DNA from: Zhongshania aquatica
Lineage (GTDB): Bacteria; Pseudomonadota; Gammaproteobacteria; Pseudomonadales; Spongiibacteraceae
NCBI RefSeq assembly: GCF_027257955.1
Contig: NZ_JANZNQ010000003.1
Coordinates: forward strand, 1 to 64,000
DNA length: 64,000 nucleotides
Direction: 5' to 3'
Within the stretch, counting starts at the first letter, position 1; each line of letters starts with the position of its first letter. This document shows, piece after piece, positions 1 to 64,000 of this stretch. The translations under genes and the position numbers were made by a program. The notes below the pieces were generated by a model. It was not told where the DNA came from. It saw nothing but the letters and a program-made list of their open reading frames with translations, and did not search any database.

Positions 1-1112
1 GTCGCGAGTTCTTAGATTACATTGGGCGCAATAAGTCTGAGCATACTTTCACACGTTTTCGAAATGAAACGGAACGTTTTCTGCTGTGGTTGTATTTGTT
101 CAAATCAAAACCGATGGATCAATTACGAAAAGCTGACATTTTGGAATACGCTGATTTTTGCTGGCAGCCGCCGCCAAGCTGGATTTGTTTGGCCAACTAT
201 GAAAAATTTCAACTGAGTAACGGGTACTTTTGCCAAAACCCAGAATGGGCACCTTTTAAGTTAAAACTGGCCAAAAACACGGATCACGGTGATACACAGC
301 CGGATAAGAAAAAATACCGGCCATCGCAGCAAACACTAACAGCAACGTTCACCGCAATAATTTCCTTTTATAAATACTTAATGAATGAAGAGTATTTATA
401 CGGCAATCCCGCGCAAATCGCTAAAACCGATTGCCGACACTTCATTAAAGACTCACAAGTTAAAGAAGTTCGACGCCTTACCGAAAGCCAGTGGCAGTAT
501 GTCTTTAATGTTGCGGAAGCCCAGGCTGAGGAAGATTATCTCTATGAGCGCAGCCTTTTCGTGATTTGTGCTTTAAAGACCCTATTTCTGCGTATTTCTG
601 AGCTGTCTGAACGACCCAATTGGTCGCCGGTAATGAGCCATTTCTGGGAGGATAGTGACGGAAATTGGTGGTTAAAGGTCTACGGCAAGGGGCGAAAGCT
701 AAGGGACACGACGGTTCCGAATAGCTTTATAGCGTATCTTAAACGCTACCGTGAATTTAGAGGCTTAAGCCCCCTACCATCTTCTGGCGAAAATCAGCCC
801 ATTGTCGAAAAAATCCGAGGCCAAGGCGGCATGACGTCACGTCAGCTGACTCGTATCGTGCAAGATATATTCGATTTAGCTTACGAAAAGATGCGCCGCG
901 CAGAAGGCGATGACAAAGCCAGAAAATTAAAAGAAGCGTCAACCCACTGGTTGAGACACACCGGCGCCAGCATGGAAATAGAACGCGGTCGCGCCCTAAA
1001 AGATTTATCAGAAGATTTGGGTCACTCAAGTATGGCGACGACAGATACCGTCTACGTACAAACGGAAAATAGAGTGAGAGCGCAAAGCGGCAAGATGCGC
1101 AAAGTAAATTAG
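1..1112 (+). CDS. tyrosine recombinase / phage-type integrase, 5' end outside window
   Basis: Site-specific recombinase that cuts and rejoins DNA through a tyrosine. The reading frame is already open at base 3 and runs in without a start, so the N-terminus lies outside the window; a TTG at 90 is only an internal codon. The N-terminal part looks like the helical core-binding domain. The catalytic set is complete: Arg in LFLRISEL, Lys in YGKGRK, the HWLRH box, His in LGHSS and Tyr in DTVYVQ. An active enzyme is therefore expected if the missing start is intact. It sits at the edge of a metal-resistance region and may be part of a mobile element, but I see no attachment repeat inside the window. 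It converges on czcA. Confidence 0.9.
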   Translation, partial: REFLDYIGRNKSEHTFTRFRNETERFLLWLYLFKSKPMDQLRKADILEYADFCWQPPPSWICLANYEKFQLSNGYFCQNPEWAPFKLKLAKNTDHGDTQPDKKKYRPSQQTLTATFTAIISFYKYLMNEEYLYGNPAQIAKTDCRHFIKDSQVKEVRRLTESQWQYVFNVAEAQAEEDYLYERSLFVICALKTLFLRISELSERPNWSPVMSHFWEDSDGNWWLKVYGKGRKLRDTTVPNSFIAYLKRYREFRGLSPLPSSGENQPIVEKIRGQGGMTSRQLTRIVQDIFDLAYEKMRRAEGDDKARKLKEASTHWLRHTGASMEIERGRALKDLSEDLGHSSMATTDTVYVQTENRVRAQSGKMRKVN

Positions 1113-1143
1113 GGAAGAGCGAGTTATTTACTGCGCCCTTCCC
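1112..1143. terminator. hairpin between integrase and czcA
   Basis: Arms GGGAAG.GCG (1112-1121) and CGC.CTTCCC (1134-1143) pair around an AT-rich loop. The hairpin lies between the stop of the integrase and the stop of czcA, which converge here, so it probably ends transcripts from both sides. No long T run follows, so strength is uncertain. Confidence 0.55.
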
Positions 1144-1155
1144 CACAGTATCGCC

Positions 1156-5212
<4,057 letters not shown>

Positions 5213-5263
5213 CGTTTATTCCTGATATTTTTTCAGTGCCGTATCAATGTACTAAGTAATTTG

Positions 5264-6559
5264 CTATTGATTGATACGTCGCAGTTGATTAAGAGGCTCG
5301 GCGATGAGTTGTTCTATCACCGCCTGATTCAGAGATGCGGCCACTGCGTTGTCGATAAGAGCGCGTTTTGCATCAAGCAATTCCTTTTGCGCACTGGACC
5401 AGTCTTGGTAGCTGTACCGACCTGCCTCATAGGCCTTCTGAGTTAAATTCAATGCTTTGATCAAGTCAGGAATAATCGTCTCGCGGTATGTTGTTACCGC
5501 CTGAGAATGTTGCTGCCACTGGGAGTAGGCTTCAAATAGCTGCACATGCAATTTCAACTTGGCATCTTGGTGCAAAAGCTCGACTTCGTTATGCGCTGCA
5601 CGCGCCGACCTGAGTGCGCCGGAATTCCGATTTCCGCTGAACAGCGGCAGCGACATGCCAGCGATGAGCGCGGTGTCGCCACTGCCTTCAAAATGACGCA
5701 CCCCTAGCTGCCAGCTTAAATCTGCCCTTGAATTTGTTTTCGCAAGATCAAGTTCCGCGCGCTTCAAACGTTTTTCACTAGCTAATACTGCAAGCGCAGG
5801 CGACGACAGCGCACGTCGGTATAGCTCGTCAAATTCCGCAGCTTGTGCAAAACGATACAGATCGCCTTCTACTTGTTTCCAGCTTGGTGAAGTATCTCCC
5901 CAATACGCTGCAAGTTTGATCACGCGTCGTTGGTGCCCCTGTTGTAACGCATTTAGAATTAAATCTGCCTTGGCAAGAGCTGCTGTGGCACGCAGGAGAT
6001 CACTCTCTGGTGTTGCGCCCTTTGCCGATCGGTGCTTGACAATACTCAGTATCTTTTTAGCGAGATCGCGGTCTTCCCTGGCCAGTGATATTCGTTCTTG
6101 AAACTCAATGGTTTCAATATAGCTCGCGGTGAGTTGCCCTAAAATATCTATGGTTGAAACTTGGCGCGCATATTCCAGCTCCTGAATCCGAGCGTCGGCA
6201 AGCGCCACTCGAGAGCGACGCTTACCACCTAATTCAATAACAGAAGATAAGGCGAGGGAAATTTCAGCCGTTTGAATTCCCGAAAAATCATGGTTCCCAG
6301 CAAAGTTCTCTACCTCTAGGCCCACAATCACACTGGGCTTTAATTGATATGATTCGCGTCGACCAAGGAGTAATTGTTCTTTGAATTCAAACTGATGGAG
6401 TTGAGGATGTTGAGCTAAGGTGTTCGCAATAGCTCTATTAAGCGTTAAGGGCTAACGTGAGTTGTCTGCGATAGCCTGTGTTACCAACACGCCAAACAAT
6501 ACGAGACAAGAGGATACAGCGCGGCGCACGCGCCTCCCCCATAAGCTGGAGAAAAACAT
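5264..6559 (-). pseudogene. czcC: CzcC-like outer-membrane efflux channel with in-frame amber codon
   Basis: Outer-membrane factor (TolC/OEP fold) for the CzcCBA pump. Reading from an ATG at 6559 gives a signal peptide (VSSCLVLFGVLVTQAIA) and mature start DNSR. An in-frame TAG follows at 6454-6452, and then the frame continues in register with a normal OEP start (PLTLNRAIANTLAQHPQL) to the stop at 5264. Total length is about 431 codons, normal for CzcC. The only standard restart is a GTG at 6331, which would lose the signal peptide and first helix. The gene is thus either a fresh nonsense mutant, a sequencing error, or rescued by suppression. The downstream domain shows no other damage, which argues for recency. 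czcB and czcA follow intact. Confidence 0.82.
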
Positions 6560-6625
6560 AGCAAAATATTCCTGCTAGATAAAATCGAATACCGACGTGA
6601 ATCGGCCGTTTCTTTGTGGCAAGAA

Positions 6626-6982
6626 TTACGCTATGGGAGGACGATATAGTGAGGTGCTTAATTTTGTGGGGGTTTGTGTAACCGAGTTAAATTTAATGGC
6701 GGGATTCGCGAAGTTTCCTATATGACTCTGCGAGGCTGGCAACACAGAACTTGTCATACCGTGGCAGTGACAACAATGATGACAATCTAATGAGTCAGTA
6801 TGTTGTTCGCTGACATCATCAACAGCTTCTAAGGTGTCGAGATGGACACTTACTACTTCATGTTGATCACTGGATTGGTGGAACTGGTGCACATCCGCTA
6901 CCGCCGCTAGCGATTGCAGCAACATAACGACGGTTAGTAATAAGCGTATAGACGCGCTTCGCACCTGATTCGTAACCTTCAA
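6626..6982 (-). CDS. small secreted His/Cys-rich protein, CzcI-like
   Basis: Small exported protein upstream of czcCBA on the same strand. A signal peptide (SIRLLLTVVMLLQSLAAVA) precedes a His/Asp-rich region, a CHHCCHCHG cluster at about residues 67-75, and a C-terminus ending SLYRPPIA. Cys/His clusters of this kind bind transition metals. CzcI-type proteins sit at the head of czc operons and are thought to modulate metal sensing, but no activity can be read from the sequence. The furthest start is TTG at 6982; a GTG at 6964, preceded by GAAGG, may be the true one and leaves a cleaner signal peptide. A second protein with the same design lies at 22438. Confidence 0.72.
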   Translation of the reverse strand: MKVTNQVRSASIRLLLTVVMLLQSLAAVADVHQFHQSSDQHEVVSVHLDTLEAVDDVSEQHTDSLDCHHCCHCHGMTSSVLPASQSHIGNFANPAIKFNSVTQTPTKLSTSLYRPPIA

Positions 6983-7123
6983 AAGTTCGTGGGAGTGTTA
7001 GTCTAAGGAAAACGTAATAAAGTTCAAGGCATTTAAAATTGTAAAATAAATCGCGCATACAGGAACATTCTTCCTTTATTCACTAGGTCGCTATAAAGCA
7101 AAACCTAATTTAGTGATGTCGAT

Positions 7124-8227
7124 TTGCCAAGATCACTCCCAGTATTGTTAACGCTGTCTGGTTTTTACCTAAGGTATTTGCGTACACTGCGCAATGTTTT
7201 ATACATACCTTTTTTCAACACGTTATTCAAACTGAGTCGTTTCATGAAACACCGTAAAGACGCGCACTTTCCGACAAGTAATGAAGACGCTGCAAAGTTA
7301 GATAGCATTTGTCATCTGCCGATTAGACCCATTTTTATAATGGGATTACATCGTTCTGGTACGACATTCCTGTACGACACAGTTGCGAAGTCATTTCCAT
7401 TAGCGCACTTGAGCTTATACCACTTACTGTACTTTGATCGTCTGCTCACCAATAAAAGCCATGGCACCGAGCAGCGGGATAAGGACCGGCTTAACCGATA
7501 TTTTGCTGCTAACGGAATTAGCGACAGAAATATAGACGGAACGCACATAGACGCTGATGCCGTTGAGGAATATGGATTTTTACTCAGGAAAAAGTCCGGT
7601 ACATTTAAACTGAATGAATCAAACACCGATTTATTTGCTTGCTTGTGCCAAAAATTACTAGCAGTACAAGAAGGCAAGAAAGCGGTATTGCTAAAGAACC
7701 CCTGGGATACGGGCAATGCCAAAAAAATTCTCAGCTATTTCCCGAATGCACGCTTCATTTACATATCACGCGAACCCATCGCAGTACTTAACAGCATGTT
7801 AAACGCCTTGCTTGCGTATTTGGAGGGCCCTCAAGACTATTTAGAAACACTATTGGATAATGGTTCGGGGCGCAGTGGCTACAGAACCGGTTATATCGCT
7901 TGGGTCATATTGCGAATCCTACGAAAATTTTTGGGACGGAATATTACCGCACGACTCGCCCGCGGTCTGCTTGCAAAGGACGTTGCACGCCAAGTGGTAA
8001 TTTACCGCAAGGAAATTACTGGCATGCCCCGCAGTAGTGCGATCGAAATTGACTATAAATCTTTAGTTGCAGATCCCGCTGCAACAATGCGATTACTTGA
8101 ACCTTTGCTCGACATACCGATCACCGCGACCGGAGAAAATATAGAGGTAAAGCAGCGCTCAAATTTGAACCCCGCTCTACAAAATTACGAAGAGACACTA
8201 AGCGGCTTAATTTCAAATATGACTTAA
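7124..8227 (+). CDS. sulfotransferase family protein
   Basis: Predicted PAPS-dependent sulfotransferase. The 5'-phosphosulfate loop reads GLHRSGTTFL (residues 74-83) and the 3'-phosphate site is around FIYISREPIAVLNSMLN. Length of 367 aa suits the Sulfotransfer_3-like group seen in bacterial lipid and sugar modification. The start given is TTG; an ATG at 7244 (residue 41) is an alternative that keeps the P-loop but removes a basic hydrophobic N-terminus. It lies 593 bases upstream of the NRPS operon on the same strand, so it could sulfate that product, but the long gap makes joint transcription uncertain. The acceptor cannot be named from sequence. Confidence 0.78.
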   Translation: MPRSLPVLLTLSGFYLRYLRTLRNVLYIPFFNTLFKLSRFMKHRKDAHFPTSNEDAAKLDSICHLPIRPIFIMGLHRSGTTFLYDTVAKSFPLAHLSLYHLLYFDRLLTNKSHGTEQRDKDRLNRYFAANGISDRNIDGTHIDADAVEEYGFLLRKKSGTFKLNESNTDLFACLCQKLLAVQEGKKAVLLKNPWDTGNAKKILSYFPNARFIYISREPIAVLNSMLNALLAYLEGPQDYLETLLDNGSGRSGYRTGYIAWVILRILRKFLGRNITARLARGLLAKDVARQVVIYRKEITGMPRSSAIEIDYKSLVADPAATMRLLEPLLDIPITATGENIEVKQRSNLNPALQNYEETLSGLISNMT

Positions 8228-8241
8228 TCCCACAAAAAACA

Positions 8242-8251
8242 CCCCCCCCCC
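8242..8251 (+). repeat. C10 homopolymer tract
   Basis: Ten consecutive C residues, starting 15 bases after the sulfotransferase stop codon. Long mononucleotide runs slip during replication. Being outside a coding frame, this one could only affect RNA structure or transcription. Confidence 0.9.
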
Positions 8252-8462
8252 TTGTAACTTGCCAGGTAAACATCACTGCAATTTTGTCTATGTAGCGCCA
8301 TTAGTGCACATGCATTCAATTAGCTCGCCCTATTTTAAGATTGGCTTACCCCACAAAACTTAGAATAATCAACCTAAATCCATGCGCTTGCCGTCATTAA
8401 CGCCTCTAACATAAAAGCACTACTACACATTAGGCTAAGCGTATTTCCCAAAAGTCATAACT

Positions 8463-8484
8463 ACACACTGAATTAATAGTGTGT
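8463..8484. promoter_or_regulatory. inverted repeat upstream of NRPS gene
   Basis: ACACACT and AGTGTGT form perfect 7-base arms around the 8-base spacer GAATTAAT. It lies about 340 bases before the NRPS start. It could be an operator for a dimeric regulator or a small hairpin; the regulator is unknown. Confidence 0.35.
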
Positions 8485-8820
8485 CGTAATGCGGAAAATA
8501 GAGCGATTTTCATAACATTAAAATCTATTCATGAGCGCTATGTCACAATATAGTAGATGGAGACATACGTATCATGTGCCTACAGCCAACGACATTAAAC
8601 TAGGTGGGATTTCGGGGCGTGTCAGTGCTGTTATTATTCTTTGCTTATTGCACTCAATTAACAAAGAGATGTTTAAGCAAAAGTACATGCTGATAAAGAT
8701 ATTTAGCTCTCGATGAATGAATCACCGGTTCTTGTCTTACAGAAGTTTAGGTTTGGACTTTCACGTTTATTCTAGTCGACCTGACAAAACGTAAATACAC
8801 CAACTAGTGAGATTAGTCCC

Positions 8821-11800
8821 ATGACCGAAAGCATTGCCGCAAAATTACGCACTACGGCATTAGCTCTTGCCACCACAAACGGCGGTTATTCCGCCGTAGA
8901 TACGAAAAACTTCTCACTATTAAAGCATCAACGGCAAACGAATCGGCCTTTAGTGGCTCCCGAGACCAAGTTTTTACCACTCGCTCAATCGCAACGCGGT
9001 CTTTGGTTCGGTGAAAAAATAGGACCAAAAGACGCGATCTACAATATTGCCGAATATTGCGAAATTCTGGGCGAGATTCAAGCGGATCTCTTTATTGCCG
9101 CACTTAAACAGATCACTTATGAAGCAGAAACCACCCGTGTCGAAATCCACGACACGGAGGACGGTCCAAAGCAAATAATACTCGATATATATAAGGGCGA
9201 ATTCCCGTTTGTAGACATGAGTGCTGAAATAGATCCGCGCGCAGCAGCCGAAGCATGGATGATGAACGAACTAAATAAACCGGTCGATCTCGCCTGTGAT
9301 CCGCTCTGGTTTTGCGCGCTTTTTAAAATCAGCAACACATGTTATTTTTGGTATCAGCGCAGTCACCACGTTGTGCTGGACGGCTTTGGCGCGGGTATAC
9401 TTTCTAGACGCTGTGCCGAAATATACAACGCCTATCTTGAGGGTCGAGATATTGGCCCGAGTCCATTTTTGCCCTTGAGTGTCCAGCATGAGCAAGAAGC
9501 GCAATACCGCCAATCGACGCGCTTTGAGCGCGATCGGTCTTATTGGTTAGATCAACTTAAATCCCTACCCGACCCGGTTTCATTGACAAAGCACAATGCC
9601 GTCCGCGCAGGTGGTCTACGACGCAGCACCGCGTGCTTTTCAGGTGAGCTAAGCCAACAACTACGCGAACTTGCCGCATCCACCGATGCGAGTCTCCCAC
9701 AAATACTAATCGCATTATTTGCGGCGTATATTTACCGTATGACTGGCGCGGAAGATTTAGTGTTTGGGATGCCCGTAACCGCGCGAGCGAATCGGGATAT
9801 GCGTAATATCCCTTCGATGATGGCCAATGCGGTATCTATTAGATTGGCGTTTGACGCTGATGTTAACTTACATAGCTTAGTTGCGCAGGTATCTAAGACC
9901 GTTCGACATTCCTTGCGTCATCAACAATTTCGTTACGAAGATCTTCGCCGCGAACTTGGCCTGCTTGGCCAAGGTCAACAAATTTCTTGGGTTGGCGTTA
10001 ATATAGAGCCATTCGACTACGATTTAAAATTTGGTGGTCACAAGTGCCTTGCCCACAATGTGTCTAATGGTACGGTCGAAGATTTAACCGTATTCATTTA
10101 CGATCGTGGCGAGGCTCAAGGCTTACGTGTTGATTTTGATGCCAACCCATCGCTCTACACACAGTCGGACTTAGATGCCCACTGTGATCGCTTTGAAGGA
10201 CTAGTAAACGAAATTTTGGCAGCGCCAAAGACCGCTATAAGTCGCTTAAATCTTCTTTCTTCGGATGAAAAGCAGCAATTATTAGTAGACTGGAATCAAA
10301 CCAGCCAGCCGTTAACAAGCACGTACCTACCTGCCTTATTCGACCAGCAGGCCGCTAAAACACCAAGTGCCATTGCACTAGTGAGTAATAATCACTCGCT
10401 TACATACCAAGCTCTACAACAGCAGGTGGATTTTTTAACTCAAACTCTCCTCGCGAGACAAATTGGTCCCGGCGATATTGTCGCTGTTGCACTGCCCCGT
10501 GATGAAAGGATGTCAGCAACTCTGCTGGCCATTATGAAAACCGGTGCTGCGTATTTACCACTAGACCCAATGGCTCCCACCGAACGTTTGGCAATGATTT
10601 TGGAAGAAGGTAAGCCCTCTCTCATTGTTTCTACCTCTGCTATTAGTCAGAAACAATTTGCGAACGCCGGAACGATTTTAAATCTCGACACTGTAGACCT
10701 CAGAGCGAATTCAGACCTAGCCCTACCGCGTGAGGTTGTAAAAGGTGATACCAGCGCATATGTCATCTATACCTCTGGCTCTACCGGGCGCCCAAAAGGC
10801 GTAGAGATTAGTCACGATGGACTATTAAACTTTCTGCTAGCCATGCAGGATGAATTACAGCTTCGCGCGGATGATAAATTATTAGCATTAACCACCGTCG
10901 CGTTTGATATTGCAGCACTAGAGCTATATTTACCTCTCATCGTTGGTGCACAGGTAGTCATCGCCAGCCGTGACGTTGCAAAAGACCCTATGGCGCTTGC
11001 ATCTTTGATTAACAAAGAAAAAATAAGCGTCATGCAGGCGACACCATCCCATTGGCAGGCCCTACTTGCAGACCATGCGGATCAGATACAAAACCTGCGA
11101 CCACTGGTCGGTGGTGAGGCACTACCCGCCCAACTAGCGCGTAAAATGCGTAAACTCGGCTACCCCATCATTAATTTATATGGTCCGACTGAAACAACAA
11201 TTTGGTCGACGATAATGCGCTTAGATGGTGACGATCTAGATTCGCCGCCGATCGGTCGTCCCATCCGAAACACTCAAGTTTATGTGTTAGACCAAACAAT
11301 GCAGCCAGTGCCGCTTGGCGCAATTGGCGAACTTTTCATTGGCGGCGCGGGTGTCGCAAAAGGGTATTTGCATAGACCAGAACTCACCGCTGAACGATTC
11401 GTCTCCAACCCCTTTGGCGATGGTCGTCTATATAAAACTGGCGACTTAGCGCGCTGGCGTGCTGACGGTGTTCTCGAATATCTAGGACGCAATGATTTTC
11501 AAATTAAAATTCGTGGATTCCGGGTTGAAGCGGAAGACGTTGAAGCAAACATTCAGCGCTGCGAAGGCGTTAAGCAAGCTGTAGTTACACTTCGTGAAGA
11601 TCCACGCGGAGAGAAAAAACTGGTTGCCTATATTTTACCTTTCACTACTGACGATGGAAGCGCAGTTACTATAGATACGTCCATACTTCGTAAACGGTTA
11701 GAAAAAACACTGCCGGATTATATGATCCCGTCAGTCTTTACGTGTATTGAAGAACTACCTACTAATGTTAATGGTAAATTAGATCGCAAAGCCTTACCCT

Positions 11801-12903
11801 CGCCAATCTGGCAGATTACGCACGAGTACATCGCGCCAAGAACACCTCTAGAATCTCAGCTTGCAGAGTTGTGGTGTGAGGTATTTGAGGTGGAACGTGT
11901 TGGCATACACGATAGCTTTTTTGATTTAGGCGGTGATTCACTTACTGCGGCAAGAATGGTCGCTCGCTTACGTGAGCTATTAAAGCGGGACATTCCACTC
12001 GCCGCCATTTTCGAAGCGAGTACGATCGCTGAACTTTGTGAGCAGTTAGAGAACCAGCAAACCGTAGACCCACTTGGAATGATATTGCCGCTAAAGTCTA
12101 CTGGCACATCCTCTCCCCTTTTCTGTATTCATCCCGTCATTGGCTTGAGCTGGGCGTACACAGGCTTGGCTAGATATATAGGCAGCGAGCAAAATCTGTA
12201 TGGCGTACAGGCACGAGGACTTAGCCTAGACTATATCAACAATGACACAGCGAGCTTGCCGCAAAGCATTGGAGAGATGGCAAGCGAGTACATTGATCAT
12301 ATTCGCCGTGTGCAGCCCGCAGGGCCGTACAAGCTTTTAGGCTGGTCGCTAGGTGGTTTGTTAGCCCATGAGATTGCTCGACGATTAGAAGCCGACGGAG
12401 AGAAAATTAGTAACCTTACCATCTTAGACGCTTACCCCTATGTTCAAGGTGAGGATAAGGTTTCAGACGAAGTCCAATTGGTACGAAGTGCACTTACCTT
12501 CATGGGTTTACCTTCTGAATCGCTGCCATACGGTTCAGAAAATATGGCGGAGCTAACGTCCCTCCTCTGCCGAGAGTACGACATTTACAATCTCCCCTTT
12601 GTCAAAGAAATGCAGCAAAGCAATAGCAATATAATCGAAGGAGTCCGTCAAATTATCGAAAATAATTTAGCGATTTCCCGTGCCTTCGTACCCGGGAGAG
12701 TATCTGCGGACATGTTATTTATTGGCGCATCACAAACCGCAAAAACAAATATGGGCGATGTGCTGCACAATAATGCAACTATCTGGGAAAACCATGTTGG
12801 TGCTCTAAAAGTACATAGTGTGGATTGTCATCATCAACAAATGTTCGACGCTGAGCCGTTGGCATCCATTGGGCCGCTAATAGCTGAATCCCTAAATGTA
12901 TAA
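8821..12903 (+). CDS. single-module NRPS (C-A-T-TE), predicted glycine-activating
   Basis: Complete one-module non-ribosomal peptide synthetase of 1360 aa. Condensation domain (about 50-480) has an intact HHVVLDG motif (His182, His183, Asp187). Adenylation domain (about 500-1000) has YTSGSTGRPKG, YGPTE, YKTGD and NGKLDRK. The ten specificity positions mapped on GrsA are D696, I697, L700, Q739, L762, G764, L786, I794, W795 and K986; the string DILQLGLIWK is the known code for glycine. The carrier domain has GGDS with Ser1040. The C-terminal thioesterase has GWSLGG with Ser1176 and a late CHHQQ histidine. A lone glycine module with a condensation domain suggests an acyl or oligo-hydroxyacyl donor joined to glycine. 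First gene of an operon with a glycosyltransferase and a phosphopantetheinyl transferase. Confidence 0.93.
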   Translation: MTESIAAKLRTTALALATTNGGYSAVDTKNFSLLKHQRQTNRPLVAPETKFLPLAQSQRGLWFGEKIGPKDAIYNIAEYCEILGEIQADLFIAALKQITYEAETTRVEIHDTEDGPKQIILDIYKGEFPFVDMSAEIDPRAAAEAWMMNELNKPVDLACDPLWFCALFKISNTCYFWYQRSHHVVLDGFGAGILSRRCAEIYNAYLEGRDIGPSPFLPLSVQHEQEAQYRQSTRFERDRSYWLDQLKSLPDPVSLTKHNAVRAGGLRRSTACFSGELSQQLRELAASTDASLPQILIALFAAYIYRMTGAEDLVFGMPVTARANRDMRNIPSMMANAVSIRLAFDADVNLHSLVAQVSKTVRHSLRHQQFRYEDLRRELGLLGQGQQISWVGVNIEPFDYDLKFGGHKCLAHNVSNGTVEDLTVFIYDRGEAQGLRVDFDANPSLYTQSDLDAHCDRFEGLVNEILAAPKTAISRLNLLSSDEKQQLLVDWNQTSQPLTSTYLPALFDQQAAKTPSAIALVSNNHSLTYQALQQQVDFLTQTLLARQIGPGDIVAVALPRDERMSATLLAIMKTGAAYLPLDPMAPTERLAMILEEGKPSLIVSTSAISQKQFANAGTILNLDTVDLRANSDLALPREVVKGDTSAYVIYTSGSTGRPKGVEISHDGLLNFLLAMQDELQLRADDKLLALTTVAFDIAALELYLPLIVGAQVVIASRDVAKDPMALASLINKEKISVMQATPSHWQALLADHADQIQNLRPLVGGEALPAQLARKMRKLGYPIINLYGPTETTIWSTIMRLDGDDLDSPPIGRPIRNTQVYVLDQTMQPVPLGAIGELFIGGAGVAKGYLHRPELTAERFVSNPFGDGRLYKTGDLARWRADGVLEYLGRNDFQIKIRGFRVEAEDVEANIQRCEGVKQAVVTLREDPRGEKKLVAYILPFTTDDGSAVTIDTSILRKRLEKTLPDYMIPSVFTCIEELPTNVNGKLDRKALPSPIWQITHEYIAPRTPLESQLAELWCEVFEVERVGIHDSFFDLGGDSLTAARMVARLRELLKRDIPLAAIFEASTIAELCEQLENQQTVDPLGMILPLKSTGTSSPLFCIHPVIGLSWAYTGLARYIGSEQNLYGVQARGLSLDYINNDTASLPQSIGEMASEYIDHIRRVQPAGPYKLLGWSLGGLLAHEIARRLEADGEKISNLTILDAYPYVQGEDKVSDEVQLVRSALTFMGLPSESLPYGSENMAELTSLLCREYDIYNLPFVKEMQQSNSNIIEGVRQIIENNLAISRAFVPGRVSADMLFIGASQTAKTNMGDVLHNNATIWENHVGALKVHSVDCHHQQMFDAEPLASIGPLIAESLNV

Positions 12904-12954
12904 GACATCCGCTAAACAAAGTATAGGCATCAAAAAAAGGCACCTTGGCTAACA

Positions 12955-14358
12955 ATGAATATCACTATATTCAGCATCGGAACCCAAGGAGATGTTCGGC
13001 CTTTTATCGCTTTGGGGCTAGGACTGCAAAGTGCGGGTCACAGGGTACGCATAGCAAGTGGCATGACCTGTGAAAATTTAGTGTTGAGTCACGGATTGGA
13101 ATACGCTCCGCTGACCGCAGACTTTCTTGAGGTTATGGCTAAAGATCCGCGAGCCATTCAGCGTGGACTGAACCCTGTGGCCTTGATGAGCACAGCGCGT
13201 CGGCACCTAAAAGAAATGTCTGCACATTGGGCGGAAGAAGGGCTAGCAGCGGCACAGGGAGCTGATCTTCTGCTGGGGAATGGCATGATGGCCGTACTGG
13301 CGAATTCGCTGGGTGAGGCACTCAATATCCCCATGGTGGAAACTCATTTACAACCGGTGACCCCCTGCCCTGATATTCCACCGATGATGTTGACGCCACC
13401 CGACAGGCCACGAAATGGCAAAATAAATGAGATGCTATACCACGTTTTACGTGCTGTGACATGGCGAATGCTCAGCGCTGCATACAGCCCTGTGCGCAAG
13501 TCGTTAAATCTAAATTCGTTGCCGTGGTATGGTCCCTACTACCGTCAGAAAAAAGAAGACCGTCGTATTCTCTACGGCTACAGCCCTGCACTGTTACCGC
13601 CTTCGCCCAGTTGGCCCACAGGAGTTCAAGTTACAGGAAACTGGTTTCTTACCGGTGAATCTCAGTGGCAGCCTAGCGCTGAACTTGAGCATTTTCTTGC
13701 AAGCGGAGAAGAGCCAATCTATATCGGTTTTGGAAGTATGCTGAGCGACGACACGGATAACCTCAGCGCGATAATTTACGAAGTCTTAGCTCAATGTGGT
13801 CGTAGAGCGATTATTGCAACCGGTTGGGGTGGACTTGCCAAGCAGGAACAGGAACAGGAACAGAAGAATGTCTTAGTCATTGATGCCGCTCCCCACGATT
13901 GGCTTTTCCCAAGAGTCGCACTGGCGGTGCATCATGGTGGCGCCGGAACAACTGCTGCGACAATACTTGCCGGCATCCCGTCGGTTGTTGTGCCCTTCTT
14001 TGGTGACCAACCATTCTGGGCTTGGCGGCTAGCTCAAAATGGCGTAGCACCTAAAGCAATTAGGCGTGATAGCTTGACTGCTGATAAATTAGTCGCGGCG
14101 ATAGCGGAAGCAAGTTCGGAAAATATGCAGGTCGCTGCCAAGTCACTAGCGGCTAAAGTGGCAAAGGAAGATGGCGTTAAAACGGCGATTTCATTGCTTG
14201 TGCAATGGGGACTAATCGATAAGGGCAATTCTCCTATTGATACGAATGCGGCATCCTGTGGAGATGAGTTATCCATTCAAAAATCATGCGAAACACAATC
14301 TACTGAGCACCCTGATTTCGGTGCGTCCCGGCCTGAACCTTCCCCCAGAACTGTATAG
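12955..14358 (+). CDS. GT1/GT28-like glycosyltransferase (GT-B fold)
   Basis: Nucleotide-sugar-dependent glycosyltransferase. The N-terminus FSIGTQGDVRPFIALGLGL is typical of sterol/macrolide glucosyltransferases and of RhlB-like lipid glycosyltransferases. The C-terminal donor site contains HHGGAGTT (326-333) and FFGDQPFW with the DQ pair at 351-352. At 467 aa it is normal for the family. It starts 51 bases after the NRPS stop and is followed by the phosphopantetheinyl transferase after 11 bases, so it should act on the NRPS product, most simply putting a hexose on a hydroxy-fatty-acyl chain. A short QEQEQEQ run (297-303) comes from a DNA hexamer repeat. No signal peptide, so it acts in the cytoplasm or at the inner membrane face. 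Sugar identity is inference. Confidence 0.88.
   Translation: MNITIFSIGTQGDVRPFIALGLGLQSAGHRVRIASGMTCENLVLSHGLEYAPLTADFLEVMAKDPRAIQRGLNPVALMSTARRHLKEMSAHWAEEGLAAAQGADLLLGNGMMAVLANSLGEALNIPMVETHLQPVTPCPDIPPMMLTPPDRPRNGKINEMLYHVLRAVTWRMLSAAYSPVRKSLNLNSLPWYGPYYRQKKEDRRILYGYSPALLPPSPSWPTGVQVTGNWFLTGESQWQPSAELEHFLASGEEPIYIGFGSMLSDDTDNLSAIIYEVLAQCGRRAIIATGWGGLAKQEQEQEQKNVLVIDAAPHDWLFPRVALAVHHGGAGTTAATILAGIPSVVVPFFGDQPFWAWRLAQNGVAPKAIRRDSLTADKLVAAIAEASSENMQVAAKSLAAKVAKEDGVKTAISLLVQWGLIDKGNSPIDTNAASCGDELSIQKSCETQSTEHPDFGASRPEPSPRTV
13843..13863 (+). repeat. CAGGAA hexamer tandem repeat inside glycosyltransferase gene
   Basis: Three and a half copies of CAGGAA, in frame, encoding a Gln-Glu run between the two GT-B halves. 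Length changes by whole units would keep the frame. Confidence 0.85.
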
Positions 14359-14369
14359 GGATAGTCGCG

Positions 14370-15092
14370 ATGAATCCTGCGTCGGCGTCATTGGAGTTTG
14401 TCGCTAAAACGGACTGTCTCACTCTCGCTGGTTTTAAGGGGGTGTGCTTATTCACCCATTTCAATCCCCTACATTACAGCGATGAGTTATTTGCTGTCTA
14501 CGGCGTGCAATTTCCCTCGGCCCTAAACAGTGCTAACAGTAAAAGGAAAGCTGCATTTTTAGCTGGACGGATTTCGGCTAACCTCGCATTTTTGAAGTTA
14601 GGATTAACACCTCAAACTGTGGGAATAGGTACCCATCGAAAACCTTTATGGCCGAAATCAGCTATAGGATCTATTAGTCATCACAGCAACACCGGATATT
14701 GCATGTTGATGCATCGGCCGGTTAACTTATCGCTCCAAACTGCCGTGGGGATTGATGTTGAGTCGGTGCTACCAGCGAATGAATGTCAATTACTCGCGCC
14801 CAGCGTGATATCTATACCAGAAACACAATTGCTATTAGAAAACTATCACGGACTGGATCGCGCACTAACCCTTGCATTCTCAGCTAAAGAGGCTGTATTC
14901 AAGGCGATCTACCCCGCTGTCGGTCAGTATTTCGATTTTTTAGATGTTCGTATATCAACAGTCTCTATTGAGACGGCAACATTAGAGATAACATTAGTGA
15001 AAGACCTTTCTCCAGAATTCCTCAAGGGCCATGTCTTTAAAGCACACTACCAACTTGACGACAAAAAGGTGATTAGTTGGGTGCTTCCATAA
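14370..15092 (+). CDS. 4'-phosphopantetheinyl transferase, EntD/Sfp type
   Basis: Transfers the phosphopantetheine arm of coenzyme A onto carrier-domain serines, converting them to the holo form. The three family motifs are present: SISHH near residue 101, GIDVE with Asp129 and Glu131 (magnesium ligands), and FSAKEAVFKA near 170-179 with the catalytic Lys/Glu pair. Length of 240 aa fits the EntD branch. It lies 11 bases after the glycosyltransferase, so it is the dedicated activator of the NRPS carrier domain (Ser1040). It may also load the carrier domain in the separate operon at 25591, since no other such gene is in the window. Confidence 0.92.
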   Translation: MNPASASLEFVAKTDCLTLAGFKGVCLFTHFNPLHYSDELFAVYGVQFPSALNSANSKRKAAFLAGRISANLAFLKLGLTPQTVGIGTHRKPLWPKSAIGSISHHSNTGYCMLMHRPVNLSLQTAVGIDVESVLPANECQLLAPSVISIPETQLLLENYHGLDRALTLAFSAKEAVFKAIYPAVGQYFDFLDVRISTVSIETATLEITLVKDLSPEFLKGHVFKAHYQLDDKKVISWVLP

Positions 15093-15191
15093 TAATGACG
15101 ATTCGATTCTCATCGTCATAGCCCCCTTTTAAAATTGTGTTAAACGCCTTACTCTCTCGTGCAGCGATACAACGATCGAATAGGTTAATAC

Positions 15192-16097
15192 ATGCACGAC
15201 CATCACCACCATCACACCGCTTCTGAACGCATCGGCTGGGCCTTTGCCCTAAATTTCTGCTTTACGATTATCGAATTCATCGGCGGCTGGTTAACAAATA
15301 GTACGGCCATTATGGCCGATGCGGTGCACGATCTCGGTGACTGCCTGGCAATTGGTATGGCGTGGTGGTTGAACAAGCTTGGCGCCAAAGAAGCCAATAG
15401 CCGTTTTAGTTACGGCTTTAGTCGCTTTTCGTTATTAGGCGCGTTAATCAACGGTGTGATTCTTGTATTGGGTTCTTTATGGGTTCTCAGTGAAGCTATC
15501 CCCCGGCTTTTAAACCCTCAAATGCCGGATGCGCAAGGAATGCTGGGCTTAGCTGTATTGGGTATTGCCGTAAATGGCTATGCGGCATATAAACTAAACG
15601 ATGGCAAAACTCTGAATGAGCGGATGCTAAACTGGCATTTACTCGAGGATGTTTTGGGTTGGGTGGCGATCTTCATCGTATCCATTGTGTTGATGTTTGT
15701 GGAATTACCGATTCTTGATCCGGTTTTATCGATTGGCTTCACACTGTTTATATTATTTAACGTCGCTAAAAACCTGACCGAAACCCTGCGCTTATTTTTA
15801 CAGGCAACCCCCGATCACGAATTGCGCGAGCAGATCTTAGAAAATTTAGCTGCGCTAGATCACGTTAGCGATATACATCACCTACACCTTTGGTCTCTGG
15901 ATGGCGAACAACATGTTTTAACGGCGCACCTGCTGTTAAAACAACATTATGAGCAAACCGAGCTACTCCGTTTAAAAGTATTAATTGCTAGCGCGATGAA
16001 AGGTTTTCCACTTAGTCACACCACGATCGAGTTTGAATTCCCCGATGAATCTTGTCGCGACGATGCGGCGAATGAACTAGCCCACCATCATCACTAA
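15192..16097 (+). CDS. cation diffusion facilitator, zinc exporter (CzcD/ZitB-like)
   Basis: Inner-membrane Zn(II)/H+ antiporter of the CDF family. The N-terminus is MHDHHHHH and the C-terminus ends HHHH, both likely metal-gathering tails. Six membrane segments are evident. The transport site has HDLGD in TM2 (His46, Asp50) and HLLED in TM5, the 2-His/2-Asp set linked to Zn/Cd. A cytoplasmic domain with HHLHLWSLDGEQHVLTAHL follows. It works in parallel with the CzcCBA pump: CDF lifts metal to the periplasm, RND moves it out. It stands alone, about 100 bases after the phosphopantetheinyl transferase. Confidence 0.92.
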   Translation: MHDHHHHHTASERIGWAFALNFCFTIIEFIGGWLTNSTAIMADAVHDLGDCLAIGMAWWLNKLGAKEANSRFSYGFSRFSLLGALINGVILVLGSLWVLSEAIPRLLNPQMPDAQGMLGLAVLGIAVNGYAAYKLNDGKTLNERMLNWHLLEDVLGWVAIFIVSIVLMFVELPILDPVLSIGFTLFILFNVAKNLTETLRLFLQATPDHELREQILENLAALDHVSDIHHLHLWSLDGEQHVLTAHLLLKQHYEQTELLRLKVLIASAMKGFPLSHTTIEFEFPDESCRDDAANELAHHHH

Positions 16098-16121
16098 AGG
16101 CGGCGCACCATTTATAATGCG

Positions 16122-16880
16122 CTACTCGACAACCCCATAGCCGAAAGAGCGGATAATGGTCTTGGCCTTATCCGATATTAAAAAGGCCATAAATTCTTTT
16201 GCGGCGGCACTATCTTTCGCTGTTTTTAGCAGCACGGCATCTTGCTTGATCGCACGGTAAAGTTCGGGGGGGACAATCCACGCCGAGCCGCTTTTTAACT
16301 GACCATTATCCATTATTTGTGACAGCGCAACGAAGCCAAGATCTGCATTACCCGTGCTAACAAATTGGTAAGTTTGGGCAATATTTTCGCCCTTCACCCA
16401 AGACCTGCGCGTTGACTCTTCTATTGATAAATATCGTAAAACGTCGAGCGCGGCGGCGCCGTAAGGAGCTAGTAAGGGGTTAGCCAAGGCTAGCTTATCA
16501 AATGATCCTGAACGTAAAATCTCGCCATTCCCATCTACTAACCCTGACTTAGATGACCAAAGTGCTAGAGCACCTACTGCGTAGGTAACGCGGTTTTCAG
16601 GAGCGACAAAGCCCGCCGTTATTAAGGCTTCAGGTTTTGTTTGGTCAGCAGACAAAAAAACCTGAAATGGCGCGCCGTGGATTATTTGCGCGTAGAACTT
16701 ACCCGAAGAGCCATAGGATACATTGAGATTATGTCCGGACTCCTTTTCAAATTCAGCACCAAGCTGCCGCATTGTTGCAGTGAAGTTAGATGCAACGGCA
16801 ACAGAAAGTTGTTCTCCTCTGCTTACGCTCGCGACAAAAAAAACGCATATCGCAACCAGCGTGTGGCGGTAAGAATACAT
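16122..16880 (-). CDS. modA: ModA-like molybdate-binding periplasmic protein
   Basis: Solute-binding protein that captures molybdate (or a similar oxyanion) in the periplasm for an ABC importer. It has a signal peptide ending around SVSRGEQ and then the ModA start LSVAVASNFTATMRQL. Other family features are SYGSSGKFYAQI, VFLSADQ and ANPLLAPYGAAA. At 252 aa it is full length. No modB or modC is next to it, so it must use a transporter encoded elsewhere, or have another ligand. The neighbour upstream, an acylase, is transcribed in the same direction with a 27-base gap. Confidence 0.87.
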   Translation of the reverse strand: MYSYRHTLVAICVFFVASVSRGEQLSVAVASNFTATMRQLGAEFEKESGHNLNVSYGSSGKFYAQIIHGAPFQVFLSADQTKPEALITAGFVAPENRVTYAVGALALWSSKSGLVDGNGEILRSGSFDKLALANPLLAPYGAAALDVLRYLSIEESTRRSWVKGENIAQTYQFVSTGNADLGFVALSQIMDNGQLKSGSAWIVPPELYRAIKQDAVLLKTAKDSAAAKEFMAFLISDKAKTIIRSFGYGVVE

Positions 16881-16907
16881 CTTTATTTTATATCCACCTT
16901 GTCAATT

Positions 16908-19202
16908 TTAATTATTACTCGGCCTCACTGTCACACAGAGTGTAAACGTTTTTTCAACTGTCGCTATGTTTATAGGTATCTGAATCATGTCCTGCGCATT
17001 CCATAAGGTGACTTGGTCTATGAACGCATCAGAACCGGGAAGCCCATCTTGACCTCCAAGCATCGCGAACCAATTTGAATCGGTATCGCCAAGGTCAAAG
17101 AAATATCGTGCGGTGGAACTCATGCCTACGTAATGCTTACCTTTTGCAAAGCCGTGAGCGGATTTCATTAGGGTTTCATTCGCACCGGCGACCGCAGATT
17201 CACCATAGCGCCAGCGCTTGCCTAATACGGGCAAAGCCGCAAGTGGGTGATTCATGCGTAGGCGATGGACAGCACCCCAAGTACCGTATTTTTGCAGTGC
17301 GACCTTACACTTCGAAAGTGCCTCATTTAATGCTTCTGCCAATACTGGAGCCGGGACATGTTGTATGTCTGCCATGAGTAAACTCCGTGGGTCCCAGCTC
17401 ACGGTCATCACATCCATATCTTCTTTACCGTGTAGTGCTAGCGCAAAATGGTAAAGCAGAAATTCAAATACCAATGCGCCAGCGCTATCAGTTGTATATT
17501 CGCCGTTCCAGTTGGCCAAACACTCATACACGTGAGTATTCTTTATTTTGATGAACGGTAGTATTGCGTTTCTTAACTCGACCCCGGTATCGCTCTTAAC
17601 ATCCGTCATTAATGCCCTCAGCAGGGAACTGTCGATATTTGTAGCTTCGCTAAGAACTGATTTCAGTCGCTCTACCCTGTCGTCCGGAGAAAAAAAGCAG
17701 CTGATTAATACATCAGAGTCTACGTCTGGCTTATTATTCGAGGAGGCCACAAAACCTATGTCTGGGTTATGTATTGTCGGCAGCGCGCGTGTATCTATCA
17801 TATGATTCCAATACTGATGTTCTGACACATCGAGAACCACATCGCTAGGCCTTTCGCTTGGTCGCTTAGGCAGTCGCGCAGCCATCAGTTGACCAATATT
17901 ACCTGAGGTGTCGGCGTAAACCATATTTTGACCAGCAACAGCAAAGTCCTTTAAGGCTGTTTGAAACTCACCAAAAGTGCGTGATCTCGCCACACCCAAC
18001 ATCGCGGTGATTTCATCGCTTACCTGATGTCCAACCCATCGAAATGCAAACTTGACGTCATTTGATTTGGTATTGGAAGAATTGGCAGTGGGCGACGTTG
18101 GATTTGAAAACATCGGCGCGTCGGTAAGTAAGGGGCCGTAGTCTGAATCTCGTAAGGTGACTGTTTTGTTGCCTCCCCATCGAGTTTTAATCGTTTCTGT
18201 ACGGGTTTTAAAACTACTTGAAGCTTGATGGGAAACATCGAATAGATCACTAGATGCGGCGTGCATTGACGACCCACCCCATGCTATATCGCCACTCCTG
18301 CCAACCATAACTGCAGGTAAGCCAGGCAACATATATCCCACGGCTTTTAATGTTGGACAATACAGGCCACCAAGTATCCAAAAGTTCGGTAGCACCATTG
18401 GCAAGTGTGGATCACCACTAAGCAAGGCATTTCCCGCTGCGGTCTTCTCTGCGGCGATTGCGACAGCATTAGACCCGCCGGGCTTGCCAAACAAACCGCT
18501 TAACCACTCCAAAGCATCATCGCTTGATAGATCATTATGCTTAGGGACTGGCGGGCCGCCACCGAATTTCATCAAGTGTCGCCAGACGGCAAACCAATCT
18601 TTACGTTTTCTTAAGGGTAAAAGTTTAGGCCACATTCCCCATGTAAAATCAGCGCAATTCAGCCTAGCCAATGTGAGCAGGTCTTCAACTGCCCAGCGGG
18701 TTGGTTGAACATTGAGTATTTGGAATTCTTCAGGCCAGAGCGACTTGTTGTCACTTATGTTTTCTACCACATAGTTAATGCCTGCCGCGTATGATTGCAT
18801 CCACTTTTGAGTGCTTTCTGGCATTGCTGCGTAGCTTGCCTTGCTGACTTTGCCTAAATCGAGAACACGCAACGTATGATCTATGTCGTTAGCTATTGGG
18901 CCAAGTAACTCTGACAATCGTCCTTGGCTAACGTACTTAAGAAACTCAATTTGGCCAAGCCGTAAATGAGCGTGGCTAATACCGAGGCCAACCGCGAGAT
19001 CACTTTCATTTTCAGCGTGTATAAAAGGTATGAGATTATCATTCCAGTGGATCTTAATACTATCTATGAGAGGCGCGTTGTCTAACGGAAGTGCATCAAC
19101 GCGTTGTTTAATCGAAAAATTCTGGCGTGGGGTTTGGATATGACCGATAGTCAGGCGCAGCAATAATGCAATAATTCCTGGTACGTCCTTGAATTGAGGC
19201 AT
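16908..19202 (-). CDS. penicillin acylase family protein (Ntn-hydrolase)
   Basis: Amidase precursor of the penicillin G acylase / acyl-homoserine-lactone acylase family, 764 aa. The self-cleavage site is PGGSNAVAIA, with Ser244 becoming the N-terminal nucleophile of the beta chain. It is followed by the family blocks LLSGDPHLPM and MVGRSGDIAWGGSS. The alpha chain would be residues about 1-243. The N-terminus is hydrophobic for only about 15 residues, so export is uncertain. Substrate could be an N-acyl amino acid, acyl-homoserine lactone or other amide. It is tempting to link it to the predicted acyl-glycine product at 8821, but that is speculation. Followed closely by modA. Confidence 0.88.
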   Translation of the reverse strand: MPQFKDVPGIIALLLRLTIGHIQTPRQNFSIKQRVDALPLDNAPLIDSIKIHWNDNLIPFIHAENESDLAVGLGISHAHLRLGQIEFLKYVSQGRLSELLGPIANDIDHTLRVLDLGKVSKASYAAMPESTQKWMQSYAAGINYVVENISDNKSLWPEEFQILNVQPTRWAVEDLLTLARLNCADFTWGMWPKLLPLRKRKDWFAVWRHLMKFGGGPPVPKHNDLSSDDALEWLSGLFGKPGGSNAVAIAAEKTAAGNALLSGDPHLPMVLPNFWILGGLYCPTLKAVGYMLPGLPAVMVGRSGDIAWGGSSMHAASSDLFDVSHQASSSFKTRTETIKTRWGGNKTVTLRDSDYGPLLTDAPMFSNPTSPTANSSNTKSNDVKFAFRWVGHQVSDEITAMLGVARSRTFGEFQTALKDFAVAGQNMVYADTSGNIGQLMAARLPKRPSERPSDVVLDVSEHQYWNHMIDTRALPTIHNPDIGFVASSNNKPDVDSDVLISCFFSPDDRVERLKSVLSEATNIDSSLLRALMTDVKSDTGVELRNAILPFIKIKNTHVYECLANWNGEYTTDSAGALVFEFLLYHFALALHGKEDMDVMTVSWDPRSLLMADIQHVPAPVLAEALNEALSKCKVALQKYGTWGAVHRLRMNHPLAALPVLGKRWRYGESAVAGANETLMKSAHGFAKGKHYVGMSSTARYFFDLGDTDSNWFAMLGGQDGLPGSDAFIDQVTLWNAQDMIQIPINIATVEKTFTLCVTVRPSNN

Positions 19203-19280
19203 TCAATAATCCGAAGTGTGAGTCTTTAATCCACCACTGTAAACAGCGTGATTAGCTCGGTAAAGCAAACCATAAGATAA

Positions 19281-19409
19281 ATGTGACCCACTATAAATTA
19301 ATTTCTGTATTCCTTTTATTTGGTCACATAACCCCGTATGCGAAGACTGATATTTAGGGGGATAGGTCGCACTCACCAAATACATCAAAATCGAAATCAG
19401 AGGTCACAT
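19281..19409. repeat. three copies of GGTCACAT in copper/acylase intergenic region
   Basis: ATGTGACC at 19281-19288 is the reverse complement of GGTCACAT at 19322-19329, and a third copy in the forward sense lies at 19402-19409. They sit in the divergent space between the acylase and the copper ATPase. They may be half-sites for a regulator; TGTGA/TCACA resembles a CRP half-site but the spacing is not CRP-like. Confidence 0.5.
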
Positions 19410-19450
19410 TCAAGCTCTCCGTGACAAAAAGAACAATACATATTTAGTAC

Positions 19451-19481
19451 TTGACCCTCCCATGATGGGAGGCATTAACCT
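19451..19481 (+). promoter_or_regulatory. CueR-type promoter of the copper ATPase gene
   Basis: TTGACC (-35, 19451-19456) and TAACCT (-10, 19476-19481) are 19 bases apart. The dyad CCTCCC ATGAT GGGAGG (19456-19472) fills the spacer. The over-long spacer with a central GC dyad is the hallmark of MerR-family copper promoters, and a CueR gene lies just downstream. Copper-loaded CueR would twist the DNA and activate transcription. Confidence 0.88.
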
Positions 19482-19506
19482 CAGTGGCGTAGGGTCAAAG
19501 TTGTGT

Positions 19507-19512
19507 AAGGAG
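19507..19512 (+). promoter_or_regulatory. ribosome binding site fixing the copper ATPase start
   Basis: AAGGAG, 6 bases before the ATG at 19519. This rules out the upstream in-frame ATG at 19462, which lies inside the CueR operator. Confidence 0.85.
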
Positions 19513-19518
19513 CACGGC

Positions 19519-21960
19519 ATGTCAGCACAAATCAACGAACTGAAGGAAATAGAACTTCCGATCATGGGCATGAGCTGCGCCTCATGCGCCGGACGTGCCG
19601 AAAAATCGCTTAAAGCCTTAGATGGTGTTGATTCGGTGCAGGTAAATCTGGCGACAGAGTCTGCGTATGTCGCGCTGGATAAGGAAGTATCACTGGAAAC
19701 ACTATGCTCCGCCATAAAACACGCGGGCTACTCAGTAGCGACCGAAGAGTTTCAAATTCTAATTACTGGTATGAGCTGCGCCTCATGCGTCGGCCGCGTG
19801 GAAAAATCGATTTATACAATCCCAGAGGTAATTGAAGTCAATGTGAACTTGGCTACTGAATCCGCTTACGTAAAGGTATTAAAGGGCCGAGTGACTAATT
19901 CTGACATTATTTCCGCCATCAAAAATGCGGGCTACGCAGCAACCACACCCGGTGAGGAATTAAATCCAGAAGGTTCCGATACACCAAGCAAACAGAATAC
20001 AAATTCAAACACTCAGCACAGCAAAGAAAGTCGCCATTTATTCATTGCAGCTTGCTTATCAGCGCCCCTAGTACTGGGGATGCTAGCAAGTAGCATCGGT
20101 CTCAATGCTATGCCGCCACCTTGGCTGCAATTTCTGATTGCCACGCCAATTCAGTTTTGGCTAGGTGCCCGTTTTTATCGTGCAGCATGGTATGCCCTTA
20201 AAGCGCGTACTGGAAATATGGATTTACTAGTCGCCATTGGTACGAGCGCAAGCTACGGTCTGAGTGTATTCGAATTACTCAAACAGTATGTCATTCAACC
20301 CAGTCATACCATGGGGCACTACTATTTTGAAGCATCCGCCGTTGTCATCACTCTAATACTCCTCGGTAAGTGGTTAGAGCGGCGCGCTAAACAGCAAACC
20401 ACCGAAGCAATAAAGGCATTGCAATCCTTGCGTCCGAACACCGCGAGACTCCGCAAGAACAATGTGGATACTGTAACCCCAATAGAGCATATACGCAGCG
20501 GTGATATTGTCGTGGTAAAGCCCGGAGAACGAGTTCCTGTTGATGGTTCGATTATTGAAGGAAGTGGCTATCTCGACGAATCGATGATTACCGGCGAGAG
20601 CATGCCGGTGCATAAATCCGTAGGCGACTCTCTCACCGGCGGAGTTATCAATACTGATGCATTGCTTCTCATTAAGACCACTGCGGTGGGCGCAGAAACA
20701 ACTCTCGCACGTATTATTCGCTTAGTGGAAAGTGCGCAAGCAGCGAAAGCACCAATTCAAAGCCTTGTAGATAAAGTCAGCATGATTTTTGTGCCGGTGG
20801 TTATTGCAATCGCTATCGCGACTTTAGTGGCTTGGTTTTTGTATAACGGCGATATTCAAAGTGCCATTATCAATGCCGTGGCGGTATTAGTCATCGCCTG
20901 CCCCTGCGCGTTGGGATTAGCGACACCCGCAGCAATTATGACCGGGACAGGTGTTGCCGCCCGGCACGGCATTCTAATCAAAGACGCACAAGCATTGGAG
21001 TATGCTCATAACATCAATACCGTGGTCTTCGATAAAACTGGCACGCTGACCGTCGGCAAGCCAAGCTTACGGGAGTATGTTGCCTGCGATGGCGATACAG
21101 ACAAACTAATGAGCGTTTCTGCCTCTCTCCAAAAAGGTAGTGATCACCCACTGGCCCAGGCGATTCTGAACGAGGCTGCCGACAAAACGTTTTCTATTGC
21201 CTCTGCAAAGGAATCGAAGGCCCTTGCCGGACGTGGAGTGTCGGCAACTGTAAACGGTAAGTTTTTTTTACTCGGCAATACTCGCCTAATGCAAGAATAC
21301 AAGGTGTCTTTGACAGGCTTAGAGTCCAAAGCCAAAGAATTGGAGAACGAAGGCAATACTATATCGTGGCTTGCTGAAGCGGGCGACACACCCAGCTTGA
21401 TCGGTTTGCTTGCATTCGGCGATGAAATAAAGCCCTCTGCGAAGTTAGCGATTGAGCGCCTTAGTAATAAGGGTATAAAAACGGTGATGATCACCGGTGA
21501 TAATGAAGGTAGCGCCCGCGCGGTTGCCGCTAAATTAGGCTTGCACGACTATATTGCCAACGTTCTTCCCGAGGGCAAAGCCGACGCCATTCGGGAGCTA
21601 CGTAACGCTAACAATATTGTTGCTATGGTGGGCGACGGTATCAATGATGCCCCCGCCTTAGCTGCGGCTGATGTTGGCATTGCCATGGCGACCGGTACTG
21701 ATGTTGCCATGCATACTGCGGGAATCACGCTAATGCGTGGCGATCCAGCGCTCATTGCAGATGCCATAGATATTTCCAAACGAAGTTATCAAAAAATTCG
21801 CCAAAACTTATTTTGGGCTTTTATCTATAACTTCCTCGGAATACCTTTAGCCGCGAGTGGATTGCTCAGCCCGGTTATCGCGGGCGCGGCAATGGCATTT
21901 AGTAGCGTGAGTGTTATTAGTAATGCGCTATTATTGAAACGTTGGAAACCAAAGGCTTGA
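19519..21960 (+). CDS. copA: copper-exporting P1B-1 ATPase
   Basis: Inner-membrane Cu(I) pump moving copper from cytoplasm to periplasm using ATP. Two N-terminal heavy-metal domains carry GMSCASC (Cys20/Cys23 and Cys87/Cys90). The membrane CPC motif is in VIACPCALG, followed by DKTGTLT (phosphorylated Asp), SDHPLA and GDGINDAPAL. The last two helices have the P1B-1 ligands YNFLGIP and MAFSSVSVISNA. From the ATG at 19519 it is 813 aa, normal length. This start follows an AAGGAG site; a longer frame from 19462 would begin inside the operator. Expression should be copper-induced through CueR, encoded 58 bases downstream. Confidence 0.96.
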   Translation: MSAQINELKEIELPIMGMSCASCAGRAEKSLKALDGVDSVQVNLATESAYVALDKEVSLETLCSAIKHAGYSVATEEFQILITGMSCASCVGRVEKSIYTIPEVIEVNVNLATESAYVKVLKGRVTNSDIISAIKNAGYAATTPGEELNPEGSDTPSKQNTNSNTQHSKESRHLFIAACLSAPLVLGMLASSIGLNAMPPPWLQFLIATPIQFWLGARFYRAAWYALKARTGNMDLLVAIGTSASYGLSVFELLKQYVIQPSHTMGHYYFEASAVVITLILLGKWLERRAKQQTTEAIKALQSLRPNTARLRKNNVDTVTPIEHIRSGDIVVVKPGERVPVDGSIIEGSGYLDESMITGESMPVHKSVGDSLTGGVINTDALLLIKTTAVGAETTLARIIRLVESAQAAKAPIQSLVDKVSMIFVPVVIAIAIATLVAWFLYNGDIQSAIINAVAVLVIACPCALGLATPAAIMTGTGVAARHGILIKDAQALEYAHNINTVVFDKTGTLTVGKPSLREYVACDGDTDKLMSVSASLQKGSDHPLAQAILNEAADKTFSIASAKESKALAGRGVSATVNGKFFLLGNTRLMQEYKVSLTGLESKAKELENEGNTISWLAEAGDTPSLIGLLAFGDEIKPSAKLAIERLSNKGIKTVMITGDNEGSARAVAAKLGLHDYIANVLPEGKADAIRELRNANNIVAMVGDGINDAPALAAADVGIAMATGTDVAMHTAGITLMRGDPALIADAIDISKRSYQKIRQNLFWAFIYNFLGIPLAASGLLSPVIAGAAMAFSSVSVISNALLLKRWKPKA

Positions 21961-22018
21961 GCCAAGTCAAATACAGATTAGCGCAGATGGAAAAAGATAT
22001 TTACGAGGTAGCACGAGT

Positions 22019-22426
22019 ATGAATATTGGCGAGGCAGCTAAGGCCAGTGGAATATCTGTAAAGATGATTCGCCATTACGAATCACTTGGTCTAATAAAAG
22101 AGGCCGAGCGCACCACAGCCGGGTATCGTCTTTATTCCGAAAGTGATATTCACAGCCTGAGTTTTATTAAAAGCGCGCGATCACTGGGATTTTCTTTGGC
22201 CCAAATAGAGCAGTTGTTGTCACTTTGGGCAGATCGAGACAGAGCAAGTGCCGACGTCAAGGCCCTAGCAACAGAACATATCGAAGAGTTAAATATTAAA
22301 ATACGCGAACTAACTGCAATGCGTGATTTACTAGCCGACTTAGCGTCAACTTGTCACGGTGATAATCGCGCTGAGTGCCCTATTCTCTCGGGCTTGGAAC
22401 GCGACCACAGTACAGTGGATATGTAA
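22019..22426 (+). CDS. cueR: MerR-family copper-responsive regulator CueR
   Basis: Copper sensor and transcription activator. The N-terminal winged helix starts MNIGEAAKASGISVKMIRHY. A dimerisation helix and a metal loop follow: Cys112 and Cys120 in CHGDNRAEC, matching E. coli CueR positions, plus Ser77, the residue that distinguishes sensors of +1 metal ions. It is 135 aa, full length. It probably controls the promoter at 19451 and so its own operon, since it lies directly after copA on the same strand. Confidence 0.94.
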   Translation: MNIGEAAKASGISVKMIRHYESLGLIKEAERTTAGYRLYSESDIHSLSFIKSARSLGFSLAQIEQLLSLWADRDRASADVKALATEHIEELNIKIRELTAMRDLLADLASTCHGDNRAECPILSGLERDHSTVDM

Positions 22427-22437
22427 GCTAAATTTTA

Positions 22438-22845
22438 ATGAAAACGTACCGCACTAAAAATATAGCCCTTTGGATTATGCTAGTATTTTTCAGCAAAATG
22501 GCCTTCGCTATTGTCCAGCCACTGCAAGCCTTAACATTGTCTACGACGCCTGCAAAGATGATGTTTTCGCATCAACATGAAGAAGCGCTAAACAAATCAA
22601 CTTTAGTAATGAATAGTCATTGTCAACATGATGAGGGCGGCGAATCCGACTCTCCAACGAATCATCACAACGCAGATTGCAATACGAAATGCGATTGCTG
22701 TATCGGTCATTGCAACACACCGGTCCTGTTTATCACGGGCGTTAATTACTCTGATAAACACCTTCAGCACGTTAGCGATCAACGTCCTCTCTTTAAAGCT
22801 CTGCCACTTGTCACCTCGTTGTTTAGACCGCCGATTTTGGGCTAA
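22438..22845 (+). CDS. small secreted His/Cys-rich protein in copper operon
   Basis: Exported small protein of 135 aa with a signal peptide (IALWIMLVFFSKMAFA), a His-rich middle and a cysteine cluster CNTKCDCCIGHC (Cys81, 85, 87, 88, 92). The tail is TSLFRPPILG. The design matches the protein encoded at 6626: signal, His/Asp region, Cys cluster, then TSL(Y/F)RPPI at the end, although the rest differs. A periplasmic copper-binding or sensing-modulating role is plausible. It starts 11 bases after the cueR stop, so it is in the copper operon. No named family can be assigned with confidence. Confidence 0.75.
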   Translation: MKTYRTKNIALWIMLVFFSKMAFAIVQPLQALTLSTTPAKMMFSHQHEEALNKSTLVMNSHCQHDEGGESDSPTNHHNADCNTKCDCCIGHCNTPVLFITGVNYSDKHLQHVSDQRPLFKALPLVTSLFRPPILG

Positions 22846-22913
22846 CACAGGCTCATTCCGCCAGTGATTCGGGTTTTTCAGTAATACTGCATACCTCTAT
22901 GTAAATTTAGCGT

Positions 22914-22929
22914 ACATGAATCTTCATGT
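22914..22929. promoter_or_regulatory. perfect inverted repeat upstream of multicopper oxidase
   Basis: ACATGAA TC TTCATGT, perfect 7-base arms with a 2-base centre, 45 bases before the oxidase start. It lacks the MerR-type promoter geometry, so it may be bound by a different regulator such as a two-component response regulator. No such regulator gene is in the window. Confidence 0.5.
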
Positions 22930-22973
22930 TTATTGCTCGATTCTTATGCCTTAGCTAATGGTTAGGAACTATT

Positions 22974-24842
22974 ATGAAAACAACATCCTACGGTCTTTCA
23001 CGCCGACGCTTCGTTAAAGGCGCTGCCGGTGCCGGCGCTTTAATAGGTATTGGCGGTGCGCCCCTGAGTTTTGGCTCAGATAGTCTGCCAAAGATGAAAT
23101 CTCCAGAAGTACTACAGGGGCGCCATTTCGAACTCAATATTGGCTATCAACCGGTCAATTTTACCGGCAGTCACCGTATTGCCACCGCCATCAACGGCAG
23201 TGTTCCAGGCCCGATTTTGCGCTGGAAGGAAGGCGAACACATCACCCTGAGAGTGCATAACCACCTTCATCACGATAGCTCTCTCCACTGGCACGGCATG
23301 ATTCTGCCAACGGGTATGGATGGCGTACCGGGAATGAGTTTTGCCGGAATAAAGCCCGGTAGTTATTTCGACTATGCATTCCAAGTTCAGCAAAACGGCA
23401 CCTATTGGTACCACAGCCACTCTGGCTTTCAGGAGCAAACCGGGGTCTATGGTGCCATAGTTATCGAGCCAGCAAATCCAGATGCGGTGACTTATGACCG
23501 CGACTACGTTGTGCAGCTTTCGGACTGGTCAGATCAGCGGCCAGAAGAAATCTACAACACCCTTAAAAAACGCGGTGACTATTACAATTTCAAGCAACCG
23601 ACGGTTAAGGATCTTTGGCAGGACATAAAAAACAAAGGGCTCTCCCAGAGCTGGGCAGACCGTCGCATGTGGAATGAGATGCGCATGAGTCGTTCCGATA
23701 TCGCGGATGTGACCGGCTATACCTATACCTACCTCATGAACGGCAATACGCCAGAACAAGGTTGGAATGGCGTTTTCAAACGCGGTGAAAAGGTGAGGCT
23801 GCGTTTTATAAATAGCGCTGCAATGACTATCTTCGATGTGCGTATTCCCGGATTAAAAATGACCGTTGTCGCCGCTGACGGACAAAATATCGAACCAGTT
23901 AGCGTCGATGAATTTCGTATAGGTGTCGCGGAAACCTACGACGCTGTTGTCGAGCCAAGTGACGATAGTGCCTATTGCGTGTTCGCGCAAAGCATAGATC
24001 GCAGCGGTTATTGCCGAGGTACACTGAGCCCAAGCCCAGACTGGCAGGCGGAAGTACCAAAAATGGACTACTCGCCTCTGCTCGCCCATAGAGATATGGG
24101 AATGGCTATGTCTGGACACGATATGGGCGCAATGGCCGGTATGGGACCAATGCAAGGTATGGATCATAGCGGTCATGATATGTCTGGCATGACACACAAT
24201 ATGGACATGGGGCAGCATAGCGACATGAATATGCAGCATGCTATGCACAAAATGCCTGTCGAAAAACCAGCCCCAGCGGGTATGGGAAGTCAGCGGAAAA
24301 TAGCGCATGTAAACACCGAATTTGGGCCGCAGGTTGATATGCGTTCACAGTCGCCAATGGACGGTTTAAGCGACCCAGGCGTCGGTCTTCGAGATCACCA
24401 AGAACGTTACGGACGCCGAGTACTGCGTTATTCAGATTTGCGTAATTTATATCAAACCGAAGATCGTCGTGATCCTCAGCGGGAAGTTCAATTGCATCTA
24501 ACAGGCAATATGGAACGCTATATGTGGTCCATGAATGGCATACCCTTTGCCGATGCCGAGCCATTGCAATTTAAATATGGGGAGCGGCTGCGTATCGTTT
24601 TGGTTAATGACTCAATGATGACGCATCCGATACATATGCACGGTGTGTGGAGCGAGTTAGAAACTGGCGATCCTATGCATATACCTAAAAAGCATACCGT
24701 CATAGTTCAGCCGGGCTCAAAAATAAGTTATTTGGTGAGCGCCGACGCGGTTGGTCGCTGGGCCTACCACTGCCACCTGCTCTACCATATGCCGGGAATG
24801 ATGCGGGAAGTGCATATTAGTGAACAAGGAGACCTATCATGA
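22974..24842 (+). CDS. multicopper oxidase, CopA/PcoA copper-resistance family
   Basis: Periplasmic copper-dependent oxidase that protects against Cu(I), 622 aa. A Tat signal (LSRRRFVKGAAGAGAL) directs folded export. Copper ligands are visible in HWHGM, WYHSHSG, HPIHMHG and the C-terminal HCHLLYHMPGM that binds the type 1 and trinuclear coppers. A Met/His-rich insert at roughly residues 375-430 has repeated HDM/MSG/MGP units and probably binds extra copper; such inserts are usual in PcoA-type enzymes. The stop overlaps the copB start by four bases (ATGA), so the two are translationally coupled. The symbol copA is avoided because the ATPase here already has it. Confidence 0.94.
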   Translation: MKTTSYGLSRRRFVKGAAGAGALIGIGGAPLSFGSDSLPKMKSPEVLQGRHFELNIGYQPVNFTGSHRIATAINGSVPGPILRWKEGEHITLRVHNHLHHDSSLHWHGMILPTGMDGVPGMSFAGIKPGSYFDYAFQVQQNGTYWYHSHSGFQEQTGVYGAIVIEPANPDAVTYDRDYVVQLSDWSDQRPEEIYNTLKKRGDYYNFKQPTVKDLWQDIKNKGLSQSWADRRMWNEMRMSRSDIADVTGYTYTYLMNGNTPEQGWNGVFKRGEKVRLRFINSAAMTIFDVRIPGLKMTVVAADGQNIEPVSVDEFRIGVAETYDAVVEPSDDSAYCVFAQSIDRSGYCRGTLSPSPDWQAEVPKMDYSPLLAHRDMGMAMSGHDMGAMAGMGPMQGMDHSGHDMSGMTHNMDMGQHSDMNMQHAMHKMPVEKPAPAGMGSQRKIAHVNTEFGPQVDMRSQSPMDGLSDPGVGLRDHQERYGRRVLRYSDLRNLYQTEDRRDPQREVQLHLTGNMERYMWSMNGIPFADAEPLQFKYGERLRIVLVNDSMMTHPIHMHGVWSELETGDPMHIPKKHTVIVQPGSKISYLVSADAVGRWAYHCHLLYHMPGMMREVHISEQGDLS

Positions 24843-25549
24843 AATACGGTTTCTTAACTCCCGTTTTAGCCTGTTTACTTACAAACCTTACACCCTACGC
24901 ATGGGCTCATTCAGACGCTGATCCTATTGTCAGCATGCTGTCGTTCAAACAGTTCGAGCAAAGCAAGATAGGAGATGACACGGCAGCAATTTGGAATGTA
25001 GATGCCTGGATCGGCAAGGATTATGACAAGCTGTGGATTAAAACGAATGGCGAATTCGCACACGGACAGCGGCAGGACAGCAGCATTGAAGTCTTGTATA
25101 GCCGCGCCGTTGCGACGTACTGGGATATACAAACAGGTTGGCGCGGTGATTTTAATGACACAGAAAATCGTCAGTGGTTCGCTTTCGGGCTGCAGGGCCT
25201 AACGCCCTATTTCTTTGAAACCGAGCTGACATTCTATCTCGGTGAACACGGCCAAACCGCGTTAAAAATCGACACTGAGTATGAGCTTTTATTTACTCAA
25301 AAACTCATTCTCTCACCAGAGCTTGAGGTTAACATCCATGGTCGTAACGACCGCCAAACTGGAACCGGTGGAGGTCTATCTGATATTGAAGCTGGCCTAA
25401 GATTACGTTATGAATTCACGAGAAAATTTGCGCCGTATATCGGTGTAAACTATCACAAGAAATACGGCCAAACGGCGGAGTACAGTCGAGATTCTGGAAC
25501 AGATACCGAGACAATGAGTTGGCTTATTGGCCTACGATTCTGGTTTTAA
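24839..25549 (+). CDS. copB: CopB/PcoB outer-membrane copper-resistance protein
   Basis: Outer-membrane beta-barrel partner of the multicopper oxidase. It has a signal peptide ending around PYAWA and then alternating strands with aromatic ends, closing with the barrel C-terminus LIGLRFWF. Family features include WIGKDYDKLWIKTNGE, the tract around LYSRAVATYWDIQTGWRGD, and PYIGVNYHKKYG. It is 236 aa and lacks the long Met/His-rich N-terminus found in some PcoB proteins. It overlaps the oxidase gene by four bases and ends at a hairpin shared with the converging operon. Confidence 0.92.
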   Translation: MKYGFLTPVLACLLTNLTPYAWAHSDADPIVSMLSFKQFEQSKIGDDTAAIWNVDAWIGKDYDKLWIKTNGEFAHGQRQDSSIEVLYSRAVATYWDIQTGWRGDFNDTENRQWFAFGLQGLTPYFFETELTFYLGEHGQTALKIDTEYELLFTQKLILSPELEVNIHGRNDRQTGTGGGLSDIEAGLRLRYEFTRKFAPYIGVNYHKKYGQTAEYSRDSGTDTETMSWLIGLRFWF

Positions 25550-25554
25550 TGTTA

Positions 25555-25588
25555 ACGTCGTCCCTGAGAATTGTCTTAGGAACGACGT
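25555..25588. terminator. bidirectional hairpin between copB and the adenylation gene
   Basis: Arms starting ACGTCGT (25555) and ending ACGACGT (25588) form a stem of about 15 pairs with one mismatch and one wobble around the loop ATTG. It exactly fills the gap between two converging genes. Only short T runs flank it. Confidence 0.65.
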
Positions 25589-25590
25589 CT

Positions 25591-28299
25591 TTATTCACGT
25601 TTGCGCACAGTGTTTTCAGGGATGCTCAGAATGATATTCGCGCTATTGTTGGCGTAAAATTCATTATCTGTGTTCGCAAATATGCTGCTCGTCAAAAACA
25701 CGTTTAGCCCACCGTTATTTAGTAAATCTGCGAGTATACGGTGCCCCAGCTTTCCCGAACTCAATGTTATCTCGACCCTATTGCCACCAAATAATCTAGA
25801 AATAACACGCGCATACTGCCGGTCTTTTTCGACCAATCTAGAATAACTTAGTAGCACTTGCGGACGATGGCCGTTTAATTGGGCGCGCCAGATTGTATAA
25901 ATTCGCTCTAAAATTTTAATGACACGTTTATTTTTGTGGAAGCGACCGCCGATACACAAGACCAGCTCTGCTCGCAATTGATAAGCCGCTATTAAGGCAG
26001 GATAACTTCCCGCGCTACAGCCCATCGTTCGGTATGTGCCGTACTGGCTTAACTGCTTATGATTGACGAGCCAGTTAATAACATCGCTGACCTTGTCTCC
26101 TAGAAATGGAATACCCTTTCGGTAAGATTGGTTTCTGGGCTCCGCGAGAATTAATACATCGTAATCCGCGGAATTAGTATGCTGAAGTAATACGGGGTTT
26201 GAAATCATCATGCTGCGATCACCTCTTCCCGGAAAGCATATCAAAAGGCCTTTTTCGCTTGGCACTCCGGCGCCAATAAATACCATGGCGGTGGGCGCGA
26301 TTCGCTGTAATACAAAGGCTTCCGGCTTTAGCGTGAGGGACTCAGATAATTGTTTCTGCAGCGTGTCTAGCCAGCTGCCGATGGCTAACTGATACTTTTG
26401 ATTATGGTTTGCCGCGACGAGTTGACCTTGACGATTTCGTCTACTTAAAAGGTCAATATCAAGCGGTGTCAGGCGATATTCAAGCGTCGATAGCGCCCGA
26501 TTTAAATGGGCGACTGTCGGACAGACCCTAACGATGCGGCGAAAAAATCGTACTATATAAGGTAATTCCTCTGTGATGACATCGTTGTTGGAATACTGAA
26601 CCTTAGTATCGATACGAGACTGCTGCGATTGCAGTGTTAATACCCGCGCAACAAGATTGCCAAGGTAGCGAAAACTAGCATACTCGTTGGGATGAATAAC
26701 AACGTCATAGGCCAGCTCCAAGACCACTAATAATTCCATGCGGCCGATTGAATCTAAGTCGATTTTTCGCAGCGGAATATCCGTGTTACCAAGCTCGAAT
26801 TCAGCGATTTGCGAAGCTCTTAGTGGTTTTTTTGCCTTGGAACTTAAGGCTTGGATAATAGTTTTACGTATTGAACCAGCTTTCGCGGAAAGCGTCGCTG
26901 CGTCTTGGCGAACGATTTTTCCCGCCGCATTCCTCGGGATCTCGTCGACAATAATAAGTTGCCGCGGTGCTCTTAAGCCAAGTCGTTGCTTTAAAAATTT
27001 TTCTAAGTCTTTCAGTCTAGGTCTCACCTCTTTTGAAAATACCACAAGGGCAACGGGAATATTGCCGTGTACAGCGGACGGTTTGGAGAAGACCGCGGTG
27101 TCTACGATATTTGGAAATTGGCTAATTTCGGACTCAATATCTTGCGGGTAAATATTTATGCTATTGAAGACGAACATATCGTCGCTTCGGCCGTATAAAT
27201 GAATGCGCGCTTCTTTATCAAGATAGGCAATATCACCCGTGTGGAACCAGCCATCAATAAGTCGGCTTGCGGTCAATTCAGGCTTGCCAGAATAGCCACG
27301 AAACATACCTTTACAACGTACAAGCAACTCCCCAGCTTCGCCGCTAGCAAGTATTTTTCCACTTGCGCTACGCACTTGTACTTCTATTCCCGGCAGCGCT
27401 CGTCCAACACTATTATCCGAGCCGGCATCATCTGGGTCAGTAAAGGCGATAGCGCCGGTTTCTGTTGTTCCGTAGCCCGCCCGTAAATCGCGAGTAATTT
27501 TATTTCGCAGTGCTGTTCGAAGCGTCATTGAGACGTGGGAACCACCGAGTTTTAATTGAATATTAGACAAGGCCTGAATGCCGGGTATTGCCAGTAGTTC
27601 TTGGGCTTGAAACGCTGACACATGCATAACGTTGACGTTGAGAGATTGGCACTGACTGAGCAGCGAGTTATCTCTAATATCGATAAAAACGTTGGTGGCG
27701 CCCATCGCCACGCAGTAGAGGCGATGACGCTTAGCAAAATTGTGTTCCATTGAGGCCAAACAGACAAATCGCTCGTGGGCGGAAACGATGTGCCGATGGG
27801 CCTGTGCAACAATATCACTGTCATGATGAACGACCAGCTTTGGCGTACCAGTAGTCCCCGACGTTGAAAACAACAGCTTCGCTGTTGTAGCTGCGTTTCG
27901 ACCGTCGGTATTTACTTGCGAAACGATAGCGCTTTTATCATCGACAGCGTAGCTTTCATCAATAACATGACTAACACCGCAATTCTTATTGATTGCCTGC
28001 TGTGTCTCTTCAGATTCGTATAAGGGTATAGTGCAAGATGTTGCACCTACGTAGGCAGCGGCAAGGCAGAAAGTGAGATGTTGTGTGTCGTCGGCGCATT
28101 TAATTCCGAGCAGTGAACTAGATGGAATTCCTGCCTCATAGAATTTGTAAGCCTGAAGCTGCACAAGTGAAGCGAGTTTGGCGTATGACAGCGTAACATC
28201 CATACAGACAATGGCGTCGTGGTCGGGATGCATTCTTGCGTGGTAGAAGAGTCGGCCAATTAATGAGTGATATTCCTTAGCTTGAGCGGCTAACGTCAC
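25591..28299 (-). CDS. adenylation-carrier-alpha/beta hydrolase fusion protein
   Basis: Three-part enzyme of 902 aa. An ANL adenylation domain (about 12-480) has FSTSGTTGTPK (144-154), YGTTE (276-280), FHTGD and PRNAAGK with Lys461. A carrier domain (about 495-555) has LDSIGRMEL with Ser517 for phosphopantetheine. After a linker, a C-terminal domain (about 660-880) shows an alpha/beta-hydrolase nucleophile elbow GCSAG (Ser762) and a late GHR (His853). It would activate an acid, hold it as a thioester, and release or transfer it. There is no condensation domain. It overlaps the methyltransferase stop by four bases. The adenylation code does not resemble a standard amino-acid NRPS domain, so the substrate is unknown. 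Confidence 0.85.
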   Translation of the reverse strand: MTLAAQAKEYHSLIGRLFYHARMHPDHDAIVCMDVTLSYAKLASLVQLQAYKFYEAGIPSSSLLGIKCADDTQHLTFCLAAAYVGATSCTIPLYESEETQQAINKNCGVSHVIDESYAVDDKSAIVSQVNTDGRNAATTAKLLFSTSGTTGTPKLVVHHDSDIVAQAHRHIVSAHERFVCLASMEHNFAKRHRLYCVAMGATNVFIDIRDNSLLSQCQSLNVNVMHVSAFQAQELLAIPGIQALSNIQLKLGGSHVSMTLRTALRNKITRDLRAGYGTTETGAIAFTDPDDAGSDNSVGRALPGIEVQVRSASGKILASGEAGELLVRCKGMFRGYSGKPELTASRLIDGWFHTGDIAYLDKEARIHLYGRSDDMFVFNSINIYPQDIESEISQFPNIVDTAVFSKPSAVHGNIPVALVVFSKEVRPRLKDLEKFLKQRLGLRAPRQLIIVDEIPRNAAGKIVRQDAATLSAKAGSIRKTIIQALSSKAKKPLRASQIAEFELGNTDIPLRKIDLDSIGRMELLVVLELAYDVVIHPNEYASFRYLGNLVARVLTLQSQQSRIDTKVQYSNNDVITEELPYIVRFFRRIVRVCPTVAHLNRALSTLEYRLTPLDIDLLSRRNRQGQLVAANHNQKYQLAIGSWLDTLQKQLSESLTLKPEAFVLQRIAPTAMVFIGAGVPSEKGLLICFPGRGDRSMMISNPVLLQHTNSADYDVLILAEPRNQSYRKGIPFLGDKVSDVINWLVNHKQLSQYGTYRTMGCSAGSYPALIAAYQLRAELVLCIGGRFHKNKRVIKILERIYTIWRAQLNGHRPQVLLSYSRLVEKDRQYARVISRLFGGNRVEITLSSGKLGHRILADLLNNGGLNVFLTSSIFANTDNEFYANNSANIILSIPENTVRKRE

Positions 28300-29042
28300 T
28301 TTGTGACCTTAAACAACACGTGCAAGGGTTCATTTTTCAGCGGCGAAAAAAATGCCTCATCAATGGCGATAAGTTCTGGTGTCACGGTTAATTCTTTTAC
28401 TTCGGGCATGGTGGTAAAGCCCGCATTCCGCAAACAATCGAAATAATCACTAAAGGTTTTGTGCACACATTGCACGTGCAAGGGCTCCCCGCTTCGCTTC
28501 CAAATCTCCCCTTCAAACTTTTGATCCACGTCGGCAAAATAATTCTTGCCCGTGGAATTAAAGTAAAACGGCGCTGATTGTTTGTTGTGCACAAAGGGAA
28601 AAAACGGATGGGGTACGCTAAAAATGAATTGTCCTCCCTCTTCCAAGGACTGGTACACCATTGAAAATACCCGTTGCATTTCATCCACCCGAAGGTAGTT
28701 AAACAAAAATACCGCTACACTTAGATCGAACTTTCGTTCAGGAACGAACTCCAGCACATTAAGTGTGCGATACTCTATACCCAGTTGATCTTCCGCTTCT
28801 TGAACCTGCGCGGCGTCAATCATCTGTGCTGATAGATCTACGCCAAGGTAGTCGCCTGCTCCCCGACGCTTCAATTCACGCGCACAATAACCTTCGCCAC
28901 AACCAATATCTAGCACCGAGCGATTATTGAGTTCACCACATGCGTCAAACACGAAGGGTCGTGCAGTAAAATCGGATAAGGAACTGGGTTCTAAGCGTAG
29001 CCATTTCTTGGCGTTGTCGTCGTAAACTTTTCTAGTATCCAA
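28296..29042 (-). CDS. class I SAM-dependent methyltransferase
   Basis: Methyltransferase of 248 aa with the SAM-binding motif VLDIGCGEGY (43-52), the acidic GVDLS at the end of strand 2, and LEEGGQFIFSVPHP as the later motif. The sequence resembles small-molecule O- or N-methyltransferases of the Methyltransf_11/25 group. It is the middle gene of an overlapping operon: it starts 11 bases before the diiron-oxygenase stop and ends inside the start of the adenylation protein. The likely job is methylating a carrier-bound or released intermediate; the position of methylation cannot be deduced. Confidence 0.87.
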   Translation of the reverse strand: MDTRKVYDDNAKKWLRLEPSSLSDFTARPFVFDACGELNNRSVLDIGCGEGYCARELKRRGAGDYLGVDLSAQMIDAAQVQEAEDQLGIEYRTLNVLEFVPERKFDLSVAVFLFNYLRVDEMQRVFSMVYQSLEEGGQFIFSVPHPFFPFVHNKQSAPFYFNSTGKNYFADVDQKFEGEIWKRSGEPLHVQCVHKTFSDYFDCLRNAGFTTMPEVKELTVTPELIAIDEAFFSPLKNEPLHVLFKVTK

Positions 29043-29817
29043 AGTTTGAAATTCCCTTTGACTCAGGAGTAGTTACGGTTGTTAAGCACTGTGCTCGCTC
29101 CAACAAGGCATCCCAGAATGCTGTCCGCAAGTCGAGCGCGGACTTAACACCAAATTCTATTTGGGCACACGCCTCTTCGTCGGTAGCAAGCTCGCTAGCA
29201 ACTATCAACATTTGCTCTGCATGATCATCATCGCAAGAGCTATGTAAATCAAAAAATACACGTTGCTGCATAGTCAGCGCGTCGTAACTTTTAAGGCCGG
29301 ACAGAATCTGCTGGTAAATATTAGATACAATTAACTCCGTCCCAATTCCAATGGCGCCAACTCCAACATACTCGTTAGTATTGCAAAGCGCTAGAAACCG
29401 CCGGGACCATAATCCGCCGGCTAGATCCTCAGATAGACTAGTAGGATCTTCGGGATTTACGCCCAACGCTTGCTGAAAACGCTGAAATAACTGCGCGTGT
29501 GATTGCCCCTCAATACTGGCTAATACCTCGCTTGGCAATTCGCCATCGGCAATATGTCCCTTCTCTTCCGCTAAATTAGACAGGAGTATTTTCTGGTGAG
29601 AAACATTCCGTAAATTCGAGATCAGCGCTTTTAAATAGCGAGTAAATTGCGAACTGTACAAACCATATTGAAAAGCAAAATCTCTCCACGCCATATCAAC
29701 GTCAGGAAAATCGCTCTTTTGTAGCGCTTGCAGATAAGGATGGGATACAGCTGAGGATTTTAGTGCTTCTTCACCTAAACGTCTGACGAAAGTTGCCGCT
29801 TTGTAGTTTTTATTCAT
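29032..29817 (-). CDS. haem-oxygenase-like diiron oxidase/oxygenase (HDO) family protein
   Basis: All-helical iron enzyme of 261 aa in the TENA/haem-oxygenase-like fold. Candidate iron ligands follow the HDO layout: Glu85-x2-His88 (EEKGH), Glu161 (GTELI) and His192-x3-Asp196-x2-His199 (HSSCDDDH). Family members include UndA (alkene formation), BesC (C-C cleavage of chloro-lysine) and SznF (N-oxidation), so the chemistry ranges widely. First gene of the three-gene operon; its end overlaps the methyltransferase start by 11 bases. It therefore most likely oxidises the amine or acid that the operon handles. Which reaction it runs cannot be told from sequence. Confidence 0.82.
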   Translation of the reverse strand: MNKNYKAATFVRRLGEEALKSSAVSHPYLQALQKSDFPDVDMAWRDFAFQYGLYSSQFTRYLKALISNLRNVSHQKILLSNLAEEKGHIADGELPSEVLASIEGQSHAQLFQRFQQALGVNPEDPTSLSEDLAGGLWSRRFLALCNTNEYVGVGAIGIGTELIVSNIYQQILSGLKSYDALTMQQRVFFDLHSSCDDDHAEQMLIVASELATDEEACAQIEFGVKSALDLRTAFWDALLERAQCLTTVTTPESKGISNFGY

Positions 29818-30040
29818 GATGGCTTTTCGAATTGTATGACAGTCGGCTAATTATTTTGTGACAAAAACCCTATCAATTGCAACAAGCTTGAGCCTACCTC
29901 GTTTAATCCATCGTAAATCGGCCTACTTTGTATGACCTCGACAGTTATGCGCCTCAAAACAGTGCAAAAACTTTTCCTTCTGAGAAGCTCATAAAGTAAG
30001 AGGTTTATCTCAATGACCACTGCGGATCGGTAGTTAAAAT

Positions 30041-31471
30041 CTATCTTTGCAAAGCTTCATTGGCTTCGTCTATCCATTCATCAACGCTTTTAAACTCACT
30101 TTTATTTCCATGGGTAGCAACGCCAAGAACGATCTCAGCAGATAAGCGACCATGTTGACCAGGAATTACAACTGCTCTACTCGCCTCCACTAAGCGCAGG
30201 CCGATCTGATTTGTGTCATCTTCTAGGGTGTCGTGGAGCAAAATGATAAAGGTAGTGTCGTTGTAGCGAGAGATCATATCACCCGCCCTAAGTTTACTTT
30301 TTAGTGTATTTGCTTGTTCTGCTATAAACGTGTCCGCCCCGTCTTTTAGTACTTTTTTAATCGCCTTTAAGTTGCGAATTTCTATCATCAAAATACTTAA
30401 AATCCGTCCTGCGCGACATGCTAAACTAAATGAGTCTGGTAAGTATCCATTTATAAAGTCTCTGGAAAACACACCGCTCACTGGATCTAATCGGCTTGCT
30501 ATATCTACCTTTTCCGCTTTGCGAGACTTGCCGCGGGTCTTCGTCATATTTTGCAGACTAAGCTCTGCGAGTGTTTCATTTGCTTGTTCCAATAATTCAG
30601 ACTGACTCTCGCTTTCAGTCAACTTCACATTAAACAACGTTTCCATTTCAGGAATTTGGTCAAGTAAAAAGCTAATTAAGCCGTCTATTTTTGCCGCGGG
30701 TAGCCCTAAGATACGCTGAGCCTGCATGTACAATTGTTTCCGTGCATCAGCAGACTCACCAAGAATGATAAAATCAGCGGCCGTACCGGACACACAAACA
30801 CAGCGCACAAACTGTCCATCCACATCTGTTTTAGAAAACTGAACAGGCTTATGGCTAGTAGCAATGGCTAGAGTCGTTCGGTCTGCAAGCCCCCAATGTT
30901 TACTCAGCCAAGCACCAGCTTCCGCGTGATCACCGCCCATTCGTTCAATTTCATATTCACGAACACGTTGATGGAACACTTGGTCACTTCGTAAATCAGT
31001 GTAGAAATCAGGATGTAATCGATCTATTGCGATCATCCCTATATCTTGTAGCAAACCCGCAAGAAATAATTCTTCAACCGCACGCTCCCCCGTTATACGC
31101 CCAAGTTCCCGGGCAGCGACGGCGGCAATCAGAGAACGACGCCACAACAAAGGGTAGTGAAGACCAGATTGAGATTGCTCTTTTAGTGAGGAAGTTAGAG
31201 AGAAACTCAAGGCGAGATTTACCGTGGTATCTAAACCAAGCAGTACAATAGCGCGGCGCAAATTTTCTATTTTTTGTTCATTGGCATACATCGGTGAGTT
31301 GGCGAACTGCAATGTCTTCGCCGCCAAAGCGGGATCGCTCGCTATTAACGATGCTAAATTTTGAATATCTACCTCACCCGAACGCGCCATCTCAACGATT
31401 TTGGCAACAACACGAGGGATGGACGGCAGGCGCGCAGTATTGTCAATAAATGGGCTAAGATCTATCGCCAT
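30041..31471 (-). CDS. HDOD domain protein with degenerate GGDEF domain
   Basis: Signalling protein of 476 aa. The N-terminal HDOD domain (about 8-210) starts LPSIPRVVAKI and contains LLQDIGM and HAEAGAWL, where a true HD enzyme would have its metal residues. A middle helix leads to a GGDEF-like domain (about 325-470). Its signature is RYNDTTF (402-408) instead of RYGGDEF, so diguanylate cyclase activity should be lost; it may act as a binding or dimerisation module. No membrane segment is seen, so it is cytoplasmic. It stands alone, 223 bases upstream of the HDO operon on the same strand. Confidence 0.85.
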   Translation of the reverse strand: MAIDLSPFIDNTARLPSIPRVVAKIVEMARSGEVDIQNLASLIASDPALAAKTLQFANSPMYANEQKIENLRRAIVLLGLDTTVNLALSFSLTSSLKEQSQSGLHYPLLWRRSLIAAVAARELGRITGERAVEELFLAGLLQDIGMIAIDRLHPDFYTDLRSDQVFHQRVREYEIERMGGDHAEAGAWLSKHWGLADRTTLAIATSHKPVQFSKTDVDGQFVRCVCVSGTAADFIILGESADARKQLYMQAQRILGLPAAKIDGLISFLLDQIPEMETLFNVKLTESESQSELLEQANETLAELSLQNMTKTRGKSRKAEKVDIASRLDPVSGVFSRDFINGYLPDSFSLACRAGRILSILMIEIRNLKAIKKVLKDGADTFIAEQANTLKSKLRAGDMISRYNDTTFIILLHDTLEDDTNQIGLRLVEASRAVVIPGQHGRLSAEIVLGVATHGNKSEFKSVDEWIDEANEALQR

Positions 31472-31572
31472 GTACTATTCCAGATTAGTTGATTGCCCAT
31501 ATAAACCTAGAGGCAAAAATCTGACAATACGGGTTAGCCGTTGTTTGGCCGTGATTAATGCGGATTATAAGC

Positions 31573-32376
31573 CTATTTCTCAAACACAGTGGCAATCTGT
31601 CGGCTAAACATTACCGCTTTTCCATCAGGCCCCCACACGGTAGCGTAGTTATGAAAATAGCCATTCCCGGCCGCTTGGGTTTTGTAATCGTAAAACCACC
31701 AATCAGACATACTTGCCGTAGGCAGTGCTTGCGGGAACTCTAGATACCAGCTCAATGAACTACCAATGCCTGGCGGTGTGATCATATTGAGACCGGGCAT
31801 TGGCGGAACATCTCCTAAAGCGACCAATGCCGATAAGTCGATTGACCCCGGCTCTTTAAAGCGCAGCCACATAGAAAAATCGGCGGAATCTGCGCCGCTA
31901 AATGGCAGGCTGCCGGTGCACATCCGCATCTCATAATGCTTGGTAAAGGCAGGTGTTAAACCTTCGATAAAATGAAAAGCTTCGCACTCTTCCGGTTCGG
32001 GTACGGTTGGCATCTCTGGCCCCGGTAAAGCAATTGCCGATTGACGGTCTTTGCCGAAGGCGGCACTCACCGTGGCCCCGACTTCACCGCCGCACAGGAT
32101 TTCGCCCTGAATATGAGTTACTGACCCACCAACCCGTAATTCGCGAAGCACAATACGGTGCTCTCCCACCGGCACCGGCCCCACAAACATAACCGCGAGT
32201 GAGCGTAAACGTCGATCAGCGGGAACTTGCTTACTCATGGCCTTTACTATCAAGGCTGCACTTAAGCCTCCAAAAGCGGTTCGTCCTTGTAGCCATGACG
32301 CCTCAATGGACGCACTGTACTCATTTTCAACTCCAGTAGCCTGAACGCTATTCAGTAGAGCCTCAAAATTCTGCAT
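31573..32376 (-). CDS. acyl-CoA thioesterase, double hot-dog family
   Basis: Predicted acyl-CoA hydrolase of 267 aa with two hot-dog halves. The first contains WLQGRTAFGGLSAALI, the second SSLSWYLEFPQ and the ending YATVWGPDGKAVMFSRQ, both usual in the TesB-like/4HBT_3 family. It would release free fatty acid from CoA. It follows the acyl-CoA ligase gene by about 60 bases in the same direction, giving an activation/hydrolysis pair. Chain length preference cannot be read. Confidence 0.82.
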   Translation of the reverse strand: MQNFEALLNSVQATGVENEYSASIEASWLQGRTAFGGLSAALIVKAMSKQVPADRRLRSLAVMFVGPVPVGEHRIVLRELRVGGSVTHIQGEILCGGEVGATVSAAFGKDRQSAIALPGPEMPTVPEPEECEAFHFIEGLTPAFTKHYEMRMCTGSLPFSGADSADFSMWLRFKEPGSIDLSALVALGDVPPMPGLNMITPPGIGSSLSWYLEFPQALPTASMSDWWFYDYKTQAAGNGYFHNYATVWGPDGKAVMFSRQIATVFEK

Positions 32377-32437
32377 TTGTATTCCTTAGTTCAAAAAGGG
32401 TTCGTACGCACAGTGTATTATTGGCCTCAATACCGGC

Positions 32438-34066
32438 TTACTCGCTCGCCCACCTGAAATCTGCGTGCTGCGCCCGAATGTCTTTTTTGCTTAATTTACC
32501 AGTGGCTGTATGAGGTAGAGAATCTACAAACAGACATTCCTCCGGTATCCACCATTTTGCGACCTTGTCATCAAACCACGCCAACATCTCTTCTTGGCTT
32601 AGCTCTTCCTCTTCTTTGAGGATAACAAGGAGCAAAGGACGCTCGCTCCATTTTGGATGAGGCATACCAACAACGGCCGCCTCTGCTACCTTTGGGTGGT
32701 TGACCGCACAGTTCTCAAGCTCAATAGAGCTAATCCACTCACCGCCAGACTTGATAACGTCTTTGACACGGTCAGTGATCTGCATATAGCCGTATTGATC
32801 GATGCTTGCGACGTCACCGGTTTCAAACCAGCCGTCATCGTCTAGCGTTTGGCCATCGTAGCGATAGTATTCATTGATAATCCATGGTCCGCGCACCTTA
32901 ACCGCGCCAGCGCTTTTCCCGTCCCATGGTAAGGATTTGTTATCCTCATCCACTATTTTCATTTCCACACCGAATACTGGGCGCCCCTGTTTTAAGCGCA
33001 TTTTGTCGTATTCATCACTCGGTAGTTCACTCACCGCACTAGGAACATTGCCGTTAAACGTGCCCAGCGGGTTCATTTCGGTCATGCCCCAACCTTGCTG
33101 CACGTCAACACCGTACTTTTTGCGGAACACATCAAAAATAGTAAACGGGCAGGCCGCACCACCTACTGTTAAGCGGTTGAGGCTTTCGACAGTACTTCCA
33201 GATTTGTTTAAATAATCTAACAACGCCAACCACACCGTTGGTACCCCAGCCGAAACGGTAACCTTTTCGTCATTAATCAGTTTACACAGCGTTTCACCAC
33301 AGCCCATTTTATGACCGGGCATAACTAACTTAGCCCCAGTCATCGGCGCCGAGTACACCATGCCCCAACCATTAACATGGAACATGGGAACAATAGGCAG
33401 CGCGACATCTTTGACCGATAAACCAAATACGTCAGGTGCGATGCTGGCATAGCAGTGCAGCAAAGTAGAACGGTGGGTATACATCACGCCTTTTGGATTA
33501 CCTGTGGTGCCCGACGTGTAACACAGGGCTGATGGTGTATTTTCATCAAGCTCTGGCCAGTCGAATTCTGACGACTGCCCTTCTAATAAGGTTTCGTAGC
33601 AATGTGCGTTGTTGAGCTTGGTTTCTGGCATATGTGCTTGGTCGGTCATTACCACAAAACCTTTAACGTCGGGCATAAGGTGTTGCAGTGATTCGAGTAA
33701 AGGCACCATGGTTAGATCGATGAATATCCACTTATCTTGACCATGATTCACAATGTATTCAATTTGCTCAGGAAACAGCCGCGGATTTATGGTGTGGCAA
33801 ACAAATCCGCTGCAAGATACAGCGTAATAAATTTCTAAATGGCGATAATCATTCCATGCGAATGTTGCCACCGTGTCGCCACGCTCTAAACCAAGGGATT
33901 TTAAGACATTTGCCAAGCGTCTAACGCGCACAAATGCGTCTCGATAGGTATAACGATGCCTAGGGTTGTCAGCGGTAACGGACACGACCTCGACACTGCC
34001 ATTTACTTGTTCTGCATGCTTCATGAGTGAGGTGATGGTGAGTTGGGTGTTCATCATGGGAATCAT
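32438..34066 (-). CDS. fatty-acid--CoA ligase (AlkK/FadD-like)
   Basis: AMP-forming acyl-CoA synthetase, 542 aa. The P-loop [17 protein letters not shown], the GWGMTEMNP block, [16 protein letters not shown] and the C-terminal [10 protein letters not shown] lysine are all present. It resembles the AlkK medium/long-chain ligases used in alkane and fatty-acid catabolism. It is divergent from the acyl-CoA dehydrogenase, 199 bases away, suggesting joint control. The start MIPMMNTQ has several possible Met codons within five residues. Confidence 0.9.
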
Positions 34067-34121
34067 TATTATCGACCTTTATTAATTGGATCAGCACTTG
34101 CACGAAAGCAAATGTACGCAG

Positions 34122-34133
34122 AGAATACATTCT
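34122..34133. promoter_or_regulatory. small palindrome in divergent acyl-CoA promoter region
   Basis: AGAAT AC ATTCT lies between the divergent ligase and dehydrogenase genes. It could be an operator shared by both, but it is short and AT-rich, so chance is a real alternative. Confidence 0.25.
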
Positions 34134-34265
34134 TTGAGCAATCTTATGTGAAGGTGTGATAGGTATCAACATTTAGCATCTTTAATCGAATAGAAACTGA
34201 TCAAACTAAAAATATAACAGTAAGTTAGCGTGTCAATTTAAACCTAATGATGAAGATAAAATCCT

Positions 34266-36071
34266 ATGACGACTCCCCTGCTAAATAGCCGAGACATCGA
34301 TTTTTTGCTTTATGAACTACTCGATACCGAATCGCTTCTCACTAGACCACGCTATCAAGACCATTCTCGTGAAGTATTTAACGCTACCTTGGAAACCGCG
34401 CAGACCATATCGCAACGCTATTTTGCCAATCATAACGCCAAGGGAGACGCTAACGAGCCGCAATTCGACGGTAAAGAAATACAGATGATTCCCGAAACCA
34501 AGGAGGCGTGGAATGCGCTAGCCGAAGCTGGTTTCTTAGCAGCACATTACGACGCAGATGAGGACGGACTCCAATTACCGGAAATCGTTCTGCGGGCCGC
34601 AATGGCGTATTTTAATGCCGGGAATATAGCGAGTGCCGCTTACCCCTTTCTAAGCATTGGCGTTGCCAACTTGATTCATTCTTTTGGCAATGAAGAACAA
34701 AAAGCGCTGTATTTACCACCGATGCGAGAGGGGCGATTCGCCGGCACAATGGCGTTAACCGAACCAAACCAAGGATCTGCACTTGCCGATATTACTACCA
34801 CCGCAAGGCCAAGCGCTGACGGCACTTATAAGATCACCGGCCAGAAAATGTACATATCGGGCGGTGACCAAACGATCACAGAAAATATTGTGCATATGGT
34901 ACTTGCCAGAATTGACGGCGCACCAGTAGGGACAAAAGGTATTTCCCTATTTATATGCCCGAAGTATCTGGTCAACGACGACGGTTCGCTGGGAGCACGT
35001 AATGATGTTGCGCTAGTGGGCTTGTTACACAAAATGGGCTACCGGAATACCACGTCGACGGTGTTGAATTTTGGTGAAAACGGCGGTGCAACAGGTTATC
35101 TCGTTGGCGAGGCTCACAAAGGCCTTCAATATATGTTTCAAATGATGAACGAAGCCCGAATTGGCGTTGGTCTTGGTGCAGCCGTACTCGGCTATCAGGG
35201 TTACAACTACTCATTGAATTACGCACGCGAACGTCCGCAAGGGCGATTACCGTCTAACAAAGACCCGAAATCGGCCCAGATAGCTATTATTCAACATGCT
35301 GATGTTCGGCGTATGTTGTTGGCTCAGAAAGCCTACGCCGAAGGCGCCCTCGCCTTGTGTCTTTACGCCACATCGCTGTATGAAGATTCGCGCACTGCGG
35401 GCACCGAATTTGATCGTCAGCAGGCCTTTTTACTGCTCGACCTGATTACACCTATCGTAAAATCTTGGCCCTCAAAATATGGCTTAAAAGCCAATGAGAT
35501 TGCGATTCAAGTATTAGGGGGATCTGGCTACATACGGGAATATCCGGTGGAGCAATACTATCGAGACAATCGCCTAAACCCTATTCACGAAGGTACCGAG
35601 GCAATCCACGGTATAGACATATTAGGCCGCAAAGTGCTGCTGAATAATGGCGCGGGGATAAAAATCTTAAATCAAACCTTTGCAGATACCTTGTCTGAAG
35701 CCAAGGACCATCAAGAACTGGCTGAGCTAATTACGCCCGTTGCTGACGCACTTCAAACCCTCAATACTGTCACTGCCACCCTGCTCGGAAATATGGCGGA
35801 GAACACCGATCTTAGCTTGGCGAATGCAACAGTCTATTTAGATCTATTTGGCCGTGTTCTAGTATCTTGGCTGTGGTTAAAACAAGGTGTGAGTGCCGCA
35901 AAAGGGTTGAACTTGCCGGGCGCACACGACGCCGATCAAAACTTCTACCGCGGTAAGCTAGAGGCTGCGCGCTACTATATAAACTGGGAATTGCCAGAGA
36001 TTGGACCTCAAGCTGAGCTGCTTTGCCGCTTTGATGACGTGCCCTTTAATATGAAAACCGAATGGTTTTAA
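34266..36071 (+). CDS. acyl-CoA dehydrogenase (long, about 600 aa type)
   Basis: FAD-dependent enzyme that introduces the first double bond in beta-oxidation of acyl-CoA. Visible blocks are TMALTEPNQGSALADI (flavin/substrate loop), GQKMYISGGDQ, and the C-terminal QVLGGSGYIREYPVEQYYRD and NPIHEGTEAIHG, which carries the region of the catalytic base. At 601 aa it belongs to the FadE5-like group with an extra C-terminal helical domain. Divergent from an acyl-CoA ligase, so it belongs to the local fatty-acid catabolism set. Ends at a hairpin. Confidence 0.93.
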   Translation: MTTPLLNSRDIDFLLYELLDTESLLTRPRYQDHSREVFNATLETAQTISQRYFANHNAKGDANEPQFDGKEIQMIPETKEAWNALAEAGFLAAHYDADEDGLQLPEIVLRAAMAYFNAGNIASAAYPFLSIGVANLIHSFGNEEQKALYLPPMREGRFAGTMALTEPNQGSALADITTTARPSADGTYKITGQKMYISGGDQTITENIVHMVLARIDGAPVGTKGISLFICPKYLVNDDGSLGARNDVALVGLLHKMGYRNTTSTVLNFGENGGATGYLVGEAHKGLQYMFQMMNEARIGVGLGAAVLGYQGYNYSLNYARERPQGRLPSNKDPKSAQIAIIQHADVRRMLLAQKAYAEGALALCLYATSLYEDSRTAGTEFDRQQAFLLLDLITPIVKSWPSKYGLKANEIAIQVLGGSGYIREYPVEQYYRDNRLNPIHEGTEAIHGIDILGRKVLLNNGAGIKILNQTFADTLSEAKDHQELAELITPVADALQTLNTVTATLLGNMAENTDLSLANATVYLDLFGRVLVSWLWLKQGVSAAKGLNLPGAHDADQNFYRGKLEAARYYINWELPEIGPQAELLCRFDDVPFNMKTEWF

Positions 36072-36078
36072 AACCCCA

Positions 36079-36113
36079 ATGCCGTGATGTCAGCGAAACT
36101 TTCATCACGGCAT
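36079..36113. terminator. hairpin between acyl-CoA dehydrogenase and isomerase-like gene
   Basis: ATGCCGTGATG (36079-36089) pairs perfectly with CATCACGGCAT (36103-36113) across a 13-base loop. It lies between converging genes. No clear T tract on either side. Confidence 0.65.
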
Positions 36114-36136
36114 ATCGCGCCTGATCTCACTAAAAT

Positions 36137-36508
36137 CTAGGGCGTACTCATATTCTCTTCGCCCCAAAACGCTTTCATGGCGACTACTTTGTTGTCGTCG
36201 TTAAATTTGAATTGATCGATGACGTCTATTCGTATTTCACCATTGCCCGGATTTAACTCGACGACAAAAGGAAATACAGCGTGATTTGCTGAAAATCGCA
36301 CGGGGCCATCAAGTCGAGCAGAAATTCCGGAACTAAATGCGACTTCATAGAATCGTATGATAGCAGCCTTGCCGGATAGAGGATCACTACCTACGGGGTC
36401 CTCTATTGTGGCGTCGTCTGCATATAAATCGGTAATAGCAGCCATATCTTGATTGCTTAAGGCGCTGATATAGTTTTCCACTGCGGCTAATTTTGGATTT
36501 TTACTCAC
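36137..36508 (-). CDS. ketosteroid-isomerase-like protein (SnoaL/NTF2 fold)
   Basis: Small enzyme of 123 aa close to delta-5-3-ketosteroid isomerase. The catalytic trio falls one residue before Comamonas numbering: Tyr13 (ENYISAL), Asp37 (ATIEDPVG) and Asp98 (DVIDQF). The C-terminal AFWGEENMS also matches the family. True isomerases move a steroid double bond through an enolate held by Tyr and Asp. Because all three residues are kept, isomerase activity on a steroid or similar enone is credible. No other steroid gene is adjacent apart from the acyl-CoA dehydrogenase and ligase, so the in vivo substrate is open. Confidence 0.75.
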   Translation of the reverse strand: MSKNPKLAAVENYISALSNQDMAAITDLYADDATIEDPVGSDPLSGKAAIIRFYEVAFSSGISARLDGPVRFSANHAVFPFVVELNPGNGEIRIDVIDQFKFNDDNKVVAMKAFWGEENMSTP

Positions 36509-36707
36509 GAGAACTGCTCCATTTCATTTGTCACACATTGATTAAAAATAGTGTAACGCGAGAGAGGGCTTTGGAATATGGCGATTTCGTATACAAAGAA
36601 TGACTTTTTAGTGCAGTAAATATGCTATTAACCTACGCACATTCTAGATATTTGTGCGCGCAGTGCTTTTAACACCACGACTTTTTGGTAGATCATGTTT
36701 GAAGTGG

Positions 36708-36737
36708 CCGCCAGACCTGCATTACGCGCGCTGGCGG
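36708..36737 (+). promoter_or_regulatory. hairpin upstream of prc
   Basis: CCGCCAG (36708-36714) pairs with CTGGCGG (36731-36737), 31 bases before the prc start. It may be a leader structure or the end of an upstream transcript; no T tract follows. Confidence 0.3.
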
Positions 36738-36768
36738 TGTAACATAGCAATGTCACCTAGGCTTTGAG

Positions 36769-38925
36769 ATGCGGTATTCAATGTTAACTATAAAATCATC
36801 ACGCAATCGTAAATTCACTTGCGCGGTTATTGTCGCCCTATTCCTATCAGTATTTAACCTTTCGGCGTGTGCCGACGGCGCGATCAAAGCCTTGGTGCCT
36901 GATGAATCGCATAAGACTGCAATTCACGACATGATCGAGCAACTCAACAGCCGCCATTACGTGAAGCTGTCATTAAATGACGAGTTGTCGGGTAGGCTAC
37001 TGGATGCTTTTCTCGACGACTTGGACCCGAATCGACTTTTTTTACTTAAAAGTGATATCGCCGAGTTTCAAAAATATCGTAGCACGTTGGATGACGAGCT
37101 AAAGAAATCGGACCTCAGCGCCGGCTTCTTCATTTTTAACCGCTATCGCGAACGCATGACCACGCGTATGCAAGACATCTTGGATACGCTAGCAGCCAAT
37201 GTGGCGGCGATGGATTTCAGCGTAAAGGAAGACATTGAGCTAGATCGGACTAAAGCGAAATGGCCTGAGAACAAAGCCGAAGCCGATGAAATTTGGCGCA
37301 AACAAATTAAGAATCGTGTTCTAGGCTTACGTCTGGCGGATAAAGACAACGACGCTATCGTCGAATTACTCAGCAAACGCTTTAAAAACCAAATCAAGCG
37401 TATGAATCAATTGGAGTCAGAGGACGCGTTTCAAATTTACGCCAATGCCTTTGCCTCTCTCTACGACCCACATACCGATTACTTTTCGCCGCGGATTTCT
37501 GAAAACTTCCAAATTAACATGAGTCTTAAGCTAGAAGGTATCGGCGCAGTTTTGCAAATGGAGGATGACTACACCAAGGTTGTCCGTCTAGTGCCAGCTG
37601 GGCCTGCCGACAAGGAAGGCCAGCTCCAACCTGCGGATAGAATTATTGGAGTTGCTCAAGGCAAAAAAGGTGAAATGCAGGATGTTATCGGTTGGCGTCT
37701 AGACGATGTCGTCGATCTAATCCGTGGAGCGTCAGGTTCTTTCGTCCGGCTTGAAGTTATTCCGGCCATCGCTAAAAGTGATGAAGCACGCCGTGAAATC
37801 CTCATCGAACGTAATGAAGTTAAGTTAGAAGATCAAAGTGCCAAGGGCGAAATGATCGATATCACCGGTAGCGATGGCGAAGTGCATCATGTTGGTGTGA
37901 TAGATGTGCCAACATTCTATTTAGACTTTGAAGCTTACCGTCTTGGCGATACTGAATTCCGCAGCACAACGCGAGATGTACATCGGATTCTAGGAGAGCT
38001 TCTTAGCCAAGGGGCCGAAGGGATTATCATCGATCTTCGTGACAATGGCGGCGGCTCGCTCGCTGAAGCAAATGGCATGGTAGGACTCTTCATCGAATCA
38101 GGCCCAACGGTACAAATTCGGCAGTCAAACGCCCGTGTATTGAAAGAGGGTAAGCGCCGCAGCTCGCCCTACTACACTGGTCCGCTTGCGGTTCTAATAA
38201 ACAGAATGAGTGCGTCGGCATCAGAAATCTTCGCTGGTGCGATTCAGGATTACCAGCGCGGCCTCGTTATTGGAACCCAATCCTTTGGCAAAGGCACCGT
38301 TCAATCAGTAAATGAACTCAGTCACGGTCAATTGAAACTCACAGAATCTAAGTTTTATCGTATCTCTGGCGACAGCACTCAGAACCGTGGTGTAATTCCA
38401 GATATCGCTTTCCCTCCGCTTTACAGCAAAGAAGATATTGGTGAAAGCGTTCTAGACAACGCTCTGCACTGGGATCGTATTCCACAAGCTAATCACCGCT
38501 ACTACTTCGATTTGAAAGACGGACTAGCAACACTGCAACGCAAGCACGATAAACGCATTGCCAAGGACCCAGAGTTTCAGTTTTTGCAGGAGCAAATCCA
38601 TGTCATCGAAAAACTGCGTAGCAAAACCCACTTATCGTTGAATATTGATCTGCGTAAAAAAGAACGTGATGAGCAAAAAGTACAACAGTTGGCAATGGAA
38701 AATCGTCGCCGCGTCGCCAAAGGTGAAGAACCTTTAGAGGCACTTGAAGACGACACGACCGCCGAGCTTGCCATGACTGAAGAAGAATTAGAGGCAAAAG
38801 CAGAGAAGGACGAACAAGACAAAGATAAGGAAAAAGAGCCTGATCCACTGCTAACCGAAGCTAGCCATATTTTGGTAGACGCGGCGCCCTATTTTGAACC
38901 TGAGCGTTTAGCCAGACGCCCCTAG
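36769..38925 (+). CDS. prc: tail-specific C-terminal processing protease Prc
   Basis: Periplasmic serine protease that degrades proteins from their C-terminus and processes lipoproteins and cell-wall enzymes. The PDZ domain lies around residues 255-340. The S41 catalytic dyad is Ser483 in MSASASE and Lys508 in SFGKGTVQ, 25 residues apart as in E. coli Prc (Ser430/Lys455). A charged Glu/Lys-rich C-terminal region follows. The signal peptide ends LSAC, a fair lipobox with Cys34, so it may be lipid-anchored. An alternative start ATG at 36781 is as likely. The stop codon lies in the loop of the terminator. Confidence 0.94.
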   Translation: MRYSMLTIKSSRNRKFTCAVIVALFLSVFNLSACADGAIKALVPDESHKTAIHDMIEQLNSRHYVKLSLNDELSGRLLDAFLDDLDPNRLFLLKSDIAEFQKYRSTLDDELKKSDLSAGFFIFNRYRERMTTRMQDILDTLAANVAAMDFSVKEDIELDRTKAKWPENKAEADEIWRKQIKNRVLGLRLADKDNDAIVELLSKRFKNQIKRMNQLESEDAFQIYANAFASLYDPHTDYFSPRISENFQINMSLKLEGIGAVLQMEDDYTKVVRLVPAGPADKEGQLQPADRIIGVAQGKKGEMQDVIGWRLDDVVDLIRGASGSFVRLEVIPAIAKSDEARREILIERNEVKLEDQSAKGEMIDITGSDGEVHHVGVIDVPTFYLDFEAYRLGDTEFRSTTRDVHRILGELLSQGAEGIIIDLRDNGGGSLAEANGMVGLFIESGPTVQIRQSNARVLKEGKRRSSPYYTGPLAVLINRMSASASEIFAGAIQDYQRGLVIGTQSFGKGTVQSVNELSHGQLKLTESKFYRISGDSTQNRGVIPDIAFPPLYSKEDIGESVLDNALHWDRIPQANHRYYFDLKDGLATLQRKHDKRIAKDPEFQFLQEQIHVIEKLRSKTHLSLNIDLRKKERDEQKVQQLAMENRRRVAKGEEPLEALEDDTTAELAMTEEELEAKAEKDEQDKDKEKEPDPLLTEASHILVDAAPYFEPERLARRP

Positions 38926-38937
38926 CGTCTGGTTTTT
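38912..38937 (+). terminator. Rho-independent terminator overlapping the prc stop
   Basis: CCAGACGC (38912-38919), loop CCCTA, GCGTCTGG (38925-38932), then TTTTT (38933-38937). The stop codon TAG (38923-38925) spans the loop and stem edge, so the last codons of prc are part of the stem. Confidence 0.92.
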
Positions 38938-38957
38938 CCTTGGTCTATGAATAGGGA

Positions 38958-40310
38958 TTAGCGACTAGCTTCTCTCATCGTCACAAACTCTTCAGCAACT
39001 GTCGGGTGTATTCCAATCGTCGAATCGAAATCGGCCTTAGTTGCACCCGCTTTAATCGCCACCGCAATCCCCTGAATAATCTCTCCTGCGTCGTCGCCCA
39101 TCATATGAGCGCCGACCACTTTGTCGCTGGCCTTATCAACAATCAACTTTAAAAACGTCTTAGTCATGTTGCCGCTTAAAGTGTGCTTTAAGTGGGTAAA
39201 CCGAGAGGTAAATACAGCGATATCGCCGTAGCGTTCCCGCGCGTCTTCTTCACTAAATCCGACAGTCGCTAAGTTAGGTTGTGAAAAAATTGCCGTTGGA
39301 ATAAAGCTGTAATCAAGAACGGTTTGGTCGCCTTTAAACAAACGTTTAGCTAAGTTCATGCCCTCAGCGAGCGCTACCGGCGTTAATTCCATGCCAGCGG
39401 TGACATCACCAACGGCATAAATCGAAGGCTCCGTTGTTTTAAAACCTTGATCAACAGCAATATAACCCTCGTCGGTTAAGCTCACACTGGTATTTTCAAG
39501 GCCAAGTCCATCCAGTAACGGTTTGCGACCAGTTGCATATAAGACTTGGTCGGTAACTACATTTTCTCCGCTTTCTAATGTCAGTTGGTAGCGCCCGTCT
39601 TTCTTGATGATTTCCGCCACGTTATCGTTGAATCGTAACTTGATACCCTTGGCACGCATCTCCTCGGCTAACTGCGCGCGTATTTCTGAATCGAATCCGC
39701 GCAAGAACAAATCACCACGATAAATTTGCTCTACGTCGACACCTAAACCATGCAAGATTCCGGCAAATTCAGTGGCGATATAACCGCCACCAACAATCAC
39801 CGCATGTTTAGGTAAATGTTCTAAATAAAAGAATTCATTGGAGCTGATCGCAAACTCGCGGCCCGGAAACTCTGGAATAAACGGCCAGCCACCTACAGAA
39901 ATTAAAATAGACTTCGCTGTGTACTGCTTTCCTTCCACCTCAACGGTATTTGGATCGATAATTCGCGCGTGGCCATTAATTAACTCAACCCCGGCGTTGC
40001 GCAATAAATTCCCGTAAATGCCGTTTAATCGCTCAATTTCTTTGGTTTTATTGTCCCGAAGACGCGGCCAATCGAGCTCTTGAACCTCACAGTCCCAGCC
40101 AAAGCCCTTTGCATCACTGAAGTCTTCACGATAATGCGCGGCGTAACTGAATAGTTTTTTAGGGACACAGCCAACATTTACACAGGTGCCGCCTAAATAA
40201 CGGGATTCAGCAATAGCGACTTTAGCCCCAAATCCAGAAGACATTCGAGCAGCGCGCACACCGCCAGAGCCAGCGCCAATAACAAACAAGTCGTAATCCG
40301 TCTCGCTCAC
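38958..40310 (-). CDS. gor: glutathione-disulfide reductase
   Basis: NADPH-dependent flavoenzyme that reduces oxidised glutathione in the cytoplasm, 450 aa. FAD-binding GAGSGG (12-17), redox pair Cys43/Cys48 in GGTCVNVGCVPKK, NAD(P) site around VGGGYIATEFAG, ATGRKP, and the C-terminal GIHPTVAEEF His/Glu pair are all present. It is the last gene of a minus-strand run after cysG (45-base gap). Confidence 0.95.
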   Translation of the reverse strand: MSETDYDLFVIGAGSGGVRAARMSSGFGAKVAIAESRYLGGTCVNVGCVPKKLFSYAAHYREDFSDAKGFGWDCEVQELDWPRLRDNKTKEIERLNGIYGNLLRNAGVELINGHARIIDPNTVEVEGKQYTAKSILISVGGWPFIPEFPGREFAISSNEFFYLEHLPKHAVIVGGGYIATEFAGILHGLGVDVEQIYRGDLFLRGFDSEIRAQLAEEMRAKGIKLRFNDNVAEIIKKDGRYQLTLESGENVVTDQVLYATGRKPLLDGLGLENTSVSLTDEGYIAVDQGFKTTEPSIYAVGDVTAGMELTPVALAEGMNLAKRLFKGDQTVLDYSFIPTAIFSQPNLATVGFSEEDARERYGDIAVFTSRFTHLKHTLSGNMTKTFLKLIVDKASDKVVGAHMMGDDAGEIIQGIAVAIKAGATKADFDSTIGIHPTVAEEFVTMREASR

Positions 40311-40355
40311 GGGTTCTCCTTTAAATTCTTATAGGTATTGTGTGAAATAAGATGT

Positions 40356-41759
40356 TTATAGTGCAGTAGAAGCCAAATCGTATTTTTCATACCACGCTAG
40401 CTTTTCACGCAACTTAACTACTTCACCAACAATAATTAACGTCGGCGCACGAACTGGCTCGTCTTTTAGTGTATCAACCATTGTTGCCAATGTTGCTACT
40501 ACGACTTTCTGATTCGGCGTCGTTCCTTGCTGAACAACCGCAATTGGGGTTTCAGCGGGACGACCAAACTCCATCAACTTTTCGCAAATAGTGGGTAAGC
40601 CTACGAGGCCCATATAAAAAACCACGGTTTGCGCGGGCCTGACCAATTCGTCCCAGGGCAAATTGATGCTGTGATCTTTCAGATGGCCAGTCACAAAACG
40701 CACTGACTGAGCATAATCTCGGTGGGTTAACGGAATACCTGCATAACTTGCACAACCAGCTGCCGCGGTAATACCAGGCACAACTTGAAAGGGAATTTTT
40801 TCTTCGGCTAGTAGCTCGATTTCCTCACCGCCGCGACCAAAAATAAAGGGATCCCCCCCTTTTAAGCGGGCAACTTTCTTCCCCTCTTTTGCGTATTTTA
40901 CCAGCAGCATATTTATATCCTGCTGGGGGACCGCGTGATCTGACCGTGCCTTACCGACATAAATACGTTCTGCGTCTTTGCGGCACATGTCAACAATCGC
41001 GGGTGCCACCAACCTGTCGTATAAAACCACGTCCGCTCTCTGTAAAAGGCGCAAGGCCTTGAACGTCATAAGATCTGGATCACCTGGCCCGGCGCCAATT
41101 AAATACACTTCACCGCCTGGCTCTACCGTGCCATTTTTTATCGCGTCGCCGAGCATAGTCGCCGCGGCATTTTCGTTGCCAGCAAACACCATTTCAGCAA
41201 TTGGGCCCTGTAGGGTTTGCTCCCAGAAATGCCGACGATCCTCAATATTGTCAAAACGAGCCTTCACTTTATCACGGAACTGGCCAGCCAAATTGGCCAA
41301 ACGACCGTAAGCCGCGGGAATGCTGGATTCTAACCGGGAGCGCATTAAGCGCGCGACAACTGGACTTCGACCACCGCTACTGATGGCAATGATTAGTGGC
41401 GAGCGGTCGATAATCGCAGGCAAAATAACACTGCATAAACTTGGGCTATCAACAACATTCACGGGAATATGACGCTTATGACAAGCCTGCGAAACACGAG
41501 TATTTAAATCATGGTCATCTGTCGCGGCAATAACTAAAAATACGTCATCTAGCAGATGCTCGCCGTATTCACCGCGAATACATTCGCCACCGGCATTTAA
41601 ACAGAGTTTTGACAACTCTGGCAGAATGTCATGGGCAACTAACCGTAATTTCGCGCCGGCTTTGCAGAGCAAACGCGCTTTGCGCAGCGCGACTTGCCCG
41701 CCACCGATCAGTAAGCAGGGTTTGTTGCGAAGATCAGTAAAAAGGGGGAGAAACTCCAT
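40356..41759 (-). CDS. cysG: siroheme synthase, bifunctional CysG
   Basis: Converts uroporphyrinogen III to siroheme, the cofactor of sulfite and nitrite reductases. The N-terminal half (about 1-150) has the NAD site [15 protein letters not shown] and does precorrin-2 oxidation and iron insertion. The C-terminal half (about 215-460) is the SAM uroporphyrinogen methyltransferase with [15 protein letters not shown] and [16 protein letters not shown]. Full fusion length of 467 aa. It starts 4 bases after the serS stop. Confidence 0.96.
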
Positions 41760-41763
41760 TGAA

Positions 41764-43104
<1,341 letters not shown>

Positions 43105-43108
43105 TTAA

Positions 43109-43480
43109 CTATCGGAATAAAGTCATGCCCAGCCAGCATCCAAAGACGCAGCTCGCCAGAGTTGCCAACATATAACTAAGTGCCAAAGCGATTTTGCCCG
43201 TTTCTAACATCGCGACAGATTCCAGTGAGAACGTAGAAAAAGTCGTGAATGCACCCAAAAAGCCGACCATTAGTACATAACGCCAATCTGAATGAATAAC
43301 GGATTTTTCGGTGATCAATACATAGATTGCACCAATGGTGAACGAGCCCGCAATATTTACTGCAAATGTAGCCACTGGCCAATGACCTTGGCTTAGATAA
43401 GTGGCGACCGCACGGCCTATTCCGTAACGACTTAAGGCGCCACAGGCACCACCTAAGGCAATGAGAAAATAGACTTGCAC
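43109..43480 (-). CDS. crcB: fluoride ion channel CrcB/Fluc
   Basis: Small dual-topology membrane channel that lets fluoride leave the cell. 123 aa with four helices, GGACGALSRYGIG near the N-terminus, VNIAGSFTIG and the pore signature GFLGAFTTFSTFS. It sits between rarA and serS, its usual place in pseudomonads. No fluoride riboswitch was recognised upstream. Confidence 0.94.
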   Translation of the reverse strand: MQVYFLIALGGACGALSRYGIGRAVATYLSQGHWPVATFAVNIAGSFTIGAIYVLITEKSVIHSDWRYVLMVGFLGAFTTFSTFSLESVAMLETGKIALALSYMLATLASCVFGCWLGMTLFR

Positions 43481-43524
43481 GAGTTTGTCTCCGATTTGAG
43501 GCGCGCTATTCTACCGCATTCGGC

Positions 43525-44832
43525 TTAACGATAACGTGTATGCGGGGATGCCGCATCACGTTCGCGTAAATATCGCAGTTTTTCAGCGATTTTTTTCTCT
43601 AAGCCGCGCTCGACGGGTTGATAATAGACGGCGTCTTTTATCTCTTCAGGTAGATAATTTTCACCTGCGGCGTAAGCATCTACCTCGTCGTGGGCGTAGC
43701 GATAGCCATCGCCAAAACCTTGCGTCTTCATCATCCCTGTTGGCGCGTTGCGTAAATGCATGGGCACCTCATAGCTAGGTGCAGCCGCTATGTCGCGTTT
43801 CACGGCATTATAGGCTGTATACACCGCATTGCTTTTTGGCGCAGCGGCAAGATAGCAAACAGCCTGCGCCATCGCTAATTCACCCTCTGGGCTCCCTAAC
43901 CGTTCCTGAACATCCCAGGCATCTAAACAAATACGCAGTGCACGTGGGTCGGCATTGCCAATATCTTCACTGGCCATGCGCACTAAGCGGCGGGCAACAT
44001 ACAAGGGTTCACAGCCACCATCTAACATTCGGGCAAACCAATATAGCGCGCCGTCAGGTGAGCTACCCCGTACAGATTTATGTAGCGCAGAAATTTGCTC
44101 GTAAAACAAATCGCCACCTTTGTCGAAACGACGGGGCTGACCACTTAAGAGCTGATCGACAATATCTTCACTCAAAACACGACCGTCGCCACGGTCAAGC
44201 ACCATGTCTCCCGCAAGCTCAATAAGGTTGAGCGCACGCCTTGCATCGCCGTCGGCATGTGCGGCGATGCGCGCAATTTGCTCATCGCCAAGCTCCCACG
44301 ACTCCCGTTCTACCGCGTGTTGAATAATACGGGTCAGAGCATCATCATTCAGGGCGTTAAGCTGATAAACCCGTGCGCGCGATAACAAGGCATTATTGAT
44401 TTCAAACGAAGGGTTTTCTGTTGTCGCGCCGACAAATATGACAGTGCCATCTTCTACGTAGGGTAAAAAGGCATCCTGCTGCGCCTTATTAAATCGGTGT
44501 ACTTCGTCGATAAATAAAATCGTTCTGCGCTTAAAAAACTGCTGCTTTTTTGCTTCGTCTACGGCAGCTCGAATGTCTTTCACGCCGGCAAGTACTGCCG
44601 AAATACTGATAAAATGCGCATCGCAAAGCTGGGCGATCAATTGCGCAAGTGTGGTTTTACCCACACCTGGCGGCCCCCAGAAGATCATGGAGTGAAGTTG
44701 GCCGGAGTCTAAGGCCCTGCGCAGCGGCTTATCTTCACCCAGCAGATGTTCTTGGCCGAGGTAGTGCTCTAGGGTTTGCGGCCGCATACGCGCCGCTAGC
44801 GGCATTCCTGCTTGTATGGGCCCATCAATCAA
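43525..44832 (-). CDS. rarA: replication-associated recombination protein RarA/MgsA
   Basis: AAA+ ATPase acting at stalled replication forks. Walker A GPPGVGKT (53-60), Walker [13 protein letters not shown], sensor [11 protein letters not shown] and a C-terminal tetramerisation domain ([11 protein letters not shown] onward). 435 aa. Start overlaps the lolA stop by four bases, so the two genes are coupled. Confidence 0.95.
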
Positions 44833-45440
44833 GACTGGCGAGCCTCAGCCTCGTTAAACTCGAAGGTTTTCGCGTCAAACTTGCCGTTGTATTTAGGCTC
44901 GATAAAATCGATTTGAGTCGTCTGCTCCAAGGTGTCCTTTAAACGCATACCGGTCAATTTGCCCATGGTGAAGAGCAGACGCATTTCAGAAAATGCACCG
45001 GGCTGTTTAGGAAGCAACACGAATTCTCGGGTGTTTCCTGATTTAATCACGCTTACATCGTAGTCCGCCGCCAGCTGATCTATTGATGCGCCAATAATCA
45101 TTGCAGGGGTTTGCGACATTTGCGAATCGAAAGGATCAGAATTCAGCTGGTCAAGATCAGCATCATAGCGCCATACCGTCTTACCATTGCTCACCAGTAG
45201 ATAGTGAAACGGTTCAAGACTCTCCCAGCGAATAAAATTAGGACGTTTTAGCGCAATTGTTCCCTTGCTTTCTTGCAGTACCTCACCGCTAGCGTCGCGA
45301 ACTTGCTGAATAAATTTAGAGTTTAGACTTTGGGCACCGGAAAGATGTAGATGTAATTGGGCAACGTCGCCCTCTGCATAGGCTGAAATTTGTAACAGAG
45401 ATAAGCATAAAAATAGAAACAACTTACGCATAATTTTCAC
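44829..45440 (-). CDS. lolA: outer-membrane lipoprotein carrier LolA
   Basis: Periplasmic chaperone that takes lipoproteins from the LolCDE release complex to LolB. A signal peptide (LFLFLCLSLLQISAYA) is followed by the LolA fold with FIQQVRDASG, RPNFIRWES and DLDQL. 203 aa is normal. It follows ftsK by two bases and overlaps rarA. Confidence 0.94.
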   Translation of the reverse strand: MKIMRKLFLFLCLSLLQISAYAEGDVAQLHLHLSGAQSLNSKFIQQVRDASGEVLQESKGTIALKRPNFIRWESLEPFHYLLVSNGKTVWRYDADLDQLNSDPFDSQMSQTPAMIIGASIDQLAADYDVSVIKSGNTREFVLLPKQPGAFSEMRLLFTMGKLTGMRLKDTLEQTTQIDFIEPKYNGKFDAKTFEFNEAEARQS

Positions 45441-45442
45441 TT

Positions 45443-47764
45443 TTAATCACGTGGCGGCGGAGCCAGCACTTCCCTACTTCCGTTGCTGGCCATTTCAGTT
45501 ACGACACCGGCCGCTTCCATTGTTTCAATTAATCGTGCTGCGCGATTGTAACCAATACGTAATTTACGTTGCACGGACGAGATCGAGGCCCGTCTGCTTT
45601 CGGTAACATATTGCACCGCTTCGTCGTATAGTGCGTCACCCTCGCCGTCATCACCGCCGCCTTCAGGTGCCATACCCGGCATCGCATCGGTGGCACTACC
45701 CTCTTCTAAGAGGCCGTCAATATATTGAGGTTCACCGCGACGCTTCCAATCCGCAACCACGCGATGAACCTCTTCATCGGAGACAAACGCGCCGTGAACA
45801 CGAATAGGAATACCTGCGCCAGGCGGTAAATAAAGCATATCGCCATGGCCAAGTAGCTGTTCAGCACCACCCTGATCAAGAATCGTCCTAGAATCAATTT
45901 TGGATGACACTTGAAAACCAATACGCGTCGGCACGTTTGCTTTGATTAAACCGGTAATAACGTCCACTGAAGGCCGCTGCGTCGCAAGTAATAAGTGAAT
46001 ACCCGCCGCTCGTGCTTTTTGCGCGATACGGGCAATTAATTCTTCAACTTTTTTGCCGACGATCATCATCATGTCAGCAAACTCGTCAATCACCACGACG
46101 ATAGATGGCAGAACCACCAAGTCTGGTGCTTGGGCCTCTTCTAAGCCTGCTTGATAATGGTCTTCCGGTTTCCAAAGCGGATCTTTTATGGGCTCGCCCG
46201 CTAAAATGGCGTCTTTAATCTTGCGATTAAAGCCCGCTAAATTACGAACACCCATTTTCGACATAAGCTTGTAGCGCCGCTCCATCTCAGCTACACACCA
46301 GCGCAGTCCATTGGCGGCGTCTTTCATGTCGGTTATTACCGGTGTCAATAAATGAGGAATACCGTCGTAGACCGACAGTTCCAACATTTTCGGGTCTACC
46401 AACATCAAGCGAACTTCTTCAGGCGTTGACTTGTATAACAAACTTATCAGCATCGCGTTTACGCCCACTGATTTACCCGAGCCTGTGGTACCAGCGACCA
46501 ATAGATGCGGCATCTTACCGAGGTCCGCGCATACTGGTTCACCGGAAATATCGTGACCTAGGGCTAGCGTTAACGGCGATTTACTGGACTCAAATACCTC
46601 AGAAGCTAATACGTCATGGAAGTTAACAATCTCGCGATCTTCGTTCGGGATTTCGATGCCCACATAAGGTTTGCCAGGTATAACTTCAACAACCCGAACA
46701 CTAATAACCGCAAGGGAACGAGCCAAATCCTTCACCAAGTTCGAGATCTTGCTGACCTTCACTCCCGCATCTGGCTCCAGCTCAAATCGCGTAATAACCG
46801 GACCGGGAAATACCGCCACTACTTTTGCAGATACCCCAAAATCCAGTAGTTTGATCTCTAATAAGCGCGACATTGCTTCTAGGGTTTCTGGCGAAAAACC
46901 GCGATCCGGGTTGTGAATGGCTTTATCTAATAAACTCAAAGACGGCAAGGTGCCGGTGACCGGGCCATCAAATAGCGTTGTCTGACGTTCCTTTTCTGGG
47001 CGCGCTGATTTAACGACCGGCTTTGGTGGCGGCGATATCTGCGGTGGAACTCTGGTTTTTAAAATTTCGGTTTTGGTGGTGAATGCTTCGTGACGCTCTT
47101 TTGCTGCGGTTGCGGCCTTTTTCTTCTCTGCACGGGCTTGACGATAACTATATATCGCGTCAATGCTACGATCATATAATTTCAACGTTAGTGCGCCGAC
47201 AGAGTCCATGAGCCGTATCCAGGACAAGTCCGTGAACACAGTAAGCCCGAACAACAATATAGCCAGCAATAGCAAACGGCTACCGAATTCATTAAACGAC
47301 GCCAAGGTAGCGTGACCAACGGCGTCGCCAAGCACGCCACCCGCACCAAATGGCAAACCACTAGTGCCGTAATCGCCATTTGCCGCAAGGCCAGTACTGG
47401 AGATCATCACCAACACCAGCCCAATAGTACGGAGAGAAAATATTAAGGAATCGAAGGCTGACGGCCGATAACGCGACTTGAATAGCCGCCATGCCCGAAA
47501 CGCCAACATACTGGGAAACAAATAAGCCATATAGCCAAACAACGCAAAAAACACGTCTGCCAACCATGCACCAACAGGTCCGCCGGCATTGACTACGCCA
47601 TCACCGTTACCTGTTCTAGACCAACCGGGGTCATTTCCGCTGTATGTTAAGAGAGAAACAAAAATATAGATGCAAACCGCGACGAATGCGATTAACAAGC
47701 CTTCGCGTAGTCGCAAATGCAAAATTTCGCGGTTATCCGCAGATGTCGTTGTCGGTTTAGGCAA
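45443..47764 (-). CDS. ftsK: DNA translocase FtsK
   Basis: Septal ATP-driven DNA pump coupling chromosome dimer resolution with division. Four or five N-terminal membrane helices (about 20-190) are followed by a short linker, the motor with Walker A GTTGSGKS (about 424-431) and [12 protein letters not shown], and the gamma DNA-reading winged helix at the C-terminus ([19 protein letters not shown]). At 773 aa it has the short linker typical of pseudomonads, unlike the 1300-residue E. coli protein. Divergent from trxB. Confidence 0.96.
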
Positions 47765-47929
47765 AAGAAAACAAATTCCTAGTTACATCGAGCTAAAACA
47801 GCAGATTGCCAGCAGCATACTTGCCGTTACGAGAAAAATTTAATTCAAATTATGTTAATGGCGCTGACAGCAAGCCTATTGAAAATACCAATTCGGGCCC
47901 AATATTAGCACTATGTCAGGTCATTTGTC

Positions 47930-47953
47930 GCCGCATAGACATTTTGATGCGGC
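47930..47953. promoter_or_regulatory. inverted repeat between ftsK and trxB
   Basis: GCCGCAT (47930-47936) and ATGCGGC (47947-47953) are perfect 7-base arms in the divergent intergenic space. Possibly an operator or leader hairpin; no matching regulator is known to me. Confidence 0.3.
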
Positions 47954-48022
47954 CGCAGAATTAACCTATGATATGCGCCTTATATCAGTCATTTCGGAAT
48001 GAACCAAGTTCACTCCCCCTGA

Positions 48023-48991
<969 letters not shown>

Positions 48992-49010
48992 TCCTTAGCA
49001 GCTTATCAAT

Positions 49011-49736
49011 ATGCCAACTATTCCATGGCTAGACGTTGATAAGCTGGTTTTTCCGGACGTCGAAAATGCATTAGATGATCCCAACGGCTTGCTTGCCGTT
49101 GGTGGTGATCTCAGTAGAGCGCGCATTATAACTGCCTATCGTCAAGGCATCTTTCCTTGGTATGAAGATTCACAGCCTATTCTTTGGTGGTCACCGCATC
49201 CAAGAGCGATACTCATCCCTCAACAGGTCTATATCAATCGTAGTCTGCGCAAAATATTGCGCCGACAGGACTATTCAGTTCGGTTTGATACCGCGTTTAG
49301 AGAGGTTTTAGCCGGTTGCGCGACACTAAGCCCCAAACGCACCGGTACATGGATAACAGACGATATGTCCGCCGCTTATCAAGACCTGCACGAGGCGGGC
49401 TGGGCCCATTCGGTTGAAGTCTGGCGAAATGAAAAACTGATTGGCGGTCTATACGGCATGGCGATTGGCAAAGTGTTTTATGGTGAGTCCATGTTTAGTC
49501 GTGAGACGAACGCATCCAAAATCGCTTTAATCCATCTTTGCGGGCAACTTGAGGACTGGGGATATCCACTGATTGATTGTCAGGTAGGAAATGACTACCT
49601 TGGCAGTATGGGCGCGCAAGACATTAGCCGCGAGGCCTTCAAAGAACATCTAGAGCAGTACACGAACACCCCTGGTAAACCCGTTGAAAAGTGGACTATG
49701 AATTGGCGATATGGACATTCGTCGCTAGTGGAATAA
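49011..49736 (+). CDS. aat: leucyl/phenylalanyl-tRNA--protein transferase
   Basis: Adds Leu or Phe from charged tRNA to proteins with N-terminal Arg or Lys, marking them for ClpS/ClpAP. 241 aa with the family blocks FPDVENALDDPNGLLAVGG, GIFPWYEDSQPILWWSPHPR and GESMFSRETNASKIAL. It is two bases upstream of bpt, with clpS and clpA close by. Confidence 0.96.
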   Translation: MPTIPWLDVDKLVFPDVENALDDPNGLLAVGGDLSRARIITAYRQGIFPWYEDSQPILWWSPHPRAILIPQQVYINRSLRKILRRQDYSVRFDTAFREVLAGCATLSPKRTGTWITDDMSAAYQDLHEAGWAHSVEVWRNEKLIGGLYGMAIGKVFYGESMFSRETNASKIALIHLCGQLEDWGYPLIDCQVGNDYLGSMGAQDISREAFKEHLEQYTNTPGKPVEKWTMNWRYGHSSLVE

Positions 49737-49738
49737 GC

Positions 49739-50443
49739 ATGACAGACTCGAAGGAAATAAAACTCTACGCAACCTACCCCCATCCCTGTAGCTATTTTGA
49801 TGATCGGGAAGCGAAGACGATTTTCATTGATCCTGATATGTCTCCCTCACCAACCTTATACAGTGAATTATCGCGCCGTGGATTTCGTCGCAGCGGCAGT
49901 CACATTTATAGACCGGACTGCAGTCGCTGCAAAGAATGCATCGCTAGCCGGGTGCCGGTGAACACATTTGCGCCGTCTCGGAGTCAGCGGCGAACGATGA
50001 GTCGCAATGATGATTTAAGAAGCGAAATTTCACCAACACTGTCCTCAGACGCCTACGAATTGTACGAACGCTATATAAATGGTCGGCATCGCGACGGCGA
50101 TATGTTTCCACCGTCAAAAGAACAATTTGATAGTTTTCTAGGTCAAAGCAATGCCACAACGGTGTATGTTCATTTTTACGAAGGTACAAAACTCATTGCC
50201 ATCGCGGTCACTGACGTTTTAGACGATGGCTTATCGGCGATATATACCTTCTATGATCCAGACTTAACCCGTCGAAGCCTTGGTGTTTACGGTATTCTTT
50301 GGCAAATATCGTACGCTAAATCGCTTGAATTGCCCTTTATTTACTTAGGATATTGGATTCGCGACTGTCAAAAAATGAGTTACAAAATCGACTACCGACC
50401 CATAGAACTGCTGATAAACAGTCGTTGGGTACGACTTAACTAA
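49739..50443 (+). CDS. bpt: aspartate/glutamate leucyltransferase (Bpt)
   Basis: Adds Leu to proteins with N-terminal Asp or Glu, the second branch of the bacterial N-degron pathway. It has the N-terminal ATE domain with a cysteine set CSRCKECIASRVP and the C-terminal GNAT-like part with YTFYDPDLTRRSLGVY and LGYWIRDCQKMSYK. The start at 49739 follows the aat stop at once (234 aa); a longer frame from 49691 would overlap aat by 46 bases and adds nothing conserved. Confidence 0.94.
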   Translation: MTDSKEIKLYATYPHPCSYFDDREAKTIFIDPDMSPSPTLYSELSRRGFRRSGSHIYRPDCSRCKECIASRVPVNTFAPSRSQRRTMSRNDDLRSEISPTLSSDAYELYERYINGRHRDGDMFPPSKEQFDSFLGQSNATTVYVHFYEGTKLIAIAVTDVLDDGLSAIYTFYDPDLTRRSLGVYGILWQISYAKSLELPFIYLGYWIRDCQKMSYKIDYRPIELLINSRWVRLN

Positions 50444-50593
50444 GAGGGATCTTGTGGTAAGTCGTATCAATCACCCGTGTAAATTGCCAAACACCGTAAA
50501 TTAAGGCAAAATGCGCGCAGTTTTGACAGCCCACCGTGGCCATCAGGGCCTCTCTATCATTAATTCTTAAAGACTTTCGAGGATAGTTGCCGA

Positions 50594-50812
50594 ATGGCGA
50601 AAGAAGACCAGATTGAAATGGAAGGCGAAGTCATCGATACCTTGCCAAACACAACCTTTCGCGTGCGCCTAGAAAATGGACACGTAGTGACTGCCCATAT
50701 CTCGGGCAAAATGCGTAAGCATTACATCCGTATTCTTACCGGAGATAAGGTCAAGGTTGAATTAACCCCCTATGACCTTAGCAAAGGTCGCATTACTTTC
50801 CGCGGTCGTTAA
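50594..50812 (+). CDS. infA: translation initiation factor IF-1
   Basis: 72-residue OB-fold protein that sits in the ribosomal A site during initiation. The sequence [19 protein letters not shown] and the end [13 protein letters not shown] are diagnostic. It lies 150 bases after bpt; its stop is only 4 bases from the stop of the converging clpA. Confidence 0.98.
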
Positions 50813-50816
50813 TACT

Positions 50817-53096
50817 TCAATCGCAGGTCTGGCTCTCCTCCTCATCCACCGTAACTGCGGTTAGAGCTAGACCATCATCCTTAACGGTGATGTTTACCAC
50901 CCCGCCTTGTTTTTCTAAGCTGCCGAATAGCACCATTTCAGCCAGCGGCTTTTTGATGTGCTGCTGAATCACTCGTGCCATAGGCCGAGCACCCATGGTT
51001 TTGTCGTAGCCATTGGTAACTAACCAACGACGTGCGGCATCATCCACATTGAGTACGACTGTCTTATCATCCAACTGCGCCTGCAATTCAACTAAGAACT
51101 TATCAACCACCGTGAGAATAACATCCGGCTCTAGCGGCGCGAAGGAAATCACGCTATCTAAGCGGTTGCGGAACTCTGGTGTAAACAGGCGGTTAATTGC
51201 CTCCGACGAATCCGTCTGATTATCTTGCTCAGTAAAACCAATCGAACGACGGCTCATACTTTCTGCGCCGGCATTCGTGGTCATCACAAAAATCACATTA
51301 CGGAAATCTGCCTTACGACCATTGTTGTCGGTTAGCGAGCCGTGATCCATTACCTGCAATAACAGGTTAAAGAGATCTGGATGCGCTTTCTCTATTTCAT
51401 CTAACAACACCACCGAATGCGGGTGCTTTGTTACCGAATCGGTTAAGAGGCCGCCTTGATCAAAGCCAACATATCCAGGAGGCGCGCCTATGAGTCGAGA
51501 AACCGTGTGGCGCTCCATGTACTCAGACATATCAAAGCGAATCAGCTCTAATCCCAAGAGGTTGGCTAACTGGCGACAAATTTCAGTCTTACCGACCCCG
51601 GTAGGCCCGGCTAACAAGAAGCTACCGATTGGTTTCTCCGCTGACTTCAACCCTGCTCTCGCAAGCTTAATTGACGCACTGAGTTCCGCAACAGCTTGAT
51701 CCTGCCCAAAGACAACCATCTTGAGGTTATCTTCCAATTTAACGAGTGAGGCTCTGTCATCAGACGACACACTCTTAGGCGGAATGCGGGCGATTTTAGC
51801 CACGATTGCCTCAATTTCAGCTATGTCGATTTTTTCAACGCGATTATCCGGCTTTTGCAAACGCTGGTATGCGCCCGCTTCATCGATCACATCAATGGCT
51901 TTGTCTGGTAAAAAGCGATCATTGATGTAACGTGCCGACAATTCTGCTGCAGAGCGCAATGCACCGTCGGTATATTTAAGATCGTGGTGAGACTCGAACC
52001 GCGACCGCAACCCCTTAAGAATTAAATAAGTGTCTTCTACCGAAGGTTCATTCACATCGACCTTTTGGAAACGACGACTCAGGGCGCGATCTTTATCGAA
52101 AATTCCACGATATTCTTGGAACGTTGTCGAGCCTATGCAGCGCATTTGACCCGAGCTAAGCAGCGGCTTAAGTAGGTTTGACGCATCCATGACACCACCA
52201 GAAGCAGCGCCAGCACCAATAATGGTGTGGATTTCGTCTATAAACAATATAGCGCCGGGACGTTTTTTAAGGTCTGCCAAAAGGCCTTTTAAGCGCTTCT
52301 CAAAATCGCCGCGGTATTTGGTACCTGCAAGCAAGGCCCCCATATCAAGCGAATACACTACGCTTCCAACAAGAACGTCTGGAACTTCGCCATCCACAAT
52401 GCGTTTAGCCAAGCCTTCCGCAATTGCCGTTTTACCCACGCCAGATTCACCCACCAGTAGAGGGTTGTTTTTACGACGACGGGTAAGTATTTGAGCGACG
52501 CGCTCTACTTCATCAGCGCGACCAATTAGTGGATCGATACGCCCCGCTTTCGCTTCTTCGTTTAAATTAGTGGCGAAGTTTTCTAATGGACGTTGTTCTG
52601 GATCCGCATTTTCCGAGTCTTGATCTTGTTGCTGGTCATGCTCAAGACCTTCGGCGCCAGACACTTTAGAAATGCCGTGGGTAATGTAATTCACCACATC
52701 CAAACGATTTACGTTCTGTGATTTTAGGAAGTAAACCGCTTGGCTTTCTTGCTCACTGAAAATAGCGACCAATACGTTTGCGCCAGTTACCTCTTGCTTG
52801 CCGGAGGACTGCACATGGAACACCGCCCGCTGCAGCACGCGCTGAAAACCCAATGTTGGTTGGGTATCACGGTCGGCATCGTCTTCAGGAATTCGAGGCG
52901 TGGTAGCCTCTACGAATTCTTTTAACTCACCCTTAAGTTGAGTTAAATCTGCACCGCATGCTAGCAGCACCTTGACAGCGGCTTCGTTATCGGCCAAAGC
53001 CAATAGTAAGTGTTCGACGGTCATAAACTCATGCCGACGACTTCGAGCCGATTTAAATGCCTGGCTCAATGTTGTTTCGAGATCTTTGCTCAACAT
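50817..53096 (-). CDS. clpA: ATP-dependent Clp protease ATP-binding subunit ClpA
   Basis: AAA+ unfoldase that feeds substrates to ClpP. N-domain (about 1-140) that binds ClpS, then two ATPase modules: GESGVGKT with ILFIDEIHTIIGAG, and GPTGVGKT with VVLLDEIEKAHPD. A ClpP-contact loop follows the second Walker A region. 759 aa, full length. clpS lies 31 bases upstream on the same strand. Confidence 0.97.
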   Translation of the reverse strand: MLSKDLETTLSQAFKSARSRRHEFMTVEHLLLALADNEAAVKVLLACGADLTQLKGELKEFVEATTPRIPEDDADRDTQPTLGFQRVLQRAVFHVQSSGKQEVTGANVLVAIFSEQESQAVYFLKSQNVNRLDVVNYITHGISKVSGAEGLEHDQQQDQDSENADPEQRPLENFATNLNEEAKAGRIDPLIGRADEVERVAQILTRRRKNNPLLVGESGVGKTAIAEGLAKRIVDGEVPDVLVGSVVYSLDMGALLAGTKYRGDFEKRLKGLLADLKKRPGAILFIDEIHTIIGAGAASGGVMDASNLLKPLLSSGQMRCIGSTTFQEYRGIFDKDRALSRRFQKVDVNEPSVEDTYLILKGLRSRFESHHDLKYTDGALRSAAELSARYINDRFLPDKAIDVIDEAGAYQRLQKPDNRVEKIDIAEIEAIVAKIARIPPKSVSSDDRASLVKLEDNLKMVVFGQDQAVAELSASIKLARAGLKSAEKPIGSFLLAGPTGVGKTEICRQLANLLGLELIRFDMSEYMERHTVSRLIGAPPGYVGFDQGGLLTDSVTKHPHSVVLLDEIEKAHPDLFNLLLQVMDHGSLTDNNGRKADFRNVIFVMTTNAGAESMSRRSIGFTEQDNQTDSSEAINRLFTPEFRNRLDSVISFAPLEPDVILTVVDKFLVELQAQLDDKTVVLNVDDAARRWLVTNGYDKTMGARPMARVIQQHIKKPLAEMVLFGSLEKQGGVVNITVKDDGLALTAVTVDEEESQTCD

Positions 53097-53127
53097 AGAC
53101 TACGTCCGCCTTTTGACATTAAAAATT

Positions 53128-53481
53128 TTAATCATCGCTTTCTTCTATCTCAGCAAGAAGCGGATGCCCATTATCCCTTGCATACTGATTTACCTGCGCC
53201 GCCTTTGTTTCGGCGATGTCTTTGGTAAACACGCCGCACACTCCTTTACCCTTGGTGTGCACTGCAAGCATTACTTGGGTGGCGCGTTGCCGATCCAAAT
53301 AAAAGAAATCTTCTAAAATCTCAACGACGAACTCCATGGGAGTGTAGTCATCATTTAATAACACCACTGCATACATACGTGGCTTCTTAAGTTCTGGTTT
53401 CGACTCCTGAATTGCCAAGCCACTACCGTGATCTTCGTCTGACTTATCACCTATGTTTTGAATATCAATGTACATTTTCAC
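53128..53481 (-). CDS. clpS: ClpS adaptor for N-degron substrates
   Basis: 117-residue adaptor that binds N-terminal Leu, Phe, Tyr and Trp and hands them to ClpA. The core [20 protein letters not shown] carries the Asn-Asp residues that hold the alpha-amino group; [21 protein letters not shown] completes the fold. First gene of the clpSA unit and divergent from cspD. Confidence 0.96.
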
Positions 53482-53669
53482 TGGCTTTACCTGAGCTTAT
53501 CACCACTTTAACCCCGCGCAATAGGGAAATTCACCAACTTCACCACTTACATCTTCTTAACTTGACGGCGAGGCCGGACTGTTTTAAAAATGGGGGCTAA
53601 GTCGAAAGAAAACAAGGTTGTTTGCGTAAAGATGACAATAACTATAACGACAATTAAGGATATAAAGCT

Positions 53670-53882
53670 ATGCAGCAGGGTGTTGTAAAGTGGTTCAATA
53701 ACGCCAAAGGCTACGGCTTCATCGTCTCTGAAAATAGCGAAGATGAAGTTTTTGCTCACTACTCGGCTATTACTATGGAAGGCTACAAAACCTTAAAAGC
53801 GGGTCAAAATGTCAAATTTAGCGCCGAACCCGGTCCTAAAGGACTTCATGCCACCAACATACAGGCATCGGACGAGCTATAA
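53670..53882 (+). CDS. cspD: cold-shock domain protein, CspD-like
   Basis: 70-residue single-stranded nucleic acid binder with RNP1 KGYGFIV and RNP2 VFAHYSAI. It is divergent from clpS, the standard location of cspD in gammaproteobacteria, where it inhibits replication in stationary phase. Ends at a perfect palindrome. Confidence 0.92.
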
Positions 53883-53910
53883 AATAGAAAGGGAGTACGA
53901 AATTGAAAAC

Positions 53911-53938
53911 ATCACCACCGGCATATGCCGGTGGTGAT
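53911..53938. terminator. perfect 28-base palindrome between cspD and icd
   Basis: Each 14-base half reads ATCACCACCGGCAT on its own strand. A-rich sequence precedes and a T-containing stretch follows, so it can serve as a terminator for both converging genes. Confidence 0.85.
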
Positions 53939-53944
53939 TAGTCT

Positions 53945-55201
53945 TTAAGCCATGTGCTTAATAATGGCATCACCGAACTCTGAACACTTCAGCAAGGTTG
54001 CACCTTCCATCAGACGCTCAAAATCATACGTTACGGTTTTGGCTTGGATTGCGCCGTTCATCCCATTAATGATCAGGTCTGCAGCTTCATTCCAACCCAT
54101 GTGACGCAGCATCATTTCCGCTGACAGAATTAATGAACCGGGGTTCACTTTATCTAAGCCAGTGTACTTAGGCGCTGTGCCGTGAGTAGCTTCAAACAGT
54201 GCGATGTTATCGCTCAGGTTTGCGCCTGGGGCAATACCGATACCGCCAACCTGCGCAGCCAACGCGTCAGACAGGTAGTCACCGTTCAAATTAAGTGTTG
54301 CGATAACGCTGTATTCGTCGGGGCGCAACAGAACTTGTTGAAGCATCGCGTCAGCAATTACATCTTTAATAACGATTTCTTTACCGGTATTTGGGTTTTT
54401 AATGCTAACCCAGGGGCCGCCATCTATTAGTGAACCACCAAACTCTTCCATAGCTAGCTCGTAAGCCCAGTTTTTGAAAGCGCCTTCCGTGAATTTCATG
54501 ATATTGCCTTTGTGCACGATGGTCAGTGACGGCAAATCTTGATCAATGGTGTACTGAATTGCTTTGCGTACCAGACGCACGGTGCCTTCTTTGGACACGG
54601 GCTTAATACCGATACCGCATTCCTGCGGGAAACGGATTTTAGTAACACCCATTTCTTCTTGGAAAAATTCGATTACTTTATCAGCTTCTGGCGTACCCGC
54701 TTTCCACTCAATACCTGCATAGATGTCTTCCGAGTTTTCGCGGAAAATAACCATATTGGTTTTGCCCGGCTCTTTTACCGGAGAAGGCACGCCTTCAAAC
54801 CAACGCACTGGACGCTGACAAACATACAAATCCAATTCTTGACGAAGCGCCACGTTCAAAGAACGGAAGCCGCCGCCAACAGGTGTAGTCAGTGGGCCTT
54901 TAATACCGACAACATAATCTTTAATAGCATCCAGAGTTTCAGCGGGGAACCAGTCTCCGTCATACAGCTCTGCAGCCTTTTCGCCAGTGTAAATTTCCAT
55001 CCAGCTTATTTTCTTAGCGCCTGAGTAGGCTTTTTCAACGGCTGCATCAACTACGTTGATCATCACCGGAGTAATGTCGACCCCGATGCCGTCACCTTCG
55101 ATAAAAGGAATAATTGGCCGATCGGGTACATTGAGGGAAAGATCCGCATTAACGGTGATTTTCTCGCCCGCAGTAGGTACCTTGATATGTTGGTATCCCA
55201 T
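53945..55201 (-). CDS. icd: NADP-dependent isocitrate dehydrogenase
   Basis: TCA-cycle enzyme converting isocitrate to 2-oxoglutarate. Start at 55201 gives [18 protein letters not shown], the normal N-terminus, with a GGAG just upstream; an in-frame ATG at 55213 would add four residues. The substrate and kinase site is [13 protein letters not shown], whose Ser corresponds to Ser113 of E. coli, the phosphorylation switch toward the glyoxylate shunt. [12 protein letters not shown] and [13 protein letters not shown] complete the signature. 418 aa. Confidence 0.95.
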
Positions 55202-55352
55202 TTTTGACTCCATGGTTTATCAGTTAGTATCTGTGCTCGTGCTCGCTCACAAACGAAAACAGCTGCAAATTGCTACAATGCAGCTTCTGTAAAAAGCGGC
55301 ACATTATAACACTTTATACCCAGATTTCTTCTATGAATGAGCCTATTTTCTT

Positions 55353-55991
55353 GTGAGCGAACTTTTTTTATTTAATAAGCCCTTCCAAGTCATGAGTCAA
55401 TTTACCGACGCTGACGGCCGAGCCAATCTCTCTGATTACATCAGGATACCGGCGATATATCCAGCCGGTAGACTCGATTATGACTCTGAAGGCTTGATGA
55501 TTTTGACCGGAGATGGCGAATTACAGCACCAAATAAGCCACCCAAGACACAAACTCGCTAAAACATATTGGGTGCAGGTAGACGGCGACATAGGCAAAGA
55601 TGCTATTTCAGAATTGCAACGAGGCGTGCATTTAAAGGATGGCCCGACGCTGCCAGCATTGGTATCAAAAATTATCGAACCAGAAAATCTCTGGCCACGC
55701 ACACCACCCGTGCGGTTTAGAGCAAACATCCCTACCAGCTGGATAAAACTTACTATAAGCGAAGGCCGCAATCGCCAAGTTCGGCGAATGACCGCTGCCG
55801 TCGGTTTTCCTACACTGCGGCTAATTCGGGCCAGCATTGGCGATTGGAGCATCGAAAATCTCGCGCCCGGGGAGCACAAAAAAGTCACTCTAGGAGCAGA
55901 CTTTGTGCGATATAAATCCCGCAGCAACACAAGCCCCAAGCCAAAGCGACCTAAAACTCACACACCTACTGGCCGCAGGCGTAGTCCTTAA
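55353..55991 (+). CDS. rluE: 23S rRNA pseudouridine synthase E
   Basis: Modifies U2457 of 23S rRNA in E. coli. It lacks an S4 domain, as RluE does, and starts directly with LFLFNKPFQVMSQF. The catalytic Asp is in GRLDYDSEGLM, and EGRNRQVRRMTAAVGFPTLRL is the RsuA-family block. GTG start, 212 aa with a basic C-terminal tail. It is next to icd and nudJ, its usual position. Confidence 0.92.
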   Translation: MSELFLFNKPFQVMSQFTDADGRANLSDYIRIPAIYPAGRLDYDSEGLMILTGDGELQHQISHPRHKLAKTYWVQVDGDIGKDAISELQRGVHLKDGPTLPALVSKIIEPENLWPRTPPVRFRANIPTSWIKLTISEGRNRQVRRMTAAVGFPTLRLIRASIGDWSIENLAPGEHKKVTLGADFVRYKSRSNTSPKPKRPKTHTPTGRRRSP

Positions 55992-56037
55992 ACCCTCGGC
56001 CCTGTTACAATTCGTGCTTTAGCACTCGGAAAACACT

Positions 56038-56475
56038 ATGGATTGGCAGCCCCACGTCACCGTTGCTACCGTCGTCGAAAATGATGGCAAGTTTTTGTTT
56101 GTAGAAGAGATTAAAAACGGACGCCGAGTAATCAATCAACCGGCGGGGCATTTAGAAGCTAACGAAACCTTGGTTGATGCCGCCATACGAGAAACACTGG
56201 AAGAAACCCAGTGGCGAGTGGAAATCCTTGGTGTCGTCGGCTTCGGCTTATACACTGCGCCCGCAAACGGCGTGACCTACCATCGAACCAGCTTTTTCGC
56301 GCGACCTATTGCTTTTTGTCCGGAACAAAAACTTGATGGCGATATCGAGCAAGCGATTTGGCTAACACCCGATGAGCTACGCGAACGCAGAAGCAAACTG
56401 CGCAGTCCAATGGTTTTAGACTGCTTAGAAAGATACTTAAAGGGACAGCGCTATCCCTTATCGATGATCTACTAA
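56038..56475 (+). CDS. nudJ: Nudix hydrolase NudJ-like
   Basis: Nucleotide phosphatase, 145 aa. The Nudix box runs from Gly37 through Glu43 to RETLEE (51-56); the late Gly of the consensus is Gln58 here. E. coli NudJ removes phosphate from thiamin pyrophosphates and nucleoside di/triphosphates. It precedes mnmA, as in many gammaproteobacteria. Start ATG at 56038 gives MDWQPHVTVATVVE, normal for the family. Confidence 0.9.
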   Translation: MDWQPHVTVATVVENDGKFLFVEEIKNGRRVINQPAGHLEANETLVDAAIRETLEETQWRVEILGVVGFGLYTAPANGVTYHRTSFFARPIAFCPEQKLDGDIEQAIWLTPDELRERRSKLRSPMVLDCLERYLKGQRYPLSMIY

Positions 56476-56524
56476 CGCACACCCACAGCGTTTTAGCGGC
56501 AAATATGTTTAACGGATTACACGA

Positions 56525-57627
56525 ATGAAGCAACAAAGCCCCAACAACACCAAAGTCATTGTCGGCATGTCAGGCGGCGTGGATTCGTCGGTTTCAGCCC
56601 TACTCCTTATTCAGCAGGGCTATCAGGTCGAAGGCCTATTCATGAAAAACTGGGACGAAGATGACGGCACCGAATACTGCACAGCGAAGGACGACCTCGC
56701 GGATGCTAGCGCTGTTTGCGAAAAACTAGGTATTCACCTGCACACGGCCAATTTCGCCGCAGAATATTGGGACAATGTATTTGAACACTTTTTGGAAGAG
56801 TACAAAGCCGGTCGCACGCCGAATCCCGACATATTGTGCAACCGTGAAATTAAATTTAAGGCCTTTCTCGACTACGCCCTTGTCCTGGGCGCGGATTTTA
56901 TCGCCACAGGTCACTACACCCGCCGCAGAGACATGGATGGAACAACCCAGCTTTTAAAGGGGCTGGATCCAAACAAAGACCAAAGCTACTTCCTTCACGC
57001 AGTAGGCAGTGAGCAGCTCGCAAAAACCTTATTCCCCGTCGGAGAGATCGAAAAACCCGAGGTTCGAGCACTAGCAGAGAAACACGGCCTGATCACCCAC
57101 GATAAAAAGGACAGCACCGGTATCTGCTTTATTGGTGAACGACGCTTTAAAGACTTTTTGCAGCAATATTTACCCGCCAAACCCGGTCGAATTGAGACTC
57201 TGGATGGCGTTGATATGGGCCAGCACAGCGGCCTGATGTACCACACAATTGGCCAGCGCCAAGGTCTCGGCATTGGCGGCGTAAAAGGCGGTGGCGAAGA
57301 ACCGTGGTATGTCATCGAAAAAGATTTAGAGCGCAATGTACTGCTGGTTGCACAGGGTAGTCAGCATCCGGCGCTTTTTAAGCACGCACTGCAATCCAGT
57401 GAAATTCACTGGATTAGCGGTCAAGCGCCAACCATGCCGCTGAAATGCACCGCCAAAACCCGCTACCGCCAAGCTGATCAAGAGTGCGAAATCCGCAAAA
57501 CGGGCACCGGCTTTGACGTCCACTTCAGCGAGCCACAGCGCGCGATCACGCCTGGGCAGTCTGTTGTGTTTTACGACGCCGACGTGTGCTTAGGTGGCGG
57601 CATTATTGAAACGGGATATCAGTATTG

Positions 57628-57628
<1 letters not shown>
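56525..57628 (+). CDS. mnmA: tRNA-specific 2-thiouridylase MnmA
   Basis: Installs sulfur at C2 of U34 in tRNA-Lys, -Glu and -Gln. PP-loop [12 protein letters not shown] for ATP, catalytic Cys in [10 protein letters not shown] and second Cys in [10 protein letters not shown]. 367 aa. Its stop TGA shares a base with the hflD start. Confidence 0.97.
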
Positions 57629-59717
<2,089 letters not shown>

Positions 59718-59721
59718 TGTC

Positions 59722-60852
59722 ATGGCGCTGCAAAATTTTGATCAGCAATGGTTTTTAGATCAGGTTTGGCAGCGCGAAGCGCTTTTGATAAAGGCGGCTC
59801 TACCTGACTATGAATGTCCGCTGGACGGCAATGACCTCGCTGGCCTCGCCTGCGAAGACGATGTGGACAGTCGTATCATTATTGAATCCGACGGGGCATG
59901 GGACTTACGTAATGGCCCCTTCAAAGAAGACGATTTCAGCAAGCTGCCGGACACCAAATGGACGCTGTTAGTACAAAGTGTCGACCATTACCTGCCTGAA
60001 TTAGCTGAGTTATTAGCGCACTTTCGTTTCATTCCTCGCTGGCGTACCGAAGATATTATGGTGAGCTACGCCTGCGATGGCGGCAATGTTGGCCCCCACT
60101 ACGACCAATACGATGTCTTTTTAGTACAGGGAAGCGGACGCCGTCGCTGGAAGATTGGTGGACACTGCAGCAGTACCACACCACTATCAAGCAATGCCGG
60201 GCTGCGGCTATTACAGGATTTCAGCGCTGAGCAAGAGTATCTACTCGAAGCGGGTGACATACTCTACGTGCCGCCGGGTGTGGCGCATTGGGGCGTCGCA
60301 GAAGGTGACGACTGCATGACCCTATCTGTTGGCTTTAGAGCGCCATCAGAAGCCGCCCTGCTCAGTGACTATAGTGACGATATCGCCAGCTATTTAAATG
60401 AAGCCCTGCGATACAAAGACCCGCAACTCGATGCTAGCGCGCATCCGGCTGAAATTTCTAGCAATGTTCGCCGGCATGTTAAGTCATTAATTTTGAGCCA
60501 CCTAGATGATGACGCACATTTAGCACGCTGGTTCGGCGAAATGATGACACGCATCCCCGATCAAGAAAGCATGATCGACGATTCCTTAAGTCCCGAAGAG
60601 TTTTTGCTAGAATTGGCCGAAGGCGCTGTTTTACAGTTACGCTTAGGTGCAAGACTTGCTTTTGATGAACAATATCTGTTTGCCGACGGACTGGCCTTCC
60701 CCTACCCGCCAGAACAGCAGGACGATGTTAAAGCACTGTGCGAGATAGAGTGCGGAGTTACCATTGATACCGCGCACCGCCTAAGCCCAGATATGATTTA
60801 CGCCTTATTCTGCAACGGTACATTGTGCTTCTATGATGATACGCAAGACTGA
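59722..60852 (+). CDS. roxA: 50S ribosomal protein L16 arginine hydroxylase RoxA (YcfD)
   Basis: JmjC-fold 2-oxoglutarate/Fe(II) dioxygenase that hydroxylates an arginine of ribosomal protein L16. Iron ligands His126, Asp128 (PHYDQYD) and His189 (GVAHWG) match E. coli RoxA His125, Asp127 and His187. The start at 59722 is just after the purB stop (376 aa); a longer frame from 59695 overlaps purB. A C-terminal dimer and winged-helix domain follows the cupin. Confidence 0.92.
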   Translation: MALQNFDQQWFLDQVWQREALLIKAALPDYECPLDGNDLAGLACEDDVDSRIIIESDGAWDLRNGPFKEDDFSKLPDTKWTLLVQSVDHYLPELAELLAHFRFIPRWRTEDIMVSYACDGGNVGPHYDQYDVFLVQGSGRRRWKIGGHCSSTTPLSSNAGLRLLQDFSAEQEYLLEAGDILYVPPGVAHWGVAEGDDCMTLSVGFRAPSEAALLSDYSDDIASYLNEALRYKDPQLDASAHPAEISSNVRRHVKSLILSHLDDDAHLARWFGEMMTRIPDQESMIDDSLSPEEFLLELAEGAVLQLRLGARLAFDEQYLFADGLAFPYPPEQQDDVKALCEIECGVTIDTAHRLSPDMIYALFCNGTLCFYDDTQD

Positions 60853-61738
60853 CTGGCAAACCGACAGCGCCGAGCTAACGTCGATACGCCACGAAGTTTT
60901 CGTAGACGAGCAGCATGTCCCGATTGAATTAGAAGTCGACGAACAAGACTCCCATTGCCACCATTGGCTGGCCATCGAAAATGCTGAAGCCGTCGGCACA
61001 GTTCGTCTGCTAAATAACGGTATCATCGGCCGCATGGCGGTTCGCAAGGATTTTAGGCGGCGCGGGATTGGCAAAGCGCTTATACAAGCAACCATTGATT
61101 ACGCGCGCCAGCAGGATTGGCGAACACTTAGCTTATTTGCCCAAGACCACGCTATCGGTTTTTATGCCGACGCCGGCTTTGTTCCCTACGGCCCGATATT
61201 TATGGACGCCGGTATTCCGCATCAATCCATGCAATTACTACTGAGAGAAAACCGAAAATTAGGCGTAGACGGTCAACAGTTTCATCCCGCAGATAGCACA
61301 TCAACTGTTCTAGACTTATGCCGCCAGACTCGTCGCACTATCCGGGTCTTCAGCCGGGCGCTGGAGCCCGCTTTATTTGCCAGCGAGGAAATAAGCAACG
61401 CTCTATCAGCGCTGGCGAGACGCCATCGTCAAAGCGAAATACGCTTATTAATATGCGACGAAGAAGCGCTAAAAGAAAGCCGTCATCCCTTATCTGAGCT
61501 GAGTCAGCGTTTGCCAAGCGCCATTCCACTTCGCCTACTATCGCCAGATTATCGCGCGGAATTGGACGAGTTTTTTCTGTTAGCTGACCGCAGTGGTATT
61601 TTCGTATATTCGAATGACGCACCCGAGAAAAACTGGTGCAGCTACTACCTGCCACCCAAGGTCAAAGACTATCAGGAACGATTTGACCGAATGTGGGCAC
61701 ATGCAAAGCAGCCAAGTTACTTAAAAAGGCTCTATTAA
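60833..61738 (+). CDS. GNAT acetyltransferase with C-terminal extension
   Basis: The N-terminal half (about 1-140) is a GNAT fold: RHEVFVDEQHVP, acetyl-CoA loop MAVRKDFRRRGIGKALIQ and the closing AGFVPYGPIFMDAGIPH. The C-terminal half (about 145-301) is a separate domain starting near DSTSTVLDLCRQ, with phospholipase-D-like character (RLLICDEEAL, a late DRSGIFVYSND) but no HKD motif. It resembles a gammaproteobacterial domain of unknown function. The start overlaps the roxA end by 20 bases, so expression is coupled. The substrate is unknown. Confidence 0.8.
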   Translation: MMIRKTDWQTDSAELTSIRHEVFVDEQHVPIELEVDEQDSHCHHWLAIENAEAVGTVRLLNNGIIGRMAVRKDFRRRGIGKALIQATIDYARQQDWRTLSLFAQDHAIGFYADAGFVPYGPIFMDAGIPHQSMQLLLRENRKLGVDGQQFHPADSTSTVLDLCRQTRRTIRVFSRALEPALFASEEISNALSALARRHRQSEIRLLICDEEALKESRHPLSELSQRLPSAIPLRLLSPDYRAELDEFFLLADRSGIFVYSNDAPEKNWCSYYLPPKVKDYQERFDRMWAHAKQPSYLKRLY

Positions 61739-61920
61739 TACTGATAAGCGACGATCCGCCGAACGAACTCCTAGCCTAATGCTAGCGCAGTCATTTCATC
61801 AAGCTGCTGAAAACACAGAATATTCACCCCAATTTTGTTAGCAAACTCTAATATTTCTGTCTGCTAAGCACTATTACGAAAAAAAAATGAGGCAATCGCC
61901 CTGTTCTTTGTTTTTATACG

Positions 61921-61941
61921 AGCAAAATCGGTCGATTTGCT
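61921..61941. promoter_or_regulatory. imperfect palindrome upstream of fusA2
   Basis: AGCAAAATCG GT CGATTTGCT is an inverted repeat with one extra A in the left arm. It lies 46 bases before the EF-G gene and next to TACATT, a possible -10. It may be an operator. Confidence 0.4.
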
Positions 61942-61986
61942 GTACATTACCCGCCTATTTTCAACCCAGCTTATCTAGAGATCGCT

Positions 61987-64000
61987 ATGACTGATTTATC
62001 CCTTTACAGAAATATTGGTATTTTCGCCCACGTCGATGCCGGTAAAACCACTACTACCGAGCGTATCCTTAAGCTGACCGGTAAAATTCATAAAATCGGT
62101 GAGGTTCATGAAGGGGAATCAACAACCGACTTCATGGAACAAGAAGCTGAGCGCGGTATAACCATTCAGTCTGCTGCGGTAAGCTGTTTTTGGAAAGGAT
62201 ATCGTTTCAACGTTATCGACACACCGGGCCACGTTGACTTCACCGTAGAAGTATATCGCTCGCTGAAAGTACTCGATGGCGGTATCGGCGTATTCTGTGG
62301 TTCTGGCGGCGTTGAGCCTCAGTCAGAAACCAACTGGCGCTACGCGAACGATTCAAAAGTATCGCGTCTTATCTTCGTAAACAAACTTGACCGTATCGGC
62401 GCCGACTTCATCCGTGTTACAGATCAAGTAACCAAAGTACTTGGTGCCAAGCCATTAATCATGACTCTGCCTATCGGTCGTGAAGACACGTTCAAAGGTG
62501 TTGTCGATCTGTTAAGCCGTAAAGCTTACATTTGGGACGAAACTGGGCAGCCAGAGAACTACTCTATCGAAGACGTACCAGCCGACATGGTTGATGACGT
62601 TGAAATGTACCGTGAGCAACTGATCGAAAATGCAGTTGAAATGGACGACGACGTGATGATGGCGTACATGGAAGGTGAGCAACCTTCTGATGAAGACATC
62701 AAGCGCTGTATCCGTAAAGGTACTTTGGAACTCGCGTTCTTCCCAACATACTGTGGTTCGGCCTTTAAAAACAAAGGCATGCAGCTGTTACTTGACGCTG
62801 TTGTTGACTACTTGCCAACACCAACTGAAGTTAACCCACAACCGTTAACCGACGAAGAAGGTAATCCAAACGGCAATTACGCAATCGTATCTGCTGACGA
62901 GCCTTTCCGCGCGTTAGCGTTCAAAATCATGGATGACCGTTTCGGCGCACTCACCTTCGTACGTATTTACTCCGGTAAATTGAACAAAGGTGACACCATT
63001 CTGAACTCGTTCACGGGTAAATCTGAGCGCGTTGGCCGTATGGTTGAAATGCAAGCTGACGAGCGTAACGAATTAAGCTTTGCACAAGCCGGTGACATCA
63101 TCGCGATCGTGGGCATGAAGAATGTGCAAACTGGTCACACCCTGTGTGATCCAAAGCACCCATGTACTCTTGAAGCGATGGTATTCCCAGAGCCTGTTAT
63201 CTCGATCTCTGTTACACCAAAAGACAAAGGCTCTACCGAGAAAATGGGTATCGCCATTGGTAAGATGGTTGCTGAAGATCCAACTTTCCGCGTTGAAACC
63301 GACGTTGACTCAGGCGAAACCATCCTTAAAGGGATGGGTGAACTTCACCTAGATATTAAAGTAGATATTCTGAAGCGTACCTACGGCGTTGATTTGACTG
63401 TAGGCCAACCGCAGGTTGCTTACCGCGAAACCATCTCTATGCCTATCGAAGACAGCTACACGCACAAGAAGCAGTCTGGTGGTTCTGGTCAATACGGTAA
63501 AATCGACTACAAAATCAAGCCAGGTGAGCCAAACACAGGCTTCACCTTCAAGTCTTCTGTTGTCGGCGGTAACGTTCCTAAGGAATTCTTCCCTGCAATC
63601 GAGAAAGGCTTTAAGTCTATGATGGGCATTGGTCCATTAGCGGGCTTCCCAGTACTAGACGTAGAAGTTGAACTGGTAGACGGTGGATACCACGCGGTTG
63701 ACTCCTCGGCTATCGCTTTCGAAATCGCTGCAAAAGGCGCATTCCGTCAGTCTATGCCCAAAGCCGGCCCGCAGCTTCTTGAGCCGATCATGAAAGTGGA
63801 TGTGTACAGCCCAGAAGATCACGTTGGTGATGTTATTGGTGACTTGAACCGTCGTCGCGGCATGATTTCTGGTCAAGAACCAAACACTACTGGCGTTCGT
63901 ATTAAGTCAGATGTACCACTTTCAGAAATGTTTGGTTACATCAGCACGCTGCGTACGATGACTTCTGGTCGTGGTCAGTTCTCAATGGAGTTCTCCCACT
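61987..64000 (+). CDS. fusA2: elongation factor G, EF-G2 type, 3' end outside window
   Basis: Ribosomal translocase GTPase. The frame is open from the ATG at 61987 to the window edge (671 codons), so about 25 residues are missing. G1 motif AHVDAGKT (14-21), switch [14 protein letters not shown], then domains II to V ([10 protein letters not shown] and [10 protein letters not shown]). The start [20 protein letters not shown] and [16 protein letters not shown] differ from the canonical EF-G next to rpsL-rpsG and match the second EF-G found in many gammaproteobacteria. The location apart from ribosomal genes supports this. Codon usage looks like a highly expressed gene. Confidence 0.92.

Follow-up and report, generated by a model that had tools for sequence, protein, structure and literature searches.

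What does a reverse-strand set of three overlapping genes, encoding a haem-oxygenase-like diiron oxidase (HDO), a class I SAM methyltransferase (MT) and an adenylation–carrier–hydrolase-like fusion protein (ATH), produce, and do the three form one fixed assembly line? The set lies in the window, the 64,000-nucleotide stretch of Zhongshania aquatica DNA (NZ_JANZNQ010000003.1, positions 1–64,000, forward strand) that was analysed here. Open-reading-frame coordinates confirm overlaps of 11 bases between HDO and MT and of 4 bases between MT and ATH. The initial annotation had read the set as a minimal natural-product assembly unit. That reading stands as far as a single operon with a retained gene order is concerned, but the HDO–MT pair proves to be a widely conserved unit of its own, with a third gene that varies. 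An HDOD-GGDEF gene on the same strand (30041–31471) ends 223 bases upstream of HDO, and downstream of the operon are copper genes in convergent orientation, which encode a multicopper oxidase and CopB. The GC content of the operon is similar to that of the surrounding DNA, and promoter- and terminator-like sites around it are not more numerous than in shuffled sequences.

Features of the operon and a related gene in the window
Feature	Coordinates	Strand	Details
HDO gene (haem-oxygenase-like diiron oxidase)	29032–29817	-	261 aa, ATG start; first gene of the operon
HDO ligand stretch, E85 to H199	29221–29565	-	E85, H107, E161, H192, D196, H199
MT gene (class I SAM methyltransferase)	28296–29042	-	248 aa, TTG start
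ATH gene (adenylation–carrier–hydrolase-like fusion)	25591–28299	-	902 aa, GTG start
ATH adenylation domain, residues 19–461	26917–28245	-	Pfam; Asn187 in A4 core
ATH carrier domain, residues 505–552	26644–26787	-	PF00550, 15.8 bits, under cut-off of 20.8; Ser517 likely phosphopantetheine site
ATH hydrolase-like region, residues ~580–875	25675–26562	-	candidate triad S762-D826-H853
Sfp-type phosphopantetheinyl transferase	14370–15092	+	PF17837 and PF01648 over cut-off; outside the operon

The HDO matches PF14518 with 68.9 bits (cut-off 28.9) and contains the H192-x3-D196-x2-H199 motif, in agreement with its earlier assignment to the HDO family on a His-x3-Asp-x2-His set. Its six metal ligands, three histidines and three carboxylates, were equated by alignment with positions of CADD that we take to be metal ligands, and all six, the presence of which had been put forward as a check, are invariant in 21 aligned sequences. 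The predicted model is confident (pLDDT 92) and shows a haem-oxygenase-like helical fold with HrmI, CADD and BesC as the nearest structural matches. Of the enzymes suggested earlier for a structural comparison, BesC is among these matches; SznF was reached only as a profile match (E = 0.13). A bound dimetal centre and O2 activation are predicted for the window HDO. The protein has HDO-type Pfam matches only, and no cupin domain was found in it.

CADD is the best sequence match of the window HDO in both the PDB and NCBIfam, which would favour a self-sacrificing p-aminobenzoate synthase. This is exceedingly improbable, as the match of 55.5 bits falls far short of the family cut-off of 200, and Tyr27 and Lys152, which CADD sacrifices according to PMC11965152, align with Leu29 and Ile171. 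With the sacrificial residues absent and the cut-off missed, a CADD function was rejected. Membership of the BesC (4-chloroallylglycine synthase) equivalog was likewise rejected, with a score of 17.6 bits far under the NCBIfam cut-off of 500.

The description of the second protein as a SAM methyltransferase is upheld by five class I methyltransferase families of Pfam that score well above cut-off (Methyltransf_25, 66.6 bits; cut-off 27). Conservation is strongest in MT, with 69–83% identity to five orthologues compared with 51–69% for HDO and 45–65% for ATH. The 35 alignment columns that are invariant among 25 MT sequences from several phyla suggest that these relatives share a type of substrate. 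In the PDB, MT comes closest to 5jdz and its kin and to 8rdl, which is ToxA, an N-methyltransferase; the match is limited to residues 30–152.

The adenylation part of the proposed adenylation–carrier protein is secure, with ATH scoring 137.8 bits for AMP-binding (cut-off 29.9) and 39.2 bits for AMP-binding_C (cut-off 24.5). The carrier part retains Asp516 and Ser517, which are invariant in four orthologues, but its Pfam match remains under cut-off. The condensation domain (PF00668) is absent from ATH in Pfam searches, as the initial annotation had stated. In amino-acid-activating adenylation domains an aspartate in the A4 core binds the α-amino group, while domains of the EntE type have an asparagine in this core. 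Asn187 of ATH, which is invariant in the four orthologues, replaces the Asp found in a nonribosomal peptide synthetase (NRPS) of the window and the Val found in a methylthiopropionyl-CoA-type ligase of the window. Asparagine in place of the NRPS aspartate points to an adenylation domain of the acid type rather than the amino-acid type. The Sfp-type phosphopantetheinyl transferase of the table is a possible activator of the ATH carrier. It belongs to a separate small cluster on the forward strand (8821–16097) in which a one-module NRPS (condensation, adenylation, carrier and thioesterase domains), a glycosyltransferase, the transferase and a cation efflux gene follow in a row.

No Pfam family matched the C-terminal third of ATH, no usable PDB match was obtained for the hydrolase-like region, and the predicted model of full-length ATH is poor. 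Residues Ser762, Asp826 and His853 occur in the order of an α/β-hydrolase triad and are invariant in six sequences, one of them unfused. This unfused homologue, from genome G242, is 28% identical, keeps these three residues and sits between a 91-residue carrier (PF00550, 28.6 bits; cut-off 20.8) and a 466-residue ligase that carries an HN...KRHRLYCV motif as in ATH (read directly), so that the three domains of ATH also exist as separate adjacent genes. Neither HDO nor MT lies alongside this unfused set (L165, 7049–9726), which adjoins diguanylate-cyclase-like and catalase-peroxidase-like genes (named by eye).

A sample of 293 genomes from the order of the window was searched for co-occurrence of the three families. 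An HDO match is present in nine, and six of these contain the full set in identical gene order (the window, G171, G152, G242, G095 and G107). Of the remaining three, G207 (locus L023) has a more distant HDO and MT inside a polysaccharide-type locus, and G168 and G189 have the HDO in a different context. The ATH hydrolase domain was found in seven of the 293 genomes, namely the six with the full set and G011, whose contig starts inside MT; it adjoins MT in all seven and HDO in all six whose contig extends far enough. Further full sets occur in the congener G1555, a Cellvibrionales metagenome-assembled genome (MAG; L026), Litorivivens lipolytica (L027, the same genome as G095) and a Piscirickettsiaceae MAG (L028). 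In five related loci of 20 kb each (L018–L022) the three operon genes are the sole window genes found alongside one another once general AMP-ligase cross-matches and short antisense ORFs are set aside; in L019 a single further ORF of the window, 1156–4278, is matched weakly (21% identity).

Within the genus of the window, the HDO was found in two of 12 genomes (the window and G171). The whole set sits at the site of the window in G1555, whereas in G1554 CopB and the HDOD-GGDEF gene are ∼40 bases apart with nothing of the set between them. Other DNA occupies this junction in G1553 (1.5 kb) and in G171 (5.3 kb), the set of G171 being located elsewhere. The comparison is consistent with a ∼4.5-kb cassette that was either gained or lost. 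When the G1555 locus (L152) is compared with window positions 19462–34066, the copper genes, ATH and MT are ∼89–95% identical (one 135-residue ORF, 49%), whereas HDO, HDOD-GGDEF and a thioesterase are only 70–75% identical. There is an apparent recombination break at the MT–HDO border between these two sequences.

MT and its kin are rare yet widespread. With seeds counted, they occur in 10 of the 339 genomes from the L030 phylum and in eight of the 246 from the L053 phylum; for the L043 phylum (one of 296, the seed itself) and the class of the window (one of 369, the window's own) the searches scored between four and nine first-look candidates per listed genome. A profile search of genome contigs confirmed at least 107 MT relatives, of which 80 loci were kept. 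With the window HDO as tblastn query, HDO was found in 29 of the 35 closest among the listed MT loci (L026–L060; MT identity 40.8–80%), the exceptions being L038, L042, L048, L049, L050 and L051, in the last of which MT lies close to the contig edge. The same search found HDO in none of the 45 more remote listed loci (L061–L105), where L061 is a 41% MT fragment at a contig end. Three of the exceptions, all Planctomycetota MAGs (L042, L048 and L050), have MT with a TauD-like oxygenase in a conserved stretch that encodes a UbiA-type prenyltransferase, a carboxypeptidase-like protein and a ∼1370-residue protein without a Pfam match.

HDO and MT distances correlate over 34 pairs (r = 0.80) and, with type C loci (described below) excluded, over 23 pairs (r = 0.73), none of 2000 permutations being as high in either case and host relatedness being left in. 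These comparisons omit L060 and L061, in which MT is partial, the six loci that lack HDO, L021, which duplicates L027, L024 and L025, which lack MT, and all loci added later. Loci with the architecture of the window (type A) form one clade in both trees (support 100/100 for MT and 100/98 for HDO). The HDO tree separates types A and D from the rest at 99/99, a split that is absent from the MT tree. The branch that leads to the type C HDOs is very long (3.3 changes per column), and these HDOs may have been recruited separately.

More distant HDOs (26–30% identity) occur in different neighbourhoods in L024, L025 and L144, the last on a Burkholderia stagnalis plasmid near an annotated aldolase, a second diiron oxygenase and acyl carrier proteins. 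A gene of a Pantoea agglomerans plasmid (L143, 7896–9896) that is annotated as ectB (diaminobutyrate-2-oxoglutarate transaminase) contains an HDO-like stretch and is apparently an HDO–aminotransferase fusion.

Apart from the HDO–MT–ATH order of type A, the pair occurs in three further contexts. In type B, a TauD-like oxygenase of the 2-oxoglutarate type follows the pair, in some loci with a cupin; the hosts include Microbulbifer, Flavobacteriales, Rhodopirellula, Microcystis and Cyanobium. The solved relatives of the one such oxygenase that was compared are FrbJ, TmpA and γ-butyrobetaine dioxygenase. HDO and cupin share one open frame in L047 and three close copies (L122–L124). In L057 they do so in reversed order, and L054 has the cupin upstream in a different frame. 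No match to the type B oxygenase was found at E = 1e-15 in seven of eight type A genomes, and in the eighth, G095, the single match (E = 1.7e-27) is not near the operon.

In type C, MT and HDO are accompanied by an H-NOX protein and an H-NOX-associated histidine kinase. H-NOX is inside the locus in 11 of the 12 listed type C loci, of which 11 are cyanobacterial and one betaproteobacterial (L058), and was confirmed by Pfam in L030, L036 and L058; in the exception, L034, the single H-NOX of the genome is outside the locus. Additional genomes (L117, L118 and L121) agree with this layout, and L119 and L120 repeat L031 and L059 and add no independent loci. The betaproteobacterial locus, together with L036, a rearranged Acaryochloris locus that additionally has a type B oxygenase, argues against an explanation by common descent within a single order alone. 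There is an even chance that the role of H-NOX is confined to NO- or O2-dependent regulation of the pair and is uninformative about the product. H-NOX with its kinase is a typical sensor pair, and a sensor near an O2-using enzyme would fit; nothing speaks directly against this, although the searched loci of types A, B and D lack H-NOX.

In type D the pair stands beside an ATP-grasp-like protein with amino-sugar genes nearby. This protein reaches 23.7 bits in L055 (cut-off 24), aligns in five loci and has no Pfam match in L142. The amino-sugar genes encode a WecE-type dTDP-4-amino-4,6-dideoxygalactose transaminase in L040 (576.1 bits) and L142 (466.2 bits; cut-off 375) and a dTDP-glucose 4,6-dehydratase in L055 (483.9 bits; cut-off 365.1). 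Flagellar genes in L142 comprise FlgK and a flagellin-family protein; on this Indioceanicola profundi plasmid HDO, MT, the ATP-grasp-like protein and two more genes (7899–12396) are directly downstream of flagellar and glycosyltransferase-like genes. A further type D protein, which lacks a Pfam match, shows an HxD...H pattern only; its sole PDB match at E up to 1 (E = 0.5 over 61 residues) was discounted. Its homology to the type B oxygenase is unsupported (hhalign probability 0.5), and a comparison gave no support for homology of the ATP-grasp-like protein to ATH. No matches to ATH-like adenylation, carrier or hydrolase domains, judged by homology to ATH, were found in L029–L060.

Wide conservation of the pair with a third gene that differs by clade argues against one fixed three-gene assembly line; the novelty is a portable HDO–MT pair and not any single enzyme. 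HDO and MT probably use a free substrate, given that types B, C and D retain the pair but no ATH-like enzyme was found in them. In type A as in type D, a likely ATP-dependent, carboxylate-activating enzyme stands next to the pair, the simplest account of which is that the pair makes a free oxidised, methylated acid. The operon is, with somewhat better than even probability, a small pathway that represents the type A form of the widespread pair. In this pathway HDO would oxidise a small substrate with O2 at its dimetal centre, by analogy with characterized relatives probably one derived from an amino acid, and MT would methylate this substrate or the HDO product, so that together they would yield a free oxidised, methylated carboxylic acid. 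The ATH adenylation domain would then activate the acid with ATP and load it onto its own carrier, from which the hydrolase-like domain would release it or pass it to an acceptor. Each lineage would use the acid in its own way.

The order of events could be reversed, with ATH loading a starting acid that HDO and MT modify while it is bound and that the hydrolase-like domain then releases. The fusion of the ATH domains and the gene overlaps within one operon would suit such a scheme, as would the mangotoxin HDO MboA, which acts on a peptide substrate according to the abstract of PMC13185094. It is nevertheless doubtful, because the pairs of types B, C and D, with no ATH-like match, suggest that a dedicated carrier is not generally needed. 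The chemistry could also differ from that proposed: HDO might oxidise nitrogen and MT might be an N-methyltransferase, in which case the product would be a reactive N-oxidised compound that perhaps releases NO, as in the case of SznF. This is unlikely given that the window HDO is far nearer in sequence to CADD and BesC than to SznF, that SznF is not among the 58 matches of the Microcystis cupin at E up to 1, that the window HDO has no cupin and the window genome no H-NOX match, and that the MT structural match is confined to the SAM-binding part. A wider and decidedly improbable proposal is that the pair is a portable device for one new reactive N-oxidised, methylated small acid with lineage-specific outlets, namely a carrier-activated metabolite in the bacteria of the window, a signal that cyanobacteria and a betaproteobacterium read with a haem NO sensor, and an acyl substituent of the 4-amino sugars that decorate flagella or surface glycans.

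Returning to the free-acid pathway favoured here, a compact HDO with a conserved MT in four natural contexts places constraints on the product, which should be activatable as an acid (types A and D), further oxidisable (type B) and placed beside a haem sensor (type C). A type C link that proved functional would tie a diiron oxidase to NO-type signalling in cyanobacteria. About a dozen HDOs have been functionally validated, compared with more than 10,000 predicted, according to PMC13108848. The initial annotation knew of no described pathway with exactly this set, and none was found in a literature search with subscription journals largely outside its reach.

In structural alignments HrmI, CADD, BesC and FlcD are ∼18–22% identical to the window HDO. 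SznF resembles the present system in being an HDO that works with a methylated substrate (methylated arginine, in streptozotocin formation), and some relatives of the window HDO have a cupin within the same open frame, but SznF carries a C-terminal cupin that the window HDO lacks, and its profile match is weak. ATH shares the AMP-binding fold and the A4 asparagine with EntE and has PDB matches to both EntE and acyl-CoA ligases; these enzymes stand alone, whereas in ATH a putative carrier and a hydrolase-like domain outside the Pfam families are part of the same protein. The single-module NRPS of the window (8821–12903), with its thioesterase, combines adenylation, carrier and a hydrolase-like end in one protein, as ATH appears to do, but ATH differs from it in having no condensation domain, an acid-type active site and an end domain that is not PF00975.
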